A stretch of 64,000 bases of DNA from Humidesulfovibrio sp. Lineage in GTDB: Bacteria; Desulfobacterota; Desulfovibrionia; Desulfovibrionales; Desulfovibrionaceae. The DNA lies in assembly GCF_031082295.1 (NCBI RefSeq), contig NZ_JAVHLD010000013.1:1-64000 (forward strand), in the 5' to 3' direction. Below the pieces are notes generated by a model. The model did not search any database. It had not been told where the DNA came from and saw only the letters and a list, made by a program, of their open reading frames with translations. The translations under genes were made by a program, and so were the position numbers. Position 1 is the stretch's first letter, and every line of letters starts with the position of its first letter. This document shows, one piece after another, positions 1-64,000 of this stretch.

Positions 1-320
1 CGCTTTTCTTTTGAAAGAACATCCGCTTCGCGTCCAGCCCGTTCGGCCTTCCCGTTGCGGCGAGGTGCGTTTCTATGTGAACCGCGCCCCGTAGTCAACT
101 ACTTTTTCACTTTTCTTCTGGAAAGATCTTTCGCTGCCCTGCGACCTTCCGGTCCCGTGCGGCGAAGGGGCTTTCTAGAAGAACCAGCTTCCAGAGTCAA
201 CCACTTTTTACTCATTTACTTGGAAAAGATCAGCCGCCCCCACACACCCTCTCGGGCCGTTCGTTGCGGCGAGGGGTGGTTCTAGGGAAACCAGGGCGGA
301 AGGTCAACTGGTTTTTTAGG
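1..320. repeat. Three diverged ~105-bp tandem non-coding repeats
   Basis: Three copies of a loosely conserved unit can be aligned by eye. Each contains a core like GTTGCGGCGAGG (near 54, 157 and 263), then a TTTCTA/TTCTAGG-GAAACC-like stretch, then GTCAAC followed by a T-run (near 92, 196 and 302). The spacing between cores is about 103-106 bp. The copies have many substitutions, so this is old or fast-evolving. No open frame is convincingly coding; the 76-aa ORF at 55-285 simply runs through the repeats. Similar GTCAAC-CTTTTT-ended intergenic repeats occur next to rRNA or tRNA operons in several proteobacteria (recollection, not verified). The part to the left is outside the window, so the array may be longer. 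Confidence 0.6.
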
Positions 321-388
321 ATTGCGGCAACATTAATTAAAATGCATATAAATTCAGAGTATTATGCGCGACGTTCTTTAAGCTGTCA

Positions 389-417
389 TTGCGCAAGGGC
401 TACCGCTTACCTATAGT
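389..417 (+). promoter_or_regulatory. Candidate sigma70-type promoter for the AlkD-like gene
   Basis: TTGCGC at 389-394 and TATAGT at 412-417 are separated by 17 bp. A Shine-Dalgarno AGGAGA follows at about 428 and the ATG is at 440. A second, weaker pair (TTGCGG 322, CATATA 345) lies upstream in the AT-rich stretch 321-360. The ORF track starts this gene at the TTG at 389, which is the -35 element itself. Confidence 0.4.
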
Positions 418-439
418 ATGCTCTTACAGGAGACCAACC

Positions 440-1165
440 ATGACTCACCCAGCCAGTTTGCTGGAAGCGCTACGCGCAGACCTACGCGCAAACGTTGACG
501 CAAAGCACCGCGACGGCTGCCGTTCGTTCTTCAAAGAGACGATCCGACCCATGGGGGTACGCTCTGGCGAGCTGAACAGGATCATCGCCAAGCATTGGCG
601 CGACTCAAAGGGCCTTGCTTCAGACGAGCTCATGGCCTTGTGCGACTTGCTCTGGGATTCCGGCGTGTTCGAGGAAGCCACTGTGGCCTGCAAATGGTGC
701 GCTCGCGCCCTGCATACCCTTGGAAGCGCAAGCTTTGACGCGTTTGAGCGCTGGCTCGAAACAAGGGTAGACAACTGGGCGCACTGTGACGACCTTGCCA
801 GCCATTGTGTGGGCGGTCTGCTGATGCGCAACCCTGAGCTGGCTGAGCGCACCATGTCCTGGCTGAGCAGCCCAAACCGGTGGCTCAGGCGGGCAGGGGC
901 CGTCTGCTGCGTGGTGCCTGCCCGACGTGGACTCTATCTGCACCACGTGTTCCGCGTTGCGGATGAGCTCCTGAAAGACAACGACGACTTGGTGCTCAAG
1001 GGATACGGCTGGCTGCTCAAAGAGGCCTCGAAACCCTGGCCGCACGAGGTGCTGGAGTTCATCCTCGCCCGGCGCGAGCGCAAGCCGCGGGTGGCCCTGA
1101 GGTATGCAATCGAACTGCTCCCGGCGGCACAACGCGCCCAAGCCATGGAGCTGACGCGGAAATGA
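440..1165 (+). CDS. AlkD-like DNA alkylation repair protein (HEAT-like)
   Basis: The 241-aa product fits the AlkD/COG4912 family of alpha-helical HEAT-like DNA glycosylases, which remove alkylated purines without flipping the base. Family-typical features are visible. An FFKETIRPMG segment lies near residue 32, an NWAHCDDL segment in the middle supplies the W and D expected for W109/D113 of Bacillus AlkD, and a downstream RWLRRAGAV supplies the conserved Arg. I chose the ATG at 440 because AGGAGA lies 6-7 bases upstream and the N-terminus then starts in the right place; the TTG at 389 in the track would overlap the promoter. It appears monocistronic, 58 bp before the AraC-like regulator on the same strand. 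The family call is from motif reading; substrate range cannot be told. Confidence 0.75.
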   Translation: MTHPASLLEALRADLRANVDAKHRDGCRSFFKETIRPMGVRSGELNRIIAKHWRDSKGLASDELMALCDLLWDSGVFEEATVACKWCARALHTLGSASFDAFERWLETRVDNWAHCDDLASHCVGGLLMRNPELAERTMSWLSSPNRWLRRAGAVCCVVPARRGLYLHHVFRVADELLKDNDDLVLKGYGWLLKEASKPWPHEVLEFILARRERKPRVALRYAIELLPAAQRAQAMELTRK

Positions 1166-1223
1166 GAGTTTCCGTCAAGCGGGTCGCACCCGCACAGGCT
1201 AGAAGTCTTGCCTGGAGGAAAGG

Positions 1224-2123
1224 ATGAAGCTCGACACCCACAACGATTACGCTGCCCGCATGCTCCGTGTGCTGAACCACATGCAGCGGCACCTGGACGC
1301 GCCCCTGAACATCGAACGTCTGGCCAGCATCGCACATTTCAGCACGTCGCACTTCCACCGCGTGTTCAAAGGCATGCTTGGCGAGACCATCATGGACCAC
1401 GTCCGTCGCATCCGCCTTGAGCGAGCGTACATTGAGTTGGTGCGCACGGACGTGCCAGTGACGGACATCGCATTCGACGCGGGCTACGAGTCCCTTGAGG
1501 CTTTCAGCCGTTCCTTCCGCAAGACCTTCGGCCTCTCGCCAAGCCAGTGCCGTGAACAGCAGCACTGGTCGCGCCGGTTTCCAGCGGCGCCCTCAGCGGT
1601 TCACTACTGCGGAGGCGAGATCGTGGAAATCCTCTTTGACGAAACAGGAGCAGCTCACATGAATGTCCGCATCGAAAACCTGCCCGACCTGCGAATCCTC
1701 AAAGTGCGCCAGACAGGACCGTACATGGAGTCGGCCACCCGCGCCTGGGGCATGCTCTGCGCCTGGGCCGGCCCCAAAGGTCTGTTCGGTCCTCAGACCA
1801 TGTCCATCGGCATCAGCCACGACGACCCGCAGGTGACCAGGCCTGAGGACATCCGCTACGACGCGGCCATCACCGCGCCGCCCGAAGTCGCCCCAGAGGC
1901 GCCGATTGAGGCGGACACGCTCCCTGGAGGCAAGTACGCCGTCATCACCCACCAGGGACCTTACGAAAAGCTTGAGGACGCCTATGCTCAGATCATGGGC
2001 CAGTGGCTGCCCGCCAGCAACCATGAATACCGCGATACTCCCTGGTTCGAGGTGTACCGCAACGACCCGGCCAACACCCCGCCGGAACAGCTCATCACAG
2101 ACATCCACATTCCGCTGAAGTAA
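1224..2123 (+). CDS. AraC-family regulator with GyrI-like effector domain
   Basis: This 299-aa protein has an N-terminal AraC/XylS double helix-turn-helix (about residues 8-110: IERLASIAHFSTSHFHRVFK, then VTDIAFDAGYESLEAFSRSF) fused to a C-terminal GyrI/SbmC-like effector-binding domain (about 145-299, ending DIHIPLK). This arrangement is like E. coli Rob and many drug- or stress-responsive regulators that bind small hydrophobic ligands in the GyrI-like fold. GGAGGAAAGG just upstream supports the ATG at 1224. The upstream AlkD-like gene on the same strand could be co-transcribed, which would link the regulator to DNA alkylation stress, but that is inference. A strong hairpin terminator follows directly. 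Confidence 0.85.
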   Translation: MKLDTHNDYAARMLRVLNHMQRHLDAPLNIERLASIAHFSTSHFHRVFKGMLGETIMDHVRRIRLERAYIELVRTDVPVTDIAFDAGYESLEAFSRSFRKTFGLSPSQCREQQHWSRRFPAAPSAVHYCGGEIVEILFDETGAAHMNVRIENLPDLRILKVRQTGPYMESATRAWGMLCAWAGPKGLFGPQTMSIGISHDDPQVTRPEDIRYDAAITAPPEVAPEAPIEADTLPGGKYAVITHQGPYEKLEDAYAQIMGQWLPASNHEYRDTPWFEVYRNDPANTPPEQLITDIHIPLK

Positions 2124-2125
2124 TG

Positions 2126-2162
2126 AAAAAGGGCGCCTCCCGCATGTGGGAGGCGCCCTTTC
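2126..2162. terminator. Bidirectional intrinsic terminator
   Basis: A perfect hairpin, GGGCGCCTCCC / GGGAGGCGCCC, is flanked by A5 on the left and a TTTCC tail on the right. It lies between the convergent AraC-like gene (+) and asnS (-) and can terminate both transcripts. Confidence 0.85.
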
Positions 2163-2164
2163 CG

Positions 2165-3565
2165 TTAAAACTCCAGGTTGCGAGGCGTTCGCGGGAAGGG
2201 AATCACATCGCGGATATTGGCGATGCCCGTGACCAGCATGAGCAGGCGTTCGAACCCCAGGCCGAAGCCCGCATGGGGAGCGCTGCCGTAGCGTCGAGAA
2301 TCCAGGTACCACCAATACGGCTCACTCGGCAGGCCCACCTCGGCCATGCGCGCCTGAAGCACGTCCAGGCGCTCTTCTCGCTGGCTGCCCCCCACCAACT
2401 CGCCGATGCGCGGCACCAGCAGGTCCATTGCCGCCACCGTGGCCTGGTCATCATTGAGGCGCATGTAGAACGCCTTTATTTCCTTTGGGTAGTCATAAAC
2501 TATGACCGGACGCTTGAAGTGCTCCTCGCACAGGAAGCGCTCATGCTCAGTCTGCAGATCCGAGCCAGCATGCACCGGGAACTCGAAGCTTCTGCCCGAG
2601 GCCTGGAGCACGCGGATGGCCTCGGCATGGGGCAGGCGTAAAAATGGCTGGTCCAGAATGCCGTTCAGGGTGGACAGGAGCGTCTTGTCCACGAAGTTGC
2701 CGAACAGGGCCAGATCCTCCGCGCAATGGGTGAGCGCGTGTCGAACCAGCGAGCAGACAAGGGCTTCGGCCAGGTCCATGTCCTCGGCCAGATCGGCGAA
2801 GGCCATCTCAGGCTCCACCATCCAGAATTCGGCGGCATGCTTTGGCGTGTTGGAGTTCTCGGCACGGAAGGTCGGCCCGAAGGTGTACACATCGCCCAGG
2901 GCCAGGGCCAGCATCTCCGCCTCAAGCTGTCCAGACACAGTAAGGTTTGCCGGGCGGCCGAAAAACTCGGCAGCCTCGCGGTCTGCAGGGGACAGCTGTG
3001 CGGCCTTCTCTGGCTCCAGATTGCTCACGCGGAACATCTCTCCCGCGCCCTCGCAGTCTGAACCGGTGAGGATCGGCGCGTGGATGTGCGCGAACCCGCG
3101 CGACTGGAAGAAGGAATGCACGGCCAGGGCCATTTCCGATCGAACGCGCAGCATCGCCCCATACTTGTTGGTGCGCGGGCGCAAGTGGGCGATGGTGCGC
3201 AGGAACTCGTCGGAATGGCGCTTCTTCTGGAGCGGATAGGTCTCGGCGTCGGCCTCGCCGTAAACCGTGAGCGCGCTGGCGCGCACCTCCCACTTCTGCC
3301 CTGCGGCGGGCGAGGCGACAAGCTGGCCCTCCACAGCGCAAGCAGCGCCAGTGTTCAACCGTTCCAGATGCGGCAGCAGCTGCGGGCTGTGGTCCACCAA
3401 CACCTGCACGTTGCCCAGGCAGGAGCCGTCGTTGACCTCCAGAAAGGAAAAGCCCTTGGCGTCGCGCCGGGTACGCACCCAACCCTTGAGCAGCAGCGCG
3501 CCATCCGGTCCGGCCACGCGGCCGTCATCGCTCGAAAGAATGTCCTTGACCCGTATCCGCTGCAT
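2165..3565 (-). CDS. asnS: Asparaginyl-tRNA synthetase
   Basis: The 466-aa product (same length as E. coli AsnS) charges tRNA-Asn with asparagine using ATP in the cytoplasm. It has an N-terminal OB-fold anticodon-binding domain (about 1-110, [20 protein letters not shown]) and a class II catalytic core. Motif 2 is visible as [20 protein letters not shown] and motif 3 as [11 protein letters not shown] near the C-terminus; the end [11 protein letters not shown] is typical of the AsnRS/AspRS group. The PKHAAEFWM segment favours AsnRS over AspRS. I placed the start at 3565 ([10 protein letters not shown]) with AAGGAG upstream, rather than the longer track ORF at 3640. It is convergent with the AraC-like gene and divergent from ftsY. 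Confidence 0.95.
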
Positions 3566-3645
3566 GAGCGCTCCTTCAACCATGTTCTTGAGTGATTCGT
3601 CACGTCGCCCTCTTCTAGTGCCGATCCGCCAGGATTTCAACAGAG

Positions 3646-3674
3646 TTGCGCCCGGTCCGGTCCTGGGTTAGAAC
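3646..3674 (+). promoter_or_regulatory. Candidate promoter for ftsY
   Basis: TTGCGC (3646-3651) and TAGAAC (3669-3674) are separated by 17 bp, 28 bp before the ftsY start, in the divergent asnS/ftsY intergenic region. The assignment rests on consensus and position only. Confidence 0.35.
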
Positions 3675-3701
3675 GCCGCCACACAGCATCAAGGAGAGCG
3701 C

Positions 3702-5114
3702 ATGGGATTTTTCAGCAAGGTCAAGAAGCTCTGGGGCGGAAACGTTGCCACGGAAACTCCTGTTGAGGCCACTCCACAGGCTGCACTTGAGACCGGTTCT
3801 CAAGCCGGACAGGCTGTCGAAGTTGAACCCTCTCCCGCCTCTGAGCCCGCTGCTGAACCGGACCTCATCACGCAGCCCGAGGCCAAGCCGCAGACGGCCG
3901 AACTCACCCAGGCTTGGCGCGACGCCCTATCCGCCTCCCTGACCTCCGGACGCGCAAAGATTTCGGAATGGCTTGGCATTCTGCTTTCCGACATCAGCGC
4001 CACCGGCCCCGACCTCTGGGCGCGCCTGCGCTTTCTCTTTGCCACCCTGGGAGCTCCCAAGGCCGAGGCCGAAGCCTTCATTGCGGAATTCAACGCTTGG
4101 GCAACGGCCATGAACCTGCAAAAGCCCGAGGATATACGCTCCGAGCTGCGGTACAGACTTGTCTTGGCCCTGGACCTGGAACAGGAGCAGGAAGAGCGCA
4201 CCAGCCTGTTCAAAAAGCTCACCAAAGGCCTGGCCAAGACCAAGGCCCGCTTCGCATCCGGCCTGGGCGCGTTGTTCGGCCGCTCTGGCGGGCTCGATGA
4301 CGGCTTCTGGGACGAGCTGGAAGAGATCTTCATCACCGCAGACATGGGGTCCGAGGCAACTCAAAAGCTCCTCGGCAATCTCAAGACACGCGCGCGCACC
4401 ATGGGCGTCACCGAGGCCTCGCGCTTCCGCGAAGTGCTTTCCGCCGAACTCGAGGAGATCTTCCCTCTGTTGAAGAAACCGAAGGTTGCCAGTGCGCCTG
4501 AAGTAGTCATGATGGTTGGCGTGAACGGAGTGGGCAAGACCACCACCATCGCCAAGCTAGCCTATCGCGCACGCCTGCAGGGCCGCAAAGTGCTCATCGC
4601 CGCGGGCGACACCTTCCGCGCCGCCGCCATCGGGCAGTTGGAAATCTGGGCGGGCCGTGTGGGCGCTGGCATCTTCTCCAAGGCCGAAGGCGCCGATCCT
4701 GCCGCCGTTGCCTTCGAGGCGGTGGACAAGGCCCAGCGCGAGGGCTTCGACCTGGTGCTGCTGGACACCGCCGGCCGCCTGCACACCAAGGTGAATCTCA
4801 TGGAAGAGCTGCGCAAGATCAAGCGCGTGCTGGAAAAGAAACACCCAGGCGCGCCCCACCGCGTGGTGCTGGTCATCGACGCGACAACGGGCCAGAACGC
4901 ACTTTCGCAGACCAAGCTGTTCCACGAGGCAGTCGGCGTGGACGAGATCGTGCTGACGAAGCTCGACGGCACGGCCAAGGGCGGCGTGATGGTTTCCGTG
5001 GCCATAACCCACAAGCTTCCAATCAGCTTCATCGGTCTGGGCGAGAAGATGGAAGACCTGCGCCCCTTCGTGGGGGAGGACTTCGCCAAGGCGTTGCTGG
5101 GCGACGGCGACTAG
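3702..5114 (+). CDS. ftsY: Signal recognition particle receptor FtsY
   Basis: The 470-aa product is the SRP receptor GTPase that docks ribosome-SRP complexes at the SecYEG translocon. An acidic, Pro/Glu/Ala-rich A-region occupies about the first 130 residues (membrane/translocon interaction), followed by the N domain and a G domain with GVNGVGKTTTIAKLA (G1, near residue 273), DTFRAAA, DTAGR and TKLDGTAKGG (near 419). The C-terminus ends GLGEKMEDLRPF, as usual for FtsY. A Shine-Dalgarno AAGGAG is 6 bases before the ATG. No ffh is adjacent. Confidence 0.97.
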   Translation: MGFFSKVKKLWGGNVATETPVEATPQAALETGSQAGQAVEVEPSPASEPAAEPDLITQPEAKPQTAELTQAWRDALSASLTSGRAKISEWLGILLSDISATGPDLWARLRFLFATLGAPKAEAEAFIAEFNAWATAMNLQKPEDIRSELRYRLVLALDLEQEQEERTSLFKKLTKGLAKTKARFASGLGALFGRSGGLDDGFWDELEEIFITADMGSEATQKLLGNLKTRARTMGVTEASRFREVLSAELEEIFPLLKKPKVASAPEVVMMVGVNGVGKTTTIAKLAYRARLQGRKVLIAAGDTFRAAAIGQLEIWAGRVGAGIFSKAEGADPAAVAFEAVDKAQREGFDLVLLDTAGRLHTKVNLMEELRKIKRVLEKKHPGAPHRVVLVIDATTGQNALSQTKLFHEAVGVDEIVLTKLDGTAKGGVMVSVAITHKLPISFIGLGEKMEDLRPFVGEDFAKALLGDGD

Positions 5115-5131
5115 AACGCCAAACGACGCGC

Positions 5132-5596
5132 CTATTCCTGAATCGCCACGCCGCGATTGATGTAGGAGATGCCCAGGCCGTTGCCCGAACCGATCATGAC
5201 GGCCTCCACAATGGGCACGTTGACCTGGACGTCGGACCTCCAGCGCACCAGGAATGATGCGCCAACGCCTCCCTCCTTGTCCTTTTCATCCACGAGAAAC
5301 TCCCGCGCTGACAGGGGCGGTATGACCACCGGGGCCGCAAGGTAACGGCGCAGGAGCTTCCCGTCAGAGCCATAGTAGTCCACGAAAGACAACGTGAGTG
5401 GACGCTTGGTGTCGATGTTGCGCACGACGAGCGTTACCGTCAGGTCCAGGGGCCGCGTCTTGGGGCCATGGAAGATGTGCGAGGAGCACGGCACGTACTG
5501 CGTCTGCCCCGTGGACACTTCGGCCAAGCCCACGGTGGCAAACACGCAAACGAGAAGCGCGGCTACAATCACGGCAATAGAGCGACGACGTATCAT
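5132..5596 (-). CDS. DUF3124 exported protein
   Basis: This 154-aa protein has a Sec-type signal peptide (MIRRRSIAVIVAALLVCVFATVGLA) and then a beta-rich domain with YVPCSSHIFHGPKTRPLDL and a closing GISYINRGVAIQE, matching my memory of the DUF3124 family of unknown function. It is therefore probably periplasmic. GGGAGG precedes the ATG at 5596. It lies 35 bp downstream of the RluA-like gene on the same strand and may be co-transcribed with it; ftsY converges from the other side with only 17 bp between the stops and no clear terminator. Confidence 0.75.
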   Translation of the reverse strand: MIRRRSIAVIVAALLVCVFATVGLAEVSTGQTQYVPCSSHIFHGPKTRPLDLTVTLVVRNIDTKRPLTLSFVDYYGSDGKLLRRYLAAPVVIPPLSAREFLVDEKDKEGGVGASFLVRWRSDVQVNVPIVEAVMIGSGNGLGISYINRGVAIQE

Positions 5597-5631
5597 GGTT
5601 CCTCCCAGCCGGTTTCAAGCAGGCATTCGGT

Positions 5632-6489
5632 TTACGACAGGACCGGAACGGTCCAGTTCTCCGGCGCCTCGGCCTCGAAGCGCGGAAAGGCGATGCGCCT
5701 GTGATGCAGAAACATGCGCGGGGCGACGATGTCGCCTTCACCGTACAGCGGATCCCCGAGGATAGGCAGCATGGCTGCGGCCAGGTGCGCTCGTATCTGG
5801 TGCCGGGCTCCGGCGTAGATCTGCACGCGGACCTTGGTCAGCCCTCCCGGCAACTCCTCCACCGGCCAGACAAAAGTCCAGTTGCGCCGCTCCGGGTCGA
5901 GCTTGGCCAGCACACGCGTGCGGCGGCGGTCATCGGAGTCAAGCGCGCGCCTGAGCTCAAGCGCCTCGTCCAATTTGCCGACCACAATGGCGACGTATTC
6001 CTTTGTCACCTTCATGGTGTCCATGAGCGCGTAGTCCTTCTGCGCCTGTGGCTTGAGCGCCACCAGCAGCAGTCCCGAGGTGAGGTTGTCCAGGCGGTTC
6101 AGCAGAACAGGCTGGGAGTCGGGGAAAAGTTCCGGCAGGTGCGCCTCGACGCAGGGTTCGGAGCGTCCGGCGATGGCCGAACTGTGCATCCCGGCAGGCT
6201 TGAGAAGCGCAGCGAAGCTCATGGTGCGCTTCACGATGGCGATCTTGGGCGTCGGTGCGCTGGAGCGTTCTTCAGCCAAGAGGTCGACGCGCTGGCCGAG
6301 CAAAACCTTGAGGCTTGGCGTGGCAGGCCGTCCCTGCACCAGCACCCGGCCCGACTCGATGAGCCGACGCCGCAGGCGCAGCCCTGAGCCGGGCATGAGC
6401 TGCTCCAACACCTTGTCCAGCCGCTGGCCGTTCATGGCCTCATTCACCTGGACGCTTTGCGCTTGCAGCTGATTTTCGTTGTGTTCCAT
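5632..6489 (-). CDS. RluA-family pseudouridine synthase
   Basis: The 285-aa product has an N-terminal S4-type RNA-binding segment (about residues 17-75, RLDKVLEQLMPGSGLRLRRR) and a RluA-type catalytic domain with LLNRLDNLTSGLLLVALKP, whose Asp in RLD is the catalytic residue. The late GARHQIRAHLAAAMLPILGDPLYG motif is diagnostic for RluA/RluC/RluD enzymes. It isomerises uridine to pseudouridine in rRNA or tRNA; which position cannot be told. The PAGMHSS segment matches the usual KP-G.-. motif. The start at 6489 has only a weak AGGG upstream. Confidence 0.9.
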   Translation of the reverse strand: MEHNENQLQAQSVQVNEAMNGQRLDKVLEQLMPGSGLRLRRRLIESGRVLVQGRPATPSLKVLLGQRVDLLAEERSSAPTPKIAIVKRTMSFAALLKPAGMHSSAIAGRSEPCVEAHLPELFPDSQPVLLNRLDNLTSGLLLVALKPQAQKDYALMDTMKVTKEYVAIVVGKLDEALELRRALDSDDRRRTRVLAKLDPERRNWTFVWPVEELPGGLTKVRVQIYAGARHQIRAHLAAAMLPILGDPLYGEGDIVAPRMFLHHRRIAFPRFEAEAPENWTVPVLS

Positions 6490-6566
6490 GCCGACACCCT
6501 ACCCTTTGCGGGCTCGGGCAGCAACAGCCATCAACGTGTTCCCGGTCGACATGTAAGCATCCGCTT

Positions 6567-6595
6567 TTGACGCGAGGAATAAAACAATCTAGTGA
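6567..6595 (+). promoter_or_regulatory. Candidate promoter for the OCD-family gene
   Basis: TTGACG (6567-6572) and TAGTGA (6590-6595) are 17 bp apart, about 40 bp before the ATG at 6636. The track ORF begins at the TTG of this -35 box, so that start is unlikely. Confidence 0.35.
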
Positions 6596-6635
6596 GTTGG
6601 GGTCATGCAAACCTCAACCTCGGGAGCTGTCCTCC

Positions 6636-7625
6636 ATGCCTTTCGACGTTCTCTGGCTTTCCCAGGCCAATATCGACACACTTGGGATCACGATGCTTGA
6701 AATCATGGACGAGGTGGAGCAAGGCTTCGCAGCCCAGGGACGCGGCGAGGTCGAAATGCCCGCCAAGATCGGCATCCACACGCGCAAGGACTGCTTCAAC
6801 CATTCCATGCCCTGCTATGTCAGCGGAAATTTGGACATGGCCGGGGTGAAGGTCGTATCCGGCTATCCGCCGAACCCCAAAAAGGGGCTGCCGTACATCA
6901 CCGGCATCTGGTGCCTGCTTGACCCAGAGACCGGCCTTGTGCGCGCGGTGATGGACGCGGCCTGGATAACGGCATGGCGGACGGGGGCGGCCTCTGGCGT
7001 CTACGCGCGGTACTTCGGCAGCCCGGACACCAGGAGCATTGCCATCCTCGGCCTGGGCGTGCAGGGCCGCATGAACCTGCGGGCCATGATCGAAGTATTC
7101 CCGAACATTTCCGAGGTGCGCATGTATGACCCCATCGCGGGCCAGAGCGCGCGCTACAAGGCCGACATGCAGCCCCTGCTGCCGGGGGCAACGTTCGTGG
7201 ATTGCGCTGATCCCAAGATTTGCGTGGACAATGCGGACGTGATCATCACCTGCTCACCCATTGTGGAGAAGCCGGAACGCTTCGTCAAAGCCGAGTGGCT
7301 GAAGCGCGACTCCCTGGCCATATCTGTGGACTACGACTCGGCCTTTGATGCCGAAACCATGAGCGGCGCCGCCTGCTTCACAACCGACAACGAGGGACAG
7401 TACCTCTGGACAAAGGGGCACGGCGTGTATTTCCAGAACGGCTACCCGGACAAGACTGGCCTGCACTCGGACCTTGGCGAGATCTGCGCCGGAAAGAAGG
7501 CTGGGGTCCGCAGCGGGCGTCGCTCTGCGGTGCTCATGGGCATCGCGCTGGACGACGTCATGACCGGCCACTTGATCTACCAAAAGGCGCTGGAACGCAA
7601 AGTCGGCACCTGGGTCCAGCTCTAG
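6636..7625 (+). CDS. Ornithine cyclodeaminase / mu-crystallin family protein
   Basis: This 329-aa NAD(P)-binding protein belongs to the ornithine cyclodeaminase/mu-crystallin family, whose members deaminate or reduce amino and imino acids. A family ITAWRTGAASGVYARYF segment (ITAxRTGA) precedes the Rossmann motif LGLGVQGRMN, and a late DVIITCSPI strand follows. The ATG at 6636 follows GGGAG with slightly long spacing. It is separated by 7 bp from a DMT-superfamily transporter, so a metabolite could be made and exported or imported together (inference). The exact substrate cannot be assigned. Confidence 0.82.
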   Translation: MPFDVLWLSQANIDTLGITMLEIMDEVEQGFAAQGRGEVEMPAKIGIHTRKDCFNHSMPCYVSGNLDMAGVKVVSGYPPNPKKGLPYITGIWCLLDPETGLVRAVMDAAWITAWRTGAASGVYARYFGSPDTRSIAILGLGVQGRMNLRAMIEVFPNISEVRMYDPIAGQSARYKADMQPLLPGATFVDCADPKICVDNADVIITCSPIVEKPERFVKAEWLKRDSLAISVDYDSAFDAETMSGAACFTTDNEGQYLWTKGHGVYFQNGYPDKTGLHSDLGEICAGKKAGVRSGRRSAVLMGIALDDVMTGHLIYQKALERKVGTWVQL

Positions 7626-7632
7626 GAACGAC

Positions 7633-8544
7633 ATGCAAGTTCGCGGCTATCTCTACGTGCTCTGTGCGGCAGCGCTTTGGGCGCTCATCGGGCCGTTGTC
7701 CAAGCAGGCCATAGCCTACGGCGTGGAACCGCTGGAGGCGGCCTTCTGGCGTTCCGCCATCGGCTGGTCGCTGTTCGCCGCGCATGCCTTCTCCGCGCGC
7801 TGCTGGAAGCTCCAACGCGCCGATGCCCCCGCCGTGGCGGCGTTTGGCGTGTTCGGCGTGGCGACGCTCTTCGGTGCCTATATCATGTCGATCCACTATG
7901 TCGGCGCTGCCCTGGCGTCGGTGCTTCTGTACACGGCCCCGGCCTGGGTGGCCGTGCTGGCCTGGCTTATGCTCGGCGAAGCCATGACCGGCAACAAGAT
8001 CATTGCGCTGTGCATGACCATCGCGGGCGTGGCCTGCGTCAGCCTTGGCCCTTCGCTGTTGAGTGGCCAGGGGCTCGGCGCCGTGAACATGCCCGGCGTG
8101 TTGCTGGGACTGCTCTCCGGCCTCAGCTACGCCACGTACTACATCTTCGGGAAACGATACCTGGGCCGCTACCAGACGCCCACCCTGTTCCTCTACGCCC
8201 TGCCGGTGGGCTGCCTGTGCCTGCTGCCCTTTGTCCCGTTCAGCCAGAAGTCCTGGCAGGCGTGGGCCACGCTCGCCGCCCTGGCCCTGACGACCACCTA
8301 CGGCGCTTACAGCGTCTATTATGCCGGCTTGCGCCGCCTGGAGGCGACGCGCACGGCCATCGTGGCGTCCCTGGAGCCAGTTCTGGCCGCCGCCCTGGCC
8401 TATGTCTGGTGGGACGAGCGTTTCGACCTGGCCGGGTATGTCGGCAGCGCGCTCATCCTGGGGGCGGTGCTCTGCACCATTCTGGGCAGCCCCGCCAAAA
8501 GCGTCGACACGGAACCTGAACCGGCCATAGAGGCCAGCGCATGA
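7633..8544 (+). CDS. EamA-type DMT-superfamily transporter
   Basis: This 303-aa polytopic inner-membrane protein has about ten hydrophobic helices arranged as two EamA repeats. The first is about residues 1-140 (GPLSKQAIAYGVEPLEAAFWR) and the second about 150-290, ending LEPVLAAALAYVWWDERF, a family hallmark. EamA proteins usually export amino acids, nucleosides or other metabolites. It follows the OCD-family gene by 7 bp, and its stop codon overlaps the addA start (ATGA), so all four genes from 6636 to 14698 look like one transcription unit. Confidence 0.9.
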   Translation: MQVRGYLYVLCAAALWALIGPLSKQAIAYGVEPLEAAFWRSAIGWSLFAAHAFSARCWKLQRADAPAVAAFGVFGVATLFGAYIMSIHYVGAALASVLLYTAPAWVAVLAWLMLGEAMTGNKIIALCMTIAGVACVSLGPSLLSGQGLGAVNMPGVLLGLLSGLSYATYYIFGKRYLGRYQTPTLFLYALPVGCLCLLPFVPFSQKSWQAWATLAALALTTTYGAYSVYYAGLRRLEATRTAIVASLEPVLAAALAYVWWDERFDLAGYVGSALILGAVLCTILGSPAKSVDTEPEPAIEASA

Positions 8545-11500
8545 ACGCGCATGCGGGTTCGCCTTTCCGACAGGTGAAGGCCTCGGCAGGCTCGGGCAAG
8601 ACCTTTGCCCTGACCCGGCGTTTTCTAGAGCTGCTGACCGGAGCCGACGCAGACACTGGCCGCTATGCCTGCGCCGGGGCTGCGTCACGGCCGGTAGGCT
8701 ATTCCTGGCCGGAGATACTAGCGGTGACCTTCACCAACAAGGCCGCCGCCGAGATGAAGGAGCGCGTGCTCCAGGCCCTCAAGCGCCGCGCCCTGAACCT
8801 GCCGGACGCGGCTGACGAACACATGTCGCCCGCCCGGGCCGAGGCCCTGCTCACGGACATCCTGCGCCACACGCAGCACCTTGGCATCCGAACCATCGAC
8901 AGCTTGTTGAACCTGCTGGTGCGACTCTTCGCCCTGGACCTGGGCATGCGCCCCGACTTTGAGACCGTCTTCGACGAAGGCCCGGCCATGCAGTCCCTGC
9001 TCGAGGGCTTCCTTTCGCGTTGCGAAGAAGGCGGCGAGGAGGAAATCCTCTACGAACAGGCCGTGCGCACGCTCATCGAGCATGAGAACAAGGACGGCTT
9101 CTGGCTGCAGGACGCACTACGCAACCGCCTGCTCGAGATGGCCAGCCTGCTCAAGTCGCTTCCCGGTCCATTCACCACGGACCAGAGACGCCTGGCCGAC
9201 CTGCTGGCCCTGTCGTATGCCTCCATGCAGCAGGCCACAAAGGCTCTCTCGGATATCATCGAGACAGAAGGCCTCGCGCTGCATGGGAACGTCGTCAAGC
9301 TGCTGGCCCGCTGCGCCCAGGCCAGCCTCTTCGACGGCCTGCCCGACTCGGCCTATCTTGCCAAGGACGACCTGGACGAATGCCTGCTGGCAAAGAGCCG
9401 CGGCAGGCGCTCGGAGGACGCCCAAGCCAGTTACGTGGCCTGTTGTGCTGCCTGCGCCGAATATGTCCACGACCACGCGGTTCTGGCTCCGGCCTATGCC
9501 CTGGCGCCGTGCGCGGCCATCGGCGAGCGCCTTCTGCGCGAGCTTGCGACCCTTCAGCGCGAGCAGGGCTTCCTGTTTGGCGGCGAACTGGCGGGCAAGG
9601 TTTGCGAGCTGCTGGACGAAGGCAACGGCGTTCCCGACGCCTTCTGCCGCCTGGGCGATCGCCTGCACCACCTGTTGGTGGACGAATTCCAGGACACCAG
9701 CCGCGCCCAGTGGAGCGCCACCCTGCCCCTGGCTTCGGAGTGCCTGGCCAAGGGCGGCAGCCTCTTCTGCGTGGGCGATGTGAAGCAGGCCATCTACGGC
9801 TGGCGTGGCGGCGAGGCCAAGCTGTTCGACGAAGTGGCGTCTGACGCGGAACTGGACGCCATGTCAGGCGGTGTCGCTCGCGACAGCCTGCCCTACAACT
9901 GGCGCAGCCTGCCAACAATCGTCGACTTCAACAACCGCATCTTCAGCGCCCTGGAGCAGCCGGACACCGTGCGCGACATCGCCACCGCCCTGCTTCCCGG
10001 AGCTCCCCTGGACATCGTCGAAGCCTTCCACACGGACCTTAGCGCGGCCTTTGCGGGTGCCAGCCAGGCAATGCCGCCACAAAAATCCGAAACGCCAACG
10101 CTTGAGCCAGGGGTTGTGCAAGTGCGCCTCCTGCCGCCCGGCAAGGCAGCGGACATTGAGGCCCAGAGCATGGACGCGCTCGTGCAGACCCTCCGCGACC
10201 AGATCCTGCCCCGCCGCAAGCTGGGCGACATCGCCGTGCTGGTGCGCACGGGCAAGCATGCGGACCTGGTCTGCGAACGGCTGGTGCGGGAAGGGCTGCC
10301 CATCATCACCGAAAACAGCCTGCTGCTCTCGCGCCATCCTATTGTGCGCCAGCTCACGGCGCTCATGCGCGTGCTCGACTGTCCCAGTGACGATACCGCC
10401 TTCTTCGAACTCATAACTGGACGCGAGCTGTTCCAGCCCGAGAGCGGGCTTGAGCCTTCCTCCATCCACGACTGGGTCTGCGCGGACACAAAGCCCGGCC
10501 TGCTCTCCCGGTTCCGCAAGGACTTCCCGGATATCCACGCGAGGCTTATCGCACCGTTCGTCATGCGCGCCGGGTTCATGCGCCCCTACGATCTGGCCCA
10601 GGCGGCGCTCGACACCTTCCAGGTGCTGGCTCGCCACCCGGAGGCCGAGCTGTACGTGCGGCGCTTCCTGGAGGTGATCCATCAGGCCGAGAGCAACGGC
10701 ATGGGGTCGCTCGCACGTTTCCTTGAATTCTGGGCCGAAGCAGGCGGCGAGGAGAAGGTTCCCCTGCCGGAGGCCGCCGACGCCATACGCATCCTGACCA
10801 TCCACAAGGCCAAGGGACTGCAGTTCCCGGTGACCATCATCCCGCTGCACAACTGGTCCTCCGGGCGCATGGCCGACTATCGGCCGGTGGGGCTGCACGG
10901 CCACCGCGTGCTGACACGGCTGACCAAAGCCCTCGGACGGCCCTACCACCAGCGGAACGCCGCATTGCTGCTGGAACAGATCAATCTGCTCTACGTGGCC
11001 TGGACCCGTGCCGAGGAGGAGCTTTATCTCTTCGTCCCCGAACCGGGCGGTCGAGGAAACGCTGGACCGGTTCCGGCCCTCCTCAAGCTGCTGCTGGGCA
11101 TCCCGGCCGAGGAGGCCGGGGCGACCTTTGGCCAGCCCCCAGCGGGCAGCCAGGAGGCTTGCAGCGCTGAACCTATCGACCGTCAGCAGCCCGAAAGCGT
11201 TCCGCCCCTGGTCGAAACGCCTGAGTTCCAGGCCTGGCTGCCACGCCTGCGCGTGTTCCGCCACGCGGTGGAAGACGCCGCCTTTGACGGCAGGGCTCGA
11301 GGCAAGGTGGCCCACAAGGCTGTGGAGCTTTTGCGGATCGACAAGGACGATGCGGCCAGCGCCAGACGCGCCGCCGCCCTCGCTCTTGAGGAGTTTCCCG
11401 AGCTTCGCACACTCGCCGAAGCAGAGCGGCAGGCCCTGGTGCTCGAGATTGAAGACATGCTGCGCTGGCTGCTCAAACGGCCAGAGGCCAGGCCGCACCT

Positions 11501-11768
11501 GGGCCAGAATTCAGGCGAGCTGACCATACTTACAGAGGACGGCAGCTTCCAGCGGCCCGACCTGTTGCACTTCACCCCGGAGGGGCCAGTGGTGCTGGAG
11601 TTCAAGACCGGCCAGGCCAAGCCGGAGCACGCCAAGCAGCTGCTGGCGTATCTTTCCCTGGCGCGTCAGCTGCCCCAGGCCCTGGGTAAGCCCCCGCGTG
11701 GGCACCTTGTGTACCTGGACCGCCGAGTGATCGAGCCTGTGGAACCTAAGCCCGAGGCCAGGCCATGA
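8541..11768 (+). CDS. addA: AddA/RecB-like helicase-nuclease subunit
   Basis: This 1075-aa protein is a UvrD/Rep-type superfamily 1 helicase with a C-terminal PD-(D/E)XK nuclease, the large subunit of a double-strand-break end-processing enzyme. Seen: Walker A KASAGSGKTFALTRRF (about residues 13-28), TFTNKAAAEMKER (Ia), LVDEFQDTS (motif II, about 379), GDVKQAIYGWRGGE (III, about 412), LTIHKAKGLQFPV (V, about 753), LYVAWTRAEEELYLF (VI, about 817) and the nuclease LEFKTGQ (about 1020) after a PDLLHF strand. The missing separate RecC/RecD and the partner addB immediately downstream (ATGA overlap) favour AddAB over RecBCD. The nuclease-first partner order seen in Bacillus (addB-addA) is reversed here. 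Confidence 0.88.
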   Translation: MNAHAGSPFRQVKASAGSGKTFALTRRFLELLTGADADTGRYACAGAASRPVGYSWPEILAVTFTNKAAAEMKERVLQALKRRALNLPDAADEHMSPARAEALLTDILRHTQHLGIRTIDSLLNLLVRLFALDLGMRPDFETVFDEGPAMQSLLEGFLSRCEEGGEEEILYEQAVRTLIEHENKDGFWLQDALRNRLLEMASLLKSLPGPFTTDQRRLADLLALSYASMQQATKALSDIIETEGLALHGNVVKLLARCAQASLFDGLPDSAYLAKDDLDECLLAKSRGRRSEDAQASYVACCAACAEYVHDHAVLAPAYALAPCAAIGERLLRELATLQREQGFLFGGELAGKVCELLDEGNGVPDAFCRLGDRLHHLLVDEFQDTSRAQWSATLPLASECLAKGGSLFCVGDVKQAIYGWRGGEAKLFDEVASDAELDAMSGGVARDSLPYNWRSLPTIVDFNNRIFSALEQPDTVRDIATALLPGAPLDIVEAFHTDLSAAFAGASQAMPPQKSETPTLEPGVVQVRLLPPGKAADIEAQSMDALVQTLRDQILPRRKLGDIAVLVRTGKHADLVCERLVREGLPIITENSLLLSRHPIVRQLTALMRVLDCPSDDTAFFELITGRELFQPESGLEPSSIHDWVCADTKPGLLSRFRKDFPDIHARLIAPFVMRAGFMRPYDLAQAALDTFQVLARHPEAELYVRRFLEVIHQAESNGMGSLARFLEFWAEAGGEEKVPLPEAADAIRILTIHKAKGLQFPVTIIPLHNWSSGRMADYRPVGLHGHRVLTRLTKALGRPYHQRNAALLLEQINLLYVAWTRAEEELYLFVPEPGGRGNAGPVPALLKLLLGIPAEEAGATFGQPPAGSQEACSAEPIDRQQPESVPPLVETPEFQAWLPRLRVFRHAVEDAAFDGRARGKVAHKAVELLRIDKDDAASARRAAALALEEFPELRTLAEAERQALVLEIEDMLRWLLKRPEARPHLGQNSGELTILTEDGSFQRPDLLHFTPEGPVVLEFKTGQAKPEHAKQLLAYLSLARQLPQALGKPPRGHLVYLDRRVIEPVEPKPEARP

Positions 11769-14698
11769 ATCCGGTGCGCATCGTCCCCTGGACAACGGAC
11801 TTCATCGAGGCCCTTGCCGACCGCATCGTGTCCGAGGCCGCAAGCCACGACCTTTCACGCACGCGCATCGTGTTTCCGCACAACCGCCCGGCCCGGCACC
11901 TGCGCGCCGCCTTGGCCGCACGGTCCGAGCTGCCGCGGCCAGTCATTTTGCCGCGCATGCAGGCCCTGGACGAATTCCTGCGCGGCCTGCGGCAGGACTT
12001 AAGCGAAACCCCGCCCAGACGGGCCGGCAAGCTCGACCGCATCGGCCTTTTGCACGGCGTGGTGAAAGACCTCGGCCTGAGCGGTGGCTGGAGCGGCGGC
12101 CCTTTCGCCAAGCTCGACGACAGCGCCCGCGCATTCTTCCCCTGGGGCGCGCGGTTGGCGTCGCTGCTGGAGGAATTGGCCCGACATGGAACCACTCCCC
12201 AGGACCTGGGCCACCTTGAAGGCTTGGTGCTTCCCTGGGCCGAGGCGCTCCTCAGCCAGCTCGGCGGCATCGACAGCGCATACAAGGCCGAAATGCAGCG
12301 TCGCGGCTGGACGACGTCTGGCCTCGACGTCCTGTGGCTGTCCGAGCGCCTGGATGATATCGTAACGCTTCTTTCCGGTGAACGCCTCATCTTCGCGGGG
12401 TTCTCCGCCCTTGCCCCCACCGAGGAAGCAGTGTTGCGCAGGCTTTGGGAACGTTCCGGGGCGCTGATGCTCTGGCACTCGGACCAGGCGTTGGCCCTTG
12501 GCGCAGAAGTCGCCTGGCCGGCGAGGGAGCACGCCCGGGTACTGCGCACCTGGCACGCCAAGGCCGTGCTGGAGGTGGACGTTCCGGCTTCGCCAGCGCC
12601 ACAGGTGCGGCGATTTTACGAAGGGTTCGACCTGCATTCGCAGCTCCACGCGCTTGAACGCGAGCTTGCAGCCCTGCCCGACACGCAGTCCACGGCCATA
12701 GTGCTGCCCGACCCCGGCGCGCTCATTCCGGTGATGCACCACCTTCCGGCCGGAGAGGTCAACATCAGCATGGGCTATCCCTTGGCGCGTTCCTCTCTGG
12801 CCCAGTTGCTCGAAACCATTCTCGTGCTGCACGAAAACGGTGATGGCTCTGGCCGCTACTCCTGGCGCGACCTTATCGCACTGTCTCGCCAGCCACTGTT
12901 GCGCATGCTGCGCGCTGGCGAAGAGACGCCCCTCAAAAGCGCCTATCAGTCCTGGGAACGCCATATACGCTCGTCCAGTTCCCTGCAGTCCCCCTTTGAG
13001 TGGGCACCAGCCTACGACCCGGACGAAACGAACGTCCCTGAAGAGGAACTGCGAGCGTTGCACCAAGAAGTCCTGCACGCCTGTTTCACGAGCTTTGCGA
13101 ACCTGACGACGTTGCGTCAAACCGGCCTCGCGGTGGCTGGACTCTGCGATCTCCTGCGACGACGTGGCGGCGACTCCTGGCAGCACCTGCTCATCGACGC
13201 CGAGTGCCTGCTGCGGCTGTGGCAGTCCGTGGTGCCAGAGCTTTCAGGCAGCATCCTGGCCGATGAGACCTACGATCAGCCTCTGCTGTTCCTCATTCTG
13301 CGACACCTGCTCGAATCCGAGCGCGTGTCCTTTGAGCCAGAACCGCTGGCGGGGATGCAGGTGCTGGGCATGCTGGAGACACGGCTCTTGCGCTTCCGGC
13401 GGCTTTTCATCCTGGACGCCACCGAGGAAAACCTTCCCGGCGCCAACGCCCCGGACCCGCTGTTGCCCGACCCGTTGCGCGCAGCCCTTGGCCTGCCTGG
13501 CGCCCGGGAGCGGGACAACGTGGCCGCCCACAACTTCTTCAGACTGCTCATGGGCGCCCAGGAAGTCTGCGTGCTGTATCAGGCCGGAGTCCGGCCCGGC
13601 GCACTGGAAGGCAAGAGCGTGCGCAGCCGCTACGTTGAGCAGATGCTCTGGGAGCTGGAGCGCACCACTGGCAAGCTGGTCAAGCCGCTGCCGCAGTCCA
13701 TCACCGAAGCGCCATTGAAAGCTGTGAGCTTCCCTGTGGCGGCCATTCTTACCAGCCGCCCGGCAATACGCGTTACTTCCGACATCCGCCAACGCCTTGC
13801 CGATCGCTTGTGCGAAAAGGGCATTACGCCCTCGGCCCTGGAGGACTGGCTCACCTGCCCCAAGCAGGGTTTCTACCGGCGCGTGCTGAACCTGCGCCCG
13901 TTGCAGGAGGTTGCCGAGGACGGCGACCGCGCCCTTTTTGGAGAGCTGGTGCACAGGGTATTGCGCGACTATTTCGAAAAGCATCTGGAACAGATGATTA
14001 CCTCTGCATCCCTTGACGAGAGTGCGCTCTTCTCGCTGTTGGAGGAAGCCCTGGCCAAGGACGCCGAAGGCTTGAACCTGGCGTATGATGCCAGGGTTGC
14101 GCTCAATGCCGCCGCCCGAGAGCGTCTGCACCGCTTTCTTGCCGCAACGCCGCCAACGACGGTGGTGGCTCTTGAGCATGGGGTCAAAGCGCAGATACAA
14201 GCTGCAGGCTACGACATCCTCTTGCACGGAAAGATCGACCGCATCGACCTTCGCGAGAACGAGACCGAAGACGGCCACAGGGTACTGGACTACAAAACCG
14301 GCACGGTTAAGGAAGGCGGCAGCAGGGCATGGCTCGACGACGAGATGTTCGAGAGGCTGGCAGCCTGCACGCCAGGAACCGAGGCTGCGGCGGCCTTGTT
14401 CGCCGAACTCTCTGATTCCGGGCTGGACGTGCAACTGCCCCTGTACCTGCACCTCCTCAGCGCGAGCGGTGAGTGGCGGCCTGTCAACGCCGCGTGGGTG
14501 GCGCTCAAGAGCGACGGGGCCGAGCACCCCTTCTTTCCTGTTGAGACAGAGGCGGAAGCACGCGCTCTTGTCATCTCCAAGCGCGTCCCGGCCCTTGTGG
14601 GCTTTCTGCTGGCGCACCTGATGACCACCCCTGAGTACCCCGCCCGCAGCGGCAAGCACTGCGACTGGTGCGATTACCAAGGCCCCTGCTGCGGCTGA
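11765..14698 (+). CDS. addB: AddB-like nuclease subunit with Fe-S cysteines
   Basis: This 977-aa protein is the probable AddB partner of the upstream AddA. The N-terminal ~650 residues resemble an inactivated helicase. The C-terminal part is a RecB-type nuclease: LTCPKQGFYRRVL (Cys698), GELVHRVLRDYF, GKIDRIDL (about 822) and VLDYKTGT (about 842). A final HCDWCDYQGPCC gives Cys966, Cys969 and Cys975/976, which with Cys698 form the four-cysteine iron-sulfur staple known in AddB. It recognises Chi-like sites and degrades one strand at broken ends in known systems. It overlaps addA by 4 nt and is followed after 27 bp by the PPC-domain gene. Confidence 0.88.
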   Translation: MNPVRIVPWTTDFIEALADRIVSEAASHDLSRTRIVFPHNRPARHLRAALAARSELPRPVILPRMQALDEFLRGLRQDLSETPPRRAGKLDRIGLLHGVVKDLGLSGGWSGGPFAKLDDSARAFFPWGARLASLLEELARHGTTPQDLGHLEGLVLPWAEALLSQLGGIDSAYKAEMQRRGWTTSGLDVLWLSERLDDIVTLLSGERLIFAGFSALAPTEEAVLRRLWERSGALMLWHSDQALALGAEVAWPAREHARVLRTWHAKAVLEVDVPASPAPQVRRFYEGFDLHSQLHALERELAALPDTQSTAIVLPDPGALIPVMHHLPAGEVNISMGYPLARSSLAQLLETILVLHENGDGSGRYSWRDLIALSRQPLLRMLRAGEETPLKSAYQSWERHIRSSSSLQSPFEWAPAYDPDETNVPEEELRALHQEVLHACFTSFANLTTLRQTGLAVAGLCDLLRRRGGDSWQHLLIDAECLLRLWQSVVPELSGSILADETYDQPLLFLILRHLLESERVSFEPEPLAGMQVLGMLETRLLRFRRLFILDATEENLPGANAPDPLLPDPLRAALGLPGARERDNVAAHNFFRLLMGAQEVCVLYQAGVRPGALEGKSVRSRYVEQMLWELERTTGKLVKPLPQSITEAPLKAVSFPVAAILTSRPAIRVTSDIRQRLADRLCEKGITPSALEDWLTCPKQGFYRRVLNLRPLQEVAEDGDRALFGELVHRVLRDYFEKHLEQMITSASLDESALFSLLEEALAKDAEGLNLAYDARVALNAAARERLHRFLAATPPTTVVALEHGVKAQIQAAGYDILLHGKIDRIDLRENETEDGHRVLDYKTGTVKEGGSRAWLDDEMFERLAACTPGTEAAAALFAELSDSGLDVQLPLYLHLLSASGEWRPVNAAWVALKSDGAEHPFFPVETEAEARALVISKRVPALVGFLLAHLMTTPEYPARSGKHCDWCDYQGPCCG

Positions 14699-14725
14699 CC
14701 ACATTCAATCAATGGAGTATTTCGC

Positions 14726-15169
14726 ATGAAAGTTGCCGAAGGAAGCCTTGGCCGCGTCTTTGTATTGCGCCTGGAGGACGGCGAACGTCTGCCGGAGTGC
14801 ATCGAGGCCTTTGCCCGGGAGCGTGGCGTCAGCCGGGCGTTCTGCGCGCTTGTGGGCGGCGTTGACGGCGGTACGATCGTCACAGGCCCGGTAGATGGCG
14901 GGGTGATGCCGCCAGTGCCCGTGCTGACGGCGCTGACCGGAGCCCAGGAGGTCGCGGCTGTGGGCACCCTGTTTCCCGATGCCGACGGCCAGCCCAGGCT
15001 GCACATGCATGGAGCCTTTGGCCGAGGCCAGGAAGCGCTGGTCGGCTGCATCAGGCCCGGCATCGAGGTCTGGACCATTGGCGAATTCGTGATTATAGAA
15101 CTCCTGGGCCTGGACATGACGCGCAGACGCGACCAGGCCACCGGCTTTGAACTCCTCTGCGATTCTTGA
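14726..15169 (+). CDS. PPC (DUF296) domain protein
   Basis: This 147-aa protein matches the PPC/PCC domain family, found free in bacteria and fused to AT-hooks in plants. Visible family features are an SRAFCALVGGVDGG-type strand-turn and PRLHMHGAFGRGQEALVGC, with the His pair that can bind metal. Bacterial members are small trimeric proteins of unclear function, often annotated as DNA-binding. A Shine-Dalgarno GGAG lies before the ATG. It sits between addB and lhgO on the same strand with short gaps (27 and 17 bp). Confidence 0.8.
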   Translation: MKVAEGSLGRVFVLRLEDGERLPECIEAFARERGVSRAFCALVGGVDGGTIVTGPVDGGVMPPVPVLTALTGAQEVAAVGTLFPDADGQPRLHMHGAFGRGQEALVGCIRPGIEVWTIGEFVIIELLGLDMTRRRDQATGFELLCDS

Positions 15170-15186
15170 ACCCAAGGAACTGATTC

Positions 15187-16407
15187 ATGATCCCTGCGAG
15201 CATTCTCATCTGCGGTGCTGGCATCGTCGGCCTCACCGTGGCCCGCGACCTTGTTGCCGCCGGTTACGACGACATTCTCATTATTGACAAAGAGCCTGAG
15301 GCCGGACGGCACGCCTCGGGCCGCAACAGCGGCGTTCTGCACGCAGGAATCTACTATGCCCCAGGCTCATTGCGTGCGCAGTCGTGCCTTGAGGGCAACT
15401 TCCGCATGAAGCAGTATTGCGAGGAACGAGGACTGCCGCTTCTCAAGACCGGCAAGGTCATCGTGGCCCGCGACGAGTCCGAACTGCCCACCCTGCGCGA
15501 GTTGTTTAGCCGCGCCACGCAGAATGGAGCAAAAGTGGAGCTCATCGACGACGCGCAGCTCGCCGAGATTGAACCCAACGCCAAAAGCGCGGGCCAGGCG
15601 CTGTTCTCGCACTATACCGCCGTGGTGGACCCCAAGGCCATCCTGAAGAGCATTCAGAAAGAGCTGCTCGATTCCGGCAAGGTGCGCATGCGTTTTGACA
15701 CGCGTTTTGTCGGCCTTGGCGCGCCCGAGGGCAAGCGCCTGCGCGTGCGGACGACCAACGGTGAGGTCTCTTGCGCATTTTTCCTGAACGCCGCAGGAGC
15801 CTATGGGGATGTTGTCGCCCACTCCTTCGGCCTGGGAAAAGACTACCAGCTCATCCCCTTCAAGGGCATCTACAAGAAGCTGAAGCCAGAGAAGGCCCAT
15901 ACAATCCGGGGCAGCATCTACCCGGTGCCGAACATCAAGAATCCTTTTTTGGGCGTGCATTTCACCCGCGGCGTCCACGGCGATGTGTACCTCGGCCCCA
16001 CCGCCATCCCGGCGCTTGGCCGCGAGAACTACGGCATCCTGTCCGGCATCGACGCCGAGGCTCCGTCCATCCTGCTGCGAGACGCCTTGCTCTTCCTGCG
16101 CAACAAGAAATTCCGGGAAGTGGCTTTAGAAGAACCACGCAAGTATTCCTTCAAGTATTTCTTCAACGACGCCCGCAAACTGGTGAAGGAACTCGCTCCA
16201 GAGGATATCGAGAACTCGCCGAAGGCTGGCATTCGCCCGCAGCTTGTCGACGTGAAGAAGAACGAACTGGTGATGGATTTTGTCATCGAGGGGACCGAGT
16301 CCAGCGTACACGTACTCAACTCGATTTCCCCGGCTTTTACCAGTTCGCTCTTCTTCTCCGGCATGCTCATGGACAAATATATCACCCCAAGGCTCCAAAA
16401 GCTCTAG
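15187..16407 (+). CDS. lhgO: L-2-hydroxyglutarate oxidase/dehydrogenase
   Basis: This 406-aa FAD-dependent oxidoreductase of the DAO family oxidises L-2-hydroxyglutarate to 2-oxoglutarate, passing electrons to the respiratory chain in E. coli LhgO. Seen: the dinucleotide fold ILICGAGIVGLTVARDL at the N-terminus, then KEPEAGRHASGRNSGVLHAG, the LhgO signature, and GVHFTRGVHGDVYLGP with NSISPAFTSSL toward the end. Length agrees with the family (about 400). It is preceded by AAGGAACTG. A related glycerol-3-phosphate dehydrogenase function is less likely given the HASGRNSGVLHAGIYY motif. Confidence 0.88.
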   Translation: MIPASILICGAGIVGLTVARDLVAAGYDDILIIDKEPEAGRHASGRNSGVLHAGIYYAPGSLRAQSCLEGNFRMKQYCEERGLPLLKTGKVIVARDESELPTLRELFSRATQNGAKVELIDDAQLAEIEPNAKSAGQALFSHYTAVVDPKAILKSIQKELLDSGKVRMRFDTRFVGLGAPEGKRLRVRTTNGEVSCAFFLNAAGAYGDVVAHSFGLGKDYQLIPFKGIYKKLKPEKAHTIRGSIYPVPNIKNPFLGVHFTRGVHGDVYLGPTAIPALGRENYGILSGIDAEAPSILLRDALLFLRNKKFREVALEEPRKYSFKYFFNDARKLVKELAPEDIENSPKAGIRPQLVDVKKNELVMDFVIEGTESSVHVLNSISPAFTSSLFFSGMLMDKYITPRLQKL

Positions 16408-16486
16408 AGCCTGAGCACTTCGCGACTCCTTGACAAGACCTGAAAAACACGGAACAAGGCCTCCAACAGAAGTGAGGATCACACGC

Positions 16487-17620
16487 ATGATGAAGCTACC
16501 TGAACTCCATTTTGGCGACAGCACCGCCCAGATACCCATCGTCCAGGGCGGCATGGGCGTCGGCATTTCCCTTTCCGGCCTGGCTTCGGCCGTGGCCAAC
16601 CAGGGCGGCGTCGGCGTCATCGCAGCGGCAATGATCGGCATGGGCGAGCCTGATGTTGGCAAGAACCCGACCGAGGCCAACATCCGCGCCCTGCGTGAGG
16701 AGATCCGCAAGGCCAAGGAGATCATGACTCAAGGCCTTCTCGGCGTGAACATCATGGTTGCCCTGACCAACTTCGCGGACCTCGTTAAAACCTCCATCCG
16801 CGAGGGCGCCGACGTCATCTTCTCCGGCGCTGGATTGCCCCTTGACCTGCCCAAGTACCTCAAGGAAGACCTGACCGACGAGCTGCGCGCCAAGGTGCGC
16901 ACCAAACTCGTGCCCATCGTGTCTTCCGGTCGCGCCGCAGCGGTGCTTTGCAAGAAGTGGCTGGCCAAGTACGACTACCTGCCTGACGGCTTCGTGGTTG
17001 AAGGACCCAAGGCCGGAGGCCACCTTGGCTTCAAGCCTGAGGAGTTGGACGACCCCAACTTCGCCCTGGAAAAGATCCTTCCTGAAGTCGTTGAAGCTGT
17101 GAAACCCTTCGAAGCCGAGAGTGGACGCCGAATTCCAGTCATTGCCGCCGGCGGCATCTACACCGGTGCGGATATCGCCAAGTACCTCGAACTTGGTGCT
17201 TCCGGGGTACAGATGGGCACCCGCTTCGTGGCAACCCACGAATGCGATGCCAACATCGCCTTCAAGGAAGCCTTCATCGCGGCGCACAAGGAAGACGTCA
17301 CCGTGATAAAAAGCCCTGTGGGCATGCCTGGCCGCGCCATTCTGAACGAGTTCATCCAGGCTGTGCGCGAGGGCCGCAAGAAGCCTTTCAAATGCCCCTT
17401 CCACTGCGTCAAGACCTGTGACGTGGCCAACGCCCCCTATTGCATCTCCCAGGCTCTGGTGAGCGCCAAGCGTGGTCTCCTCAAGCATGGCTTCGCCTTC
17501 TGCGGAGAAAACGTCTGGCGCGTTGACAAGATCGTCAGCGTCAAGGAACTCATCGACGGCTTGAAGAAAGAATTCGACGAATTCTGGGAACAGAAAAAGG
17601 CTCAGCTCGTCGCCAAATAA
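16487..17620 (+). CDS. Nitronate monooxygenase family protein (2-nitropropane dioxygenase-like)
   Basis: This 377-aa FMN-binding TIM-barrel protein has IVQGGMGVGISLSGLASAVA at the N-terminus, VEGPKAGGHLG with the catalytic-type His region, and AAGGIYTGADIAKYLELGASGVQMGTRF, all typical of the NMO/FabK family. It probably oxidises nitronates or acts as an FMN-dependent reductase; a FabK enoyl-ACP reductase role is possible but the length (FabK is about 310) is against it. The C-terminal extension contains a Cys-rich stretch CPFHCVKTCDVANAPYC of unknown purpose. I prefer the ATG at 16487, after GTGAGGA, over the upstream start in the track. A TTGACA lies at about 16430 but has no good -10. Confidence 0.82.
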   Translation: MMKLPELHFGDSTAQIPIVQGGMGVGISLSGLASAVANQGGVGVIAAAMIGMGEPDVGKNPTEANIRALREEIRKAKEIMTQGLLGVNIMVALTNFADLVKTSIREGADVIFSGAGLPLDLPKYLKEDLTDELRAKVRTKLVPIVSSGRAAAVLCKKWLAKYDYLPDGFVVEGPKAGGHLGFKPEELDDPNFALEKILPEVVEAVKPFEAESGRRIPVIAAGGIYTGADIAKYLELGASGVQMGTRFVATHECDANIAFKEAFIAAHKEDVTVIKSPVGMPGRAILNEFIQAVREGRKKPFKCPFHCVKTCDVANAPYCISQALVSAKRGLLKHGFAFCGENVWRVDKIVSVKELIDGLKKEFDEFWEQKKAQLVAK

Positions 17621-17671
17621 TGACTACACACCGCCTGGCGCCCCCCGTGCCTCGCGGACCAAGGAGAAAGA

Positions 17672-18181
17672 ATGTCCAATCCCACTGTGCTCATCGTGAC
17701 CTCCATGGGTGAAATGCTTGTGGAACTTTACGCCGACAAGGCTCCCGAGACCGTCGCCAACTTCCTCTCCTACGTGGACGAGGAATTCTATGACGGGCTC
17801 ATCTTCCACCGCGTCATCAAGAACTTCATGATCCAGGGCGGCGGAATGGACATGATGATGCGCGAGAAGAAGAACAAGGCTCCCATCAAGAACGAGGCCA
17901 GCGCCGATCTGCCCAACCTGGGCTTCACCCTGGCCATGGCGCGCACCATGGATCCGCACAGCGCCACCAGCCAGTTCTTCATCAACGTGAAGGACAACGA
18001 CTTCCTGAACTTCACCGCACCGAACCCGCAGGGCTACGGTTACGCCGTTTTCGGCAAGGTCACCGAGGGTCAGGACGTGGCCACCAAGATCAGCACCGTT
18101 CGCACCAAGAACTACATGGGCCACGGCGACGTTCCCCAGGACCCCATCTCCATCATCAGCATTCGCCGCTTCGAAGTGTAG
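17672..18181 (+). CDS. Cyclophilin-type peptidyl-prolyl isomerase
   Basis: This 169-aa cytoplasmic cyclophilin (no signal peptide) should catalyse cis-trans isomerisation of prolyl bonds. The family core is clear: YDGLIFHRVIKNFMIQGGGMD contains the catalytic Arg and Phe/Gln positions, with SQFFINVKDNDFLNF and YAVFGKVTEGQDV after it. Length and layout fit PpiB. AAGGAG precedes the ATG by 7 bases. A clean intrinsic terminator follows. Confidence 0.93.
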   Translation: MSNPTVLIVTSMGEMLVELYADKAPETVANFLSYVDEEFYDGLIFHRVIKNFMIQGGGMDMMMREKKNKAPIKNEASADLPNLGFTLAMARTMDPHSATSQFFINVKDNDFLNFTAPNPQGYGYAVFGKVTEGQDVATKISTVRTKNYMGHGDVPQDPISIISIRRFEV

Positions 18182-18212
18182 ACACGACACTCATCAAAGG
18201 TAATGAAATCTA

Positions 18213-18244
18213 CGGCGCGTCCGACCTGGGCGCGCCGTTTTTTT
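18213..18244 (+). terminator. Intrinsic terminator after cyclophilin gene
   Basis: The hairpin CGGCGCG / CGCGCCG with an 11-nt loop is followed by T7, starting 32 bp after the cyclophilin stop codon. It closes the preceding + strand transcription unit. Confidence 0.85.
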
Positions 18245-18367
18245 GCGCTTGATCCCCAACAACCTGAGGGGTGACTTGTGCAGATCATCAACACGCCGCA
18301 TCAGCTATCGATTTTTCCATTTTGCTCTATCTCTTCCAGGAAATCTCAGCTTTTCCTTTCTCCCCTC

Positions 18368-18396
18368 TTGACCTGACAGGGGCTGCTTTTTACAAC
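18368..18396 (+). promoter_or_regulatory. Candidate promoter for upp-uraA
   Basis: TTGACC (18368-18373), a 17-bp spacer and TACAAC (18391-18396) lie about 50 bp before the upp ATG, downstream of a terminator. Region 18245-18367 otherwise shows no gene or obvious riboswitch. Confidence 0.42.
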
Positions 18397-18444
18397 GTTG
18401 CGGTTGGACAAATCCGCTTCGCCTCAACCTCAAGGAGAATTCCC

Positions 18445-19071
18445 ATGGCCGTCCACGTGGTCGATCACCCGCTGGTCAAGCACAAGCTTGGCCTGCTCCG
18501 CAAGCATGATGTCTCCACAAGCCTTTTCCGCGATGTGACGAAAGAAATTGCGCGTCTTCTTACCTACGAGGCCACCAAGGATCTTGAGGTTGAGAAGCGC
18601 ATGATAAAGGGCTGGGCTGGCGAGGTTGAGACTGAGCGCATCAAGGGAAAAAAGATCACCGTGGTGCCCATTCTGCGCGCAGGACTGGGCATGATGGACG
18701 GCGTCATGGACATGATCCCCGGCGCCAAGGTCAGCGTTGTCGGTTTTTACCGCAACGAGGACACGCTCCAGCCGGTGCAGTACTATGTCAAACTCGCCCG
18801 CAACATCAAAGCGCGCATGGCGATCATTCTTGACCCCATGCTTGCCACAGGCGGCACGCTTGACGCTACCATCGACCTCTTGAAAAAGGCCGGGTGCAAG
18901 CAAATCCGAGGGTTGTTCCTGGTGGCCGCGCCCGAGGGCATCAAACGCATCATGGACAAGCACCCGGACATTGAAATCTACTGCGCCTCCATCGACGATC
19001 GCTTGAACGAGCAGGGCTACATCCTGCCGGGTCTTGGCGACGCCGGCGACAAGATCTTCGGCACGAAATAG
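18445..19071 (+). CDS. upp: Uracil phosphoribosyltransferase
   Basis: The 208-aa enzyme converts uracil and PRPP to UMP in pyrimidine salvage. Start [19 protein letters not shown] is the usual Upp N-terminus; [13 protein letters not shown] and the PRPP-binding loop [11 protein letters not shown] are visible, and the end [17 protein letters not shown] is characteristic. AAGGAG is 7 bases before the ATG at 18445; the longer track ORF (18271) has no such site. The uracil permease gene follows after 56 bp, making a classic upp-uraA salvage operon. Confidence 0.97.
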
Positions 19072-19127
19072 CGCGGACAGTTCGGCAATTTTCTGCACGC
19101 ACCCACAAACAACGGAGCGCACCCCCA

Positions 19128-20435
19128 ATGGCTAACAGAATCATCCAGGTCGAGGAAAAGGTCCCCTTTCTTCAGGGTATCCCTCTAAGCTTCCAGCATC
19201 TTTTTGCCATGTTCGGGGCGAGCGTTCTGGTGCCGACCCTGTTCAAGATCGACCCGGCCATCGTGCTCTTGATGAACGGCATCGGCACGCTGATCTACCT
19301 GTTTTTGTGCAAGGGCAAGGCGCCTGCCTTCCTGGGCTCCAGCTTCGCCTTTCTCTCGCCAGTCTTCGTGGTGCTGGGCACAAACCAGGAACTCTGGGGC
19401 GGCAACTACTCCTATGCGCTGGGCGGGTTCATCGCCTCCGGCTGCATGTTCATCCTCGTTGCACTCATCATCTGGAAATTCGGTTCTGACTGGATCAAGA
19501 CCGTGCTTCCCCCGGCTACCATGGGTCCCATCGTGGCGCTCATCGGGCTGGAACTGGCAGGCGTGGCCACCGGCATGGCGGGCATCATGCCCGATGCCAA
19601 GACCGGCGGCTATGACATGAACGCTGTCATCATCTCCATGGTCACGCTGATGACCGTGGCCTTCGGCTCACTGATCTTTCGGGGCTTCATGGCTGTCATT
19701 CCCGTGCTTGTGGGCATCGCCGCGGGCTACGCCACCTCCCTCGGCCTCGGCGTCGTCAAGTTCGACGCCATGCTTGCCGCGCCGATCATTGCCATGCCCA
19801 CCATGTACATCCCCAAGTTCGACATCAACGCCGTGCTGATCATCATCCCGGCGGCACTGGTGGTCATCTCCGAGCACATCGGTCACCTGGTGGTCACCGG
19901 CAACATCGTCGATAGGGACTTGGTGAAGGATCCCGGGCTGCACCGCTCGCTCATGAGCGACGGCGTGTCCACAGTGCTCTCCGGCTTCTTCGGCTCTGTG
20001 CCCACCACAACATACGGCGAGAACATCGGCGTCATGGCCATCACCCGCGTGTACTCCGTGTGGGTCATCGGCGGTGCGGCTGTGATCTCCATCTTCCTTG
20101 CCTTCGTCGGAAAACTCTCGGCCTTCATCCAGTCCATTCCGGTTCCAGTCATCGGCGGCGTGTCGATCCTGCTGTTCGGCGTCATCGCAGCCTCGGGCAT
20201 CCGCATGCTTGTGGAGAGCAAGGTGGACTACTCCAAGCCCATCAACTTGATCCTGACGGCCATCACGTTCATCGTCGGCATCAGCGGCGCTGCTGTGAAG
20301 CTGGGCACGGTGCAGCTCAAGGGCATGGCGCTGGCCACGGTGGTCGGCATGATCCTGTCGCTTGTGTTCCACCTGCTTGAGCGCGCGGGTTTGCTGAACT
20401 CTGGCCCTGCTGTGTCGGAAACCGCCGACGTCTAG
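19128..20435 (+). CDS. uraA: Uracil permease (NCS2 family)
   Basis: This 435-aa inner-membrane transporter of the nucleobase/ascorbate (NCS2) family has about 14 hydrophobic segments. It should import uracil with protons. Seen: the N-terminal QGIPLSFQHLFAMFGASVLVP motif typical of UraA, PVIGGVSILLFGVIAASGIR in the second half and the VISEHIGHLVVTG segment corresponding to the substrate-binding Glu-His region. It sits directly after upp, and a terminator follows, so the two genes form the complete operon. Confidence 0.95.
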   Translation: MANRIIQVEEKVPFLQGIPLSFQHLFAMFGASVLVPTLFKIDPAIVLLMNGIGTLIYLFLCKGKAPAFLGSSFAFLSPVFVVLGTNQELWGGNYSYALGGFIASGCMFILVALIIWKFGSDWIKTVLPPATMGPIVALIGLELAGVATGMAGIMPDAKTGGYDMNAVIISMVTLMTVAFGSLIFRGFMAVIPVLVGIAAGYATSLGLGVVKFDAMLAAPIIAMPTMYIPKFDINAVLIIIPAALVVISEHIGHLVVTGNIVDRDLVKDPGLHRSLMSDGVSTVLSGFFGSVPTTTYGENIGVMAITRVYSVWVIGGAAVISIFLAFVGKLSAFIQSIPVPVIGGVSILLFGVIAASGIRMLVESKVDYSKPINLILTAITFIVGISGAAVKLGTVQLKGMALATVVGMILSLVFHLLERAGLLNSGPAVSETADV

Positions 20436-20460
20436 CCTCTTCCTTCTCCTCAAAACAATT

Positions 20461-20499
20461 CAGGCCCCTGCGAGACCATCGCGGGGGCCTGTTCTTTTC
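20461..20499 (+). terminator. Intrinsic terminator after uraA
   Basis: The hairpin CAGGCCCCTGCGA / TCGCGGGGGCCTG (one wobble pair) with a 5-nt loop is followed by TTCTTTT. It lies between uraA and the convergent DUF523 gene. Confidence 0.75.
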
Positions 20500-20521
20500 G
20501 CCAAGCCGACCTGCAAGGTGG

Positions 20522-20962
20522 TTACAAGTCTTCTTCGCTGAGGACTTCAATGCCAGACGACAGCAGCAAGGCCGCCAGCATCCCATCGCCGGGGACGAGT
20601 TTGCTGCTGAAAGACCCGTCGTATACCATGCCTGCCCCGCAGGACGGGGAACGGGCCTTGAGCACTGCTCGGCGGCAACCAGCCTCCTGGGCGAGGGCAA
20701 GGCATTTGTGCGCGCCAGCGAGAAAGGCCCCTGTCACGTCATCGCCGGAGCGGTCTATGGCGCGGCCTTCACGCAGCTCCACGGGATTGCGCGGGGTGCC
20801 AAGCCCGCCCAGGACCTCCGGGCAGACCGCTATCACCCGCCCAAGGCTGGCAAGGCGCAGAATCTCCTGCTGCGGAGCAGAGCTTCCATCGTAACGGCAG
20901 GCCTCTCCGGCCAAGCAGGCGCTAACAAGAATAATTTCGTTGGCATTCAAGACGAGAGGCAT
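20522..20962 (-). CDS. DUF523 family protein
   Basis: This 146-aa protein has all the hallmarks of DUF523: an N-terminal LVSACLAGEACRYDG, the middle VCPEVLGGLGTPRNPVEL and KARSPSCGAGMVYDGSF. The conserved cysteines in these motifs suggest metal or Fe-S binding, but the family function is not established. I use the ATG at 20962, preceded by AGGAG, rather than the long track ORF beginning at 21247, which would overlap xerC. It lies 28 bp downstream of xerC on the same strand and is the last gene of that block. Confidence 0.88.
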   Translation of the reverse strand: MPLVLNANEIILVSACLAGEACRYDGSSAPQQEILRLASLGRVIAVCPEVLGGLGTPRNPVELREGRAIDRSGDDVTGAFLAGAHKCLALAQEAGCRRAVLKARSPSCGAGMVYDGSFSSKLVPGDGMLAALLLSSGIEVLSEEDL

Positions 20963-20990
20963 CGTTTCTCCTGGCGCCATTTGCTGGATG

Positions 20991-21968
20991 CTAGTCCTGA
21001 CTTTGCTTGTCGGTCGCATCCTCGCCTGCGTTTCCGGCATGCGGATGGGCCTTGTCGTACACTTCCATGATGCGCCGCAAATCCAGGTGCGTATAGCGTT
21101 CGGTGGTAGACAGCCGGGAATGGCCCAGCATCTCCTGTACGCTTCGCAGGTCTGCACCGGCCTGGAGCAGGTGCGTGGCGAAGCTGTGGCGCAGGGTATG
21201 GGGATGCACATCCTGCCCGATGCCCGCCCCTGCCGCCAACCTCGCAACGATGCGCTGGGCCTCGCGCCGCGTCAGCGGGCCGCCGCGCACGCCCACAAAC
21301 AAGGACTCCTGGCTCACATCCGGCACCATCTCATGGCGTATGCGCAAGTACTCTACCAAACGTTCCCGTGCGGCCTCGCTCAATGGTGCCAACCGCTCCT
21401 TGTTGCCCTTGCCACGCACGCGGACAAACCCCCTGTCCGTGCGCACGTCGTCAGTGGTGAGAGACAAAGCCTCGCTCACGCGGAGTCCTGACCCGTACAG
21501 CACTTCCACAAGGGCCAGGTCACGCAGACCAAGGGCGCCGGGAGCGACCTGCCCCTCCATGACGGCCACGGCCTGGTCGACATTGAGCGTGCGTGGCTGC
21601 CGCTTTTCCTGCCTGGGATTGCGCAGGCCCGAGAGCGGATTCTTCTGGAGCAGCTGATTCTTCAGCAGATATGTGAAGAGGGAACGCAGGCTCGAGAGCT
21701 TGCGCGACATGCTGGACTTCTTCAGGCGCAACCGGTGCAACTCGGCCAGAAAGGCAGTGGCATCCTCTCGGGTTATGGACTCATAATCCTTGAGGCTGCG
21801 TGCGCGGCGAGCAGCCAGGAAGGCTTCGAACTGGTCAAGGTCGGCGGCATAGGCGCGCACCGTGGCGGCGGAATAGCCCTTCTCAATCTCAAGAAACGCG
21901 AGGAAGCCCTGGCAGACTTCCGGAAGATCCGCGCCAGGGTTAGTCCGCTGAGCGCCTGTCGAGGACAT
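20991..21968 (-). CDS. xerC: Tyrosine recombinase XerC
   Basis: This 325-aa site-specific recombinase has a SAM-like N-terminal core-binding domain (about 15-105: FLAFLEIEKGYSAATVRAYAADL) and a catalytic domain with the first Arg in LYGSGLRVSEALSL, HTLRHSFATHLLQAGADLRSVQ (His-x-x-Arg) and the nucleophile in STTERYTHLD. Length and GHSRLSTTERY favour the housekeeping XerC/XerD type that resolves chromosome dimers at dif, not a phage integrase. Its ATG at 21968 lies 29 nt inside the end of the GGDEF gene, suggesting translational coupling. XerC versus XerD is not certain from sequence alone. Confidence 0.85.
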   Translation of the reverse strand: MSSTGAQRTNPGADLPEVCQGFLAFLEIEKGYSAATVRAYAADLDQFEAFLAARRARSLKDYESITREDATAFLAELHRLRLKKSSMSRKLSSLRSLFTYLLKNQLLQKNPLSGLRNPRQEKRQPRTLNVDQAVAVMEGQVAPGALGLRDLALVEVLYGSGLRVSEALSLTTDDVRTDRGFVRVRGKGNKERLAPLSEAARERLVEYLRIRHEMVPDVSQESLFVGVRGGPLTRREAQRIVARLAAGAGIGQDVHPHTLRHSFATHLLQAGADLRSVQEMLGHSRLSTTERYTHLDLRRIMEVYDKAHPHAGNAGEDATDKQSQD

Positions 21969-22884
21969 AGCAGCTCTTCACGTTTTCCTTGGCCTTTTTC
22001 TTGAGCCCCATGGCGATGGCCGAGGCTTCGCCATAGTGCTTGAGGCGGCCGCCGGTGTTGAACACCACGGCGATGGACAGGGCCATCAACGGAAAGGTGC
22101 GGATTTCGCCCTGGCGGTCAGTGGAGACAATGCTGCCGCGCTCGCGGTCATCCTCATCGTAGAAATGCGGGACGATGCCGTCAAAGGCCTCCACAACGCG
22201 CCTGCAGGCTTCCTCGGCAATCTCACCGGGTACGATGAAGACGTAGTCGTCGCCGCCCACGTGGCCCACAAAGCTGCGCACGCCGGAGAAGCCGCGGATG
22301 GTGTTGACGATGACCCGGGCGGTCATCATGAGCACCTCGTCACCTCGAGAGAAGCCGTACTTGTCGTTGAAGGACTTGAAGTAGTCCAGGTCGCAGTAAG
22401 CCAGGGCAAAGTCGTCCTTGCGGTCGATCAGATCCTGGATGCGGCTAATGATGCTGGTGTTGCCCGGCAGCTTCGTCAGCGGGTTGGCGTCCATTGCGCG
22501 CGATGCCCGGCACAGGGTCAAGTGCACACGCTCGCGAGCCTGGTTCGGCTGGAAAGGCCGCACAAGGAAGTCGTCCGCCTCGATCTCGTTCCAGTTCCAG
22601 GGCTTTTCCAGGTCGTCGGCATCCAGGCACAAGATCACCGGCAACTGGCGGTACACATTCTCGCTTTTGACGATGGTTGCGACCTCGGTGCTCGGGATGT
22701 CGGACAGACGGTTGTCCACCACCAGAATGTCTGGAGGCTCGTTGAAGATGATCTCCATGGCACGCCGACCGCGATCAATGATTGTCCACTCCACGTCGGA
22801 GGGGTCCCAGAGGCTGCGGAACAGTGCCGCGAGCTCCGGGTCCGGAGAGAGCAGGATGCCACGCTGCTGGCGGTGGAAGAGCAT
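21940..22884 (-). CDS. Receiver-like GGDEF domain protein
   Basis: This 314-aa protein has a CheY-like N-terminal region (about 1-125; ILVVDNRLSDIP holds the probable phospho-Asp) and a C-terminal GGDEF-type domain (about 145-300; LTKLPGN, DLDYFKSFNDKYGFSRGD). The active-site loop reads GGDDY instead of GG(D/E)EF, so diguanylate cyclase activity is uncertain; the Mg-binding Asp in LDYFK is kept. The frame runs far upstream through the HDOD gene, so I chose the ATG at 22884; a TTG at 22893 has a better-spaced GGAG and is an alternative. It follows the HDOD gene by about 23 bp and overlaps xerC by 29 nt. Confidence 0.8.
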   Translation of the reverse strand: MLFHRQQRGILLSPDPELAALFRSLWDPSDVEWTIIDRGRRAMEIIFNEPPDILVVDNRLSDIPSTEVATIVKSENVYRQLPVILCLDADDLEKPWNWNEIEADDFLVRPFQPNQARERVHLTLCRASRAMDANPLTKLPGNTSIISRIQDLIDRKDDFALAYCDLDYFKSFNDKYGFSRGDEVLMMTARVIVNTIRGFSGVRSFVGHVGGDDYVFIVPGEIAEEACRRVVEAFDGIVPHFYDEDDRERGSIVSTDRQGEIRTFPLMALSIAVVFNTGGRLKHYGEASAIAMGLKKKAKENVKSCYVLDRRSAD

Positions 22885-22907
22885 GTGGGCCAAGGAGTTC
22901 TCCGTGG

Positions 22908-23780
22908 TTAGGCCTTTCCGCCAGACGCCATGGCGTCCTCGGGTGCGAAGTTGACACCGGAAACCTCGGACAGGTTCTCGGCGAAGCTGTCCAGCACGCT
23001 GTCCAGGTCCGAAAACTTGATGTTCAGGGTCTTCAGCACCTGGGGAGACAAGGGCACTGCCTGGTCGTCGCCCCCGGAACCGTACTCGAAGACGCGGACA
23101 ACGAAATCGCCAAGGTGCACCGCAGCGGCATGCATCGGATAGAGTTGCGCGCGCTCGGGATAATGGTGCGAGCCAATGGCTTCCTTGATTGTCGGAGGCA
23201 GGTGCCAGTGTTCGGCCAGCCAGGAGTTGATGCGGTCGTGCCCGAAGCCCAGCACGGCTTTCTCGGCCTCCAGCCAGCGCAGATCCTGGCTGCGCACGGT
23301 CTCGCCGACGGCCTTGTGCAGCTCCGGCAGCTGCACGGCGGCAACAACCTTGCCGAGGTCGTGCAACAGCCCGCAAACACTGTACTCCTCAGGGTCCTTG
23401 AGGCCGGCCTTGCGCGCGATGAGGCCCGTGGCCAGAGCGCAGCCCACGCTGTGCTCCCACAGGCCCTCCATGGCCTTGGCCATGATGTCGAAGACCGAGG
23501 TGGAGATGATGACACCGCGGATGACGTTGATGCCCAGAAGCACGAGCGAGTGCTGGATGGAGCTGATGCGGCCCGGAAAACCGTAAACCGGCGAGTTGAC
23601 CATCTTCAACACCTTGGCCGAGAGCACCTGGTCACGCGAGATGACCTTGGCGATGGCCTCGATGGTGGTGTTGGGGTTCTCCACGAGCTTCGACACTTCA
23701 CCCAACACTTTAGGGAGCGTGGGGAGGTCGCGGATGGACAGAATCTTGCCCTTGGCGCTTGTCTTGAGATCCTCGTCCAT
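22908..23780 (-). CDS. HDOD domain signalling protein
   Basis: This 290-aa protein has an HDOD domain (about 15-215), a catalytically degenerate HD-type fold used in regulation. Seen: LPTLPKVLGEVSKLVENPNT, VLKMVNSPVYGFPGRISSIQHSLVLLGI and CGLLHDLGKV, typical of HDOD output proteins linked to c-di-GMP and chemotaxis signalling. It is followed by the GGDEF gene and preceded by the small 110-aa gene with a 3-bp gap, so the three form a signalling unit. Its specific partner is unknown. Confidence 0.87.
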   Translation of the reverse strand: MDEDLKTSAKGKILSIRDLPTLPKVLGEVSKLVENPNTTIEAIAKVISRDQVLSAKVLKMVNSPVYGFPGRISSIQHSLVLLGINVIRGVIISTSVFDIMAKAMEGLWEHSVGCALATGLIARKAGLKDPEEYSVCGLLHDLGKVVAAVQLPELHKAVGETVRSQDLRWLEAEKAVLGFGHDRINSWLAEHWHLPPTIKEAIGSHHYPERAQLYPMHAAAVHLGDFVVRVFEYGSGGDDQAVPLSPQVLKTLNIKFSDLDSVLDSFAENLSEVSGVNFAPEDAMASGGKA

Positions 23781-23783
23781 GCC

Positions 23784-24116
23784 CTAGCCCTTGCCCTGTC
23801 CGGCCGAAGCCGCGTCTGCGGCGGCCTTGATGGTGAAATATTCGCGCAGGTAAGCCTTGACCTTGACCATGTAGGGGTCGTCGCCAAGGCGGCGGAAGAG
23901 ATGATCCAGCCTCACGACGCGTTCGGACGGATTCTGGCTTGCCGCCACGGCGTCGCCAACGACGAAAATCTTGTCTATGCCCATGCCGTCCAGGCGGTCG
24001 ATAAGGGCCTCGGTAAGCTCCATGCCGGAACCGACAATGGCCATGCCGTTGGCCTTTGTGATGGCCTTGGCCAGCTTCATGCCCGGCTTGGCGAGGGACA
24101 GGGGTATCTTCTGCAT
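23784..24116 (-). CDS. Conserved small protein upstream of HDOD gene
   Basis: This 110-aa soluble protein begins MQKIPLSLAKPGMKLAKAI, resembling the N-terminal DUF3391-like segment often found before HD-GYP or HDOD domains, and continues with TEALIDRLDGMGIDKIFVVG. No enzymatic motif is seen. GGAG lies 6 bases before the ATG at 24116. The 3-bp gap to the HDOD gene implies co-translation; it may be a split-off regulatory domain of an HD-type protein (inference). Confidence 0.7.
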   Translation of the reverse strand: MQKIPLSLAKPGMKLAKAITKANGMAIVGSGMELTEALIDRLDGMGIDKIFVVGDAVAASQNPSERVVRLDHLFRRLGDDPYMVKVKAYLREYFTIKAAADAASAGQGKG

Positions 24117-24150
24117 GAATGCTCCAGAACGTGAAGGATGCGGGGATGTG

Positions 24151-25386
24151 TCACGAGAGGCTATAGTACATGCCCGGCCACTGGCGGACAAGCCCCTGCA
24201 TTTCGAGCACCAGGAGCTTGCGGCTCACAACGTGGCTCTCCCAGCCAAGGGACTGGATGAGTGAATCAATGTGCGCCTTGCTTTCAGCGCTCAGGCTGGA
24301 AAGCAGAACCTTCTCGTCATCCGTCAGATTCTCCGGCAAGGCCTTTGGGATGGGCGGCGTAGCCGGCGGCGCAGACGTTGGACGCGGATAGGCCGTTGCC
24401 ATGGCAGACTTCGCTGGAGCGGAAGAGATTCCGACCGACCGCGCCAAGGCTGAAGGAGACTGCTCCGGCAAGGATTTGGGAACGCTGGCCAGTTCCGCGC
24501 TGAACTGAAAGCGCAAGGTGCGCACGATATCTTCCGCGTTCTCCACCAAGGCCGCACCCTGCTTGATGAGCCTGTGGCAACCGGCGAAGGTGGGCTGGCC
24601 GAGGGGGCCTGGCAGGGCAAAGACTTCGCGCCCCTGCTCCGTGGCCAGACGCGCCGTGATGAGGCTCCCGGAACGTGCTGCGGCCTCAGCCACCAGAACA
24701 CCGAGGGACAAGCCACTGATGATGCGGTTGCGGTATGGAAAATTGCGGGCTTCAGGCCTTGTTCCAGGACCGAATTCGCTGACAACCAGCCCGTGGTTCT
24801 CAAGCGCCTGGCGCACGTCCTCGTTCTCTGGCGGATAATGTACGTCGAGGCCTGCCCCAAGCACTGCAATGGAGCTGCCGATGCCGGAAAGCCCCGCCAG
24901 ATGCGCCTGACGATCAATGCCAGCGGCAAGCCCGGACACAACAGTAATGCCGAAGCGGGAAAGTTGCGAGCTTATGCGCTCAACCGACTGCAAGCCAAGG
25001 AGGGTGCATTCCCGAGCTCCCACGACGGCGACGGACGGATTTCGCAGCAGGCTCACATCGCCTTGGACGTAAAGCAACGCGGGGGGATCTGGAATCTCGC
25101 GCAGGCGCTTGGGGAATTTGGGGTCGAACCAGGTAATGACGCGGGCGCCGAAGTTCCGGGCGGCACGATACTCGGCCTCAGCGCCGGGACGCCAGGGTTC
25201 CGCAAGGAAGGCCTCTGTGCGATTCTTGGGGAGAAGTTTTTTGGAGGGCCAGTTTCGAGCATCGGAAACGGCCTCAAAAGCGCTGTCATATCCTGACAGA
25301 ACGCTCTTCCAGGAACGAGGACCGAGGCCCGGCGTATGCCGTAGTGCCAGGCAAGAAAAAAATTCTTTGGCAGCGTTCAGGGACAT
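24151..25386 (-). CDS. dprA: DNA processing protein DprA
   Basis: This 411-aa protein loads RecA on incoming single-stranded DNA in transformation. The Rossmann-type core is clear: SVAVVGARECTLLGL, VVSGLAAGIDRQAHLAGL, AVLGAGLDVHYPPEN, FPYRNRIISGLSLGVLVAEA and SGSLITARLATEQGREVFALPG. A variable linker and C-terminal winged-helix (about 350-411, LSAESKAHIDSLIQSLG) follow, as in longer DprA forms. The ATG at 25386 is the first sensible start because the track ORF runs back into the upstream lipoprotein gene. The Shine-Dalgarno is weak. No competence genes are seen nearby. Confidence 0.92.
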   Translation of the reverse strand: MSLNAAKEFFSCLALRHTPGLGPRSWKSVLSGYDSAFEAVSDARNWPSKKLLPKNRTEAFLAEPWRPGAEAEYRAARNFGARVITWFDPKFPKRLREIPDPPALLYVQGDVSLLRNPSVAVVGARECTLLGLQSVERISSQLSRFGITVVSGLAAGIDRQAHLAGLSGIGSSIAVLGAGLDVHYPPENEDVRQALENHGLVVSEFGPGTRPEARNFPYRNRIISGLSLGVLVAEAAARSGSLITARLATEQGREVFALPGPLGQPTFAGCHRLIKQGAALVENAEDIVRTLRFQFSAELASVPKSLPEQSPSALARSVGISSAPAKSAMATAYPRPTSAPPATPPIPKALPENLTDDEKVLLSSLSAESKAHIDSLIQSLGWESHVVSRKLLVLEMQGLVRQWPGMYYSLS

Positions 25387-25423
25387 GCAAGCGCCAATGG
25401 CGGCCCGGGTAGAGCCGCCGAGT

Positions 25424-26188
25424 TCAACGTCCCAGCTCCGCGAGCTTCTTGCGTGCCGCCGGCGCAGGCTCAGACTTCGGAAAATCCTGCAGAAGCGCGC
25501 GCAAGTAGAGCGATGCATTATCCTTTTCACCAAGCATGGCGTAGGCCATGCCGATCTTGAGCATGGCGGCAGCGGCCTTGTGGTGCTTTGGATAGCGTCT
25601 GGTCACTTCCTTGAAGGACAGGATGGCCTGAGGGTAGTTCTTTTCAACGTAGTGGCTCTCGCCAATCCAGTACAGGGCGTTGGGAACGAGCACGCTGCCG
25701 GGCTCCGAGGCGAGGAACTCCTCAAGAAGCTTACGGCCTTCAGCCGCATGCTCGGCAGTCACCAAGGTCATGCCTTCAGTATACAGGGAAGAACCTTTGG
25801 GTGCTGCGCCAGTCGTGGCCGGTGCCGGACTTGCGGCATATTCCGTCTGGGGCGGTTCCGGCTGGGCATGAACCACGGCAGGAGCCGAAGTCATTGGGGA
25901 GGTGACGGTTTCGGCGTGCTTCTGCGGAGCGACAACACCGCCTGATCCCAGCTGCTGCTCCATGCGCTGAACAGATTCTTCAACGGCCTTCATGCGATCG
26001 GCAAGCTTGCGCTGCTGGTCGCGTCCCCGCTCCTCCTGCTCGCGCTGCCCCTCCTTGAAGTTAAGGAAGTTCTCCTCCAGGCTGCGCAAACGCCATTCCT
26101 CGCTCAAACCGCGCTTGGCGTCCATCTTGCCCGCGCAGCCGCTAAGGGACAAGACGAGCATGGAAACGATAAGGGCTTTATGGCGCAT
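25424..26188 (-). CDS. CpoB/YbgF-like TPR lipoprotein
   Basis: This 254-aa protein has a lipoprotein signal peptide ending LSLSGC (lipobox), an N-terminal coiled coil (about 30-90: RSLEENFLNFKEGQREQEERGRDQ), a Pro/Ala-rich linker and a C-terminal TPR region (about 150-254: LYTEGMTLVTAEHAAEGRKLLEEF, YWIGESHYVEKNYPQAILSFKEV). This layout matches YbgF/CpoB, which coordinates Tol-Pal and cell-wall synthesis during division, but no tol or pal gene is in this window. AGGAGA is 6 bases before the ATG at 26188. The dprA start lies 37 bp downstream. Confidence 0.8.
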   Translation of the reverse strand: MRHKALIVSMLVLSLSGCAGKMDAKRGLSEEWRLRSLEENFLNFKEGQREQEERGRDQQRKLADRMKAVEESVQRMEQQLGSGGVVAPQKHAETVTSPMTSAPAVVHAQPEPPQTEYAASPAPATTGAAPKGSSLYTEGMTLVTAEHAAEGRKLLEEFLASEPGSVLVPNALYWIGESHYVEKNYPQAILSFKEVTRRYPKHHKAAAAMLKIGMAYAMLGEKDNASLYLRALLQDFPKSEPAPAARKKLAELGR

Positions 26189-26279
26189 GAAACTCTCCTG
26201 TTCACCACCTCTTAGGCCAGACAATGAGTTTTGGCAAGAATCTCTAGAGGCTGTCTGAACACCGCAACTTGCCTGTGCC

Positions 26280-26308
26280 TTGGAAATACGGCAAAGGGTT
26301 TGTAGAAC
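26280..26308 (+). promoter_or_regulatory. Candidate promoter for membrane protein gene
   Basis: TTGGAA (26280-26285), a 17-bp spacer and TAGAAC (26303-26308) lie 20 bp before the ATG at 26329, in the divergent region opposite the lipoprotein gene. Confidence 0.35.
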
Positions 26309-26328
26309 ATGAAGAAACAGAGGAACGC

Positions 26329-27297
26329 ATGCCTATAGCCGATCTGTTGCGCATTCCCGCCGCCATGGCCGCTCCGGCCTTCTTCCTGTTTTTTGGCTTG
26401 GCGGCCCTTGGCGCGCCCATCCTTGCGACCATCTGCCTGACGGTTGGCCAAGTGCGCGGGACTCAACACCCTGAAGCTTACGCCAGGCGTCTGCTGCGCA
26501 TGGCCCTCACATGCTCGGTGATTACCAGTCTTGTGCTCGCCTCATCCACAGGCTTTGCCCTGTACCGATTGCCATGGCTCCGGGACTGGGTGCTTGCCGC
26601 GCCGATGGCGCCAGCGTTGACCACACTCGCTATAGCCTCATATTGTGTCTCTCTGCTCGTCCTGCGCTTCTCGCGCAGTTCGTACCGCCCGCATCGCGAG
26701 AATTCGCTGCCCCCAGCCGCAGCCTTGTCCTTGCTGGCCGTGGCCATCCTTTGGCTAGCGCTCTCCCTGTTGCGCGATCTCGCAGCCCAGGCCCAGGCCG
26801 TGCTCGCCGCGAGCCCTGAAGACGGCATCGCCATAGCCAGGCTCATTCTGCCGGACATGACCTCGACGCCCCCACTGCTCTGGGCCGCGGTTCTGGCCAG
26901 CACACTGGCTGCGACCATGTGCGCCGGAGCCTGGAGCCTTGAGTACCTGCTGCTGCGCCGTGATCGCGAACCCTTTGGTCGTGACGCCTTTTCCCATGCC
27001 ATGCGTCTGGCGGCGCGATCCACGCTGCGCTCTGCCCTGCTGGCGGTTTCGTTTCTTCCTGCACTTTGGGGACGGCTTACCGCCATGCCCGGACCGCCGG
27101 AAGAAGCCCAGGCCGTGCGCCTCTTGCTCATTACCTGTGGAGTCAGCGTCCTTTTGTCCTGCGCAATGTGGGGATTGCTCGCGCGGAGCAAGCGACCCTT
27201 CTCAAGCACTCTTAAGGTGCATGGCGCCCTAGCGCTGATCTGGATGGCCCTGACCTGCGCGCTCTCGGCTGCCCTGCTGCACTTCTACGCTGGCTAA
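26329..27297 (+). CDS. Integral membrane protein of unknown function
   Basis: This 322-aa protein has about eight hydrophobic segments, starting with AAMAAPAFFLFFGLAALGAP near residue 12, and a short charged C-terminal end LHFYAG. I see no transporter signature and do not recognise a family. The ATG at 26329 has GAGG 6 bases upstream, better than the track start at 26269, which falls ahead of the promoter candidate. It is alone on + between the divergent lipoprotein gene and the convergent chemotaxis operon. Confidence 0.65.
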   Translation: MPIADLLRIPAAMAAPAFFLFFGLAALGAPILATICLTVGQVRGTQHPEAYARRLLRMALTCSVITSLVLASSTGFALYRLPWLRDWVLAAPMAPALTTLAIASYCVSLLVLRFSRSSYRPHRENSLPPAAALSLLAVAILWLALSLLRDLAAQAQAVLAASPEDGIAIARLILPDMTSTPPLLWAAVLASTLAATMCAGAWSLEYLLLRRDREPFGRDAFSHAMRLAARSTLRSALLAVSFLPALWGRLTAMPGPPEEAQAVRLLLITCGVSVLLSCAMWGLLARSKRPFSSTLKVHGALALIWMALTCALSAALLHFYAG

Positions 27298-27315
27298 ACT
27301 CCTCGGCAACTCGAT

Positions 27316-27349
27316 CAAAGAAAAGGGGACAGCCCGAAGGCTGCCCCCA
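27316..27349 (-). terminator. Intrinsic terminator after the chemotaxis operon
   Basis: Read on the minus strand, the hairpin GGGGGCAGCC / GGCTGTCCCC with a TTCG loop is followed by TTTTCTTTG, just after the cheA stop codon. Confidence 0.75.
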
Positions 27350-27375
27350 TGCAATCTCATTGAGTCTTGTCACGC

Positions 27376-30300
27376 CTAGTCGTGGCCGGCTTGCTTTGTG
27401 GTGGCCGTGGCCAGCCGATAGACTTCGTGCGGGTCAAGGATGAGGACAACGGAGCCATCGCCCATGATGGTGGCGCCAGAGATGCCGTTGATCTCGAAGC
27501 TGTTCAGGTACTGGCCAAGGGGCTTAATGACGATCTCCTGACGTTCCAGAAGCTTGTCCACCACGACGCCAAGCCGACGCTCGTTGTCGTGAATGATGAC
27601 AACCGGCAGGATCTCGCGGTTCTCAGGGTTGCCCGGCAAGCCCATGAGCTCGGAGAGCTCGATGATGCCCAAGACTTCGCCTCGCAGGGTCAGCGCCTTG
27701 CGGTGGTTGACCTCGCTCAAGCGCTCGACCTCGATCTTTGTTGTCTCGCTGACGGCGTCGAGGGGAATGGCGTAAGTGCCTTCGCCCACACGGACCATGA
27801 GTGCGTCGATGATGGCAAGAGTCAGGGGCAGGGTCAGGGTGAAGCGCGTACCACGCCCGACTTCGGTGTTTATCTGGATGTTGCCCTTGAGGTTCTTGAT
27901 GTTGGTCTTCACCACGTCCATGCCCACGCCTCGGCCGGACACGTCGGTGATCTTTTCCGCTGAGGAGAAGCCCGGCGCAAAGATGAGGTCCACGGCCTGG
28001 CGGTCATCAAGGAGCTTGGCCTCCTCTGCCGTGCACAGACCCTTCTTCACGCCGACCATGCGCATCTTTTCAGGATCAATGCCGCGTCCGTCATCCTCGA
28101 CTTCAATGGCTACTGAGTTGCCCTTGTGGTAGGCCCGCAGCCACACATGGCCCTTGGGATTCTTGCCCGCAGCGATGCGCTCGTCCTCAGGCTCCAAGCC
28201 GTGGTCCAGTGAATTCCGGATAAGGTGCACCAGCGGATCGCCGATCTCCTCGCCCACACTCTTGTCGAGTTCGGTTTCCTCGCCTTCTGTGATGAGCTCC
28301 ACCTGCTTGCCGCTCTTGCGGGAGAGGTCGCGCACGAGGCGCGGGAAACGCGAGAACACCGTATGCACAGGCACCATGCGCACCTTCATGATGGTGTCCT
28401 GAAGGTCGTCGGAGATGCGCGCCATGGCGTAGGTCGTTTCGGTGAGTTGCTGCGCCACGTCACCGACATCCTCAAGCCCTTCGGCCAAGGCACGAGCGAT
28501 CATGGAATAACGGTTGCGGTTGATGATAAGCTCACCGATGAGATTCATCAGGTGGTCCAGCTTCTCATGATCCACACGGATGGTGGTGGCACCCTTCTGC
28601 TGAGGCTGTCCGGCCTCGAAAGCGGCCTGCGCGGCGGTTGGGGGCGGGGTGCCGGGAGCAACTGGCTTGGGAGCTGCCGCAGTCGCGGGCTTGGGCGCGG
28701 GCTTGGGCTTGGGTTCTGGCTTGGGCTCGGGCTTGGGCTCGGGCTTAGGCTCGGGCTTAGGCTCGGGCTTGGGCTCGGGCTTAGGCTCGGGCTTAGGTTC
28801 GGGCTTAGGTTCAGGCTTAGGCTCGGATGTAGCAGGTGTCGTTTCTGTAGGACTCTCTGCCTCCGCGGCTGACGCAAGAGCTTCCTTCGGCACCCCCTTA
28901 ATGTCCGCCAAAGCCTTCAAGATCATGTCCTTCAGGATGGATATTTCCTGGGACAGGATGTCGAGCATGAGGTCGAACCCGAGGTCAGACTTGCGAGCCT
29001 GGTCAACAAGTCCAGCAGTACGCTCGGAATAGCCCTTGATATCTGCAAGTCCCATGTAGCCGCTAGAGTTTTGCAGAGTCGTCAAACTTCGGTACAAACC
29101 GTCAATGATGTCGCGCTGCGAGGCATCCTGGCGCAGCATGTCGAGCGCCATGTCCAGGCTCTTGAGCTGATGCAGAACTGTTTGCTCAAATATGTCGATA
29201 TCTTCAGCATCATAATCACTGGACGATGAAACCGGGACTGCTTCAACGACTTCTTCTGTCACCTTGGCGCCCTCAACCATTGCTTCGGTTGCGGGAGGTG
29301 TCTCCTCAACAGGCGCGACAAAAGTTTCATCCATGCCAGCCACGGAATCAGGCGCGAGCATGGCGCGATATTGTTCAGGAACCGCGAGCTCACCAGCTTC
29401 AGTGGTTGCTTGCAGGACTGCGGCCATGACCGAGATATCCTTCGGTGTGGCCTTCATGCCCTCGACCTCGATGCGGCCGAGAAGTTCTTCAATGAGGTCC
29501 ACCACGGCCAAGAGAAGGTCGATGACGGCGCGGCTGGTGCGCATTTCACCCTTGCGCACGCGATTGAGAAGCGTTTCGGCCTCATGAGTCAGCGCATTGA
29601 GCTCCTTGTAGCCGATGATGCCGCTGTTACCCTTGATGTTGTGGAAATATCTGAAGATATCGTTGACAAGTTCCCCTCCGCCATCGGGGTTCTTTTCCAG
29701 TTCGAGCAGTCCCTCGTTCAGGCTGCCAACAAGGTCACGCGATTCTTCAAGGAAATCGTTAAGGTGTCCTTCACCAACAGTGGTCAAAACGTAGGGTGTC
29801 TGGTCAAAATCAGGGCTTGGCGCCAGATGCACATTCTGCCAACGGATGTTCAGCGGCCCTGCGGAAACCTGGGGAATCTGCTCATCTGAAGCTTCAGCCT
29901 CAAGGGCTGAAAGTTCATCCACTTCGCCAGCGGCATCAACAGTCTCTGCTGCGGCATCCTCAGCAACGTCAACGGGTTCAGCCTCGGACTCTTCGACCTT
30001 AGCTTGTGCCTCGGCCATTGGAGCGGATGCCTCGCCAGCGAGAATGCTTTCAATGCGCTCAATGATGGACGAGGTGTCCACCTCCCCCTCGCGACCGGTA
30101 GTCTCAAGGTTCTCGACAATCTGGCGCAGAGCGTCTGTGGCGGAAAGAATAACATCCATAATGGCCGAATTGACGGCCATTGCCCCCTGCCGCAATTCAT
30201 CAAGGATGTTCTCAGCCTTGTGAGCAAGGCCATTAATTTTGTGCAGTCCAAGAAACCCGGACGCACCCTTGAGGGAGTGCATCGGCCTGAAGATTTCATT

Positions 30301-30426
30301 CAGAAGACCAAGATTTTCCGGATTCTTCTCCAACTCGAGAAGGTTCGGCTCGATGGTCTCAAGGTGCTCTTTGGCTTCAACGAAGAAGTCAGAGAGTATC
30401 TCCGGATCTAGATATTCTTGGCTCAT
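27376..30426 (-). CDS. cheA: Chemotaxis histidine kinase CheA with multiple Hpt domains
   Basis: This 1016-aa hybrid sensor kinase phosphorylates CheY and CheB in response to receptor arrays. Two clear Hpt domains are seen: IFRPMHSLKGASGF (His50) and IFRYFHNIKGNSGI (His262). A third Hpt-like repeat, YRSLTTLQNSSGYMG (about 460), lacks the His. A Pro-Lys-Glu linker of about ten EPKP repeats (530-583) separates these from dimerisation, HATPase (N-box NSLDHGLEP about 737; EVEDDGRGID about 774; GRGVGMDVV) and a C-terminal CheW-like domain. The length is well above E. coli CheA (654). The ATG at 30426 is preferred over the upstream start. It is the last gene of the operon. Confidence 0.93.
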   Translation of the reverse strand: MSQEYLDPEILSDFFVEAKEHLETIEPNLLELEKNPENLGLLNEIFRPMHSLKGASGFLGLHKINGLAHKAENILDELRQGAMAVNSAIMDVILSATDALRQIVENLETTGREGEVDTSSIIERIESILAGEASAPMAEAQAKVEESEAEPVDVAEDAAAETVDAAGEVDELSALEAEASDEQIPQVSAGPLNIRWQNVHLAPSPDFDQTPYVLTTVGEGHLNDFLEESRDLVGSLNEGLLELEKNPDGGGELVNDIFRYFHNIKGNSGIIGYKELNALTHEAETLLNRVRKGEMRTSRAVIDLLLAVVDLIEELLGRIEVEGMKATPKDISVMAAVLQATTEAGELAVPEQYRAMLAPDSVAGMDETFVAPVEETPPATEAMVEGAKVTEEVVEAVPVSSSSDYDAEDIDIFEQTVLHQLKSLDMALDMLRQDASQRDIIDGLYRSLTTLQNSSGYMGLADIKGYSERTAGLVDQARKSDLGFDLMLDILSQEISILKDMILKALADIKGVPKEALASAAEAESPTETTPATSEPKPEPKPEPKPEPKPEPKPEPKPEPKPEPKPEPKPEPKPKPAPKPATAAAPKPVAPGTPPPTAAQAAFEAGQPQQKGATTIRVDHEKLDHLMNLIGELIINRNRYSMIARALAEGLEDVGDVAQQLTETTYAMARISDDLQDTIMKVRMVPVHTVFSRFPRLVRDLSRKSGKQVELITEGEETELDKSVGEEIGDPLVHLIRNSLDHGLEPEDERIAAGKNPKGHVWLRAYHKGNSVAIEVEDDGRGIDPEKMRMVGVKKGLCTAEEAKLLDDRQAVDLIFAPGFSSAEKITDVSGRGVGMDVVKTNIKNLKGNIQINTEVGRGTRFTLTLPLTLAIIDALMVRVGEGTYAIPLDAVSETTKIEVERLSEVNHRKALTLRGEVLGIIELSELMGLPGNPENREILPVVIIHDNERRLGVVVDKLLERQEIVIKPLGQYLNSFEINGISGATIMGDGSVVLILDPHEVYRLATATTKQAGHD
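28689..28834 (-). repeat. 12-bp coding tandem repeat (EPKP linker of CheA)
   Basis: A run of about ten near-identical 12-bp units (GGGCTCGGGCTT on +, with GGGCTTAGGCTC variants) encodes the Glu-Pro-Lys-Pro linker in CheA. The copies differ only at silent third positions, which keeps the frame. Confidence 0.85.
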
Positions 30427-30501
30427 CGAGTACCTGCCTGATCTCATGTGTCCGCCTTGCAATGAACGTCATTGCAGAGCCGGAACGTTCACCTCCGAGC
30501 T

Positions 30502-30870
30502 TTAGCCCAGAAGCATCTTCACATTGCGGACCATCTTCTCCGGCTGCGCCGGCTTTACCATGTACAAATTCGCGCCCAGGGTCAGTCCGGTCTGGATGTC
30601 CTTCTCCTGCCCCTCTGTCGAGAGGACAATGATCGGGATATCCCTGTAAGCCTCTTGCTCGCGAACATTCTTGATGAACGTGAAGCCGTCCATCCGCGGC
30701 ATGTTCACATCGCTGACGATCAGGTCGACCTGATCTTCAGCGTAAAGCTTCTCAAGCCCATCCAATCCATCCTCAGCCGTGGTCACGCGGAAACCTTCCT
30801 TCTTCATGATGAAGGCGACGAGGTTCCTTACAGTCTTAGACTCGTCCACTATGAGAATATGTTTAGGCAT
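30502..30870 (-). CDS. cheY: CheY-like response regulator
   Basis: This 122-aa single receiver-domain protein has ILIVDESKTVRNL at the N-terminus, the phospho-acceptor Asp in LIVSDVNMPRMDGF, Thr/Ser in IIVLSTEG and the Lys in YMVKPAQPEK, all as expected for CheY. The acidic pocket reads DE rather than DD. It should carry the signal from CheA to the flagellar motor or another output. Its first codons overlap the end of cheW by 8 nt; cheA follows after 75 bp. Confidence 0.92.
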   Translation of the reverse strand: MPKHILIVDESKTVRNLVAFIMKKEGFRVTTAEDGLDGLEKLYAEDQVDLIVSDVNMPRMDGFTFIKNVREQEAYRDIPIIVLSTEGQEKDIQTGLTLGANLYMVKPAQPEKMVRNVKMLLG

Positions 30871-31546
30871 GAGATGAACCTCCCCCCTGGAGTACTCCTT
30901 GAACCAAATTATCGATGGAAAGGATGCTGATCAATCGTTCACCGGATTTGTACAGCCCCATGAGCAAATGTGCGGATACGCCCACGTTGCCCTCAACGTT
31001 CCATTCAAGCTCGTCGCCAGAGGCGAGATACATGGTGGACACGGCATTGATAACGAGACCGATCTGCAAACCCCGGTGCCTGCAAACAACAATAAAACGA
31101 TCTTCCTGGTCGCCCGGTATGCCCATGAGCATTCGAAGGCTCACCAAAGGCGTCACGCGCCCGCGCAAATTGATGATGCCCGGCATGAAAAACGGAGCGG
31201 CGGGCAATTTTGTCGGCTTCACGTAACGGATCACCTCTTGGATCACCGTGATCGGCAGAGCATATTCACGGCCCATCAGAGAGAAGCTCACCAGGCGAAT
31301 GTTCGCCTGGCTGCGCATCTGCTCATCGGAATGCTCCACGGCGTTGCCTTCGCCAGATGATGAGAAGCCTGAAAGAGAGTCCTCGCCGCGCGGATCGAGC
31401 CTTCGGGCTTGCGCCAGAACCTTCTCACGATCCACGCCAAGGTACTTGTCAAGAAAGGCTTCCTCGGCATTGGTCAACGTGCGCCCAGGGTCGGTGACAT
31501 CGGGCAGCCGGACATCTTCGACAAAGTATTGTTCAGGCGTTTTCAT
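30863..31546 (-). CDS. cheW: CheW-like coupling protein with N-terminal extension
   Basis: This 227-aa protein has a CheW domain (about 80-225: LVSFSLMGREYALPITVIQEVIR, MPGIINLRGRVTPLVSLR, VVDAVS-like INAVSTMYL), which bridges CheA and receptors. An unusual N-terminal extension of about 75 residues (EQYFVEDVRLPDVTDPGRTLTNAEEAFLDKY...) precedes it; typical CheW is about 160 aa. The extension is charged and may link to the ParA-family partner encoded upstream (speculation). The start overlaps the end of the ParA-family gene by 14 nt. Confidence 0.85.
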   Translation of the reverse strand: MKTPEQYFVEDVRLPDVTDPGRTLTNAEEAFLDKYLGVDREKVLAQARRLDPRGEDSLSGFSSSGEGNAVEHSDEQMRSQANIRLVSFSLMGREYALPITVIQEVIRYVKPTKLPAAPFFMPGIINLRGRVTPLVSLRMLMGIPGDQEDRFIVVCRHRGLQIGLVINAVSTMYLASGDELEWNVEGNVGVSAHLLMGLYKSGERLISILSIDNLVQGVLQGGGSSHA

Positions 31547-32312
31547 TGCGCACTATCTCTCTTGCCAGGTTCAGATATTCCACAGCGCCACGCGCCTTGG
31601 GATCCACATCGAAAATCACCTTGCCGCCTGCACTGGACTCACGAAACTTTGTATCGAAATGTATCACTGTCTCCAGAACCTTGTCGCCCAGCTTGTCACG
31701 CATTATCCGCAAAATTCGCCTGCAAGCCGCCGTTCGCTGATCGAACATTGTCGGCAGGGCCATGTAACGTACAGGCCTCGGCAATACCCGGTTCAAAAGA
31801 CGTATGGTATCAAACAACAACCGTATCCCATATAAGGCCAAGAAATCCGTCTGGATCGGTATAAGCACCAAATCGGCAGCAACAAGCGCGTTCACAAGCA
31901 GAATGCCCACATGAGGCGGACAGTCCAGCAATACATAGTCGTAGCGCTCGCGCATGTCCTCAAGGGCGACGTTCAGGATCAAACCCTTGTTTTTGCGCTC
32001 CTTCAGGTCAACCTCAAGCTCGGATAGCCTGATGGAGCCCGGCGCAAAATCAAATCCGCCGCCTGTGCCCAGCTTGAGGATGCGCTCCCAGATCGCGCCA
32101 TCCGCCTGCTGTTCCTGAAAAAGATCGTATACCGATGCCTCAAGCGTCTCTGGAAAGTAGGAGAGATGCACCGAGGCGTTGGCGTGCGGGTCAAGATCCA
32201 TGACCAGCACACGTTTCTCAAGTCTCGTCAGGGCCGCTCCCAAAGTCAGGGCCGTGGTCGTCTTACCAACCCCCCCCTTCTGGTTCGCTATGGCAATAAC
32301 CCTGCCGGCCAA
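31533..32312 (-). CDS. ParA/MinD-family ATPase of a chemotaxis operon
   Basis: This 259-aa P-loop ATPase has the deviant Walker A ANQKGGVGKTTTALTLG (signature Lys), Walker A' LVMDLDPHANASVHL and a switch DYVLLDCPPHVG. ParA proteins located in che operons (ParC/PpfA type) position chemosensory arrays along the cell. It probably starts at a TTG (32312), because the conserved MAGRVIAIANQKGG N-terminus begins there and no ATG is available. No parB-like gene is adjacent, so the partner may be another Che protein such as the extended CheW. Confidence 0.85.
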   Translation of the reverse strand: MAGRVIAIANQKGGVGKTTTALTLGAALTRLEKRVLVMDLDPHANASVHLSYFPETLEASVYDLFQEQQADGAIWERILKLGTGGGFDFAPGSIRLSELEVDLKERKNKGLILNVALEDMRERYDYVLLDCPPHVGILLVNALVAADLVLIPIQTDFLALYGIRLLFDTIRLLNRVLPRPVRYMALPTMFDQRTAACRRILRIMRDKLGDKVLETVIHFDTKFRESSAGGKVIFDVDPKARGAVEYLNLAREIVRNENA

Positions 32313-32354
32313 TGCGCTACCCTGCTCCCGGTTGCAGGCCTTTTGCTGTCGGCA

Positions 32355-33233
32355 TCAGGCCTCCTTCTTGTACATGATCGCACCGGGGTAATGGATGGGC
32401 TTGAACGAGCGGGTTATGTTGTGCAGAGACTCAGAGTGCCCGATGAGCATGTACCCGCCCGGCAACAGGTTGTCATAGAACGCGCCGATGACCTTCTTCT
32501 TCATCTCGTCGTCAAAATAGATGATAACGTTGCGGCAGAACACGATCTGTGAACGTTCCACGCGTTTGAGCGCCACACGGTCGGAGAGATTCAGCTGCCC
32601 GAAGGAGATGAGTCGCTTCAGTTCGGGCTTGATTCGGAAATTCTCACCGTCCTTGTCGAAATACTTCGGCAAAAGCTCCTTCGGCGTGGTGCGCAAGGTG
32701 TACTCGTTGTAGACACCCTTGCGAGCGGCCTCGAGGACTCGTTCGGAAAGATCGCTGGCAGTGATGCGCACATCCCAGCTTGACAACTCGCCCTTGAGCA
32801 CCTCGGCCACAATGATTGCCAGTGTGTAGGGTTCCTCTCCCGTGGAGCAACCGGCGGACCAGATGCGGAGGCGTTTGTCGCCTTTCTTGCGCAACTCGGC
32901 GATGACTTCGGTCAGGATATTCTCCTGAAACACCTTCAACTGGGGCGGGTTTCGGTAAAAACTCGTCTCATTGGTGGTGATGACCTCAAAAAGCTTGGTG
33001 AGTTCGGCCTTCTTGTTGGTGTCATACTGCAGGTAATGATAGTATTCGCCAAGGTTTTTAAGGTTCAACAACTTCAACCTGTTGGCCAAGCGATTCTCAA
33101 GCAGGTACTTGCGGTTGTCCGCAACATAAATGCCGCACTGAGCGTAGATGAAGTCTCGTAGTTGAACAAATTCAGCATCGCTGATCTTAAGTTCGCCGCC
33201 TACCGCAGATGATGTGGAAAAAAGAGCAGACAT
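32355..33233 (-). CDS. cheR: Chemotaxis protein methyltransferase CheR
   Basis: This 292-aa enzyme methylates glutamates on chemoreceptors with SAM. The N-terminal helical domain contains YVADNRKYLLENRLANRLK, followed by TTNETSFYRNPPQ, the SAM site IWSAGCSTGEEPYTLA, ASDLSERVLEAARKG and VIIYFDDEMKKKV, and a final LPGGYMLIGHSESL. Start ATG at 33233 directly abuts the stop codon of the HEAT gene (TAGATG) with GGGAG upstream. Length agrees with E. coli CheR (286). It has no C-terminal pentapeptide-binding oddity that I can see. Confidence 0.95.
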   Translation of the reverse strand: MSALFSTSSAVGGELKISDAEFVQLRDFIYAQCGIYVADNRKYLLENRLANRLKLLNLKNLGEYYHYLQYDTNKKAELTKLFEVITTNETSFYRNPPQLKVFQENILTEVIAELRKKGDKRLRIWSAGCSTGEEPYTLAIIVAEVLKGELSSWDVRITASDLSERVLEAARKGVYNEYTLRTTPKELLPKYFDKDGENFRIKPELKRLISFGQLNLSDRVALKRVERSQIVFCRNVIIYFDDEMKKKVIGAFYDNLLPGGYMLIGHSESLHNITRSFKPIHYPGAIMYKKEA

Positions 33234-35162
33234 CTATATCTCCCGCTCCTGGTCGTCTTGTATCTTGGCTATGGCTGCCTCAGCGGCCTCCATGATCTCG
33301 TAGTCTTCGCTGCCGGACACGGCCAGCAACGCGCGGAAGGCGGAAGTGCCACCGATGCTTCCAAGGCACTCGATGGTTCTAATTGTCACCAACTTGTTTG
33401 GGTGCTCAAGAAGCTCAACAACTTCAGGTATTGCATCAACAACCTTGTGCTGACCAAGGACCTCGAGTGCGCGCACCTTGACCCAGTCGTCATCGTCGTG
33501 CAGGGCGTGCAGAAGATGAGGAATCGCAGCTGCGGAGAAGCACTGGCCCATGATCTCCACCACGGTCTGCCGCACGTCCCTGTTCTCATCGAGCAGGCGT
33601 GTCACCAAAAGTTCGAGCCAGACCTCCGAGTCGTGGCAAAGCGAGGCGACGGCCTCGAGCGCATGCTTGCGAATCTCAGGACTTTCATCCTCAAGCGCGG
33701 ACTTGAGAATATCGATGTTCCCGGAAGCGTCCATCTTGCCAAGCGCGTAGACGGACATGAGTCGCTTGAGCGGATCGATGCCCTGGTAGAGTTGCTGGAA
33801 GCGATGCTGCATTTCTGGGCCATCAATGGCAACGCAGGCATCCAGCGCAGCCTCCTTTACATCATCGTACTGGTGGTCAAGCATGGCGAAGAGGGCATCC
33901 GCAGCCGGTGCATGACGAAGCTTCTGGCCAAGGAAGTTCGCTGCGGACCTGAGCACCTTGCCGTCGTGGTGGCGCGCGAGAATGTCCATGAAAAAGTCGA
34001 TGGCCTCGGGACCAGCGATACGCGCCAGCACAAAGATTATGCTGCGTTGGACGGCCACCTGGTTCTCCCAGAAAGCACTGACGAGGCAGGTTTCCACCTC
34101 AGGATCGTTGACTCTGGAGAGGGCCTCTACAGCGAGCAGCGCCTTGGCCTGATCGCCGCCCTGGAGGTTGGTACGGAGTATCTCAGTTAGTCCCATGCGC
34201 GAGAGACTGCCAAGAATTCGCTCAAGGCGGTCCTGATCCTTGTCGGGATCAAGCTTGCTGGCGATGCGGAAGATGCCGGCTGCGGCGTCGTCGCCTCCCA
34301 TGGCCGCAAGGCCGAGGATGGCGGCATCCTGAACTTCGATCTCTTCGTCCTCAAGCGCCACAAGCAGGTATTCGCGAAAATTCTCGCGCTCCGCCTTAGG
34401 AAGCAGGTTCACAAGCTTTGCGCCGAGAATGTTCACGATCGATTTGACGATCTTGTTGCGCAAGGCCGTGGGCGAAGATTCCATACGGTTCAGCAGGAGT
34501 GTCACGGCCTTGACGTTGCCCATCTCACCAAGGGCGTCGATAATCATGGAAACAACGAGTTCCGAGGAATGGCTCATGGCCTTGACCATGGCGTCCACGG
34601 AACTGGCGTGACCGATCTTGGCAAGGGCCTCGATAACCGAATACTGAACCCATTCCTCGTCGCGCATGGCCTGGTTCAGACACTTTGCGGCCTCAGGCAT
34701 GCCCAGGCTGCCGAGACTTACCGCGGCCTGGTAACGCACGTTGACTTCGGGGTCCTTGAGCAGGGCTTCGCACAACGGCGCAACCGCCATGACATTTTCT
34801 GCCGAACCCAATATGTCGCTGGCAAAGATGCGCAGGTCGACATCCTCGTCCTTCAGCAACGGGATGAGCAGCTGCAGTTCCTTCCCGCCAAGTGCGCGCA
34901 GGATATCCATGGCGCCGTTTCGCACGGGAGCCTCATCAGACTGCAACAGTGGAATGACGCCGCTGACGGCCTCTTTTCCGCCGATCATGCGCAAGGCATT
35001 GTCAGCGGCTTCTTGCACGCCAATATTGCTGCTCTTAAGCATCTCAACGAGTAGCGGGACCGCATCCTCGCAGTGGGCCTCACCGGCCAGATAAGCCCCT
35101 TCGCGCAACACGTCCGACTCGGGACTCGTCAGCATCGACAGGATTTCTTTACAGTCAGTCAT
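33234..35162 (-). CDS. Large HEAT-repeat protein of the chemotaxis operon
   Basis: This roughly 642-aa protein is built almost wholly of about 18-20 HEAT/PBS-type helical repeats. Examples are VPLLVEMLKSSNIGVQEAA and PEIRKHALEAVASLCHDSE, most with the Asp/Glu-x-x-Val/Leu-Arg pattern. No catalytic motif is seen. Such alpha-solenoids act as protein scaffolds, so it may tether CheB, CheR or ParA. The start is unsure: ATG at 35162 (MTDCKEILSML) looks natural, but a GTG at 35234 overlaps the cheB stop codon and would add 24 residues. The neighbouring cheR starts with no gap, so the gene is a core part of the operon. Confidence 0.8.
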   Translation of the reverse strand: MTDCKEILSMLTSPESDVLREGAYLAGEAHCEDAVPLLVEMLKSSNIGVQEAADNALRMIGGKEAVSGVIPLLQSDEAPVRNGAMDILRALGGKELQLLIPLLKDEDVDLRIFASDILGSAENVMAVAPLCEALLKDPEVNVRYQAAVSLGSLGMPEAAKCLNQAMRDEEWVQYSVIEALAKIGHASSVDAMVKAMSHSSELVVSMIIDALGEMGNVKAVTLLLNRMESSPTALRNKIVKSIVNILGAKLVNLLPKAERENFREYLLVALEDEEIEVQDAAILGLAAMGGDDAAAGIFRIASKLDPDKDQDRLERILGSLSRMGLTEILRTNLQGGDQAKALLAVEALSRVNDPEVETCLVSAFWENQVAVQRSIIFVLARIAGPEAIDFFMDILARHHDGKVLRSAANFLGQKLRHAPAADALFAMLDHQYDDVKEAALDACVAIDGPEMQHRFQQLYQGIDPLKRLMSVYALGKMDASGNIDILKSALEDESPEIRKHALEAVASLCHDSEVWLELLVTRLLDENRDVRQTVVEIMGQCFSAAAIPHLLHALHDDDDWVKVRALEVLGQHKVVDAIPEVVELLEHPNKLVTIRTIECLGSIGGTSAFRALLAVSGSEDYEIMEAAEAAIAKIQDDQEREI

Positions 35163-35233
35163 TTGCTCGCGCCCCCCCAGAATCTTGCTCACTCGATCAA
35201 CGCGCCCGCCATTATTGGGCGCGGAAGCTTCCA

Positions 35234-36334
35234 CTATATATACAGATTATTCATAATGGCTTGAGCCATATCATCAATATCAACTATTTCGTCGGAAAGT
35301 CCAGCATCAACTATGGCTTTTGGCATTCCATATACTACGCAAGTTGCGTCGCTTTGGGCCAGGGCGCGACCGCCCTTCTGCTTTAGCGCGCGTATGCCTT
35401 CCATGCCGTCGTTGCCCATTCCAGTCAGAATGACGCCCAGCGCGCGCCGCCCCACGGAATCAGCAACAGAGCCGATGAGCACATTGGCCGAAGGTTTGTA
35501 AAGAGCGCTTGCAGGCTCGGAAGTAATCTCGAGGTCTATGCGGCTGATCATCTGCTTGATCATCAAATGCCTGCCGCCAGGAGCGATAAAGGCGCAGCCG
35601 GGCTTCAGGCGATCACCAGGCTCGGCCTCCTTGACGCTAATCTTGCACAAGCCATCAAGACGCTTGGCAAAAGGGCCGGTGAAGGCCTGTGGCATGTGCT
35701 GCGCGATGACGATGCTGGCAGGAAAGTCTGCAGGCAAGGCCGAGAGCACCTTCTGGACCGCTGGCGGCCCCCCCGTGGAAACGCCTATGGCCACCACGTC
35801 GCGCTTCGGCGAACCGCTGGGCTGGATTGGCGCAACTGAAGGCCGCGGCGCAGCAGCTGACGTGGCGGAGGACGCGGACGGCGTGTACTGTGGCGTCCGC
35901 ACAACGGGAGCTGAGACACGCGCCCTGGAATGCAGCATCTTGCGCGAGGCAACGATCTTGACCTTGGCGATAAGGTTGGCCTCGATCTTGACGATATCAA
36001 GCGAGACCTTGGACAGCTGTTTGGGGATGAAGTCAACGGCCCCAAGGTCCAGCGCCTTGAGAGTGGCCTCGGCGCCTTCGTTGGTCAGGGAACTGACCAT
36101 GAGCACCGGACGAGGCATTTCCATCATGATGTGGCGCAGGGCGGTGAGCCCGTCCATGCGCGGCATCTCGATGTCCATGGTCACAACATCCGGGTTATGC
36201 TTACGGATCATCTCAAGGCCTTCTTCGCCGTCGCGGGCTGTTGCCACAACGTCGATTTCTGGGTCCTTGGTAAGCATGGTGCTGATGGCTTTGCGCATGA
36301 AAGCCGAATCATCGACAACAACGACCTTGATCAC
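35234..36334 (-). CDS. cheB: Chemotaxis methylesterase CheB
   Basis: This 366-aa response-regulator methylesterase/amidase removes methyl groups from chemoreceptors. Its receiver domain (about 1-120) has VVVDDSAFMRKAI and VTMDIEMPRMDGL; an Ala/Pro linker follows; the esterase domain has VAIGVSTGGPPAVQKVL (catalytic Ser), IAQHMPQAFTGPFAKRL (His) and LTGMGNDGMEG (Asp). It begins with GTG (36334) behind AAGGAG, and is the first gene of the seven-gene che operon. No strong promoter is obvious in 36335-36521. Confidence 0.95.
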   Translation of the reverse strand: MIKVVVVDDSAFMRKAISTMLTKDPEIDVVATARDGEEGLEMIRKHNPDVVTMDIEMPRMDGLTALRHIMMEMPRPVLMVSSLTNEGAEATLKALDLGAVDFIPKQLSKVSLDIVKIEANLIAKVKIVASRKMLHSRARVSAPVVRTPQYTPSASSATSAAAPRPSVAPIQPSGSPKRDVVAIGVSTGGPPAVQKVLSALPADFPASIVIAQHMPQAFTGPFAKRLDGLCKISVKEAEPGDRLKPGCAFIAPGGRHLMIKQMISRIDLEITSEPASALYKPSANVLIGSVADSVGRRALGVILTGMGNDGMEGIRALKQKGGRALAQSDATCVVYGMPKAIVDAGLSDEIVDIDDMAQAIMNNLYI

Positions 36335-36521
36335 ACAGGTCTCCTTTGGGTGGCTGACACTACGCCAACAATGTTTCGAACGCTTAATGCTCTCACAAAA
36401 TGGAGTTGTTGTCCAACGGCAAAGGGTATTCGGCGGCGCTTGGCCAGAGACTCTAGGGCATAATTCAGGCGCTGAAGGCTTGCCTTTTGTTTTGGATTCA
36501 GCTAAATGCCACCTCTCACAT

Positions 36522-36598
36522 CGGGATGTGGCTCAGTCTGGTAGAGCGCCGCGTTCGGGACGCGGAGACCGGAGGTTCAAATCCTCTCATCCCGACCA
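36522..36598 (+). tRNA. tRNA-Pro (anticodon CGG)
   Basis: The 77-nt cloverleaf runs from CGGGATG to CATCCCGACCA, with a perfect 7-bp acceptor stem and an encoded CCA. The anticodon arm CCGCG-TTCGGGA-CGCGG gives anticodon CGG (proline, codon CCG). The T-loop GGTTCAAATCC is canonical. Phage genes begin just beyond its 3' end, as expected for an integration site at a tRNA gene. Confidence 0.95.
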
Positions 36599-36607
36599 GA
36601 CAAATCA

Positions 36608-36640
36608 AGGGCTTGCGGCATAAACCGTAAGCCCTTTTTT
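36608..36640 (+). terminator. Intrinsic terminator after tRNA-Pro
   Basis: The hairpin AGGGCTTGCGG / CCGTAAGCCCT (one G-T pair) is followed by T6, 10 bp after the tRNA end. It may be bacterial or supplied by the prophage end. Confidence 0.85.
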
Positions 36641-36642
36641 CT

Positions 36643-36665
36643 GTGGCTACATTCAGTGGCTACAT
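36643..36665. repeat. Direct repeat GTGGCTACAT (candidate integrase arm site)
   Basis: Two perfect copies of GTGGCTACAT start at 36643 and 36656, 13 bp apart, between the tRNA terminator and the first phage gene. Short direct repeats near an att site are typical of arm-type integrase binding sites (inference); the other end of the prophage lies outside the window. Confidence 0.45.
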
Positions 36666-36675
36666 AAACGCTAGT

Positions 36676-36981
36676 TTACACAGGCGGGTTGGCAGCAGCG
36701 CGGACCTCAACAAAAGCCAGAAAAGATTCCACAGCATCCCAAGAAGCGGGCATACGAAGCAGCTCCTGATGCGCCTCAATGGTGACTGTTTCCATGCCCA
36801 TGAACTCACCGTCAGGGCCAAACATAGGGCGTTCTTCGGTGTATGTAGGGACATCCACGACAACAGACGGGAAGGCCGAAACTGCGTACTCGCCAGCGCC
36901 TTCGATCACTTCCACACCTTCTGGCAACTGCGCCAGCAGCTCGCGCGACAATTCCACTTCCGGGTGATGCAAAAGTATCAT
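36676..36981 (-). CDS. Phage protein of unknown function, distal to tail genes
   Basis: This 101-aa protein (MILLHHPEVELSRELLAQL...) follows the Gly-rich tail gene and is the last phage gene before the tRNA. AGGAGG lies 8 bases before the ATG. No family was recognised; small genes after tail fibres often encode fibre chaperones, but nothing in the sequence proves it. Confidence 0.6.
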   Translation of the reverse strand: MILLHHPEVELSRELLAQLPEGVEVIEGAGEYAVSAFPSVVVDVPTYTEERPMFGPDGEFMGMETVTIEAHQELLRMPASWDAVESFLAFVEVRAAANPPV

Positions 36982-36993
36982 GCTACCAGCCTC

Positions 36994-38043
36994 CTATGCT
37001 GCCGTGAAAATGTTAACCGAGCCAGCGCCGCCAGCACCGCCGTCGTCCCCAATGCGTCCAAGGCCCCCGACACCGCCAGAAGCCCGCACAGTGCCTAAAT
37101 TGCTGTACCCGCCTGGGGCGGTGACAATGACCACGCACCCGCCACCCGCACCGCCGCCGCCCGAACTACCAGCAATACGGCTGTCATTACCCCCGCCTTT
37201 GGCCCCATCAGCACTAATAATGCACCCGGAGGCTACAGATACTAATGGTGAGAACAGCATCAGCAACCCACCGCCAGCCCCCGTACCAGCAGAAAGAGAG
37301 CCAGTACCAGCACCAACTGGGTCGCCAGCACCGCCGCCAGCATTTGCGCCAAGACCCGCAGAACCTGTGGCACCATAAGCACCAGCGTCCGCGCTAGGCC
37401 CTGGGACGCTGGCAACACCACCGGAACCAGCTCCACCGCAGCATGGACCACCCTTGCCGCCAGCCCCAACTGATACCGTCCCACCGCTTTGTGGAGCGCC
37501 CGTTGCACCTCCGCCAGTCTGCATAGCAGATGCCGCAGACCCAGGATGCCCATTGTTGTCTCCTGAAGCTGTCCATCCGGCAGCGCCAGCAGCGCCCTCC
37601 CCAAGAACTATATAGCCCGCGAGACTACGCTTGAGCTTGCGCTGGATATAGGCTGGCACGATGTCAAACACGGTGACGTTGCCGAAGTTCCCGGCTTTGC
37701 CCAGCTTGTCGATGTTGATTTTTCCTCCGTTTTTCAACTCCACCGAAACAGACGAAAATACGATCAGCCCTTTGCAGTTAGCGCTGACCGTGAGCGTTCC
37801 GCCGTCCACAATGAGCTTTTTACACATGAGAACAGCGGCCTCAGTGATTGTGTCGATGTCCAGTGTGGCCGAGCCAGTGACGGTCCAGGTGCCGTCGCTG
37901 TAGCTGACCACCCCGGTGATGTTGCCAAAGGCCGAGCCATCACCGAACAGCGACTGTGTCCCCAGCGGACCGGGAGGAATCCCCCCGACCCCTCCGGGCC
38001 AGCCACCGCCGCCTTCATGCGGTGACATGATGAGGCTAGGCAT
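36994..38043 (-). CDS. Glycine-rich phage tail/fibre protein
   Basis: This 349-aa protein has an N-terminal Gly/Pro-rich start, a beta-rich central part (about 40-150, with ITGVVSYSDGTWTVTGSATL) and a C-terminal half dominated by Gly, Ala and Ser (GGKGGPCCGGAGSGGVAS, GGGGAGGGCVVIVTAPGGYS). Gly-rich domains of this type occur at the tips of tail fibres and form polyglycine helix bundles that bind host receptors. The start at 38043 overlaps the preceding stop by 8 nt; an ATG at 38028 is an alternative. Confidence 0.65.
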   Translation of the reverse strand: MPSLIMSPHEGGGGWPGGVGGIPPGPLGTQSLFGDGSAFGNITGVVSYSDGTWTVTGSATLDIDTITEAAVLMCKKLIVDGGTLTVSANCKGLIVFSSVSVELKNGGKINIDKLGKAGNFGNVTVFDIVPAYIQRKLKRSLAGYIVLGEGAAGAAGWTASGDNNGHPGSAASAMQTGGGATGAPQSGGTVSVGAGGKGGPCCGGAGSGGVASVPGPSADAGAYGATGSAGLGANAGGGAGDPVGAGTGSLSAGTGAGGGLLMLFSPLVSVASGCIISADGAKGGGNDSRIAGSSGGGGAGGGCVVIVTAPGGYSNLGTVRASGGVGGLGRIGDDGGAGGAGSVNIFTAA

Positions 38044-38476
38044 CTGCGAATTTCCAGCCGCGAGTCTGAATCCACGCGGTCTTGCCAGAGGTCAGCGCGG
38101 CGTTGAACTTCGCACGCAACTTCCAGCCAGCGGGGATGATGAGGAACTTGTTTCCGGCGATGTCGGCCTGGACGATGCCCGCCATGTTCGCGTGACCGAG
38201 CACGTTCGTCGGAGGAGTGGCCCCATCAGACTTGCTACCAGCAGTTATCGCAGTCGGAACATTCGTGATCTGGTAGTCATTGGTCCCGTCGTGCAGATAC
38301 AGGTTGCACAACGCGACAGCAGTATCGTCGGTGGCGATGGTGATGCTGTCGATGCGCTGATCGACACCAGCGGTAACAGTCGTAAGGTCTGCCTCGGTCG
38401 TGGACGAAGCAGCGGGGAAACTGACCAGATTACCAATAGCAACGCCAGCGTAAATCGGAGTGGTGTTGACAGCCAT
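38036..38476 (-). CDS. Phage structural protein, probably tail-associated
   Basis: This 146-aa, beta-rich soluble protein (MAVNTTPIYAGVAIGNLVSF...; AGWKLRAKFNAALTSGKTAWI) has no signal peptide or membrane segment. Its position between the gp17-like fibre gene and the Gly-rich tail protein suggests a tail spike or baseplate-decoration role. GGAGG precedes the ATG with 9-base spacing. I do not recognise the family. Confidence 0.6.
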   Translation of the reverse strand: MAVNTTPIYAGVAIGNLVSFPAASSTTEADLTTVTAGVDQRIDSITIATDDTAVALCNLYLHDGTNDYQITNVPTAITAGSKSDGATPPTNVLGHANMAGIVQADIAGNKFLIIPAGWKLRAKFNAALTSGKTAWIQTRGWKFADA

Positions 38477-38478
38477 GA

Positions 38479-39390
38479 TTATGCACCTCCACAGGTTGCT
38501 TGCAGTACAAGGTTGGCGGCCACTGTGAGGCTGGCCGGGACGTCTGGAATATCCGCATTTGTTGGAACCTGGTCTGGATCGGTCCCTATATCCACCCGAA
38601 AAACAAGCACCTCATTTCCACCAGGATTAAGAGTGGACACAAGCAGTCCGGAATTGGAAGCCAGACCAAGCTTTTGGCCAAGATATCCCGACGCCGCATC
38701 CGTTGCGCTTATCATCACCGTGCCGACCGCCGCAGCGGCCTCGTCCGCGCTGTCCGCAGCGGCAGCGGCAAAGCCTTCGGCTGCATCCTTGGCGGCCACG
38801 GCCGCGAGTTCGGCGTCCTCGGCGTTGGTTTCCGCAGTCTGCGCGGCCTGGGCAAAGCCTTCCGCGCTAGAAATCTGCGTCGTTGTCGGCCCATTGACCA
38901 GGGCGTTTGCCGATCCGTTCCATGTCAGCACAGCGTTGGCCACGGGGCTGGGCACGGAAAGGGTGGCCCCGGAATAGGACACCGGCAGCGCCAGGCAACG
39001 ATTGATCTGCTCCTGCAGGGCGAGGCAGACCATGATGGCCCGGTCCAGGCAGTCCTCCAGCGGCTCGGCCGGCACACCGTCGCCGGGCTGGAAATCCGTC
39101 TCCTGGGTCATTCCCGGCACGCGTCTGGCGGTAAGGGTCCAGCCCGTAGGCAGCACTGGATAGGCGCTCCCGGCCAAGGGGAACGTCAGCGTGCCGCTGG
39201 ACTCCCCGGCGCCCGTGAGGCTGTAGTCCACGCCTTGCACAAGCGGATATTCCACGTTGGGCGTCACCAGGGTGTTGGTGATGATGGCCACCACGTCCGC
39301 GTCCTGCTGGAAGGGAAAGCGCAGCGGAAAGCTCGTGGCGGCATCGTTGCCGGAATAGTCCTCGCGGTTTTTATCGGTGGAGAACGCCAT
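38479..39390 (-). CDS. T7 gp17-like tail fibre N-terminal protein
   Basis: This 303-aa protein begins MAFSTDKNREDYSGNDAATS and continues with YPLVQGVDYSLTG and LTARRVPGMTQETDFQPGD, a beta-rich segment shared by phage tail-fibre N-termini that attach to the tail tube. A later Ala/Glu-rich stretch (about 165-225, EGFAQAAQTAETNAEDAELA) is a coiled coil, a trimerisation shaft. The receptor-binding tip is probably carried by the separate downstream proteins, as this one is much shorter than T7 gp17 (553 aa). Its start shares a base with the giant gene's stop (TAATG). Confidence 0.75.
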   Translation of the reverse strand: MAFSTDKNREDYSGNDAATSFPLRFPFQQDADVVAIITNTLVTPNVEYPLVQGVDYSLTGAGESSGTLTFPLAGSAYPVLPTGWTLTARRVPGMTQETDFQPGDGVPAEPLEDCLDRAIMVCLALQEQINRCLALPVSYSGATLSVPSPVANAVLTWNGSANALVNGPTTTQISSAEGFAQAAQTAETNAEDAELAAVAAKDAAEGFAAAAADSADEAAAAVGTVMISATDAASGYLGQKLGLASNSGLLVSTLNPGGNEVLVFRVDIGTDPDQVPTNADIPDVPASLTVAANLVLQATCGGA

Positions 39391-42300
39391 TACTTAGCCT
39401 CCTTGGGTGCGCGGAAGAACAGGCGCATGGGGTTTACCGTCTTGCCCTCGGCCATGTCGTGGACGCCCTGCACCGCCCGCCAGATGGGCCGGGTGGGAAT
39501 GCCCACGCTGAAGCCGACCAGATCCACCAGGGACTGCGCCGCCAGCAAAAACTCGCCGTCCCTATTCTTGCCGTCAAGCAGGTTCATCGTGCGTTGCACC
39601 AACTTGCCTACGTCCTCCACGGGCTTGAGGGCCGCGGCGCCGCTCGCGCGGCCGCCGAACTCGATGGAGCGCACACCCTCGCGGATGAGGGGCAGGCCCG
39701 AAAGCAGGTAGCCGAACAGGTCAAAAAACAGGTCGCGGAACTCCGGCCAGGGCTCGCCCTTGGCCCAGGCGATGATGCACGAGGTCAAGAGCGGCGGCAG
39801 CACCCAGGAGAGCATGACGTGGCGCATAAAGTCCTGGCTGGAGATCATGCTCTCGCGCCAGCCCCGGATGAAATAGGCCTGGTTGTTCAGCAGATTGGCC
39901 GAGAAGGACATGAACATGGAGAACAGCCTGGCCACGCCGGCGGAGCGCAAAAAGGTCGGCGCGTCCACGATGCCGCCGCTGGCCTGAGCGCGCTTGACCT
40001 TTTCGTCCGCGTAGGCAACGGCGCTGGCCGGGTCCATGCCGCGCTGGTTCAGGGCCTGGTCGTAGGCGCCGTACCACGTGGGATAGGCCACCAAAGCGTC
40101 CATGGTCTGGATGAGCGAGAACATGAAATCCTGGTAGTCCTTGACCGTGAGGTTGATGCCGACCTTTTGCAGCAGCTTGATCTGGTGCTTGTCCAGGTCG
40201 AGCCGCATCACCAGGTCGTGCATGGTGGAGTCAAGGTTGTGCCTGCGGTCGGCCATGTAGGGCGAAAGGTCCGCAGCCACGGCAAAGGCGTCGGCCCCGT
40301 GCTCGGCCATGATGGCCGCGCCCTTCATGAAGGCCTTGAACCCGATTTCCTGCCAGGACATGGACGCGCTGGAGAGCTGGGTCAACGCCGTCTGCATGGA
40401 CAGGCCAAGGGCCTGCAGGCTGCCCAGCACGCGCAGTTTCTCGAACATCTTGTCGAACTTGCCCGGCATGACCAGGCTGGGCCGGGCCTGGCGGCGCAGC
40501 CAGTTGCCCAGCTCCATGTATGAGTCCTCGCCCAGCGCCTTGACCCAGGCCGTGCGGAACTCGGGCACGGCCACCAGCTTGTAGGCGTTGCGCAGGGGCA
40601 GGCCGTAGTGGATGAAGTGCAGGCTGGAATTGATGTGCGAGGACAGCACGCCGAGGGACAAAAGCGGCGGCAGGCTGGAGCCCTTGCGCTCCTTGGTGAA
40701 GGAGTTGACCGGGTTGGACTTGCGGAACACGGCCGCCGTGTGCTGGATCTCGTCGGCGTAGGCTCCGGTTTCCACCTCGTTCATGAGCTTGTCCAGCCCG
40801 CCCAGGAAGGCGGCCTTGTCACTCAGGCGATGGTCGAAGATGAGCGGAAAGTACCCGCCGCGCAGGTGCCCGGCCGGAGAATCCAGGGCCAGGGGCTCCA
40901 CCTTGATGAGCGGCCCGCCGTTGACCACGCGGTGCACGTGGTCGATGAGCGGGTAGAGCTCGTCGATGGTGTCCCAAATCTGTTGCACCATGCGCCATTC
41001 GTCGGCGGTCAGGCGCTCGGTGATCTTGGCCAGATGGTCGTAGGTCCAGCCGTAGCCGCCCATAAGCGCGCGGATGTTGCCCTCGTTGCCCATGTTGAGC
41101 GCCACCATGAGCACCTTCTGGCGGTCCCACAGGCCGCCCCACTCCTGGGCCACCTCGGCCCGCAGCGGCACGCCCTCGATCTTGAACACCTCGGCGCGGT
41201 CCTGGGCCAGGTAGGGCTCGAATATCTTGTCCAGCTTGTCGCCCATTTGGCGCAGGGCGTGCTGCTTGTCGCTCTCGGCCTGGTCAAAGGGATGCACCAG
41301 GTAGGTGGTGGTATTCCCGGCCTTGGAGTTGGGCCCGTGGTTGGTAAAGCCGTCCGCCGCGTCGGCCCAATAGCGCACCATGCCCAGCTCGGCCATGAGC
41401 CCGCGCGCCCGGATGAGAACCTTGCGGCTTTCGCGCTCGCGCTCGGAATAGGCCTTGGGCCCCTTGGTCAGCTGGTTCATGGTGACGACCGAGCGTTCTG
41501 CCACGTCGGTGATGAGCAGGTCCTCGGCCAGGCCCAGCATCTTGCGCTCGTTCACGCCCTGGTGGTGCAGATAGTTGAGGGCGCCCTTGAGCTCGCGCAT
41601 CTGCGCCACGGTCATGGTCTGCACCGAGCGGAAGCCGGACTGCGGCTCGGAGAACAGCCAGGCCGGAATCTCGGCCAGGGCCGCCACGTCGATGCCCTTT
41701 TCCTGCACGAACTGCAGCAGGGGCGGCATGTCGTAGGGCATGGCCGGGGCCATGGTCGGCGTGCCCAGGCCAAAGCGCTGGACGATGGCCATGGCCTGCT
41801 CGCGGTAGTCGAAGTCCATCCGCTTGGAATAGAAAATCCGCTTGGACAGGTCCTTGAGCTTGGACATTTCCTCCCGCGCCTGGGTGCGCTCGCGGATCTC
41901 GGCCAGGGCCAGGCGGCGGCGCTCGTTGGCCTCGGACACGCGCTCGGCCCACTTTTCGCGCAGGACCGCGACGCGCGCCTTGTCCACCTCGCGCTGCTCC
42001 TTGACGGCCATGTTGGCCTCGTTCTTGAGCGCCACGGCCAACAGGAACTTGTCCTGCTTGATCTGCTGGCCGACCTTGGCCACGGCGGCCTTGAGGTTCT
42101 GGAAACTGGATTGCAGCTGGGCCACGGTCATGTTCTCGACCTTGCGCGACACCATGCGCTTGATGCCTTCCATGCTGGCCGGAACGAAGTTGCGCGTCAG
42201 GCGCTGGAGCATGCGGGCCTCGGCGTCCAGGCGCCTCTCCTGCAGCTCGTTGGCCCACGGGGTGCCGTACTCGTTCCAATCGGCATCGAACTGCGCCAAA

Positions 42301-45300
42301 CCGGACTCCACGAAGGCGCGGCGCTGCTCGCCGCCCTTGAAGTTCAAGGCCTCCAGCACGGCCTCGGGCGAGTCGAACTCGAACTCGATCATGGCCTGCT
42401 CCACGGTGTAGGTGGAGTCCTTGGACAGAAGCCCGGGCCGCACGCGCTCGTTCACGTCCTGCCCCCACAGATAGCGCGCGCTTTCCAAGTTAATCTTGGG
42501 TCCTGGCTTGTAGTCTTTGGCTTTGCGGTCCGGGCGCTCCTGCATCAGGGGGTCGTAGTTGTAGGCCAGGTAGGTGACGAGGCGATAGGCCTTGTTGTTG
42601 CGCAGCTCGTCGTCGAAGTGCTCCACCAGCTGCTGGCGGTACTTGCGGCGCTCGGCCTCGTGGTACTTCTGCATTTCGATGTCCGCGGCGAGCGACGCGC
42701 GGTTGGCCAGCGTCTCGTAGGCGTCCAGCTCCTGCCTGGTGAGCACGGACTCGTCCAGGCTCGTCTCTCCGGCAAAGATGGGCTCCAGGCCGTACTTGTT
42801 GCGGGCGCCGTCCAGTTCTTCCTGGGTGGCCAGCATGCGGTCGTACACGCCCCGGATCTCGGGGTTGATCTTGACGCCGGCGCCGCGCGCGGCCTTGTAC
42901 AGGGCCAGGAGCCAGCGCTTGAACTTGGCAAAGACCTCGTACATGGCCTCGGTGGGGGCCTTGCCTTCGCGCAGGTAGGTGAGGAAGCCGTTGGCGAACC
43001 GCTCCTGCCCTTCCTCCGAGATCCGCTCGTCCTTCTCGCGCAGCCAGGCGCGGATGGTGGCCAGGTCCGCCTCCTGCTGGGCCGTGGCGTGGCCCAGGCC
43101 GACCAAACGCTCCAGCTCGGTCAGGTACAGGTGCCCGCTTTCGTGCGGCACGGTGGAGACGTTGGCCTTCTCGAACGTGCTGATGATGGTCTGCCCGTGC
43201 TCCCAATGGATGGCGCCGTACTTGCTGCCTGCCATGCTTTGATACAGCGCCTGGCCATCGGCCACGGTCTGGCGCAAGGCCGGGGTGATGGTCAGGGAAT
43301 GGACCGAGATGTTGCCTAAGCGCTCTGCCTCGGCCCAGGCTTCCGCAGCGGTGTTGTGGCGCGAAAGAATGTCCGGCGAGTCCCGGCGCTCCAGGCGGTA
43401 GGGTTGGGACTGGCTATCTCGGTTGACCTTAAACTCTCCGGCGTCAAGGTTCGTCTCCCCCACCTTGGCGCTGGGGTCCAACTTCTTGACGTACTCGGCC
43501 ACGGCCTTGGGCAACATCTTGTCGTAAAAGCCCTTCATTCCACCGCCGCCGATGTCCAGACCGTTGCCGGACTCCTTGCCCTCGGCCTCAGCCATGATCT
43601 TTTCAGCCATGGGCTTGCCAATAGCTTCATCCAGCGGCTTGTTCACCAAACCGTCAAAAGCCCTGTTGCGCGAGTCAACGCGGCCAATCGTTCCGTCAGC
43701 GCCGATAAACAGGTCTGCCTGGGCACCATCGGTCGTCACCAGCGTTGCGATTCTTTGTGGCCCGCCACCGTTCTGGCGCCAAGCGATACTTTCCAGAGAA
43801 GCACTCAATTTATACCGCGCGGCCTGCTGCTCGCCCGTGGTCCAGGCCACGGCGTCGTAGCCCTTTTCCACGGCCTCGCGCAGGATGCGCTTGAAGGCCA
43901 GCATGGCCCAGGATTTTTTGAAGGGGGCGTTAGGCACGCCCACAGTACGCTTGCCTTCAAGCCTCACTTTTTCATCGTAAATTTCATAGTATAGGTTATT
44001 GGCCTGCTGCTTCTCCGCTTCTGTTGGCAGTTGGTCCGCAGAGCGTCCGTCTAACAAGCGGTCAAGTTCGGCTTGAAGCGCGTCAAGTTTGGCTTGGCTT
44101 CCCGCCACCAATTCCTGGGAATATCCCTTCTTCCGCCCTGCCTGGTGCCAATCGCTTTGGATCTCCTCGATGAACAGCACACGGTTGCCGTCCGCGTCCA
44201 TGCGGTCGTTCAGGCGCACGTGGGCCAGGACGTTGGGCTCCTCCCAATGCGGTGAGCGGTACACATCCGGGCTTGCCGCCGCGGTGATCTTGCCCTCCTT
44301 TGGCACCATCACGCCACGGTCGTAAAAGCCACGTACTTCGGCGTCGGTCGCCTTTGCCTGCGGGAAACGCGCGCGATAATCGGTCAAGAACTGCGCAAAG
44401 GTCATGTCCGTGCGCTGGCTCGGCAGCGTCAGCAGCACCTCGCGGTAGTTCTCGCCACCGGGGAGTTGGTAGCTGGCAAACTTCGGCGTGTTCGCCGTGC
44501 TGCCAGTTTCCTCGTCGATGCCTTCCCAGGCTTCTTGAATACGCGCCGCCTCGTCCCAATTTCCCGCCGCCTCGGCTTCATTGATAGCCTGTTGCCACTC
44601 GTTGCCCGTATAGTTGTATTTGCTGTTGCTGCGTTTGGTGATTTCCTCCAGCCTCGGCCCGCCTTCCTTGATGAACTGGAGCACCTGCTCCTTGCTGATC
44701 TTCGCGTCGGAGTCCTGGGCCACGCGGATGTAGTGCTCCAACCCAAGATCGGACAGTTCCTCGGGGCGCAGTCCTGGCTTGGGCGTGCCGTTCTTGTCCC
44801 AAAACTGACTGAGCCAGAACTTGGCCGGCTGAGGCTTCTTGACGTTGATGCCTTCCAAAAAGCGCGCCGTGGGCGAGTAGAACGCGGGCGCCGACTGAAA
44901 GAACAGCCGCCCCTCGTGGTCCTTGACACCTTCGAGCATAGACAATACTGTCATTTCGGAAATGCCAACTGCTGGCCGCGTGGGACTCTGGCTCTTGCCG
45001 GAAGAAGGCGCGGAGGTACCGGTTGGCATCTTCTTTTCCGAGCGCAGGTCATACAGCCGGAAGTCCTCCAACTCCTTGACGCCCTTCTCGGCCTCCTTCA
45101 CCGTCAGCTTGACCACGTAGATGCTGTCGCCCACGCGCACCGGGGAGTACAGGCGATGCACCTGCGCCACGCCGGCCTGCTTCTTCAAATCCAGGTGGGT
45201 TTCCACCAGCACCGCGTTTTTCACGATGTCCGAGAGCACCGTCATCACCTGCACCATGGCCGGGTAGTGCCCCTCGTCCGGGTGGTCCTGGGCCACGTGG

Positions 45301-47966
45301 CGCGCGCCGCGCTCGGAAAGGGCAATGTTCCATCCCGTGTCCGTGTTGACCACGTGGCCCACGTGCTGCTTGGTGTTGGCCAGGGCCTGCTTGCGCATGG
45401 CGGCCTTGTGCATGTTCAGGTCTATGGTCTCGCCGGCGTCCAGCACCGGCACGGATCGGTTCAGGTCCACGTCCTCGTTCATGGGCGCCTGGAACAGCGG
45501 TCCCTCGATGTGCGTCTGGCCGTCGTCCACCTGGTTGCCCAGGCGCTCCAGCCTGGTCTGGTCGCGGTCGATGGCCGCCGAAAGCGCCGCGATGGAATCC
45601 TGGTTGGCCCCGTCCGCGCGGGCCATTTCCTCGGCCAGCTTGGCCTGATAGCCCTCAAGGCGCGTGCGCACGTTCTGCATGATCTCGGCAATGGGCACGG
45701 CCACGCGGTTGCCGCGCTGGATGTCGCCCTGCTGCTGGCCGCCTTCCTGGTCCGCCACGGGCGCGAGGTCCGCAGCGCTCACGCGGTCGCCAAAGCGGCG
45801 CTTGAAGGACTCCAGGCTGTCGGCCTGGATGCGGATCTTGTTGCGCTCGAACCAGGCGGCCGGGGTTTCGTGCCCGCTTTGGGTCAAGGTGCGCGCGAGG
45901 TTTCCGAACAGGCTGGCGGTCATGATGGCCTGGTTCTTGGACACGCGGCCCGTGGCCATGAGCTCCCCGGCCAGGCGGTCCACCTCGTGCTGGGGCACCT
46001 GGGCCTCGTCAAAGGCGCGGGCCAGCTCCTGGATGCGCACCTGCTCGGCCTCTATGTCCAGGCCAAGGGCCTGGCGCGCGGAAATGTCAAAGGCGTTGAC
46101 CTTGAGGTCCGGGGCCAGGGCCTCCCAATGCCTGCCCTGCGCCAGGGTGGAGGCCACCTTGTCCGTGGGCAGGGCCAGGTCGGCGTCGATGGCCTTGGCG
46201 TGGGCGTACTCGTCCTGGCTGATGCCCATGACCTCCAGCACGCGCATGGCCTCGTCCATGGCGTCGGCCTGCTGGAAATAGCCGTCAAAGGCCCGCGCGT
46301 TGATGAACAGAGGCGGCGCCTCCTGGCCTTCCGGGGTGCCGGTCATGGTGCGCACGGCCTGCTCCACGGCCTCGGGGCTGCGCTGGGCCAAACGGTTGGC
46401 ATCAAGCGTGGTTTTGAAGTCGTTGAGCTTGGCCTCCACCACGCGGGCGCGCGCCAAAGACTTGGCCGTGCGGAACATGCCAAGCCCGGTGCCGGCGCCG
46501 ATGAGCGGCAGGAAAGACGCGCTGGCGTCCACCACGGTCTGGCCCACGCGCTCGCCCTTGGCCTGCTGGCTCATGGGCTCGATATAGTTGCCCGGGGCCT
46601 GGGCGTTGTGCATGTCTTTGGCCAGTTCCCCGAAGTAGATTGTCACCAGCTCCTGCAGGCCCTCCTGGCCAGACTCCAGCAGCCAGGCCCACACGCCCTT
46701 GGCGCCGATGCGCGCCATGAGCGCGCGCGTGCCGGGCAGGCCCATGCCCTTGACCACGGCCTCCTTGACGAACTGGCGCTTGGTGGCCTCGCTCAGTCCG
46801 CTCACGGCCTTGCTCACGCCGGTCATTTCCAGCAGCACGGCGAGCTCGGCAGCCTCGATGCCGGCGTTGACGGCGCCGGTGAGCACGGCCATGCCGCGCG
46901 CCAGCTTAAAGTCGATGGGCTTGCCGGTGTTGGCATCGGTGTAGCCCATGTATTCCTCTAACGCGCTGCCGCCTTCCAGCTTGAACATGCTGTAGTAGGC
47001 GCCTGCCCCTGCCCCCACCTTCATGCCGCGCTCCGCGGCCACGGCTGCGGAGGCCGGGTTTTTGGTGGCGGCCAGGGTGGTGCCGTACATGAGCGCGCCG
47101 CCGGCCAGGGAGGGCCAGCCGATATCCGGCAGCATGTCGCGGTACTGCGCGGCCTGCACCACGCCGCCCGTCAGGATCTTCTCCAGGTAGGACTCGGCCT
47201 TGGGCACCTGGACCTGGGCCAGCTTCATCTGGCCGATGGTGCGCCGCAGTTCCGGGCGGTCGCCCTCAAGCAGCAGCTGCGAATAGGCGAAGGCCAGGGC
47301 GTCCTGCTGCCTGCCCGCCTCCCAGGCCTGGCCCGGGGCGCTGGCCAGCCAGGCCACGCCGGTGCGCTCGTCCACGGGCCTGTTCTTCTGCCAGAAGCGG
47401 TCCCACGCGCTCCAGGGCGAGGTGTCGCGCGCGGCCTGGGCCGCCTGCACGCCGGGCCAGAGATCGGCAAGGGAGTTTTCCAGGCGCTGCAGGGCCGCCA
47501 CGTCGTCCTTGGCCAGGGCCATGTTGGCCGGGTCGGAAAGGAACAAGGCCGTGCCGGGGTTGTCGCGGGTGAGCTCGGGCACGTTGGGGTCCGGGTACTT
47601 GGCGATGTCGCGCACCTGGGCTAGGTTGGCCTGCACAAACGGCTCGGGCAGGCTGGTCTGCCTGGCCAGGCTGCGCACCTCGGCCACCTGGTCGGGGGCC
47701 ATGTTGCCCGTGCGCTTGAAGGCCTGGACCACGTTCTCGGCCAGCACGTCCGGGGCGATGGGCTCCAGCGGCTTGAGGCCGAAAGGCATGGCGCCGGGGA
47801 ACTTGGGGGCCTTGTCCGCGCGGGCCTGGTCCTCGGCCTGCAGGCCTTCGATCAAGTCAGGGGCGGTCCGCTGCACGGGCGCAAAGTCCACGGGCAGCAT
47901 GGTTTCGGTGCCGCTGGCCTTGTCGCCTTCCAGCACGTCAAAGAGGTTTTTTACTGCGCCAGCCAT
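39390..47966 (-). CDS. Giant 2858-aa internal virion / polyvalent ejection protein (T7 gp16 position)
   Basis: This 2858-aa protein occupies the T7 gene 16 slot, so it is probably the large ejection protein that enters the host with DNA. Modules seen: a barnase/EndoU-like nuclease-type domain resembling LPD3/PBECR of phage polyvalent proteins (about 845-985; SERGARHVAQDHP, YSPVRVGDSIYVVKLTVKEA); a conserved phage module (about 1215-1520; VLFIEEIQSDWHQAGRKKGY); a zincin segment STVPHESGHLYLTELERLV with HExxH at 1608-1612; long charged coiled coils (about 1960-2070); and C-terminal hydrophobic helices (about 2718, VMLSWVLPPLLTSCIIAWA, and LFGYLLSGLPL). No transglycosylase motif like that of T7 gp16 is seen. 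T7 gp16 is 1318 aa. It overlaps the gp15-like gene by 16 nt. Confidence 0.8.
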   Translation of the reverse strand: MAGAVKNLFDVLEGDKASGTETMLPVDFAPVQRTAPDLIEGLQAEDQARADKAPKFPGAMPFGLKPLEPIAPDVLAENVVQAFKRTGNMAPDQVAEVRSLARQTSLPEPFVQANLAQVRDIAKYPDPNVPELTRDNPGTALFLSDPANMALAKDDVAALQRLENSLADLWPGVQAAQAARDTSPWSAWDRFWQKNRPVDERTGVAWLASAPGQAWEAGRQQDALAFAYSQLLLEGDRPELRRTIGQMKLAQVQVPKAESYLEKILTGGVVQAAQYRDMLPDIGWPSLAGGALMYGTTLAATKNPASAAVAAERGMKVGAGAGAYYSMFKLEGGSALEEYMGYTDANTGKPIDFKLARGMAVLTGAVNAGIEAAELAVLLEMTGVSKAVSGLSEATKRQFVKEAVVKGMGLPGTRALMARIGAKGVWAWLLESGQEGLQELVTIYFGELAKDMHNAQAPGNYIEPMSQQAKGERVGQTVVDASASFLPLIGAGTGLGMFRTAKSLARARVVEAKLNDFKTTLDANRLAQRSPEAVEQAVRTMTGTPEGQEAPPLFINARAFDGYFQQADAMDEAMRVLEVMGISQDEYAHAKAIDADLALPTDKVASTLAQGRHWEALAPDLKVNAFDISARQALGLDIEAEQVRIQELARAFDEAQVPQHEVDRLAGELMATGRVSKNQAIMTASLFGNLARTLTQSGHETPAAWFERNKIRIQADSLESFKRRFGDRVSAADLAPVADQEGGQQQGDIQRGNRVAVPIAEIMQNVRTRLEGYQAKLAEEMARADGANQDSIAALSAAIDRDQTRLERLGNQVDDGQTHIEGPLFQAPMNEDVDLNRSVPVLDAGETIDLNMHKAAMRKQALANTKQHVGHVVNTDTGWNIALSERGARHVAQDHPDEGHYPAMVQVMTVLSDIVKNAVLVETHLDLKKQAGVAQVHRLYSPVRVGDSIYVVKLTVKEAEKGVKELEDFRLYDLRSEKKMPTGTSAPSSGKSQSPTRPAVGISEMTVLSMLEGVKDHEGRLFFQSAPAFYSPTARFLEGINVKKPQPAKFWLSQFWDKNGTPKPGLRPEELSDLGLEHYIRVAQDSDAKISKEQVLQFIKEGGPRLEEITKRSNSKYNYTGNEWQQAINEAEAAGNWDEAARIQEAWEGIDEETGSTANTPKFASYQLPGGENYREVLLTLPSQRTDMTFAQFLTDYRARFPQAKATDAEVRGFYDRGVMVPKEGKITAAASPDVYRSPHWEEPNVLAHVRLNDRMDADGNRVLFIEEIQSDWHQAGRKKGYSQELVAGSQAKLDALQAELDRLLDGRSADQLPTEAEKQQANNLYYEIYDEKVRLEGKRTVGVPNAPFKKSWAMLAFKRILREAVEKGYDAVAWTTGEQQAARYKLSASLESIAWRQNGGGPQRIATLVTTDGAQADLFIGADGTIGRVDSRNRAFDGLVNKPLDEAIGKPMAEKIMAEAEGKESGNGLDIGGGGMKGFYDKMLPKAVAEYVKKLDPSAKVGETNLDAGEFKVNRDSQSQPYRLERRDSPDILSRHNTAAEAWAEAERLGNISVHSLTITPALRQTVADGQALYQSMAGSKYGAIHWEHGQTIISTFEKANVSTVPHESGHLYLTELERLVGLGHATAQQEADLATIRAWLREKDERISEEGQERFANGFLTYLREGKAPTEAMYEVFAKFKRWLLALYKAARGAGVKINPEIRGVYDRMLATQEELDGARNKYGLEPIFAGETSLDESVLTRQELDAYETLANRASLAADIEMQKYHEAERRKYRQQLVEHFDDELRNNKAYRLVTYLAYNYDPLMQERPDRKAKDYKPGPKINLESARYLWGQDVNERVRPGLLSKDSTYTVEQAMIEFEFDSPEAVLEALNFKGGEQRRAFVESGLAQFDADWNEYGTPWANELQERRLDAEARMLQRLTRNFVPASMEGIKRMVSRKVENMTVAQLQSSFQNLKAAVAKVGQQIKQDKFLLAVALKNEANMAVKEQREVDKARVAVLREKWAERVSEANERRRLALAEIRERTQAREEMSKLKDLSKRIFYSKRMDFDYREQAMAIVQRFGLGTPTMAPAMPYDMPPLLQFVQEKGIDVAALAEIPAWLFSEPQSGFRSVQTMTVAQMRELKGALNYLHHQGVNERKMLGLAEDLLITDVAERSVVTMNQLTKGPKAYSERERESRKVLIRARGLMAELGMVRYWADAADGFTNHGPNSKAGNTTTYLVHPFDQAESDKQHALRQMGDKLDKIFEPYLAQDRAEVFKIEGVPLRAEVAQEWGGLWDRQKVLMVALNMGNEGNIRALMGGYGWTYDHLAKITERLTADEWRMVQQIWDTIDELYPLIDHVHRVVNGGPLIKVEPLALDSPAGHLRGGYFPLIFDHRLSDKAAFLGGLDKLMNEVETGAYADEIQHTAAVFRKSNPVNSFTKERKGSSLPPLLSLGVLSSHINSSLHFIHYGLPLRNAYKLVAVPEFRTAWVKALGEDSYMELGNWLRRQARPSLVMPGKFDKMFEKLRVLGSLQALGLSMQTALTQLSSASMSWQEIGFKAFMKGAAIMAEHGADAFAVAADLSPYMADRRHNLDSTMHDLVMRLDLDKHQIKLLQKVGINLTVKDYQDFMFSLIQTMDALVAYPTWYGAYDQALNQRGMDPASAVAYADEKVKRAQASGGIVDAPTFLRSAGVARLFSMFMSFSANLLNNQAYFIRGWRESMISSQDFMRHVMLSWVLPPLLTSCIIAWAKGEPWPEFRDLFFDLFGYLLSGLPLIREGVRSIEFGGRASGAAALKPVEDVGKLVQRTMNLLDGKNRDGEFLLAAQSLVDLVGFSVGIPTRPIWRAVQGVHDMAEGKTVNPMRLFFRAPKEAK

Positions 47967-49855
47967 GCCTGCTGCCCCTTCTTAAAGAGATAGTCCGGGC
48001 CGTACTTGGCCAGGGCGTCGCGTTCGATGCGTTCAATGGTGCGCTCGTTCACCGGGTACTTGTCCTTGCGGCCCGCGTTCAGCTCGTCCATGAGGCTCAT
48101 GACGCCCTGCCGGATGATAAGCGAGTCCTTGCCAAGGGTCTGGTAATACTTGAGCGCGGCCTCGTCGCTGGGGATCATGCCCAGCTTGGACATCTGTTTG
48201 GCCGTGGGCTTCAGGTCCGCCCTTTCGCCCGTGAATTGCGCCAGCCCGCCGCCGTAGCGAGCGGAGCCAAAGGTCGTTTTGTCGCCGCTGGAGCCGAACA
48301 GCCCGCCCCAAAAACCGGGACCGCTGCCCCATGTGGTGCGGCCGGTGACGACCGGGGCGGTGTACTTGTCGGCCACCTTCTGCATGTCCGCAGGGCTCAT
48401 GCTGGGGTTTCTGCGCACCTCGTCCTCGTAGGCCCGCAGCGTGCGCACGTACTCGCCATTCTGCTTGACCTCGTTGTCGTCCTTGGGCTTGTCGTGGAAG
48501 GAAAGCCCGGCCGCGCCCGCGGACTGCTTGAACGCCTCGTAAGCGGGCTTCATGTCCAGGCCATCGGAAACGATCTTGGTCCAGTGGTCGCGCCGGGCGG
48601 TGGAAAGGGAAGGCGCGTGCTGCGCCAAAAGCTGCCAGCCCTGCGAGGACAAGCTGCCGTTCAGGCTGGCCTGGAACATGGCATAGTCTGCGGCCGCGGC
48701 CTGGGCTTCGTTTTGGGCCTTCATGCTGTTCTGCATGAAGGGGATGACGTGCCCGGCGGCCGCTGGGTTTTGCTTGGCAAACTGCATCCAGGCCTCGGGC
48801 GAGACGTCGCCCTTGTTCTCCATCCAAAAACCGACCAGCTTTTTGCTGGCCGCCTCGTTGGCCAGGCTGCGCGCGCGGTCCTGCTGCCCCTGGAGGTAGT
48901 GGGCGCGGCCCTCGGCCAGGGCCATGACGTTGCGCCAGGTGTCGCCCTTGAGGCCCTTGGACGCCACGTAGTTGGCATCGTTCAGTAGGGCCACGGCCTT
49001 GGCCGGGTTGTTGCCGGCGTCGGCCATGACGCCGAAATAGGTGTCCATGTTGGCCGTGTTCTTCTCCTGCACGCGCAGAGTGGTCACGGCGTGGGCCTGC
49101 ATGTCCGGCGAAATCTTGTCGCGGATGCCCTCGGTGAGCTGCTGGCCGTCCTTGCCCTTCTGGCCGAACAAAAGTTCCTTGGCGTAGGCAAAGTCATCCT
49201 TGTCGCCGTAGGCCAGGGCCAGGTTCAGCGCGTGCCCGTAAATGTCCTGCTGGGCCAGGATCAGGCGCTTGGTGTTGTCCTCGCCCGGGTGCGCGGCGTT
49301 GATGGCGTTGGCGGCCTTGACGTACTCCGCCTCCACTCCGGCCACGTCGCCCCACTTCAGAGCCACGCCCTGCCTGGCGGCCTGCACGGCCCCGTCGGAG
49401 ACGCTTTCGGCGTAGAGCTTTTTCTGCTGGGCTTGGTGCAGGCTCACGGCGTCCAGGCCCTTGTCGCGGTTGGAGCCGATCATCTTGGCCAGGAGCAGCT
49501 TCTGGCGCTCGTTCGGCACGGCCTCCAGGGTTTTCTGCGCCTCCTCGTCGTACCACTGGATGGCCTGGTCGTAGACCGCGGGCTTGTCCTGGCCGCCGAG
49601 GGCATCCTTGCCCTGCGTCTGGCGCACCTTGTCCAGCATCTGCCGCTCGCGGTCGGCAAAGGAGTTGTGCGTGTCGATTACCTGCAGGGCGTCCTGGCGC
49701 TCCTGGTCCTGCTTCATGGCCTCGATCACTTCCTTGGGCAGAAGCTCCCGGCCAAGGTTGGGGTCGCCATAGTCCGAGGGCTTTGCGAACACGCCGGCGC
49801 CGGACTGCGGAAGGCCTACAGTAGGGCCGACAGGGGAATCAGGAATCTTGACCAT
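47951..49855 (-). CDS. Internal virion protein, T7 gp15-like position
   Basis: This 634-aa, mainly alpha-helical Ala/Gln/Lys-rich protein lies between the gp14-like gene and the giant gp16-position gene, where T7 has gp15 (747 aa), a core and ejection protein. Segments such as NERQKLLLAKMIGSNRDKGLD and RDHWTKIVSDGLDMKPAYEAF are helical; no membrane segment or enzyme motif is seen. The C-terminal end overlaps the giant gene by 16 nt. Identity rests on synteny and character, not on a strong motif. Confidence 0.7.
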   Translation of the reverse strand: MVKIPDSPVGPTVGLPQSGAGVFAKPSDYGDPNLGRELLPKEVIEAMKQDQERQDALQVIDTHNSFADRERQMLDKVRQTQGKDALGGQDKPAVYDQAIQWYDEEAQKTLEAVPNERQKLLLAKMIGSNRDKGLDAVSLHQAQQKKLYAESVSDGAVQAARQGVALKWGDVAGVEAEYVKAANAINAAHPGEDNTKRLILAQQDIYGHALNLALAYGDKDDFAYAKELLFGQKGKDGQQLTEGIRDKISPDMQAHAVTTLRVQEKNTANMDTYFGVMADAGNNPAKAVALLNDANYVASKGLKGDTWRNVMALAEGRAHYLQGQQDRARSLANEAASKKLVGFWMENKGDVSPEAWMQFAKQNPAAAGHVIPFMQNSMKAQNEAQAAAADYAMFQASLNGSLSSQGWQLLAQHAPSLSTARRDHWTKIVSDGLDMKPAYEAFKQSAGAAGLSFHDKPKDDNEVKQNGEYVRTLRAYEDEVRRNPSMSPADMQKVADKYTAPVVTGRTTWGSGPGFWGGLFGSSGDKTTFGSARYGGGLAQFTGERADLKPTAKQMSKLGMIPSDEAALKYYQTLGKDSLIIRQGVMSLMDELNAGRKDKYPVNERTIERIERDALAKYGPDYLFKKGQQAWLAQ

Positions 49856-49864
49856 GCGCGCCTC

Positions 49865-50521
49865 CTAGCCGTTTAGCTGCCAGTAGCGGCCGCCAGCGGT
49901 GAGCAAAGACTCCGTGCCTGCGGAGGCGGACTTGTTGGCCGCCAGCGTGGCCTCGCGCTGCACGCCCGGGATCTGGTTGCGCAGCTTGGTGGCTGCTATT
50001 TCCGCATTCCAGCGGATGAGCGCGGCGTCGTCCTCCATGGCCTGGTAGGTGTCCTCCAGCACCATGAGCGGGCTGCCCTCGTTGACCTTGACCCCGGAGG
50101 CGCCAAAGCCCGCCTTCTGCTTGCCGGCCAGGGCCATGTACTTCTTGCGCACGGTCTGCTCGTCCATCCTGCCCTTGGCCAACTGGAACTGCGCCTCGTT
50201 CTCCAGCAGGGCGGCGTTCATGGCGCCGATGCTGCGCTGGCCGGCGGCCACGTTGCGCCCATTGATGAACTGAGCCAGGCCGCCGATGCCGAGCGCGGCC
50301 TTGAGCACGTTGGTGGAGGTCGTCTTGTCGGTGAAGTGGTCCCACCAGGAGCCGCCGCCGGAGGTCAACCCGGGCGTGCCCGTGTCCGCCGGGGCCGGTC
50401 CTGGCCCGGTCCATTCGCCCGAGGCGGTCCAGGGGGTGTCCTCGTACAGGGGCGTGGAATCCACGAGGCTGCCGGTGGACGGACCGGCATCGACAGGTAC
50501 GGCAGGAGTTTCCCAGGTCAT
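49865..50521 (-). CDS. Internal virion protein, T7 gp14-like
   Basis: This 218-aa protein has a Pro/Gly-rich N-terminus, a hydrophobic helix (VLKAALGIGGLAQFINGRNV) near residue 75, then an alpha-helical part with AGKQKAGFGASGVKVNEGSP and DDAALIRWNAEIAATKLRNQ, the pattern I associate with T7 gp14/virion core proteins that form the outer-membrane pore during ejection. T7 gp14 is 196 aa. It starts 2 bp after the gp13-like stop. Confidence 0.75.
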   Translation of the reverse strand: MTWETPAVPVDAGPSTGSLVDSTPLYEDTPWTASGEWTGPGPAPADTGTPGLTSGGGSWWDHFTDKTTSTNVLKAALGIGGLAQFINGRNVAAGQRSIGAMNAALLENEAQFQLAKGRMDEQTVRKKYMALAGKQKAGFGASGVKVNEGSPLMVLEDTYQAMEDDAALIRWNAEIAATKLRNQIPGVQREATLAANKSASAGTESLLTAGGRYWQLNG

Positions 50522-50523
50522 GG

Positions 50524-50985
50524 CTACCTCGCAAGTTTGGCGAACAGGATATGGTCGATGCGGTCCTGGCCGAAGTTTTTCAGAGTTACGATGTCGTCAG
50601 TCAGCCCCACCAGGTGCGCGAAGCGCTGGCCCCGGTCGTAGTCCGCGCGCACCGTGGCCTGCAGGCGGTGGAATCCGCCCTCGCTCATGAGCCCGGCGAT
50701 GCCGCGCTTGAAGGCATGGACAAGGCCCGCGGCGTCCACGAAAGCGCGCTTGTCGATGAAGGCCCAGCCCCAGCCCACGCCGGGCCAGAACAGCGTGGCC
50801 CCGGACACGGCCAGGATCTCGCCCTGCGTTGACCTGTAGGAAAAGGCCGGGCCGCTCTTGGCCAGGGTGAGGGCATGCTCCAGGCTGCCGTTGACGCTCC
50901 AGCCTTCCACGCCGTCGGTGTCCAGGCGCTCGCGCGGGCATATGGCCAGGAAGTGGTCCGGCTCAAACTGGATGATATCGCCCAT
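50524..50985 (-). CDS. T7 gp13-like internal virion protein (DUF2833-like)
   Basis: The true protein is about 153 aa, starting at 50985 (MGDIIQFEPDHFLAICPRER) behind GGAGG; the longer track ORF reads out of frame through the tail tube gene. It has an acetyltransferase-like fold pattern (SVNGSLEHALTLAKSGPAF, GWGWAFIDKRAFVDAAGLV) seen in gp13/DUF2833. T7 gp13 (138 aa) is required for ejection. It sits exactly between the gp12- and gp14-like genes. Confidence 0.7.
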   Translation of the reverse strand: MGDIIQFEPDHFLAICPRERLDTDGVEGWSVNGSLEHALTLAKSGPAFSYRSTQGEILAVSGATLFWPGVGWGWAFIDKRAFVDAAGLVHAFKRGIAGLMSEGGFHRLQATVRADYDRGQRFAHLVGLTDDIVTLKNFGQDRIDHILFAKLAR

Positions 50986-50987
50986 GG

Positions 50988-53387
50988 TCAGCCTCCGGTG
51001 CCGTGGATGCGCGGCATGATGGACAAGATGGTGCAGGGCAGCGGCACGTCGTGGACAAAGCGAATCTGCGGGCTGGCCTCGGTGCCGCTGTCGAGGGTTA
51101 TCTCCTTGTCGCCGGAGAAGGGCACCAGGGCCGCGCCCATGCGCTCCGTGCCGTCGCAGAAGTTGATGGTGGAAAGGTCGCCGTTCTTGGGTCCAGCCTT
51201 GAGCCCATAGGTCTGGTACAGGCGGATACCGACCTTGGAAATGCGCGCGGCCCGGCCCATGGCGGTGCCGTCCTGGAACCCGGCCTCCATGGCGTGCGGG
51301 ACCATGCTCGCCTCGTAGTGCAGTCCGACGTGAACCTTGGCGCAAGCCTGGAGAAGCGGCACGGCACCGCCCGTTACCACTTGCGGGGTCAGCAGCTTGC
51401 CGTCGCCCAGCATGTCCACGGTCTTGCCTTCCAGCCAATCCAGGCCCACCAGGCCGGTGAACATGCGCGCGAACTCCGCCACGGCCACGTCCCGCAGCTC
51501 GGCCGGGACGCTAGTCTGCAGGCTGGCCAGAACCTTGCCCGCGTTACTTGTGGTGGCCGTCACCTTGGCCCGCGACAGGGTGGTGTCTGCGTTGCGGAAC
51601 GCGTACTGCCGGCCCACGTTGGAGGCGAAGTTGATGTTGAAGGCCGCGCCGCTGCCGGCGTTGCTGGAGAAGATGAACACCTCGTCGCCCTTGGACCAGG
51701 TGGCGTTGCTCACCGGCTGCATGCGCAGGCGCTTGGCCGTGGCTTCTGTGTCCGCAGGGTTCCAGGCGCTCACGGTTGCGCCGCAGTCCACGAAAAAGGC
51801 GTCCTCGCAAGTGTCGTCATTGGAGAATGTGGGTGCCAGCACCTCCACGTAGCGCTTGGTCACGCCGTCTATTTCGCGGCGCACGATAAGCCATATCTCG
51901 TCCCGGTCCTCGCCGGGGATGGTGCAGACGCTTTCAACGGCCCCGTCCGTGATGAAGCGCCACCAGCCCACGACCTCGTGGTCGCGGAAGTAGGTTAGCA
52001 CCGGGGAAATGCCGTCGTCGCGCACGGTGAACACAAGGCGGTGCGGGGTTTGCGCGTAGGCCCATTCTTGCAGCACGTTGTCGCGCGTCAGGTGCTCGGC
52101 CAGGACCATCATGTCCGGGGAGTTGTAGCCGTCGCTTTCCAGGGTGTAGGCAAACTCCAGCACGCGCTTGCCGAACTGCTCCACAAACAGCACCACGGAG
52201 CCGATGGCCAGTGCGCGCATGGTGGAACAGCCGTTGAAGGTTTCCTTGTCCGCGTCAATGGAGGTCGGCGTAATGGCCCCGCCGTCCGAGGACTTGAGGA
52301 TCCACTCCGAGCCGGTGGTGCCCATGAGGAACACCTTTTTGCCGCGCGTCATCCAGACGATGGCGTTGACCTCGCTGTCGTCGATGGTAAACTGTGCCAT
52401 GTCGTTGTCGCGGCTGGGGCGCGAGCGCGAAAGGTTCTGCGGCTCGCCCACCTTGCTGCCCCACACGGTTTGCGGGCGATTGTCAGTGCCGCCCATCCAC
52501 TTGCGGCCGCCAAAGAAGGCGCCGCAGCGCGGATAGTTGCCCGCGGAGTCGAACGGCTGGTAGTCCTCGGGCGGGGTCAGGGTGGCGTCGTAGTCCTGGC
52601 CGGTGTCCTTGAACACCTCGCCGTCCGGGTCGGCAGAGCCTATGTACTTGAAGATGCCGTCATAGCCTCGGTAACAGCACACTTCCACGGCATCCGCGCC
52701 GGCGTTGCTCCACACGCATTCGTTGTAGTTGGTGGTGGAGAGCGAGGCGTTGCCGTTGGCCACAGTGATGGTGGCCGTGGGCAGCGACTCGTTGCCGTCC
52801 ATGTCCTTGGCCGTGAGCTGGTAGGAGTAGCTGGTGCTCCCCGTGGTGCCCTTGGCCGTCACCGCGGCGCCGAGCGGCGGCGTGATGCTCGGGCCAAACA
52901 CCTCGTCGGCCATGTTCCACTGCGTGTGGGACAGGCGCGTCAGTTTTTGCGGGGCGTGGCGGCTGTGGTAGGAATACAAGATGTCCGCGGTCTGCGTGTA
53001 CTGGAGCTCGGGCAGGTCAATCTCAAGGTACGGAGTCCCGATCTTCACCGGACTGGCGTTGCTCACGATGACGCCGTAGATGCCGTCCTCTCCGCGCTTC
53101 CAAGGGCGCATGTAGCCGTTACCGCTCGCATCCTCGCCAAACTCCAGGGCATAGGCCTGCACCGTGGAGAACTTGAAGGGGATCAGGCGCGCGCGCGCGT
53201 TGTGGTTTTCCACCTCGCCGGCGTAGATGGTGCCGGAGCGCTTGGTGCCCGGCCCCTGCGGCCGCACGATGAAGTTGACCAATTCCTCGCAGGCGTTCTT
53301 GAGCTTGTTGAAGTCCACGCGCGCGTCCAGCAGCGGCGTGGTTTCCCCTGCGGTCAGGTTGGTGATGATGGGAACGACCTTGCCCAT
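50988..53387 (-). CDS. Tail tubular protein B (T7 gp12-like nozzle)
   Basis: This 799-aa protein matches the nozzle of short-tailed phages in length (T7 gp12 is 794) and in its start (IITNLTAGETTPLLDARVDF, then LVNFIVRPQGPGTKRSGTIY). Beta-rich segments follow, with FVEQFGKRVLEFAYTLESDGY and LTPQVVTGGAVPLLQ near the end. It forms the distal tail channel and attaches fibres. It lies 9 bp after the gp11-like gene and 2 bp before the gp13-like gene. Confidence 0.9.
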   Translation of the reverse strand: MGKVVPIITNLTAGETTPLLDARVDFNKLKNACEELVNFIVRPQGPGTKRSGTIYAGEVENHNARARLIPFKFSTVQAYALEFGEDASGNGYMRPWKRGEDGIYGVIVSNASPVKIGTPYLEIDLPELQYTQTADILYSYHSRHAPQKLTRLSHTQWNMADEVFGPSITPPLGAAVTAKGTTGSTSYSYQLTAKDMDGNESLPTATITVANGNASLSTTNYNECVWSNAGADAVEVCCYRGYDGIFKYIGSADPDGEVFKDTGQDYDATLTPPEDYQPFDSAGNYPRCGAFFGGRKWMGGTDNRPQTVWGSKVGEPQNLSRSRPSRDNDMAQFTIDDSEVNAIVWMTRGKKVFLMGTTGSEWILKSSDGGAITPTSIDADKETFNGCSTMRALAIGSVVLFVEQFGKRVLEFAYTLESDGYNSPDMMVLAEHLTRDNVLQEWAYAQTPHRLVFTVRDDGISPVLTYFRDHEVVGWWRFITDGAVESVCTIPGEDRDEIWLIVRREIDGVTKRYVEVLAPTFSNDDTCEDAFFVDCGATVSAWNPADTEATAKRLRMQPVSNATWSKGDEVFIFSSNAGSGAAFNINFASNVGRQYAFRNADTTLSRAKVTATTSNAGKVLASLQTSVPAELRDVAVAEFARMFTGLVGLDWLEGKTVDMLGDGKLLTPQVVTGGAVPLLQACAKVHVGLHYEASMVPHAMEAGFQDGTAMGRAARISKVGIRLYQTYGLKAGPKNGDLSTINFCDGTERMGAALVPFSGDKEITLDSGTEASPQIRFVHDVPLPCTILSIMPRIHGTGG

Positions 53388-53396
53388 GGCCCGCTC

Positions 53397-53975
53397 CTAG
53401 CGCCTGATGGTGATGTAGGTGTCCTTGGGCAATTCCGGCGGCGTCTGCTGGGAACTGTCGAAGCCCGTCACCTTGCGCAGGGTGTAGTCGTACAGCTTCA
53501 GCAGATCCACGGTGCTGGATTCCTCGTCAAGCAGCGGGGTGCAGGCCTCCATGGCCAGGCGCACCACGAGCAGCCGCACGAAGCCGGGGGAAAACTGCAG
53601 AGGGTCGTCGATGGCGGCGGTGTAGATGAGCACAGGCGCGACCTCGTTGCAAAACAGCAGGTCGCCCTCAAGCTCGTAGGGTATTTCGGCCAGGCCGGCG
53701 TCGCGGTCGATGGCGCGCGCCTTGACCATATCTGTCGGCAGCGCGAAGGAATAGGCCCAATAGTCCGTCGGGTCGTCGGCCACCTTGGCCAGGGCCTCGC
53801 GCTTGCGCGCAAAGCCCCAATTGTGCTCCTCCAGGGTTTCGAGCACCATCTGGTCATAAAGCAGATTGCAGGTGGCGGCGGGCTTGTTCCCGCTCTGCTC
53901 CAGGCTGGCGATGCGCGCCTGGCCGATCTTGAGCAGGGCCATGTTGCAGATTTTGACTTTGGATATGGTGGCCAT
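53397..53975 (-). CDS. Tail tubular protein A (T7 gp11-like gatekeeper)
   Basis: This 192-aa protein (T7 gp11 is 196) joins portal to nozzle. Features: KVKICNMALLKIGQARIASL, CNLLYDQMVLETLEEHNWGFARKREAL, and FALPTDMVKARAI, a layout I recognise in tail tubular protein A families. I use the ATG at 53975 with GGAGG 5 bases upstream, not the start at 53993. A terminator hairpin lies just upstream, so it may begin a separate or attenuated transcript. Confidence 0.85.
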   Translation of the reverse strand: MATISKVKICNMALLKIGQARIASLEQSGNKPAATCNLLYDQMVLETLEEHNWGFARKREALAKVADDPTDYWAYSFALPTDMVKARAIDRDAGLAEIPYELEGDLLFCNEVAPVLIYTAAIDDPLQFSPGFVRLLVVRLAMEACTPLLDEESSTVDLLKLYDYTLRKVTGFDSSQQTPPELPKDTYITIRR

Positions 53976-53991
53976 GCGCTCCTCCCCTTTC

Positions 53992-54018
53992 AAAAAGGGG
54001 GCTTGTGAGGCCCCCTTG
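53992..54018 (-). terminator. Intrinsic terminator between unknown gene and tail tube A
   Basis: On the minus strand, AAGGGGGC / GCCCCCTT is followed by TTTTTG. It sits between the 188-aa unknown gene and the gp11-like gene, giving partial separation of head and tail transcripts. Confidence 0.6.
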
Positions 54019-54038
54019 GTGCGTCTTGCCGCTCAGGT

Positions 54039-54605
54039 CTAGTTCAGCGTCTCGCTGATGGGCGTGCCGGCGGCGTCCTGGGCCTCGGCCTCGGGATCAG
54101 CCTTGCGGGGCGGGGCGCTGGCTTCGGCGCCGGTGCCCAGCAATTCGGGCTGGGCCGGGTCGGCCTCGATCTTGGCGCGCTGGGTCGGGTGCAAGGGGTC
54201 AATGCCCTTGGCCTTGGCGGCGTCGATGATGAGCTTGGCGATTTCCTCCGTGCTGGCGTTGCCCGGCACGCTCACCTCGAACTTGGCCAAGAGCTTGGCG
54301 CGCTTGCTGGTCTGCAGCCCGGCGATGAACGCGACCTCGCGCTGGTCATAGCCCTGCGGGCCCTTGGGCTTGGTGCCTTTGGGAGCCGGGGAGTTGGCGG
54401 GCTTGGCAGCGGGCTTTGCCGGGGCGGCAGGAGCGGCGGCCATGAGCTCGGGCTCCGGGCCGTCCTCGGCCACCGGGCCCTCGTCCACGCGCGCAAAATG
54501 GCGCGGCACCTTGTCCGCATGCTCCGCTGGGTAGCTGATGCGCTCGCCCGGCTTGTACAGGCGGCCTTTCCAGAACGTCTTTTCCTCGCATACAAATACA
54601 GCCAT
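54039..54605 (-). CDS. Phage protein of unknown function between head and tail modules
   Basis: This 188-aa protein starts MAVFVCEEKTFWKGRLYKPG, has a Pro/Ala/Lys-rich linker (about 60-90, PAKPAAKPANSPAPKGTKPK) and a helical C-terminus. The N-terminal 50 residues resemble a small SH3-like fold seen in some phage head proteins. AGGAGG is 5 bases before the ATG. Role unknown; by position it may be a head-decoration or head-completion protein. Confidence 0.6.
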   Translation of the reverse strand: MAVFVCEEKTFWKGRLYKPGERISYPAEHADKVPRHFARVDEGPVAEDGPEPELMAAAPAAPAKPAAKPANSPAPKGTKPKGPQGYDQREVAFIAGLQTSKRAKLLAKFEVSVPGNASTEEIAKLIIDAAKAKGIDPLHPTQRAKIEADPAQPELLGTGAEASAPPRKADPEAEAQDAAGTPISETLN

Positions 54606-54632
54606 GTTGCCTCCTTGCGCCACTAATGTATT

Positions 54633-54692
54633 GCGCGGGGCGGGGAGGTGGCGGCTGCCCCGCCCCGCGCGGGCAAGGGGGCTTGCGCCCCC
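54633..54692. other. Two strong GC hairpins in the intergenic region
   Basis: A perfect 13-bp inverted repeat (GCGCGGGGCGGGG / CCCCGCCCCGCGC, 12-nt loop, 54633-54670) is followed by GGGGGC-TTGC-GCCCCC (about 54676-54692). Neither is followed by a clear T-run on the minus strand. They could stall RNA polymerase or protect the capsid mRNA 3' end. Confidence 0.6.
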
Positions 54693-54712
54693 ATCCCTTC
54701 AGGTTCTGCGGC

Positions 54713-55186
54713 CTACTTCATGGACTCCGGGGTGCCCATGGGGCTGCCCAGCCAGGCAGTCATCTTGCCGGCGGCGATGGCCGCGTCCGCCGGGGTGGTG
54801 ATCTTGAGCTGCAGGTACTGGTAGGTGGCGTCCGCCGGAAGCGGCACGTTCCACAGCTGGTCGCCGTCGTCGCAGTCAGTGATGGTCAGGGTCTTGGACA
54901 TCAGCACCGCGGCGTTGGTGGTGATGGCCGTGCCGTTGTTGGCGCTGCCGTGGATGAGTTCCAGGGTGCAGGTGGTGCCGTCGCCGGTCTTGGTCCAGTC
55001 CGTGTCCTCGCAGATGACGTTGAGGTTCAGACTGTTGCCCTGGCCGGGGTTGAGCGCCTTGGCCGCGCCAAAGAAGTTCTGGCCCACGCCCAGGTCGATG
55101 ATGTTGGTCGAGTAGATGCTGGCGCCGGAAGCGCAGGCGACCGACTGCGAATCGGAAAAGACCAGCTTGTCGTCCATGATAGCCAT
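54713..55186 (-). CDS. Bbp16-like capsid cement/decoration protein
   Basis: This 157-aa beta-rich protein starts AIMDDKLVFSDSQSVACAS, then STNIIDLGVG, and ends YLQLKITTPADAAIAAGKMT, which resembles the Bordetella phage BPP-1 cement protein Bbp16 that stabilises the capsid. It follows the major capsid gene by 32 bp, the same order as in BPP-1. AGGAGG lies before the ATG. Confidence 0.75.
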   Translation of the reverse strand: MAIMDDKLVFSDSQSVACASGASIYSTNIIDLGVGQNFFGAAKALNPGQGNSLNLNVICEDTDWTKTGDGTTCTLELIHGSANNGTAITTNAAVLMSKTLTITDCDDGDQLWNVPLPADATYQYLQLKITTPADAAIAAGKMTAWLGSPMGTPESMK

Positions 55187-55218
55187 AGTGTTGCCCTCCT
55201 AACGATTGACGCCAGCGC

Positions 55219-56217
55219 CTAGCTGACCTGGGTTTCGGTGTCGAGGATCTGGTCCACGCGGCGGATGGGCACGCCGCGGAAGTGCTGCACGGGCACGCCG
55301 AAGATCTCCGCGCTGGTGAAGTTGACGTTGGTCTTGTCCTTCACCGCACTGTCAATCTGCGCCAGCACGGTGCCGTTGCAGTAGGCCTTGGAGCCCTGGC
55401 CGCGCTTCTTCATGCGGTTCATGACGTTCAGCATCACGTCGTCGCTCCAGAGGTTGCTGGAGCCGGAAGTCTCGATGTTGCACACGCGGCCCACGGTGCG
55501 CGGATCCTTCACGGCCATGCCGGCCTTCACCTCGAAGTAGTCACGGTAGCCCTGGAACTTGCGGCCGGTGGAGGCGCCGGAGCTGTCGTACTCCTCCAGC
55601 GTCACCTCGCCCAGGTCCTGGTGCTTGATGCCCATGTTGGGCTGGTTGCGCGGATAGAACATGAAGGTGCCGTTCAGGCTCCAGTTGACCAGGTACACCG
55701 AGGTCAGGTCCGATCCGGTGCCGGAGCAGCCCAAGGTGGTGTTCTTGGAGGTGCCGGTGCCGGACAGGGTGTTCAGGCGCGGGGCCAGGCCCGTGGGCTG
55801 CTCGGGGTCGATGTTGCCATTGGCGTAGACCATGGCCTCGGCCAGGGTCTGGCCCAGGCCTTCCAAAAAGGCCGAGGCTTCGCTCATGCGGAAGGCCTTG
55901 GGGTCGGCGGCGGCGTCGGCCAGGGTCTTGTCGCACTCGGCGTAGGAAACGAGCATGCCGAGCGTGTCCACGATCTGGCGGGTGTCGCTCACCTCGGTGC
56001 CGGCACCGCGGTTGATGCGGCGCCAGGTGCCGCTGGGCAGGCTGGAGCGCTGGGTGGACAGGTTGGAGAAGGTGTCGTTGCCCTCGGTCCAGATGGCGTC
56101 CTGCAGGATCTCGTTGTCCTCGGTCAGCACCTCGACGATGGCGGCGGTGTCGCCGTTGGGATCCTCGCGCTTGGCGAGGTCCATCAGGGTCAGCTTGTTG
56201 CGGGTGAGTTCAGCCAT
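55219..56217 (-). CDS. Major capsid protein (BPP-1 Bbp17-like, HK97 fold)
   Basis: This 332-aa protein matches my memory of the BPP-1-type major capsid protein: LTRNKLTLMDLAKREDPNG at the start, LSTQRSSLPSGTWRRINRGAG in the middle and FRGVPIRRVDQILDTETQVS at the C-terminus. An HK97-like fold is expected for the family. Placement between scaffold and cement genes supports it. The start lies behind GGAGG (GGCCATTATGG region). Confidence 0.88.
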   Translation of the reverse strand: MAELTRNKLTLMDLAKREDPNGDTAAIVEVLTEDNEILQDAIWTEGNDTFSNLSTQRSSLPSGTWRRINRGAGTEVSDTRQIVDTLGMLVSYAECDKTLADAAADPKAFRMSEASAFLEGLGQTLAEAMVYANGNIDPEQPTGLAPRLNTLSGTGTSKNTTLGCSGTGSDLTSVYLVNWSLNGTFMFYPRNQPNMGIKHQDLGEVTLEEYDSSGASTGRKFQGYRDYFEVKAGMAVKDPRTVGRVCNIETSGSSNLWSDDVMLNVMNRMKKRGQGSKAYCNGTVLAQIDSAVKDKTNVNFTSAEIFGVPVQHFRGVPIRRVDQILDTETQVS

Positions 56218-56250
56218 AATGGCCTCCTTGCCAGCCTCGATACTGGCTCG

Positions 56251-57081
56251 TTATTTTTTGTCCATGCTGGGGAAGTTGAGCATGGGCGCGCCGTCCTTGG
56301 TCCTGGCGGCAGTGGCCGGGCCGCCGCCCCTGGCACCGCCCAGCGAGTCCTCGCTCATGCGCTCGGCCGCGCGGCTGAGAAGCATGAGGAAGGGAGCGCT
56401 GGAACCGATGAGCGGGTTGCGCGCCCATTCCACGATCTGCTTGTCGTCTCCGGCCAGGGCGTTGAACGCGCGCTTGGCGTGGTCCAGCTTCTGGTCGAAG
56501 TTGGCGCCCCAGCCGCCCTCCTTCTCGGGCTTCTGGAGCATCTGCTTGCCCTGCTCGTTGGCCTTGGCTTTGGCTTCGGCCTCGGCCGCCTGGTGCTTCT
56601 CGCTGGCGTCCTTGAGGAATCCGTTCTGCCATTCGGCCAGGCCCTTGACCTGCTCCTTGGTCAGCTTCAGCTCCAGCGCCTTGGCGCGGAAGCTGCCGCT
56701 GTACGCCTCGTCCACCGTCATGCCTTCGGCCACGGGGATTTCGTAGGCGTCCGCGCTTTCCGGCGGCTTGGGCAGCGCCTTGAGCTCGCCGTCCATGTCG
56801 TGGAAGCGCTTCAGGAAGCCCGCCAGGTCCTTGTGGCCCTTCAAAGCCTCGGACCCACGCAGCTCCTCGGGAATTGCGTTCTTTAGTTCTTCCGGCAGGG
56901 AGTCGAAGAAGCTGGCGCCAGCGCCGGCTCCTCCCGCTCCCTGGCCCTCGGCCCCGGTCCCGGCGCCGTTTCCGGCCCCGTCGTTGCCGCCCTGGTTCAG
57001 GTTGGCGTTTCCTTCCGTTCCGGCGCCCTGGCTCGCGGTGTCATCCGCTCCGGCAGCACCATCATTCAGCAGGGTGTCCAT
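56251..57081 (-). CDS. Capsid scaffolding protein
   Basis: This 276-aa protein has a Gly/Ala/Asn-rich flexible N-terminus (about 1-55), then a helical region (SLPEELKNAIPEELRGSEAL; KDASEKHQAAEAEAKAKANE) and a charged end. Such composition and its position just upstream of the major capsid gene are typical of internal scaffold proteins that are lost on maturation. It overlaps the Bbp19-like gene by 20 nt. No protease motif is visible. Confidence 0.75.
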   Translation of the reverse strand: MDTLLNDGAAGADDTASQGAGTEGNANLNQGGNDGAGNGAGTGAEGQGAGGAGAGASFFDSLPEELKNAIPEELRGSEALKGHKDLAGFLKRFHDMDGELKALPKPPESADAYEIPVAEGMTVDEAYSGSFRAKALELKLTKEQVKGLAEWQNGFLKDASEKHQAAEAEAKAKANEQGKQMLQKPEKEGGWGANFDQKLDHAKRAFNALAGDDKQIVEWARNPLIGSSAPFLMLLSRAAERMSEDSLGGARGGGPATAARTKDGAPMLNFPSMDKK

Positions 57082-57454
57082 CCGTCTCTCCTTGTGTTGG
57101 TTTCTGAGCTCTGTAGCTCAAGGTCAAAAGGCGGGCAGCGCCCACCGGGTCCGCGTCTGTGATGTCTCGGAACAAGCCTTGGGCCGCCTCGTGCTTGCCC
57201 AGCAGGTAGTAGGTTTCCGAGTTGCCCGTGAACAGCTTCTCCTTGAACAGGCCCAGCCGCTCCAGAATGACCCACAGCACGCGCAGGCCTTCGGGCATGG
57301 ACAGGAGCTTGGCCAGGTCGTTCAGGTACTCGCGCACGAGCTCCGGCTGGCTCGCGTGGTCCCGGGCGATGCGCGCGCGCATTTCCGCCAGGGAAAAGCC
57401 AAGGCCGTGCTCCAGGGCGGAAAGGTTGACGGGTTCGGGTTCTTTCTTCTTCAT
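57062..57454 (-). CDS. Bbp19-like phage head protein
   Basis: This 130-aa protein has LRVLWVILERLGLFKEKLFTGN and GKHEAAQGLFRDITDADP, similar to BPP-1 Bbp19 family proteins of unknown role, encoded between portal and scaffold. It overlaps the scaffold gene by 20 nt and is separated from the portal gene by 3 bp. Confidence 0.7.
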   Translation of the reverse strand: MKKKEPEPVNLSALEHGLGFSLAEMRARIARDHASQPELVREYLNDLAKLLSMPEGLRVLWVILERLGLFKEKLFTGNSETYYLLGKHEAAQGLFRDITDADPVGAARLLTLSYRAQKPTQGETDGHPAE

Positions 57455-57457
57455 GGC

Positions 57458-59323
57458 CTACCCCGGCAAGCCGAACGGGCGCGGCCCGGCAGGAGGTCCA
57501 AGGGGCTCGGTCTGCACCGGGTTGCCCGCGCCCATGATGGAATCCAGGGCGTTGTTCCCGGCGCCGACCGGCGTCTGCGAAAGGGTCTGCGCGGCCTGGG
57601 GCATGACCTTGGCCATTTCCAGCTGGTGCTGGGCCTGGGCCTGGGCCTGCAGTTCGGCCTGGCGCTTGGCGCGGATGGCCTGGACCTGCTCCTCCGGACG
57701 CACGATGGCGGGCGGGCTGCCGGTGAGCTCGTGGAACTCGTCGACGGCCTTGTCCAGGTCCAGCTTGTCCATGAGGTCGGGCTGGAACTTTGCCAGCTCC
57801 AGGCCGAAGGTGACGGTTTTCTGGATGCTGCGCGTACCCACTTCCTTCTGCGCCGCGGCCAGCTGGGAAATGTACTCGATGCGCAGTTCCATGCCCTTCA
57901 GTTCTTCCGGGGCAGGCGGCAGCATGCCGGCGCGGTTCAGCACCGCGAACACGCGCGAGACAACCGGGTCCAGCAGGTCGTTTTCCAGGCGCTCGATGGT
58001 CGGACCGAGAAGCAGCATCTTTTCTTCCTGCCGGGCCAGGATCTCGGTGGCCGTGGCGTCCGGGTTGGTCATCAGGAAGATGAACAGATCGTTGTAGAAC
58101 CCTTCCTTGATGGCTTCGCGCGAGTCGGCTATGAAGCGGTCCATGTTGGCCAGGTCCGGGTTGATCTGGTACAGCGGCTTTATCTGCTCATCGCCGTAGG
58201 TCTGGCCGCCCGGCAGATGCACAATGCGGTCACGGTACTCGGGCGGCACCAGCATGGGCGGGTTGTTGACCTTGTGCACGCTGGTCATGAAGTCGCCGCG
58301 CGCCGAATAAAGCGTCTTGATTTCCGGCAAGGTGTACCAGCCGGGCCCCACGCCGTAGACGTTGGAACCGACCACATCCCAGCGCGCAGCCATGAACGGC
58401 TGCTCCACGTAGCCGCCTTCGCCCAGGATGCCGTATTCACGCTCGCCGCGGCCGTCCACCTCAAGCCAGACGGACTTGAACGGCATGTTCAGGTTGTCTT
58501 TCTTGGCGCGGTCGTAGTCCTTGCGCGGGCAGATGACGTGCAGCACGCGGTGATAGTCGCCGGGCTTGTCGCGCAGCGAGTTCTGCACCGCCACGGACAG
58601 GCGATCCTTCTTGAACTTCTGGCCCATTTGGCGGGCAGTCATGTTCACCACGCGGAACAAGGTATCCGTCTGGCCCGTGTGGTTGGCGTCCAAAAGATAT
58701 TCACCGATGGTGAACGAGCGGAAGCTCATCAGGCGCTCAAAATCTTCCTCGCCGTAGAGCAAATTGGTGCCGAAGCCCGGACACTCGATGTAGACCGAGT
58801 GGATGGAGTCGTAGAAGTTGGAGCGCCGCAGCGCCTGGTACATGATCTTTTCACACTCAGCGAGGTAGAGGCGCACGGCCTGGCGTTTGGCAAGCTCAGG
58901 ATAAGGGGTGCCGAGGCGGAACCAGGCCCGCGCCGGCGAGGTAAGCCCGGCCTGCAGCATGGCGGCCAGGTTGCCCAGGTACTTGCGGGTGCGGATGTCC
59001 AGCACCTTGCTGAAATCCACGTTGCCGGTGTTCGGGATATCTCCGTCAAACAGGCCGCGCTCGGGCATGGTGTTGGCGCGAATGTCCTTCCAGCGATTGA
59101 GCCAGCCCTTTTGAGTTTGGCCGCGCAGTTCTTCGTAGCGCTCCAGGTAGTCCTGGCGCGTCATGGCGTCGGTGTCGCGCAGCAGCTTGCCGCCTTCCAC
59201 GTCCGCGTTCAGCGTGGGCGAAGCGTTCACGGCCTGCTGCTGGCCCTGCTGCTGGTCCGGAACGCGGATGCCCGCGCCCAGGTCCGGGCGGCGTGCCTCG
59301 CGCTTCTTGCTGTTCTTGCCCAT
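57458..59323 (-). CDS. Portal (head-to-tail connector) protein
   Basis: This 621-aa protein is a podovirus-type portal. A disordered Gln-rich N-terminus is followed by GWLNRWKDIRANTMPERGLFDG and RKYLGNLAAMLQAGLTSPARAWF, then beta and helical segments and a Gln-rich C-terminal barrel (QAELQAQAQAQHQLEMAKV), which are usual for this family. Twelve copies form the DNA channel through which packaging and ejection occur. It lies downstream of terL and one small gene. Confidence 0.88.
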   Translation of the reverse strand: MGKNSKKREARRPDLGAGIRVPDQQQGQQQAVNASPTLNADVEGGKLLRDTDAMTRQDYLERYEELRGQTQKGWLNRWKDIRANTMPERGLFDGDIPNTGNVDFSKVLDIRTRKYLGNLAAMLQAGLTSPARAWFRLGTPYPELAKRQAVRLYLAECEKIMYQALRRSNFYDSIHSVYIECPGFGTNLLYGEEDFERLMSFRSFTIGEYLLDANHTGQTDTLFRVVNMTARQMGQKFKKDRLSVAVQNSLRDKPGDYHRVLHVICPRKDYDRAKKDNLNMPFKSVWLEVDGRGEREYGILGEGGYVEQPFMAARWDVVGSNVYGVGPGWYTLPEIKTLYSARGDFMTSVHKVNNPPMLVPPEYRDRIVHLPGGQTYGDEQIKPLYQINPDLANMDRFIADSREAIKEGFYNDLFIFLMTNPDATATEILARQEEKMLLLGPTIERLENDLLDPVVSRVFAVLNRAGMLPPAPEELKGMELRIEYISQLAAAQKEVGTRSIQKTVTFGLELAKFQPDLMDKLDLDKAVDEFHELTGSPPAIVRPEEQVQAIRAKRQAELQAQAQAQHQLEMAKVMPQAAQTLSQTPVGAGNNALDSIMGAGNPVQTEPLGPPAGPRPFGLPG

Positions 59324-59332
59324 GGCAGGCTC

Positions 59333-59650
59333 CTAGATCCCCAGCAGGTTGCCGGCGCCAGACTGCGTGCTGGCGTTGCCCAGCGCGCCCATGCCGCCGG
59401 TGAGGATGGACTCGGTGCCCGAGGCACCAGCGGCCTTGCGCGCCTGTTCCTTGCGCAGGATGTCGGCCTGCGTCTCGCTCACGTTGCGCGCGCTGCTGGT
59501 GGAAAATGGCGTGGTCGTCGGTGAGGACGGCGTGGCGGCCTGGGCCGGGGCTTTGGACGCTCCGCTTCCCAAGGCCTGGACGACAGAAGAGCCAGCGCTG
59601 GCAACTCCGGCTATGGCCGCAATTATTGGTAGTGCTTCTCCACCGCTCAT
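59333..59650 (-). CDS. Small phage protein between terL and portal
   Basis: This 105-aa protein has an N-terminal hydrophobic helix (ALPIIAAIAGVASAGSSVV), a Ser/Thr/Pro-rich middle and an end TGGMGALGNASTQSGAGNLLGI, an ending often seen in short phage proteins next to portal genes. Function unknown; the hydrophobic start suggests a membrane- or core-associated role. Confidence 0.6.
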   Translation of the reverse strand: MSGGEALPIIAAIAGVASAGSSVVQALGSGASKAPAQAATPSSPTTTPFSTSSARNVSETQADILRKEQARKAAGASGTESILTGGMGALGNASTQSGAGNLLGI

Positions 59651-59659
59651 TCTTTCCCC

Positions 59660-61213
59660 CTATCTCCAGCCAGGGCTGGCCTGAGTTATTCCCGTGTCCG
59701 GCCTGCCTAATAAAGGGCTCGCGGCCGCTGGAAACACTGCTTTAAAGTCAGGGTCAAGAAGCCTAGATTTGGTGTCAAGCATGTCATCGTGGGTCGAGAC
59801 GGGAAACGCCAGCAACTCGTCCGTGACGAACTCCTCCGTGGCGTTATGCACGCGGCCCTCGGCGTCCACGAAGTTGTCCACCTGCGGCAGCCACCAGCGC
59901 CCGTTCTCGAAAAGCGGCACCAGCCGACGGATGCGGTCGTTCTTGGCCATGCTGCCGCCCAGGGGCGTGATGGCGAAACGGTAGTTCTCGTCCTCCATGA
60001 CGGTCTTGATGTGCTCGATGTCCGAGTCCTTGCCGTATTTCTCGTAGCCCACCTTGAGCGGCCGGAACTGGCGGTGCATGTCGATGAGGGTTCGCGTGCG
60101 CTCGGTCAGGTTCATGCGGGCGCGCACGCACTTGATGGTGTAGACGTTGCGGTCTGCGGCCAGGCCCATGACCTCGATGACGGTGTAGTCCGAGCCTTTC
60201 TTTTTCTCGCCCGCGGGGTCGCAGATCATGTAGATGTTCATGCCGTGCAGGCTCTTGGGGATGTAGTAGCGTATCCATTCCGGTTTGAAGCCCATAGCTG
60301 CGTCCGCCGTTGGGTTTAAGAGGTACTGGCAGCCGAAGATGTACGGGCCCTGGTCCCGCCGCTTCTCGGCCACCTGTTCGCGTGTCCAGAAAACAGGTTC
60401 CCCATTCTCCTTGCCGTCACGGGTCACGGGCACGATGCGCGGCTTGGCCACCTTGTCCTTGATGACCACGCCCAGCGCGTCCAGCAGGTGGTAGCGCGTG
60501 CCCCACATGCGGCGGATGCAGCCCACGCGGCCCAGGCTGTAGGACAGCCGCAGCATGTCCGAGGTCTTTTTCATCATTTCCGGGCTGCCAACGTGGCGCT
60601 CGGTCACCACGTCGTCGTAGTTCAGGATGCGGAAGTGCTTGCCCGTGGGCATGGAGTCCACCAGGCCCCAGGCCTCCACAGTCGCCTCGCGCGGGTTGGT
60701 GTTGCGCTTGACGATCAGCCCCTCGTCCTCGCTCCACTTGGGGCTCTCGCGCTTGGGGTTGTCCCAAAGGATCTCGGGGAACAGCCGCTTGAGCAGGCGG
60801 TTGTTCTCCATTTCGTTCTTCAGCACGCGCAGCAGGTCCTTGGCCAAGGGCCGCGTGACCGAGAAGATGCCGATGGTGATTTCCTTGTCGCGCAGGATGT
60901 CCTGCAGGAGCAGCAGGAAGGAGCCGATGGTGGACTTGTAGTGCTCGCGCGCCCACAGGTCGAGAAAGCCGTCCGGCTCGGCCTGCACCACCTGGCAGCG
61001 CTCCAGCAGGAACTCGCGGTCCAGGTCCTTGCGGCCGCACCCATGCACGCCGAGGTAGAACAGGTCGTTGCGCAGCAGGAAGCGCTGCGTCTCGTCCAGC
61101 GCGCGCAGACTGTGCCGGCGCGCCTCCTTCAGCGTGTCGTAGTAGTAGCGGTGCGCTTCCTCAACGCTCGTAAATAGCAAGGCGCTCCCGGACAGATTCG
61201 GGCAGGTCGCCAT
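59660..61213 (-). CDS. Terminase large subunit
   Basis: This 517-aa motor ATPase/nuclease packages phage DNA into the prohead. Seen: a start region SALLFTSVEEAHRYYYDTL, the REHYKST-type segment that replaces a classic Walker A in some podoviruses, LNYDDVV as Walker B, and nuclease Asp residues in ICDPAGEKKKGSDYT and THDDMLDTKSRLL. The start at 61213 has a weak site; it overlaps terS by 53 nt. Confidence 0.88.
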   Translation of the reverse strand: MATCPNLSGSALLFTSVEEAHRYYYDTLKEARRHSLRALDETQRFLLRNDLFYLGVHGCGRKDLDREFLLERCQVVQAEPDGFLDLWAREHYKSTIGSFLLLLQDILRDKEITIGIFSVTRPLAKDLLRVLKNEMENNRLLKRLFPEILWDNPKRESPKWSEDEGLIVKRNTNPREATVEAWGLVDSMPTGKHFRILNYDDVVTERHVGSPEMMKKTSDMLRLSYSLGRVGCIRRMWGTRYHLLDALGVVIKDKVAKPRIVPVTRDGKENGEPVFWTREQVAEKRRDQGPYIFGCQYLLNPTADAAMGFKPEWIRYYIPKSLHGMNIYMICDPAGEKKKGSDYTVIEVMGLAADRNVYTIKCVRARMNLTERTRTLIDMHRQFRPLKVGYEKYGKDSDIEHIKTVMEDENYRFAITPLGGSMAKNDRIRRLVPLFENGRWWLPQVDNFVDAEGRVHNATEEFVTDELLAFPVSTHDDMLDTKSRLLDPDFKAVFPAAASPLLGRPDTGITQASPGWR

Positions 61214-61781
61214 CCTGTTGCGCCTGCGGCCTCGCCCCGTCCACGTTGAAGGCCTGGCGTTCAAGAGGGATGGTCTTTGAAAGGGCAGCGGCCAGGGCCG
61301 CAGTCATCTTGGAGGACTTGTCGAGATCGAGCGTGTGCTGCTTGCGCTCCTCCAGCGCGGCCTTCTCCGGCGTGTCCTGCTCCACCTCGGTCAGGTGCTT
61401 GTCCAGGCGGTTCATCAAGCGCTCGGTCAAGGCGTTCAACCTGGCCAGCGCCACGCGGTGCCCGCGCACCACCTGCACCACCACCTCGGCCGCGGTCTGC
61501 ACCGCCATGTCGTCCGCCTGCGCGCGCGAGGTGTTGTCGGCAACTTCCCCGACAACAGCGGGCGGGTCTGCCGACAACTTGATGCGCGCCAACTGCGCGA
61601 CCTTGTTTGATAAATCCTGTTTCCAGCCATGGCGCTTGGCCTTCTGCTGCACGGCCTGTTTGCTGATGCCGAACATGTTCCCGATCTCGGCATTTGACAG
61701 TTGACCAAGGCAATACTGGCGCTCCACGGCCTCCCAATCGGTGGCCTTGCGTTTTAATTTGCTCTCGCTCATGTTGTTCAT
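61161..61781 (-). CDS. Terminase small subunit
   Basis: This 206-aa protein has an N-terminal helix-turn-helix (LSNAEIGNMFGISKQAVQQKAKRHGW) and helical oligomerisation regions (about 90-160), as for DNA-recognition subunits of terminases. The start shares ATGA with the stop of the upstream membrane gene, so it is probably translationally coupled. An internal ATG at 61772 is an alternative. Confidence 0.85.
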   Translation of the reverse strand: MNNMSESKLKRKATDWEAVERQYCLGQLSNAEIGNMFGISKQAVQQKAKRHGWKQDLSNKVAQLARIKLSADPPAVVGEVADNTSRAQADDMAVQTAAEVVVQVVRGHRVALARLNALTERLMNRLDKHLTEVEQDTPEKAALEERKQHTLDLDKSSKMTAALAAALSKTIPLERQAFNVDGARPQAQQDGDLPESVRERLAIYER

Positions 61782-62062
61782 CCAGGATGATGGTTGGCGC
61801 AGTTGGTTTCGACGATGGTTTGGCGTTTATCAAGGTTATTCAAATCCTTGCGTAGTTTGTCGAACTCCTCCCACGGCACGCAGTCCTTGTCCGTCTGGCG
61901 CTGGCGGGCGTCGATGGCGGCGATAAGCGCCTTGACCTCGGCAAAGCCGGCCTTGATGTCGTCGCTGATGCTCACCCGGTCCGAGCGCAGCAGATAGGCT
62001 ATGATACCGAGAAGAATTAATATTACCGCGCCGGAAACTCCGAGTGCCCATTCCGCGCTCAT
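61778..62062 (-). CDS. Small single-span membrane protein of the lysis cassette
   Basis: This 94-aa protein has one N-terminal transmembrane helix (WALGVSGAVILILLGIIAYLL) and a charged C-terminal part (WEEFDKLRKDLNNLDKRQTI) that may form a coiled coil. It sits between the i-spanin gene and terS with ATGA overlaps at both ends. It might be an accessory holin or an antiholin; it lacks definitive motifs. Confidence 0.65.
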   Translation of the reverse strand: MSAEWALGVSGAVILILLGIIAYLLRSDRVSISDDIKAGFAEVKALIAAIDARQRQTDKDCVPWEEFDKLRKDLNNLDKRQTIVETNCANHHPG

Positions 62063-62631
62063 TTCGCCCACTCCTTGAGCAGCGTTTGCAGCTTGTCGCG
62101 CTGGGACACCACCCCCTCGCACCAGGCCACGTAGTCGATGTGGTCCGCCATGGCGTCGGCTATGGTTGCATTGCCCTGCCCGGCACCAGCAGGGGCGGCG
62201 GCGGCGGCTTGTCCAGCAGCTCGGCCGGGACCACCGGCTTGGGGCACACCGGGGGCGGACAGGCGCCGGGCCTGGTTCCACAGCTGCACAGCGTCAGCAG
62301 GCAGCACGCAATCAGCAGGTATCTCGCGCGTGACATAGACGATCCTCCCCCGCAGTCTGGAGCGCTGCGTTTCGATGGTGCGCTTGGTGTCGATGAGCTC
62401 CACGGCCAAGCCGTTGGAAAAAACGATGGCGGCCTGCTGCTTGAGCACGGCCTCGCGCGTGGCCTCGGCCAGGTTGGCGCTGTACTCGGCCCGCAGCTTG
62501 TTCTCGGCGCTGGCGCTTCCGCGCGTCCAGCCCCACCAGCCGCCCACGAGCAGCGCCACCAGCACGGCGGCCACCGCTCCCAGCAGCATGGCGCCGCCGC
62601 GGTTGCTCATGCCCAAAGGATTAGTCAGCAT
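62059..62631 (-). CDS. i-spanin (Rz-like)
   Basis: This 190-aa protein has an N-terminal membrane anchor (AMLLGAVAAVLVALLVGGWW) and a periplasmic coiled coil (about 40-110: AENKLRAEYSANLAEATREA, LIDTKRTIETQRSRL), then an Ala/Gly/Pro-rich region. This is the layout of an inner-membrane spanin subunit that fuses with an outer-membrane lipoprotein to complete lysis. An o-spanin gene is fully embedded in the +1 frame (next entry), which strongly supports the assignment. Start overlaps the preceding stop by 11 nt. Confidence 0.82.
   Translation of the reverse strand: MLTNPLGMSNRGGAMLLGAVAAVLVALLVGGWWGWTRGSASAENKLRAEYSANLAEATREAVLKQQAAIVFSNGLAVELIDTKRTIETQRSRLRGRIVYVTREIPADCVLPADAVQLWNQARRLSAPGVPQAGGPGRAAGQAAAAAPAGAGQGNATIADAMADHIDYVAWCEGVVSQRDKLQTLLKEWAK
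62160..62336 (-). CDS. Embedded o-spanin lipoprotein (Rz1-like), absent from ORF track
   Basis: Reading the +1 frame inside the i-spanin gene gives a 58-aa ORF: ATG at 62336, stop TAG at 62160. It starts MSRARYLLIACCLLTLCSC, a lipoprotein signal with lipobox LCSC, and continues as a Pro-rich short chain (PGACPPPVCPKPVVPAELL, then five prolines) typical of Rz1 outer-membrane lipoproteins. It partners the i-spanin to disrupt the outer membrane at lysis. Length and Pro content fit the family. It is too short for the supplied track. Confidence 0.85.
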   Translation of the reverse strand: MSRARYLLIACCLLTLCSCGTRPGACPPPVCPKPVVPAELLDKPPPPPLLVPGRAMQP

Positions 62632-62833
62632 GGTTCACCCCCATGGTGTACAGGTCGTTCCAGGCGTGGATGAGCTCCGGCACCTGGGCAAAGGGCAGGG
62701 CCTCGACCTTGATGCCGCAGGAGCATTCCAGGCTGGCGCCGTCCGGGCCGGACACGAGCAACGGCAGTTCCCCGCAATGGCAGCGCACGGTGTGCAGGGG
62801 CTTGTTTGTCTCTCCGGCGATGAACACGCTCAT
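62621..62833 (-). CDS. Small Zn-ribbon-like phage protein
   Basis: The real protein is about 70 aa (MSVFIAGETNKPLHTVRCHCG...), starting at 62833 where ATGA overlaps the transglycosylase stop. Two CxC pairs, CHC near residue 18 and CSC near 43, suggest a zinc-binding fold. It lies within the lysis cassette; function is unknown. Confidence 0.65.
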   Translation of the reverse strand: MSVFIAGETNKPLHTVRCHCGELPLLVSGPDGASLECSCGIKVEALPFAQVPELIHAWNDLYTMGVNHAD

Positions 62834-63495
62834 GGCGCCACCCCCCTGCCCCACCCCGCGGCCTCGTACACGGGCATGAGCCTGCGCATGATGCGCTGGG
62901 GATAGCCCCGGTTCTCCCGCCAGGCGGCCACGGAACGCCCGGCGTTCACCTTGTCCACGTGGCCCCACCAGCGCGCGCGGTCATAGCCTTGCTGCTCGGC
63001 CAGGGCCTGGTCGCGGTAGACCCAGCCCAGGCCGCCGTTGTAGGCGGAGAGCGTCATGGCCCACAGGTCGAAGTCGCTGGCGGCCTTGATGCGGCGCTTG
63101 TTCTGGAGGTCGTAAGCGCAGAGCGCGCGGGCGGCCCAAACGGGGTTGGTCGGCAAAGCCGGGCCCAGGTCCGTGCGCTGGCGACCCATGTCGCGCGCCG
63201 TGGCCGGCATGAACTGCGCCAGCCCGCGCGCACCTACCGGAGACACGGCCTCGGGGTTGCAGCCGCTTTCCTGGGTCATCTGCGCCATGAACAGGGCAAC
63301 GGGCGCGTCCGGCCCGGCCTCGGCCAGGGCGGCCTTGCGCATCAGATCCTTGTAACGGTAGCAGGCGGCCGGGATGTCGCCCCAGCCGTGCGCAGTGGAC
63401 ATGGACAGCACGGACGCGAATATGCCTGCCAAAAGCAGCACGAGCACGGCCCGCAGCGCCCAGCGAATGACGATGACGCCCGGCTGCGTGGCCAT
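62830..63495 (-). CDS. Endolysin: lytic transglycosylase (SLT) with signal anchor
   Basis: This 221-aa protein has an N-terminal hydrophobic segment (WALRAVLVLLLAGIFASVLS), probably a signal anchor or signal peptide, then an SLT domain: MAQMTQESGCNPEAVSPVGA (catalytic Glu in QES), RGLAQFMPATA, and MTLSAYNGGLGWVYRD. It cleaves the glycan strand of peptidoglycan at lysis. It is encoded after the holin and before the spanins. Confidence 0.85.
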   Translation of the reverse strand: MATQPGVIVIRWALRAVLVLLLAGIFASVLSMSTAHGWGDIPAACYRYKDLMRKAALAEAGPDAPVALFMAQMTQESGCNPEAVSPVGARGLAQFMPATARDMGRQRTDLGPALPTNPVWAARALCAYDLQNKRRIKAASDFDLWAMTLSAYNGGLGWVYRDQALAEQQGYDRARWWGHVDKVNAGRSVAAWRENRGYPQRIMRRLMPVYEAAGWGRGVAP

Positions 63496-63496
63496 G

Positions 63497-63853
63497 CTAG
63501 TTCCCCAAGGCCACGGCGAGCACGCAGGCCACGATGGTCAGGACCTTGAGCGCGGCGCAGACCAGGAACTCCAGTTCCTTGCCGGGCGCCACCTTGAAGT
63601 CCGATTCACCGGGCTTGAAGATCATGCACAGGTGCCACGGCTCGGCCAGGCGCGCGCTGGGCTTCAGATAGGGCACCAGGGTGTCGAACAGCAGCGCGCC
63701 GATGACCCCGCCAGCGCACGGAGCCAACACCTTGCCGAACAGTTGCGACAGGTTGTTAGGGTTGGTGAGCACCAGCAGCGCGGAAAAGATGCAGACTGAG
63801 ACGATCCACCAGATGAGGCGAGGCGGCTTGTTTACGTCGGTGTCTTTGAACAT
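63497..63853 (-). CDS. Putative holin (three membrane segments)
   Basis: This 118-aa protein has three hydrophobic segments: LIWWIVSVCIFSALLVL, APCAGGVIGALLFDTL and LEFLVCAALKVLTIVACVLA. It is located at the head of the lysis cassette with 1 bp before the transglycosylase gene. Size, topology and location fit a holin that opens the inner membrane at a set time. AAGGGGG precedes the ATG. The family is not certain. Confidence 0.7.
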   Translation of the reverse strand: MFKDTDVNKPPRLIWWIVSVCIFSALLVLTNPNNLSQLFGKVLAPCAGGVIGALLFDTLVPYLKPSARLAEPWHLCMIFKPGESDFKVAPGKELEFLVCAALKVLTIVACVLAVALGN

Positions 63854-63905
63854 GTTGCCCCCTTGTTTTCATCATCAGGGGCATGGCAAAATTTGGTGTC
63901 AATGA

Positions 63906-63938
63906 CGAAAAAGCCCCTAGTCCGAAAACCAGGGGCTT
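63906..63938 (-). terminator. Intrinsic terminator upstream of the holin gene
   Basis: Read on the minus strand, AAGCCCCT / AGGGGCTT with a 12-nt loop is followed by TTTTTCG. It probably ends a transcript coming from genes beyond the right edge. The remaining sequence 63939-64000 shows no gene. Confidence 0.65.
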
Positions 63939-64000
63939 GACGGTCCGCAGCAGAGTCTGGCGGGAGATGTTAAGTCATTTTGAGAAAGGCTTATCCGGTA

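Follow-up and report, generated by a model that had tools for sequence, protein, structure and literature searches.

The question raised by this locus is what a protein of 2858 residues, encoded at the T7 gp16 position of a prophage, may do and how its several modules are put to use. The window analysed is a stretch of 64,000 nucleotides from Humidesulfovibrio sp., which is a sulfate reducer (contig NZ_JAVHLD010000013.1, positions 1 to 64,000). As claimed in the preliminary description of the window, the giant gene is a single uninterrupted frame; it runs over 39390..47966 and was placed on the minus strand. The gene shares 16 bp with its upstream neighbour (47951-49855) and 1 bp with the fibre gene that follows (38479-39390). 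An ortholog of 2769 aa, present in two IMGVR viral contigs (L004/L005), aligns with the product end to end at 69% identity. Measured against L004, dN/dS is 0.24 for the whole protein, 0.14 for the C-terminal part, 0.20 for the zincin and 0.41 for the fastest-evolving portion, here called the EIQSDW segment, so that every part is under purifying selection. GC3 of the gene is 0.89, with a drop from 0.93 to 0.72-0.81 across residues 901-1500. Taken together, the full-length ortholog, the overall dN/dS and the GC3 value indicate that the frame is real and coding.

The gene sits in what is apparently an intact temperate T7-like prophage of ~42.9 kb, a length delimited by flanking exact repeats of 91 bp, one within a tRNA-Pro gene (repeat 36547..36637, plus strand; locus 36522-36637) and its identical copy at contig positions 79412-79502. 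The far prophage end encodes a tyrosine integrase (78262-79389) and an S24-type repressor (72414-73154). The prophage adjoins chemotaxis genes of the host (CheB, CheR) and a gene for a HEAT-repeat protein (35234-36334 and 32355-33233, minus strand). Also, a lysis cassette with a second peptidoglycan hydrolase and an Rz-like spanin lies upstream of the terminase genes (62830-63495 and 62059-62631, both minus strand), and two proteins of 349 and 146 aa, possibly related to the fibre tip or host range, are encoded past the fibre gene (36994-38476, minus strand) and matched no Pfam or PHROG family.

The structural genes follow the order terS, terL, portal, scaffold-like, capsid, gp11-like, gp12-like, gp14-like (phrog_418), transglycosylase-type protein (phrog_10475), giant gene and gp17-like fibre. 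This order bears out the earlier placement of the giant gene between the gp15-position and gp17-like genes, and the recurrence of the same core order in BPP-1 and in Cobetia phage Carin1 confirms the T7 gp16 position. The internal virion protein of the gp14 slot (49865..50521, minus strand) was assigned by its PHROG, phrog_418, whose Carin1 member also matches the T7 gp14 family phrog_805. The gp15-slot protein (47951..49855, minus strand) carries a transglycosylase-type segment (phrog_10475 endolysin) and has family members in BPP-1 (bbp11) and Carin1 (gp33), and the tail fibre protein (38479..39390, minus strand) has a gp17-like N terminus. T7 gp16 is indeed a protein of 1318 aa with a transglycosylase (SLT) domain, as the preliminary description stated, and the giant protein resembles it in position, with core proteins on one side and the tail fibre on the other. 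However, T7 gp16 carries the transglycosylase itself, whereas the giant protein has no N-terminal domain of this type and the match falls instead in the neighbouring gp15-slot protein (47951-49855). No homology between the two was detected (hhalign probability 0.4%, no shared PHROG). From the synteny we infer, soundly in our view, that the giant protein would be ejected with the DNA. In GenBank, giant relatives (H2-H27) carry the labels lysin, lysis protein or crystallin beta/gamma motif protein, although it is the neighbouring gene that has the lytic domain.

Along the chain the modules are ordered as LPD22, LPD3, the EIQSDW module (~550 aa), the zincin and a conserved C-terminal body. LPD22 (residues 85-170; 47457..47714, minus strand; Pfam PF18834, E 1.2e-12) had been missed by the preliminary description and is present in the ortholog L004 too. 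The C-terminal structural body (residues 1723-2858; 39393..42800, minus strand) is common to BPP-1-like podoviruses and matches phrog_9880 (E 1.1e-158), the whole match spanning residues 1565-2846; the hydrophobic helices reported in it are there, though of no more than moderate strength (mean hydropathy peaks at 1.75 and 1.61). At least two unrelated catalogued domains (LPD22, LPD3 and the zincin) thus occur in one large polypeptide, encoded among virion genes. The protein therefore joins the phage polyvalent proteins as a new member, with a module set of its own, and its description as a giant gp16-slot protein of the polyvalent kind that bears a zincin and LPD modules is supported by the slot, the Pfam matches and the conserved active site. 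It resembles the proteins defined by Iyer et al. in 2017 (PMC5512222) in size, multi-domain build, virion-gene context and possession of an MPTase/zincin, LPD3 and LPD22, and differs from them in that its EIQSDW module lies outside Pfam.

None of the phage records covered 80% of the giant protein. BPP-1 Bbp10 (2052 aa) occupies the same slot after the gp14-like and transglycosylase proteins, shares the zincin and C-terminal body (25.5% over residues 1595-2851) and has FYQ ahead of its own zincin; it is shorter, however, and carries other N-terminal cargo, leaving LPD3 and the EIQSDW module unmatched. Carin1 gp32 (2854 aa) agrees in slot and size and matches in its N-terminal part, zincin and C-terminal body, yet identity is 26% over 48%, the middle modules are others and YNQ precedes the zincin where the giant protein has LYQ.

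The zincin is of the CLCA_X/polyvalent type (residues 1583-1722; 42801..43220, minus strand), has a conserved active site and is covered by the phrog_9880 match, which begins at residue 1565. Its model contains helices at 1605-1623, 1629-1642 and 1651-1667. The HESGH motif read earlier at residues 1608-1612 (43131..43145, minus strand) was recovered there, HExxH being invariant in eight divergent relatives, and the assignment of a zincin module is upheld at the sequence level by this motif together with an invariant downstream Glu. H1608, E1609, H1612 and E1655 are all unchanged in 8/8 divergent relatives, and E1655 (43002..43004, minus strand; E66 of alignment A1), 43 residues past the second His, is probably the likelier third zinc ligand. 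The CLCA_X family was seeded on Bbp10 residues 700-1000, the homologous domain, with a published consensus of HExxHxxxD (PMC3650047). The giant protein departs from this consensus in reading HESGHLYLT, with Thr as the ninth residue where Bbp10 and Carin1 have Glu, and conforms to the CLCA_X/polyvalent type in having HExxH and a conserved downstream acidic ligand.

A barnase/EndoU-like region had been proposed at residues 845-985, with an RNase effector role. The region is the Pfam domain LPD3 (residues 855-963; 45078..45404, minus strand; PF18798, E 1.3e-21), and it matched no nuclease family, those of the BECR/PBECR group included, LPD3 alone being recovered. The structure model of LPD3 (pLDDT 77) had no significant match in the PDB, the best being NTF2-like at E 0.05, and no nuclease fold was recovered, so that the RNase role is not supported. 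Given that the model matched nothing significantly, the RNase claim is to be regarded as unproven rather than excluded. LPD3 has been counted among the domains of elusive function (PMC5512222). That it is a divergent BECR-type RNase is unlikely in our judgement, even though the model shows helices followed by a four-strand sheet, compatible with BECR topology, and LPD3 accompanies PBECR domains in Helicobacter phages (PMC5512222). Against it stand the missing nuclease family match, the top fold hit being an NTF2-like protein below significance, and the conserved residues H110, E131, G135 and Y145 (alignment A5), which are not an obvious fit to PBECR domains as published, where the first helix supplies a His and the C terminus a Thr/Ser. 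An alignment of six sequences proved too divergent; one of three sequences was usable.

LPD3 behaves as a cassette. The segment comprising residues 827-1018 (44913..45488, minus strand) is missing from the 69%-identical ortholog L004, the gap matching these limits almost exactly, and L004/L005 carry an insert of ~75 residues after residue 749. In other gp16-slot proteins (L115, L136, L137, L160, L162) LPD3 stands directly before the zincin, and in G014, of the same genus, the LPD3 and EIQSDW module types are reversed, within a different kind of protein. A single-protein scan of viral contigs with LPD3 gave no matches. A protein of ~3150 aa, found in L086 (from the host's genus) and L209, has the EIQSDW module and LPD3 in reversed order and is zincin-free, with MFA/MLS standing where Gln would be at its module ends.

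The conserved polyvalent module described earlier at residues 1215-1520 proved to be the core of a larger unit, ~1029-1577, delimited here as the EIQSDW module (residues 1029-1570; 43257..44882, minus strand). The unit (~550 aa) is widespread in phage and prophage giant proteins from many bacterial phyla (loci L006-L083, L208-L287), with strongly conserved motifs (EEIQSDW, P-APFKK, GMKGFYDK), and it also exists as a separate gene that begins VKG-FYS. The module lies outside all Pfam families, and NCBIfam gave no match for the proteins tried. A model of the module together with the zincin reached a mean pLDDT of 85 and had no PDB match at E <= 0.001, while the module model matched predicted phage polyvalent proteins with E down to 5e-32. 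Two assignments of the module were rejected: GNAT (no Pfam match, GNATs recurring at E 0.4-1.7, below significance) and endolysin, the phrog_7348 label probably deriving from another part of that 2564-aa family.

Inspection of the junctions revealed a common element. The giant protein contains exactly three [LMI][FY]{1,2}Q sites, at 824, 1021 and 1574, and each lies between modules. The first, L824-F-Q826 (IEGP-LFQ-AP; 45489..45497, minus strand), precedes LPD3; the second, L1021-F-F-Q1024 (HEGR-LFFQ-SAP; 44895..44906, minus strand), marks the LPD3/EIQSDW boundary; and the third, L1574-Y-Q1576 (DGQA-LYQ-SMAG; 43239..43247, minus strand), the EIQSDW/zincin boundary. Different codons are used at the three sites (CTGTTCCAG, CTGTTCTTTCAG and CTGTATCAA), hence their likeness is one of protein and no DNA repeat is involved. 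The ortholog L004/L005 retains GPLFQ and ALYQ. The delimiter site falls in a lower-confidence coil of the model and its spacing to the zincin varies among relatives, suggesting that it is a linear motif.

Gln at such sites was found to be associated with a zincin across relatives. Among 123 non-redundant large proteins, the ends of local alignments, that is, the mosaic boundaries, cluster at L[FY]Q (z 14) and are not concentrated at the controls L[FY]E/N/K/G or Q[FY]L. A conserved N-terminal helix motif, VPAxxLxxLFQ, which is no delimiter, accounts for some of the raw L[FY]Q excess; raw enrichment, inflated in this way, was therefore discarded as sole evidence and tests at homologous positions were relied on. 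Of 57 zincin proteins sharing less than 50% identity, 46 have phi-x-Q no more than 18 aa ahead of the zincin start, against 13.2 +- 3.2 expected at random positions; in the same set none of E, N, S, K, D and G exceeds chance at that place. The domains upstream of the zincin are unrelated among zincin proteins.

The EIQSDW module offers a homologous position at its end (ITPxMR...GxP-L[FY]-X), where X is Gln in all 12 zincin-bearing proteins and in 10 of 69 zincin-free ones (Fisher 9e-9), the zincin-free proteins having mostly S, A, G, K, R or L. Eight of the ten zincin-free Gln cases read LYQ, most continuing as LYQQ, and leaving this LYQQ group out the counts become 12/12 versus 2/61. At the module start, phi[FYL]Q is found in 9/14 zincin-bearing proteins versus 2/61 zincin-free ones (8e-7). 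Zincin-bearing rows are scattered on the module tree (14 changes, at least 4 of them forced by supported branches), and the supported independent phylogenetic pairs gave 4 as predicted and 0 opposite, too few for significance (sign test p 0.125). The regular-expression definitions of the motif were refined in the course of the analysis. L233, a protein of the genome set that played no part in defining the rule, carries FFQ ahead of the module and PLFQ ahead of the zincin, and in L009 and L019 the module end lies away from the zincin, yet Gln is kept.

The association has exceptions in both directions. In L041, LFQ sites and a module that ends in MFQ occur without HExxH, and the zincin-free LYQQ clade retains Gln; conversely, the zincin is present and the motif missing in L268/L284, and L137 and L201 have K or H where Q is expected. 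The L041 protein (L041_2216_13891) is a phage protein of 3891 aa that may contain a protease of a different kind or be cleaved in trans. Also, no delimiter precedes the zincin in either P1 DdrB, which is reported to be processed, or N4 vRNAP, reported to be packaged uncut, and for this reason the Gln rule is not extended to all polyvalent zincins.

On these comparisons of sequence we hold it an evenly balanced proposition that the giant protein is a polyprotein whose zincin cuts at the Gln delimiters, separating the modules of its own chain, a reading better supported here than the effector role against host defence proposed at first. Judging from synteny, the C-terminal body would replace T7 gp16 in the internal core and exit the head with the DNA, and the N-terminal half would consist of exchangeable cargo modules (LPD3, EIQSDW). 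The built-in zincin would recognise short phi-[F/Y]-Q sites between modules and cleave after Gln, and cleavage, presumably during assembly or after injection, would free the cargo from the zincin and structural part to act on its putative targets. Cutting after Gln by the zincin would account for the gain or loss of Gln by cassettes according to the chain that hosts them. The broader proposal, a class of true polyproteins with a phi-[F/Y]-Q code, a built-in zincin taking Gln at P1 and cassettes that gain or lose Gln according to the recipient, is advanced more tentatively, with somewhat less than even confidence. Zincins usually depend on P1', and a specificity for Gln at P1 would be unusual. 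Autoproteolysis as such has been predicted for polyvalent zincins (PMC5512222).

Alternatively, phi-[F/Y]-Q could be a linker feature with no role in proteolysis: it might cap a domain, serve as a docking motif or be a trace of module exchange. The boundaries do coincide with mosaic break points, and L[FY] ahead of the variable residue is conserved in zincin-free proteins as well, suggesting that LF/LY itself is structural. Yet it is Gln, not LF, that tracks the presence of the zincin, the differing codons leave no DNA-level repeat and the spacing to the zincin is variable, all of which make this explanation doubtful.

It is rather unlikely that the sites are cut by another protease, of the host or a phage protein acting in trans, the zincin doing something else. 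Gln at P1 is typical of 3C-like enzymes and not of known zincins, and T4-type prohead proteases cut after phi-x-E motifs, both of which favour such an enzyme, as does the retention of the motif without a zincin in L041 and the LYQQ clade. A prohead protease cutting after an AxE motif (PMC10052503) points the same way. Nevertheless, Gln tracks the zincin of the same chain at homologous positions, and no prohead protease was recognised among the head genes. The sole candidate for a head protease as cutter, an acidic Ala/Gly-rich protein encoded between portal and capsid (56251-57081, minus strand), was rejected, given that it looks like a scaffold and that the 'protease' label of its phrog_458 match appears to be wrong.

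The preliminary description saw in the zincin an injected effector cutting host proteins, which would render the linker sites incidental. Such a role is allowed for polyvalent zincins by Iyer et al. (PMC5512222) and the active site is intact, but constraint on the zincin (dN/dS 0.20) is like that on the body and tighter than on the faster-evolving cargo module (0.41), and the zincin is kept across the family as the neighbouring cargo varies, making this role improbable. That the protein is purely structural, an ejection protein whose cargo domains have decayed, is very improbable, for although no part evolves faster than the EIQSDW module (dN/dS 0.41) and the ortholog does without LPD3, purifying selection acts on every part and the module motifs are strongly conserved across phages.

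It was proposed in 2017 that the metallopeptidase splits polyvalent proteins so that their unrelated enzymes act separately after injection (PMC5512222); a cut site or inter-domain motif was not found in the text of that work, and the Gln delimiters are undescribed in the literature as far as searched. If the polyprotein reading is true, they would supply the missing polyvalent cut site, together with a zincin of picornavirus-3C-like site preference. The delimiter gives exact predicted termini here and in dozens of related proteins, module limits becoming readable from sequence, and the role of the zincin, the commonest domain in polyvalent proteins, becomes directly testable. Zincin-free giants (L087, L212, L218, L234, L241) often flank the EIQSDW module with [LMR]FS, not LFQ, which could represent a second delimiter type.
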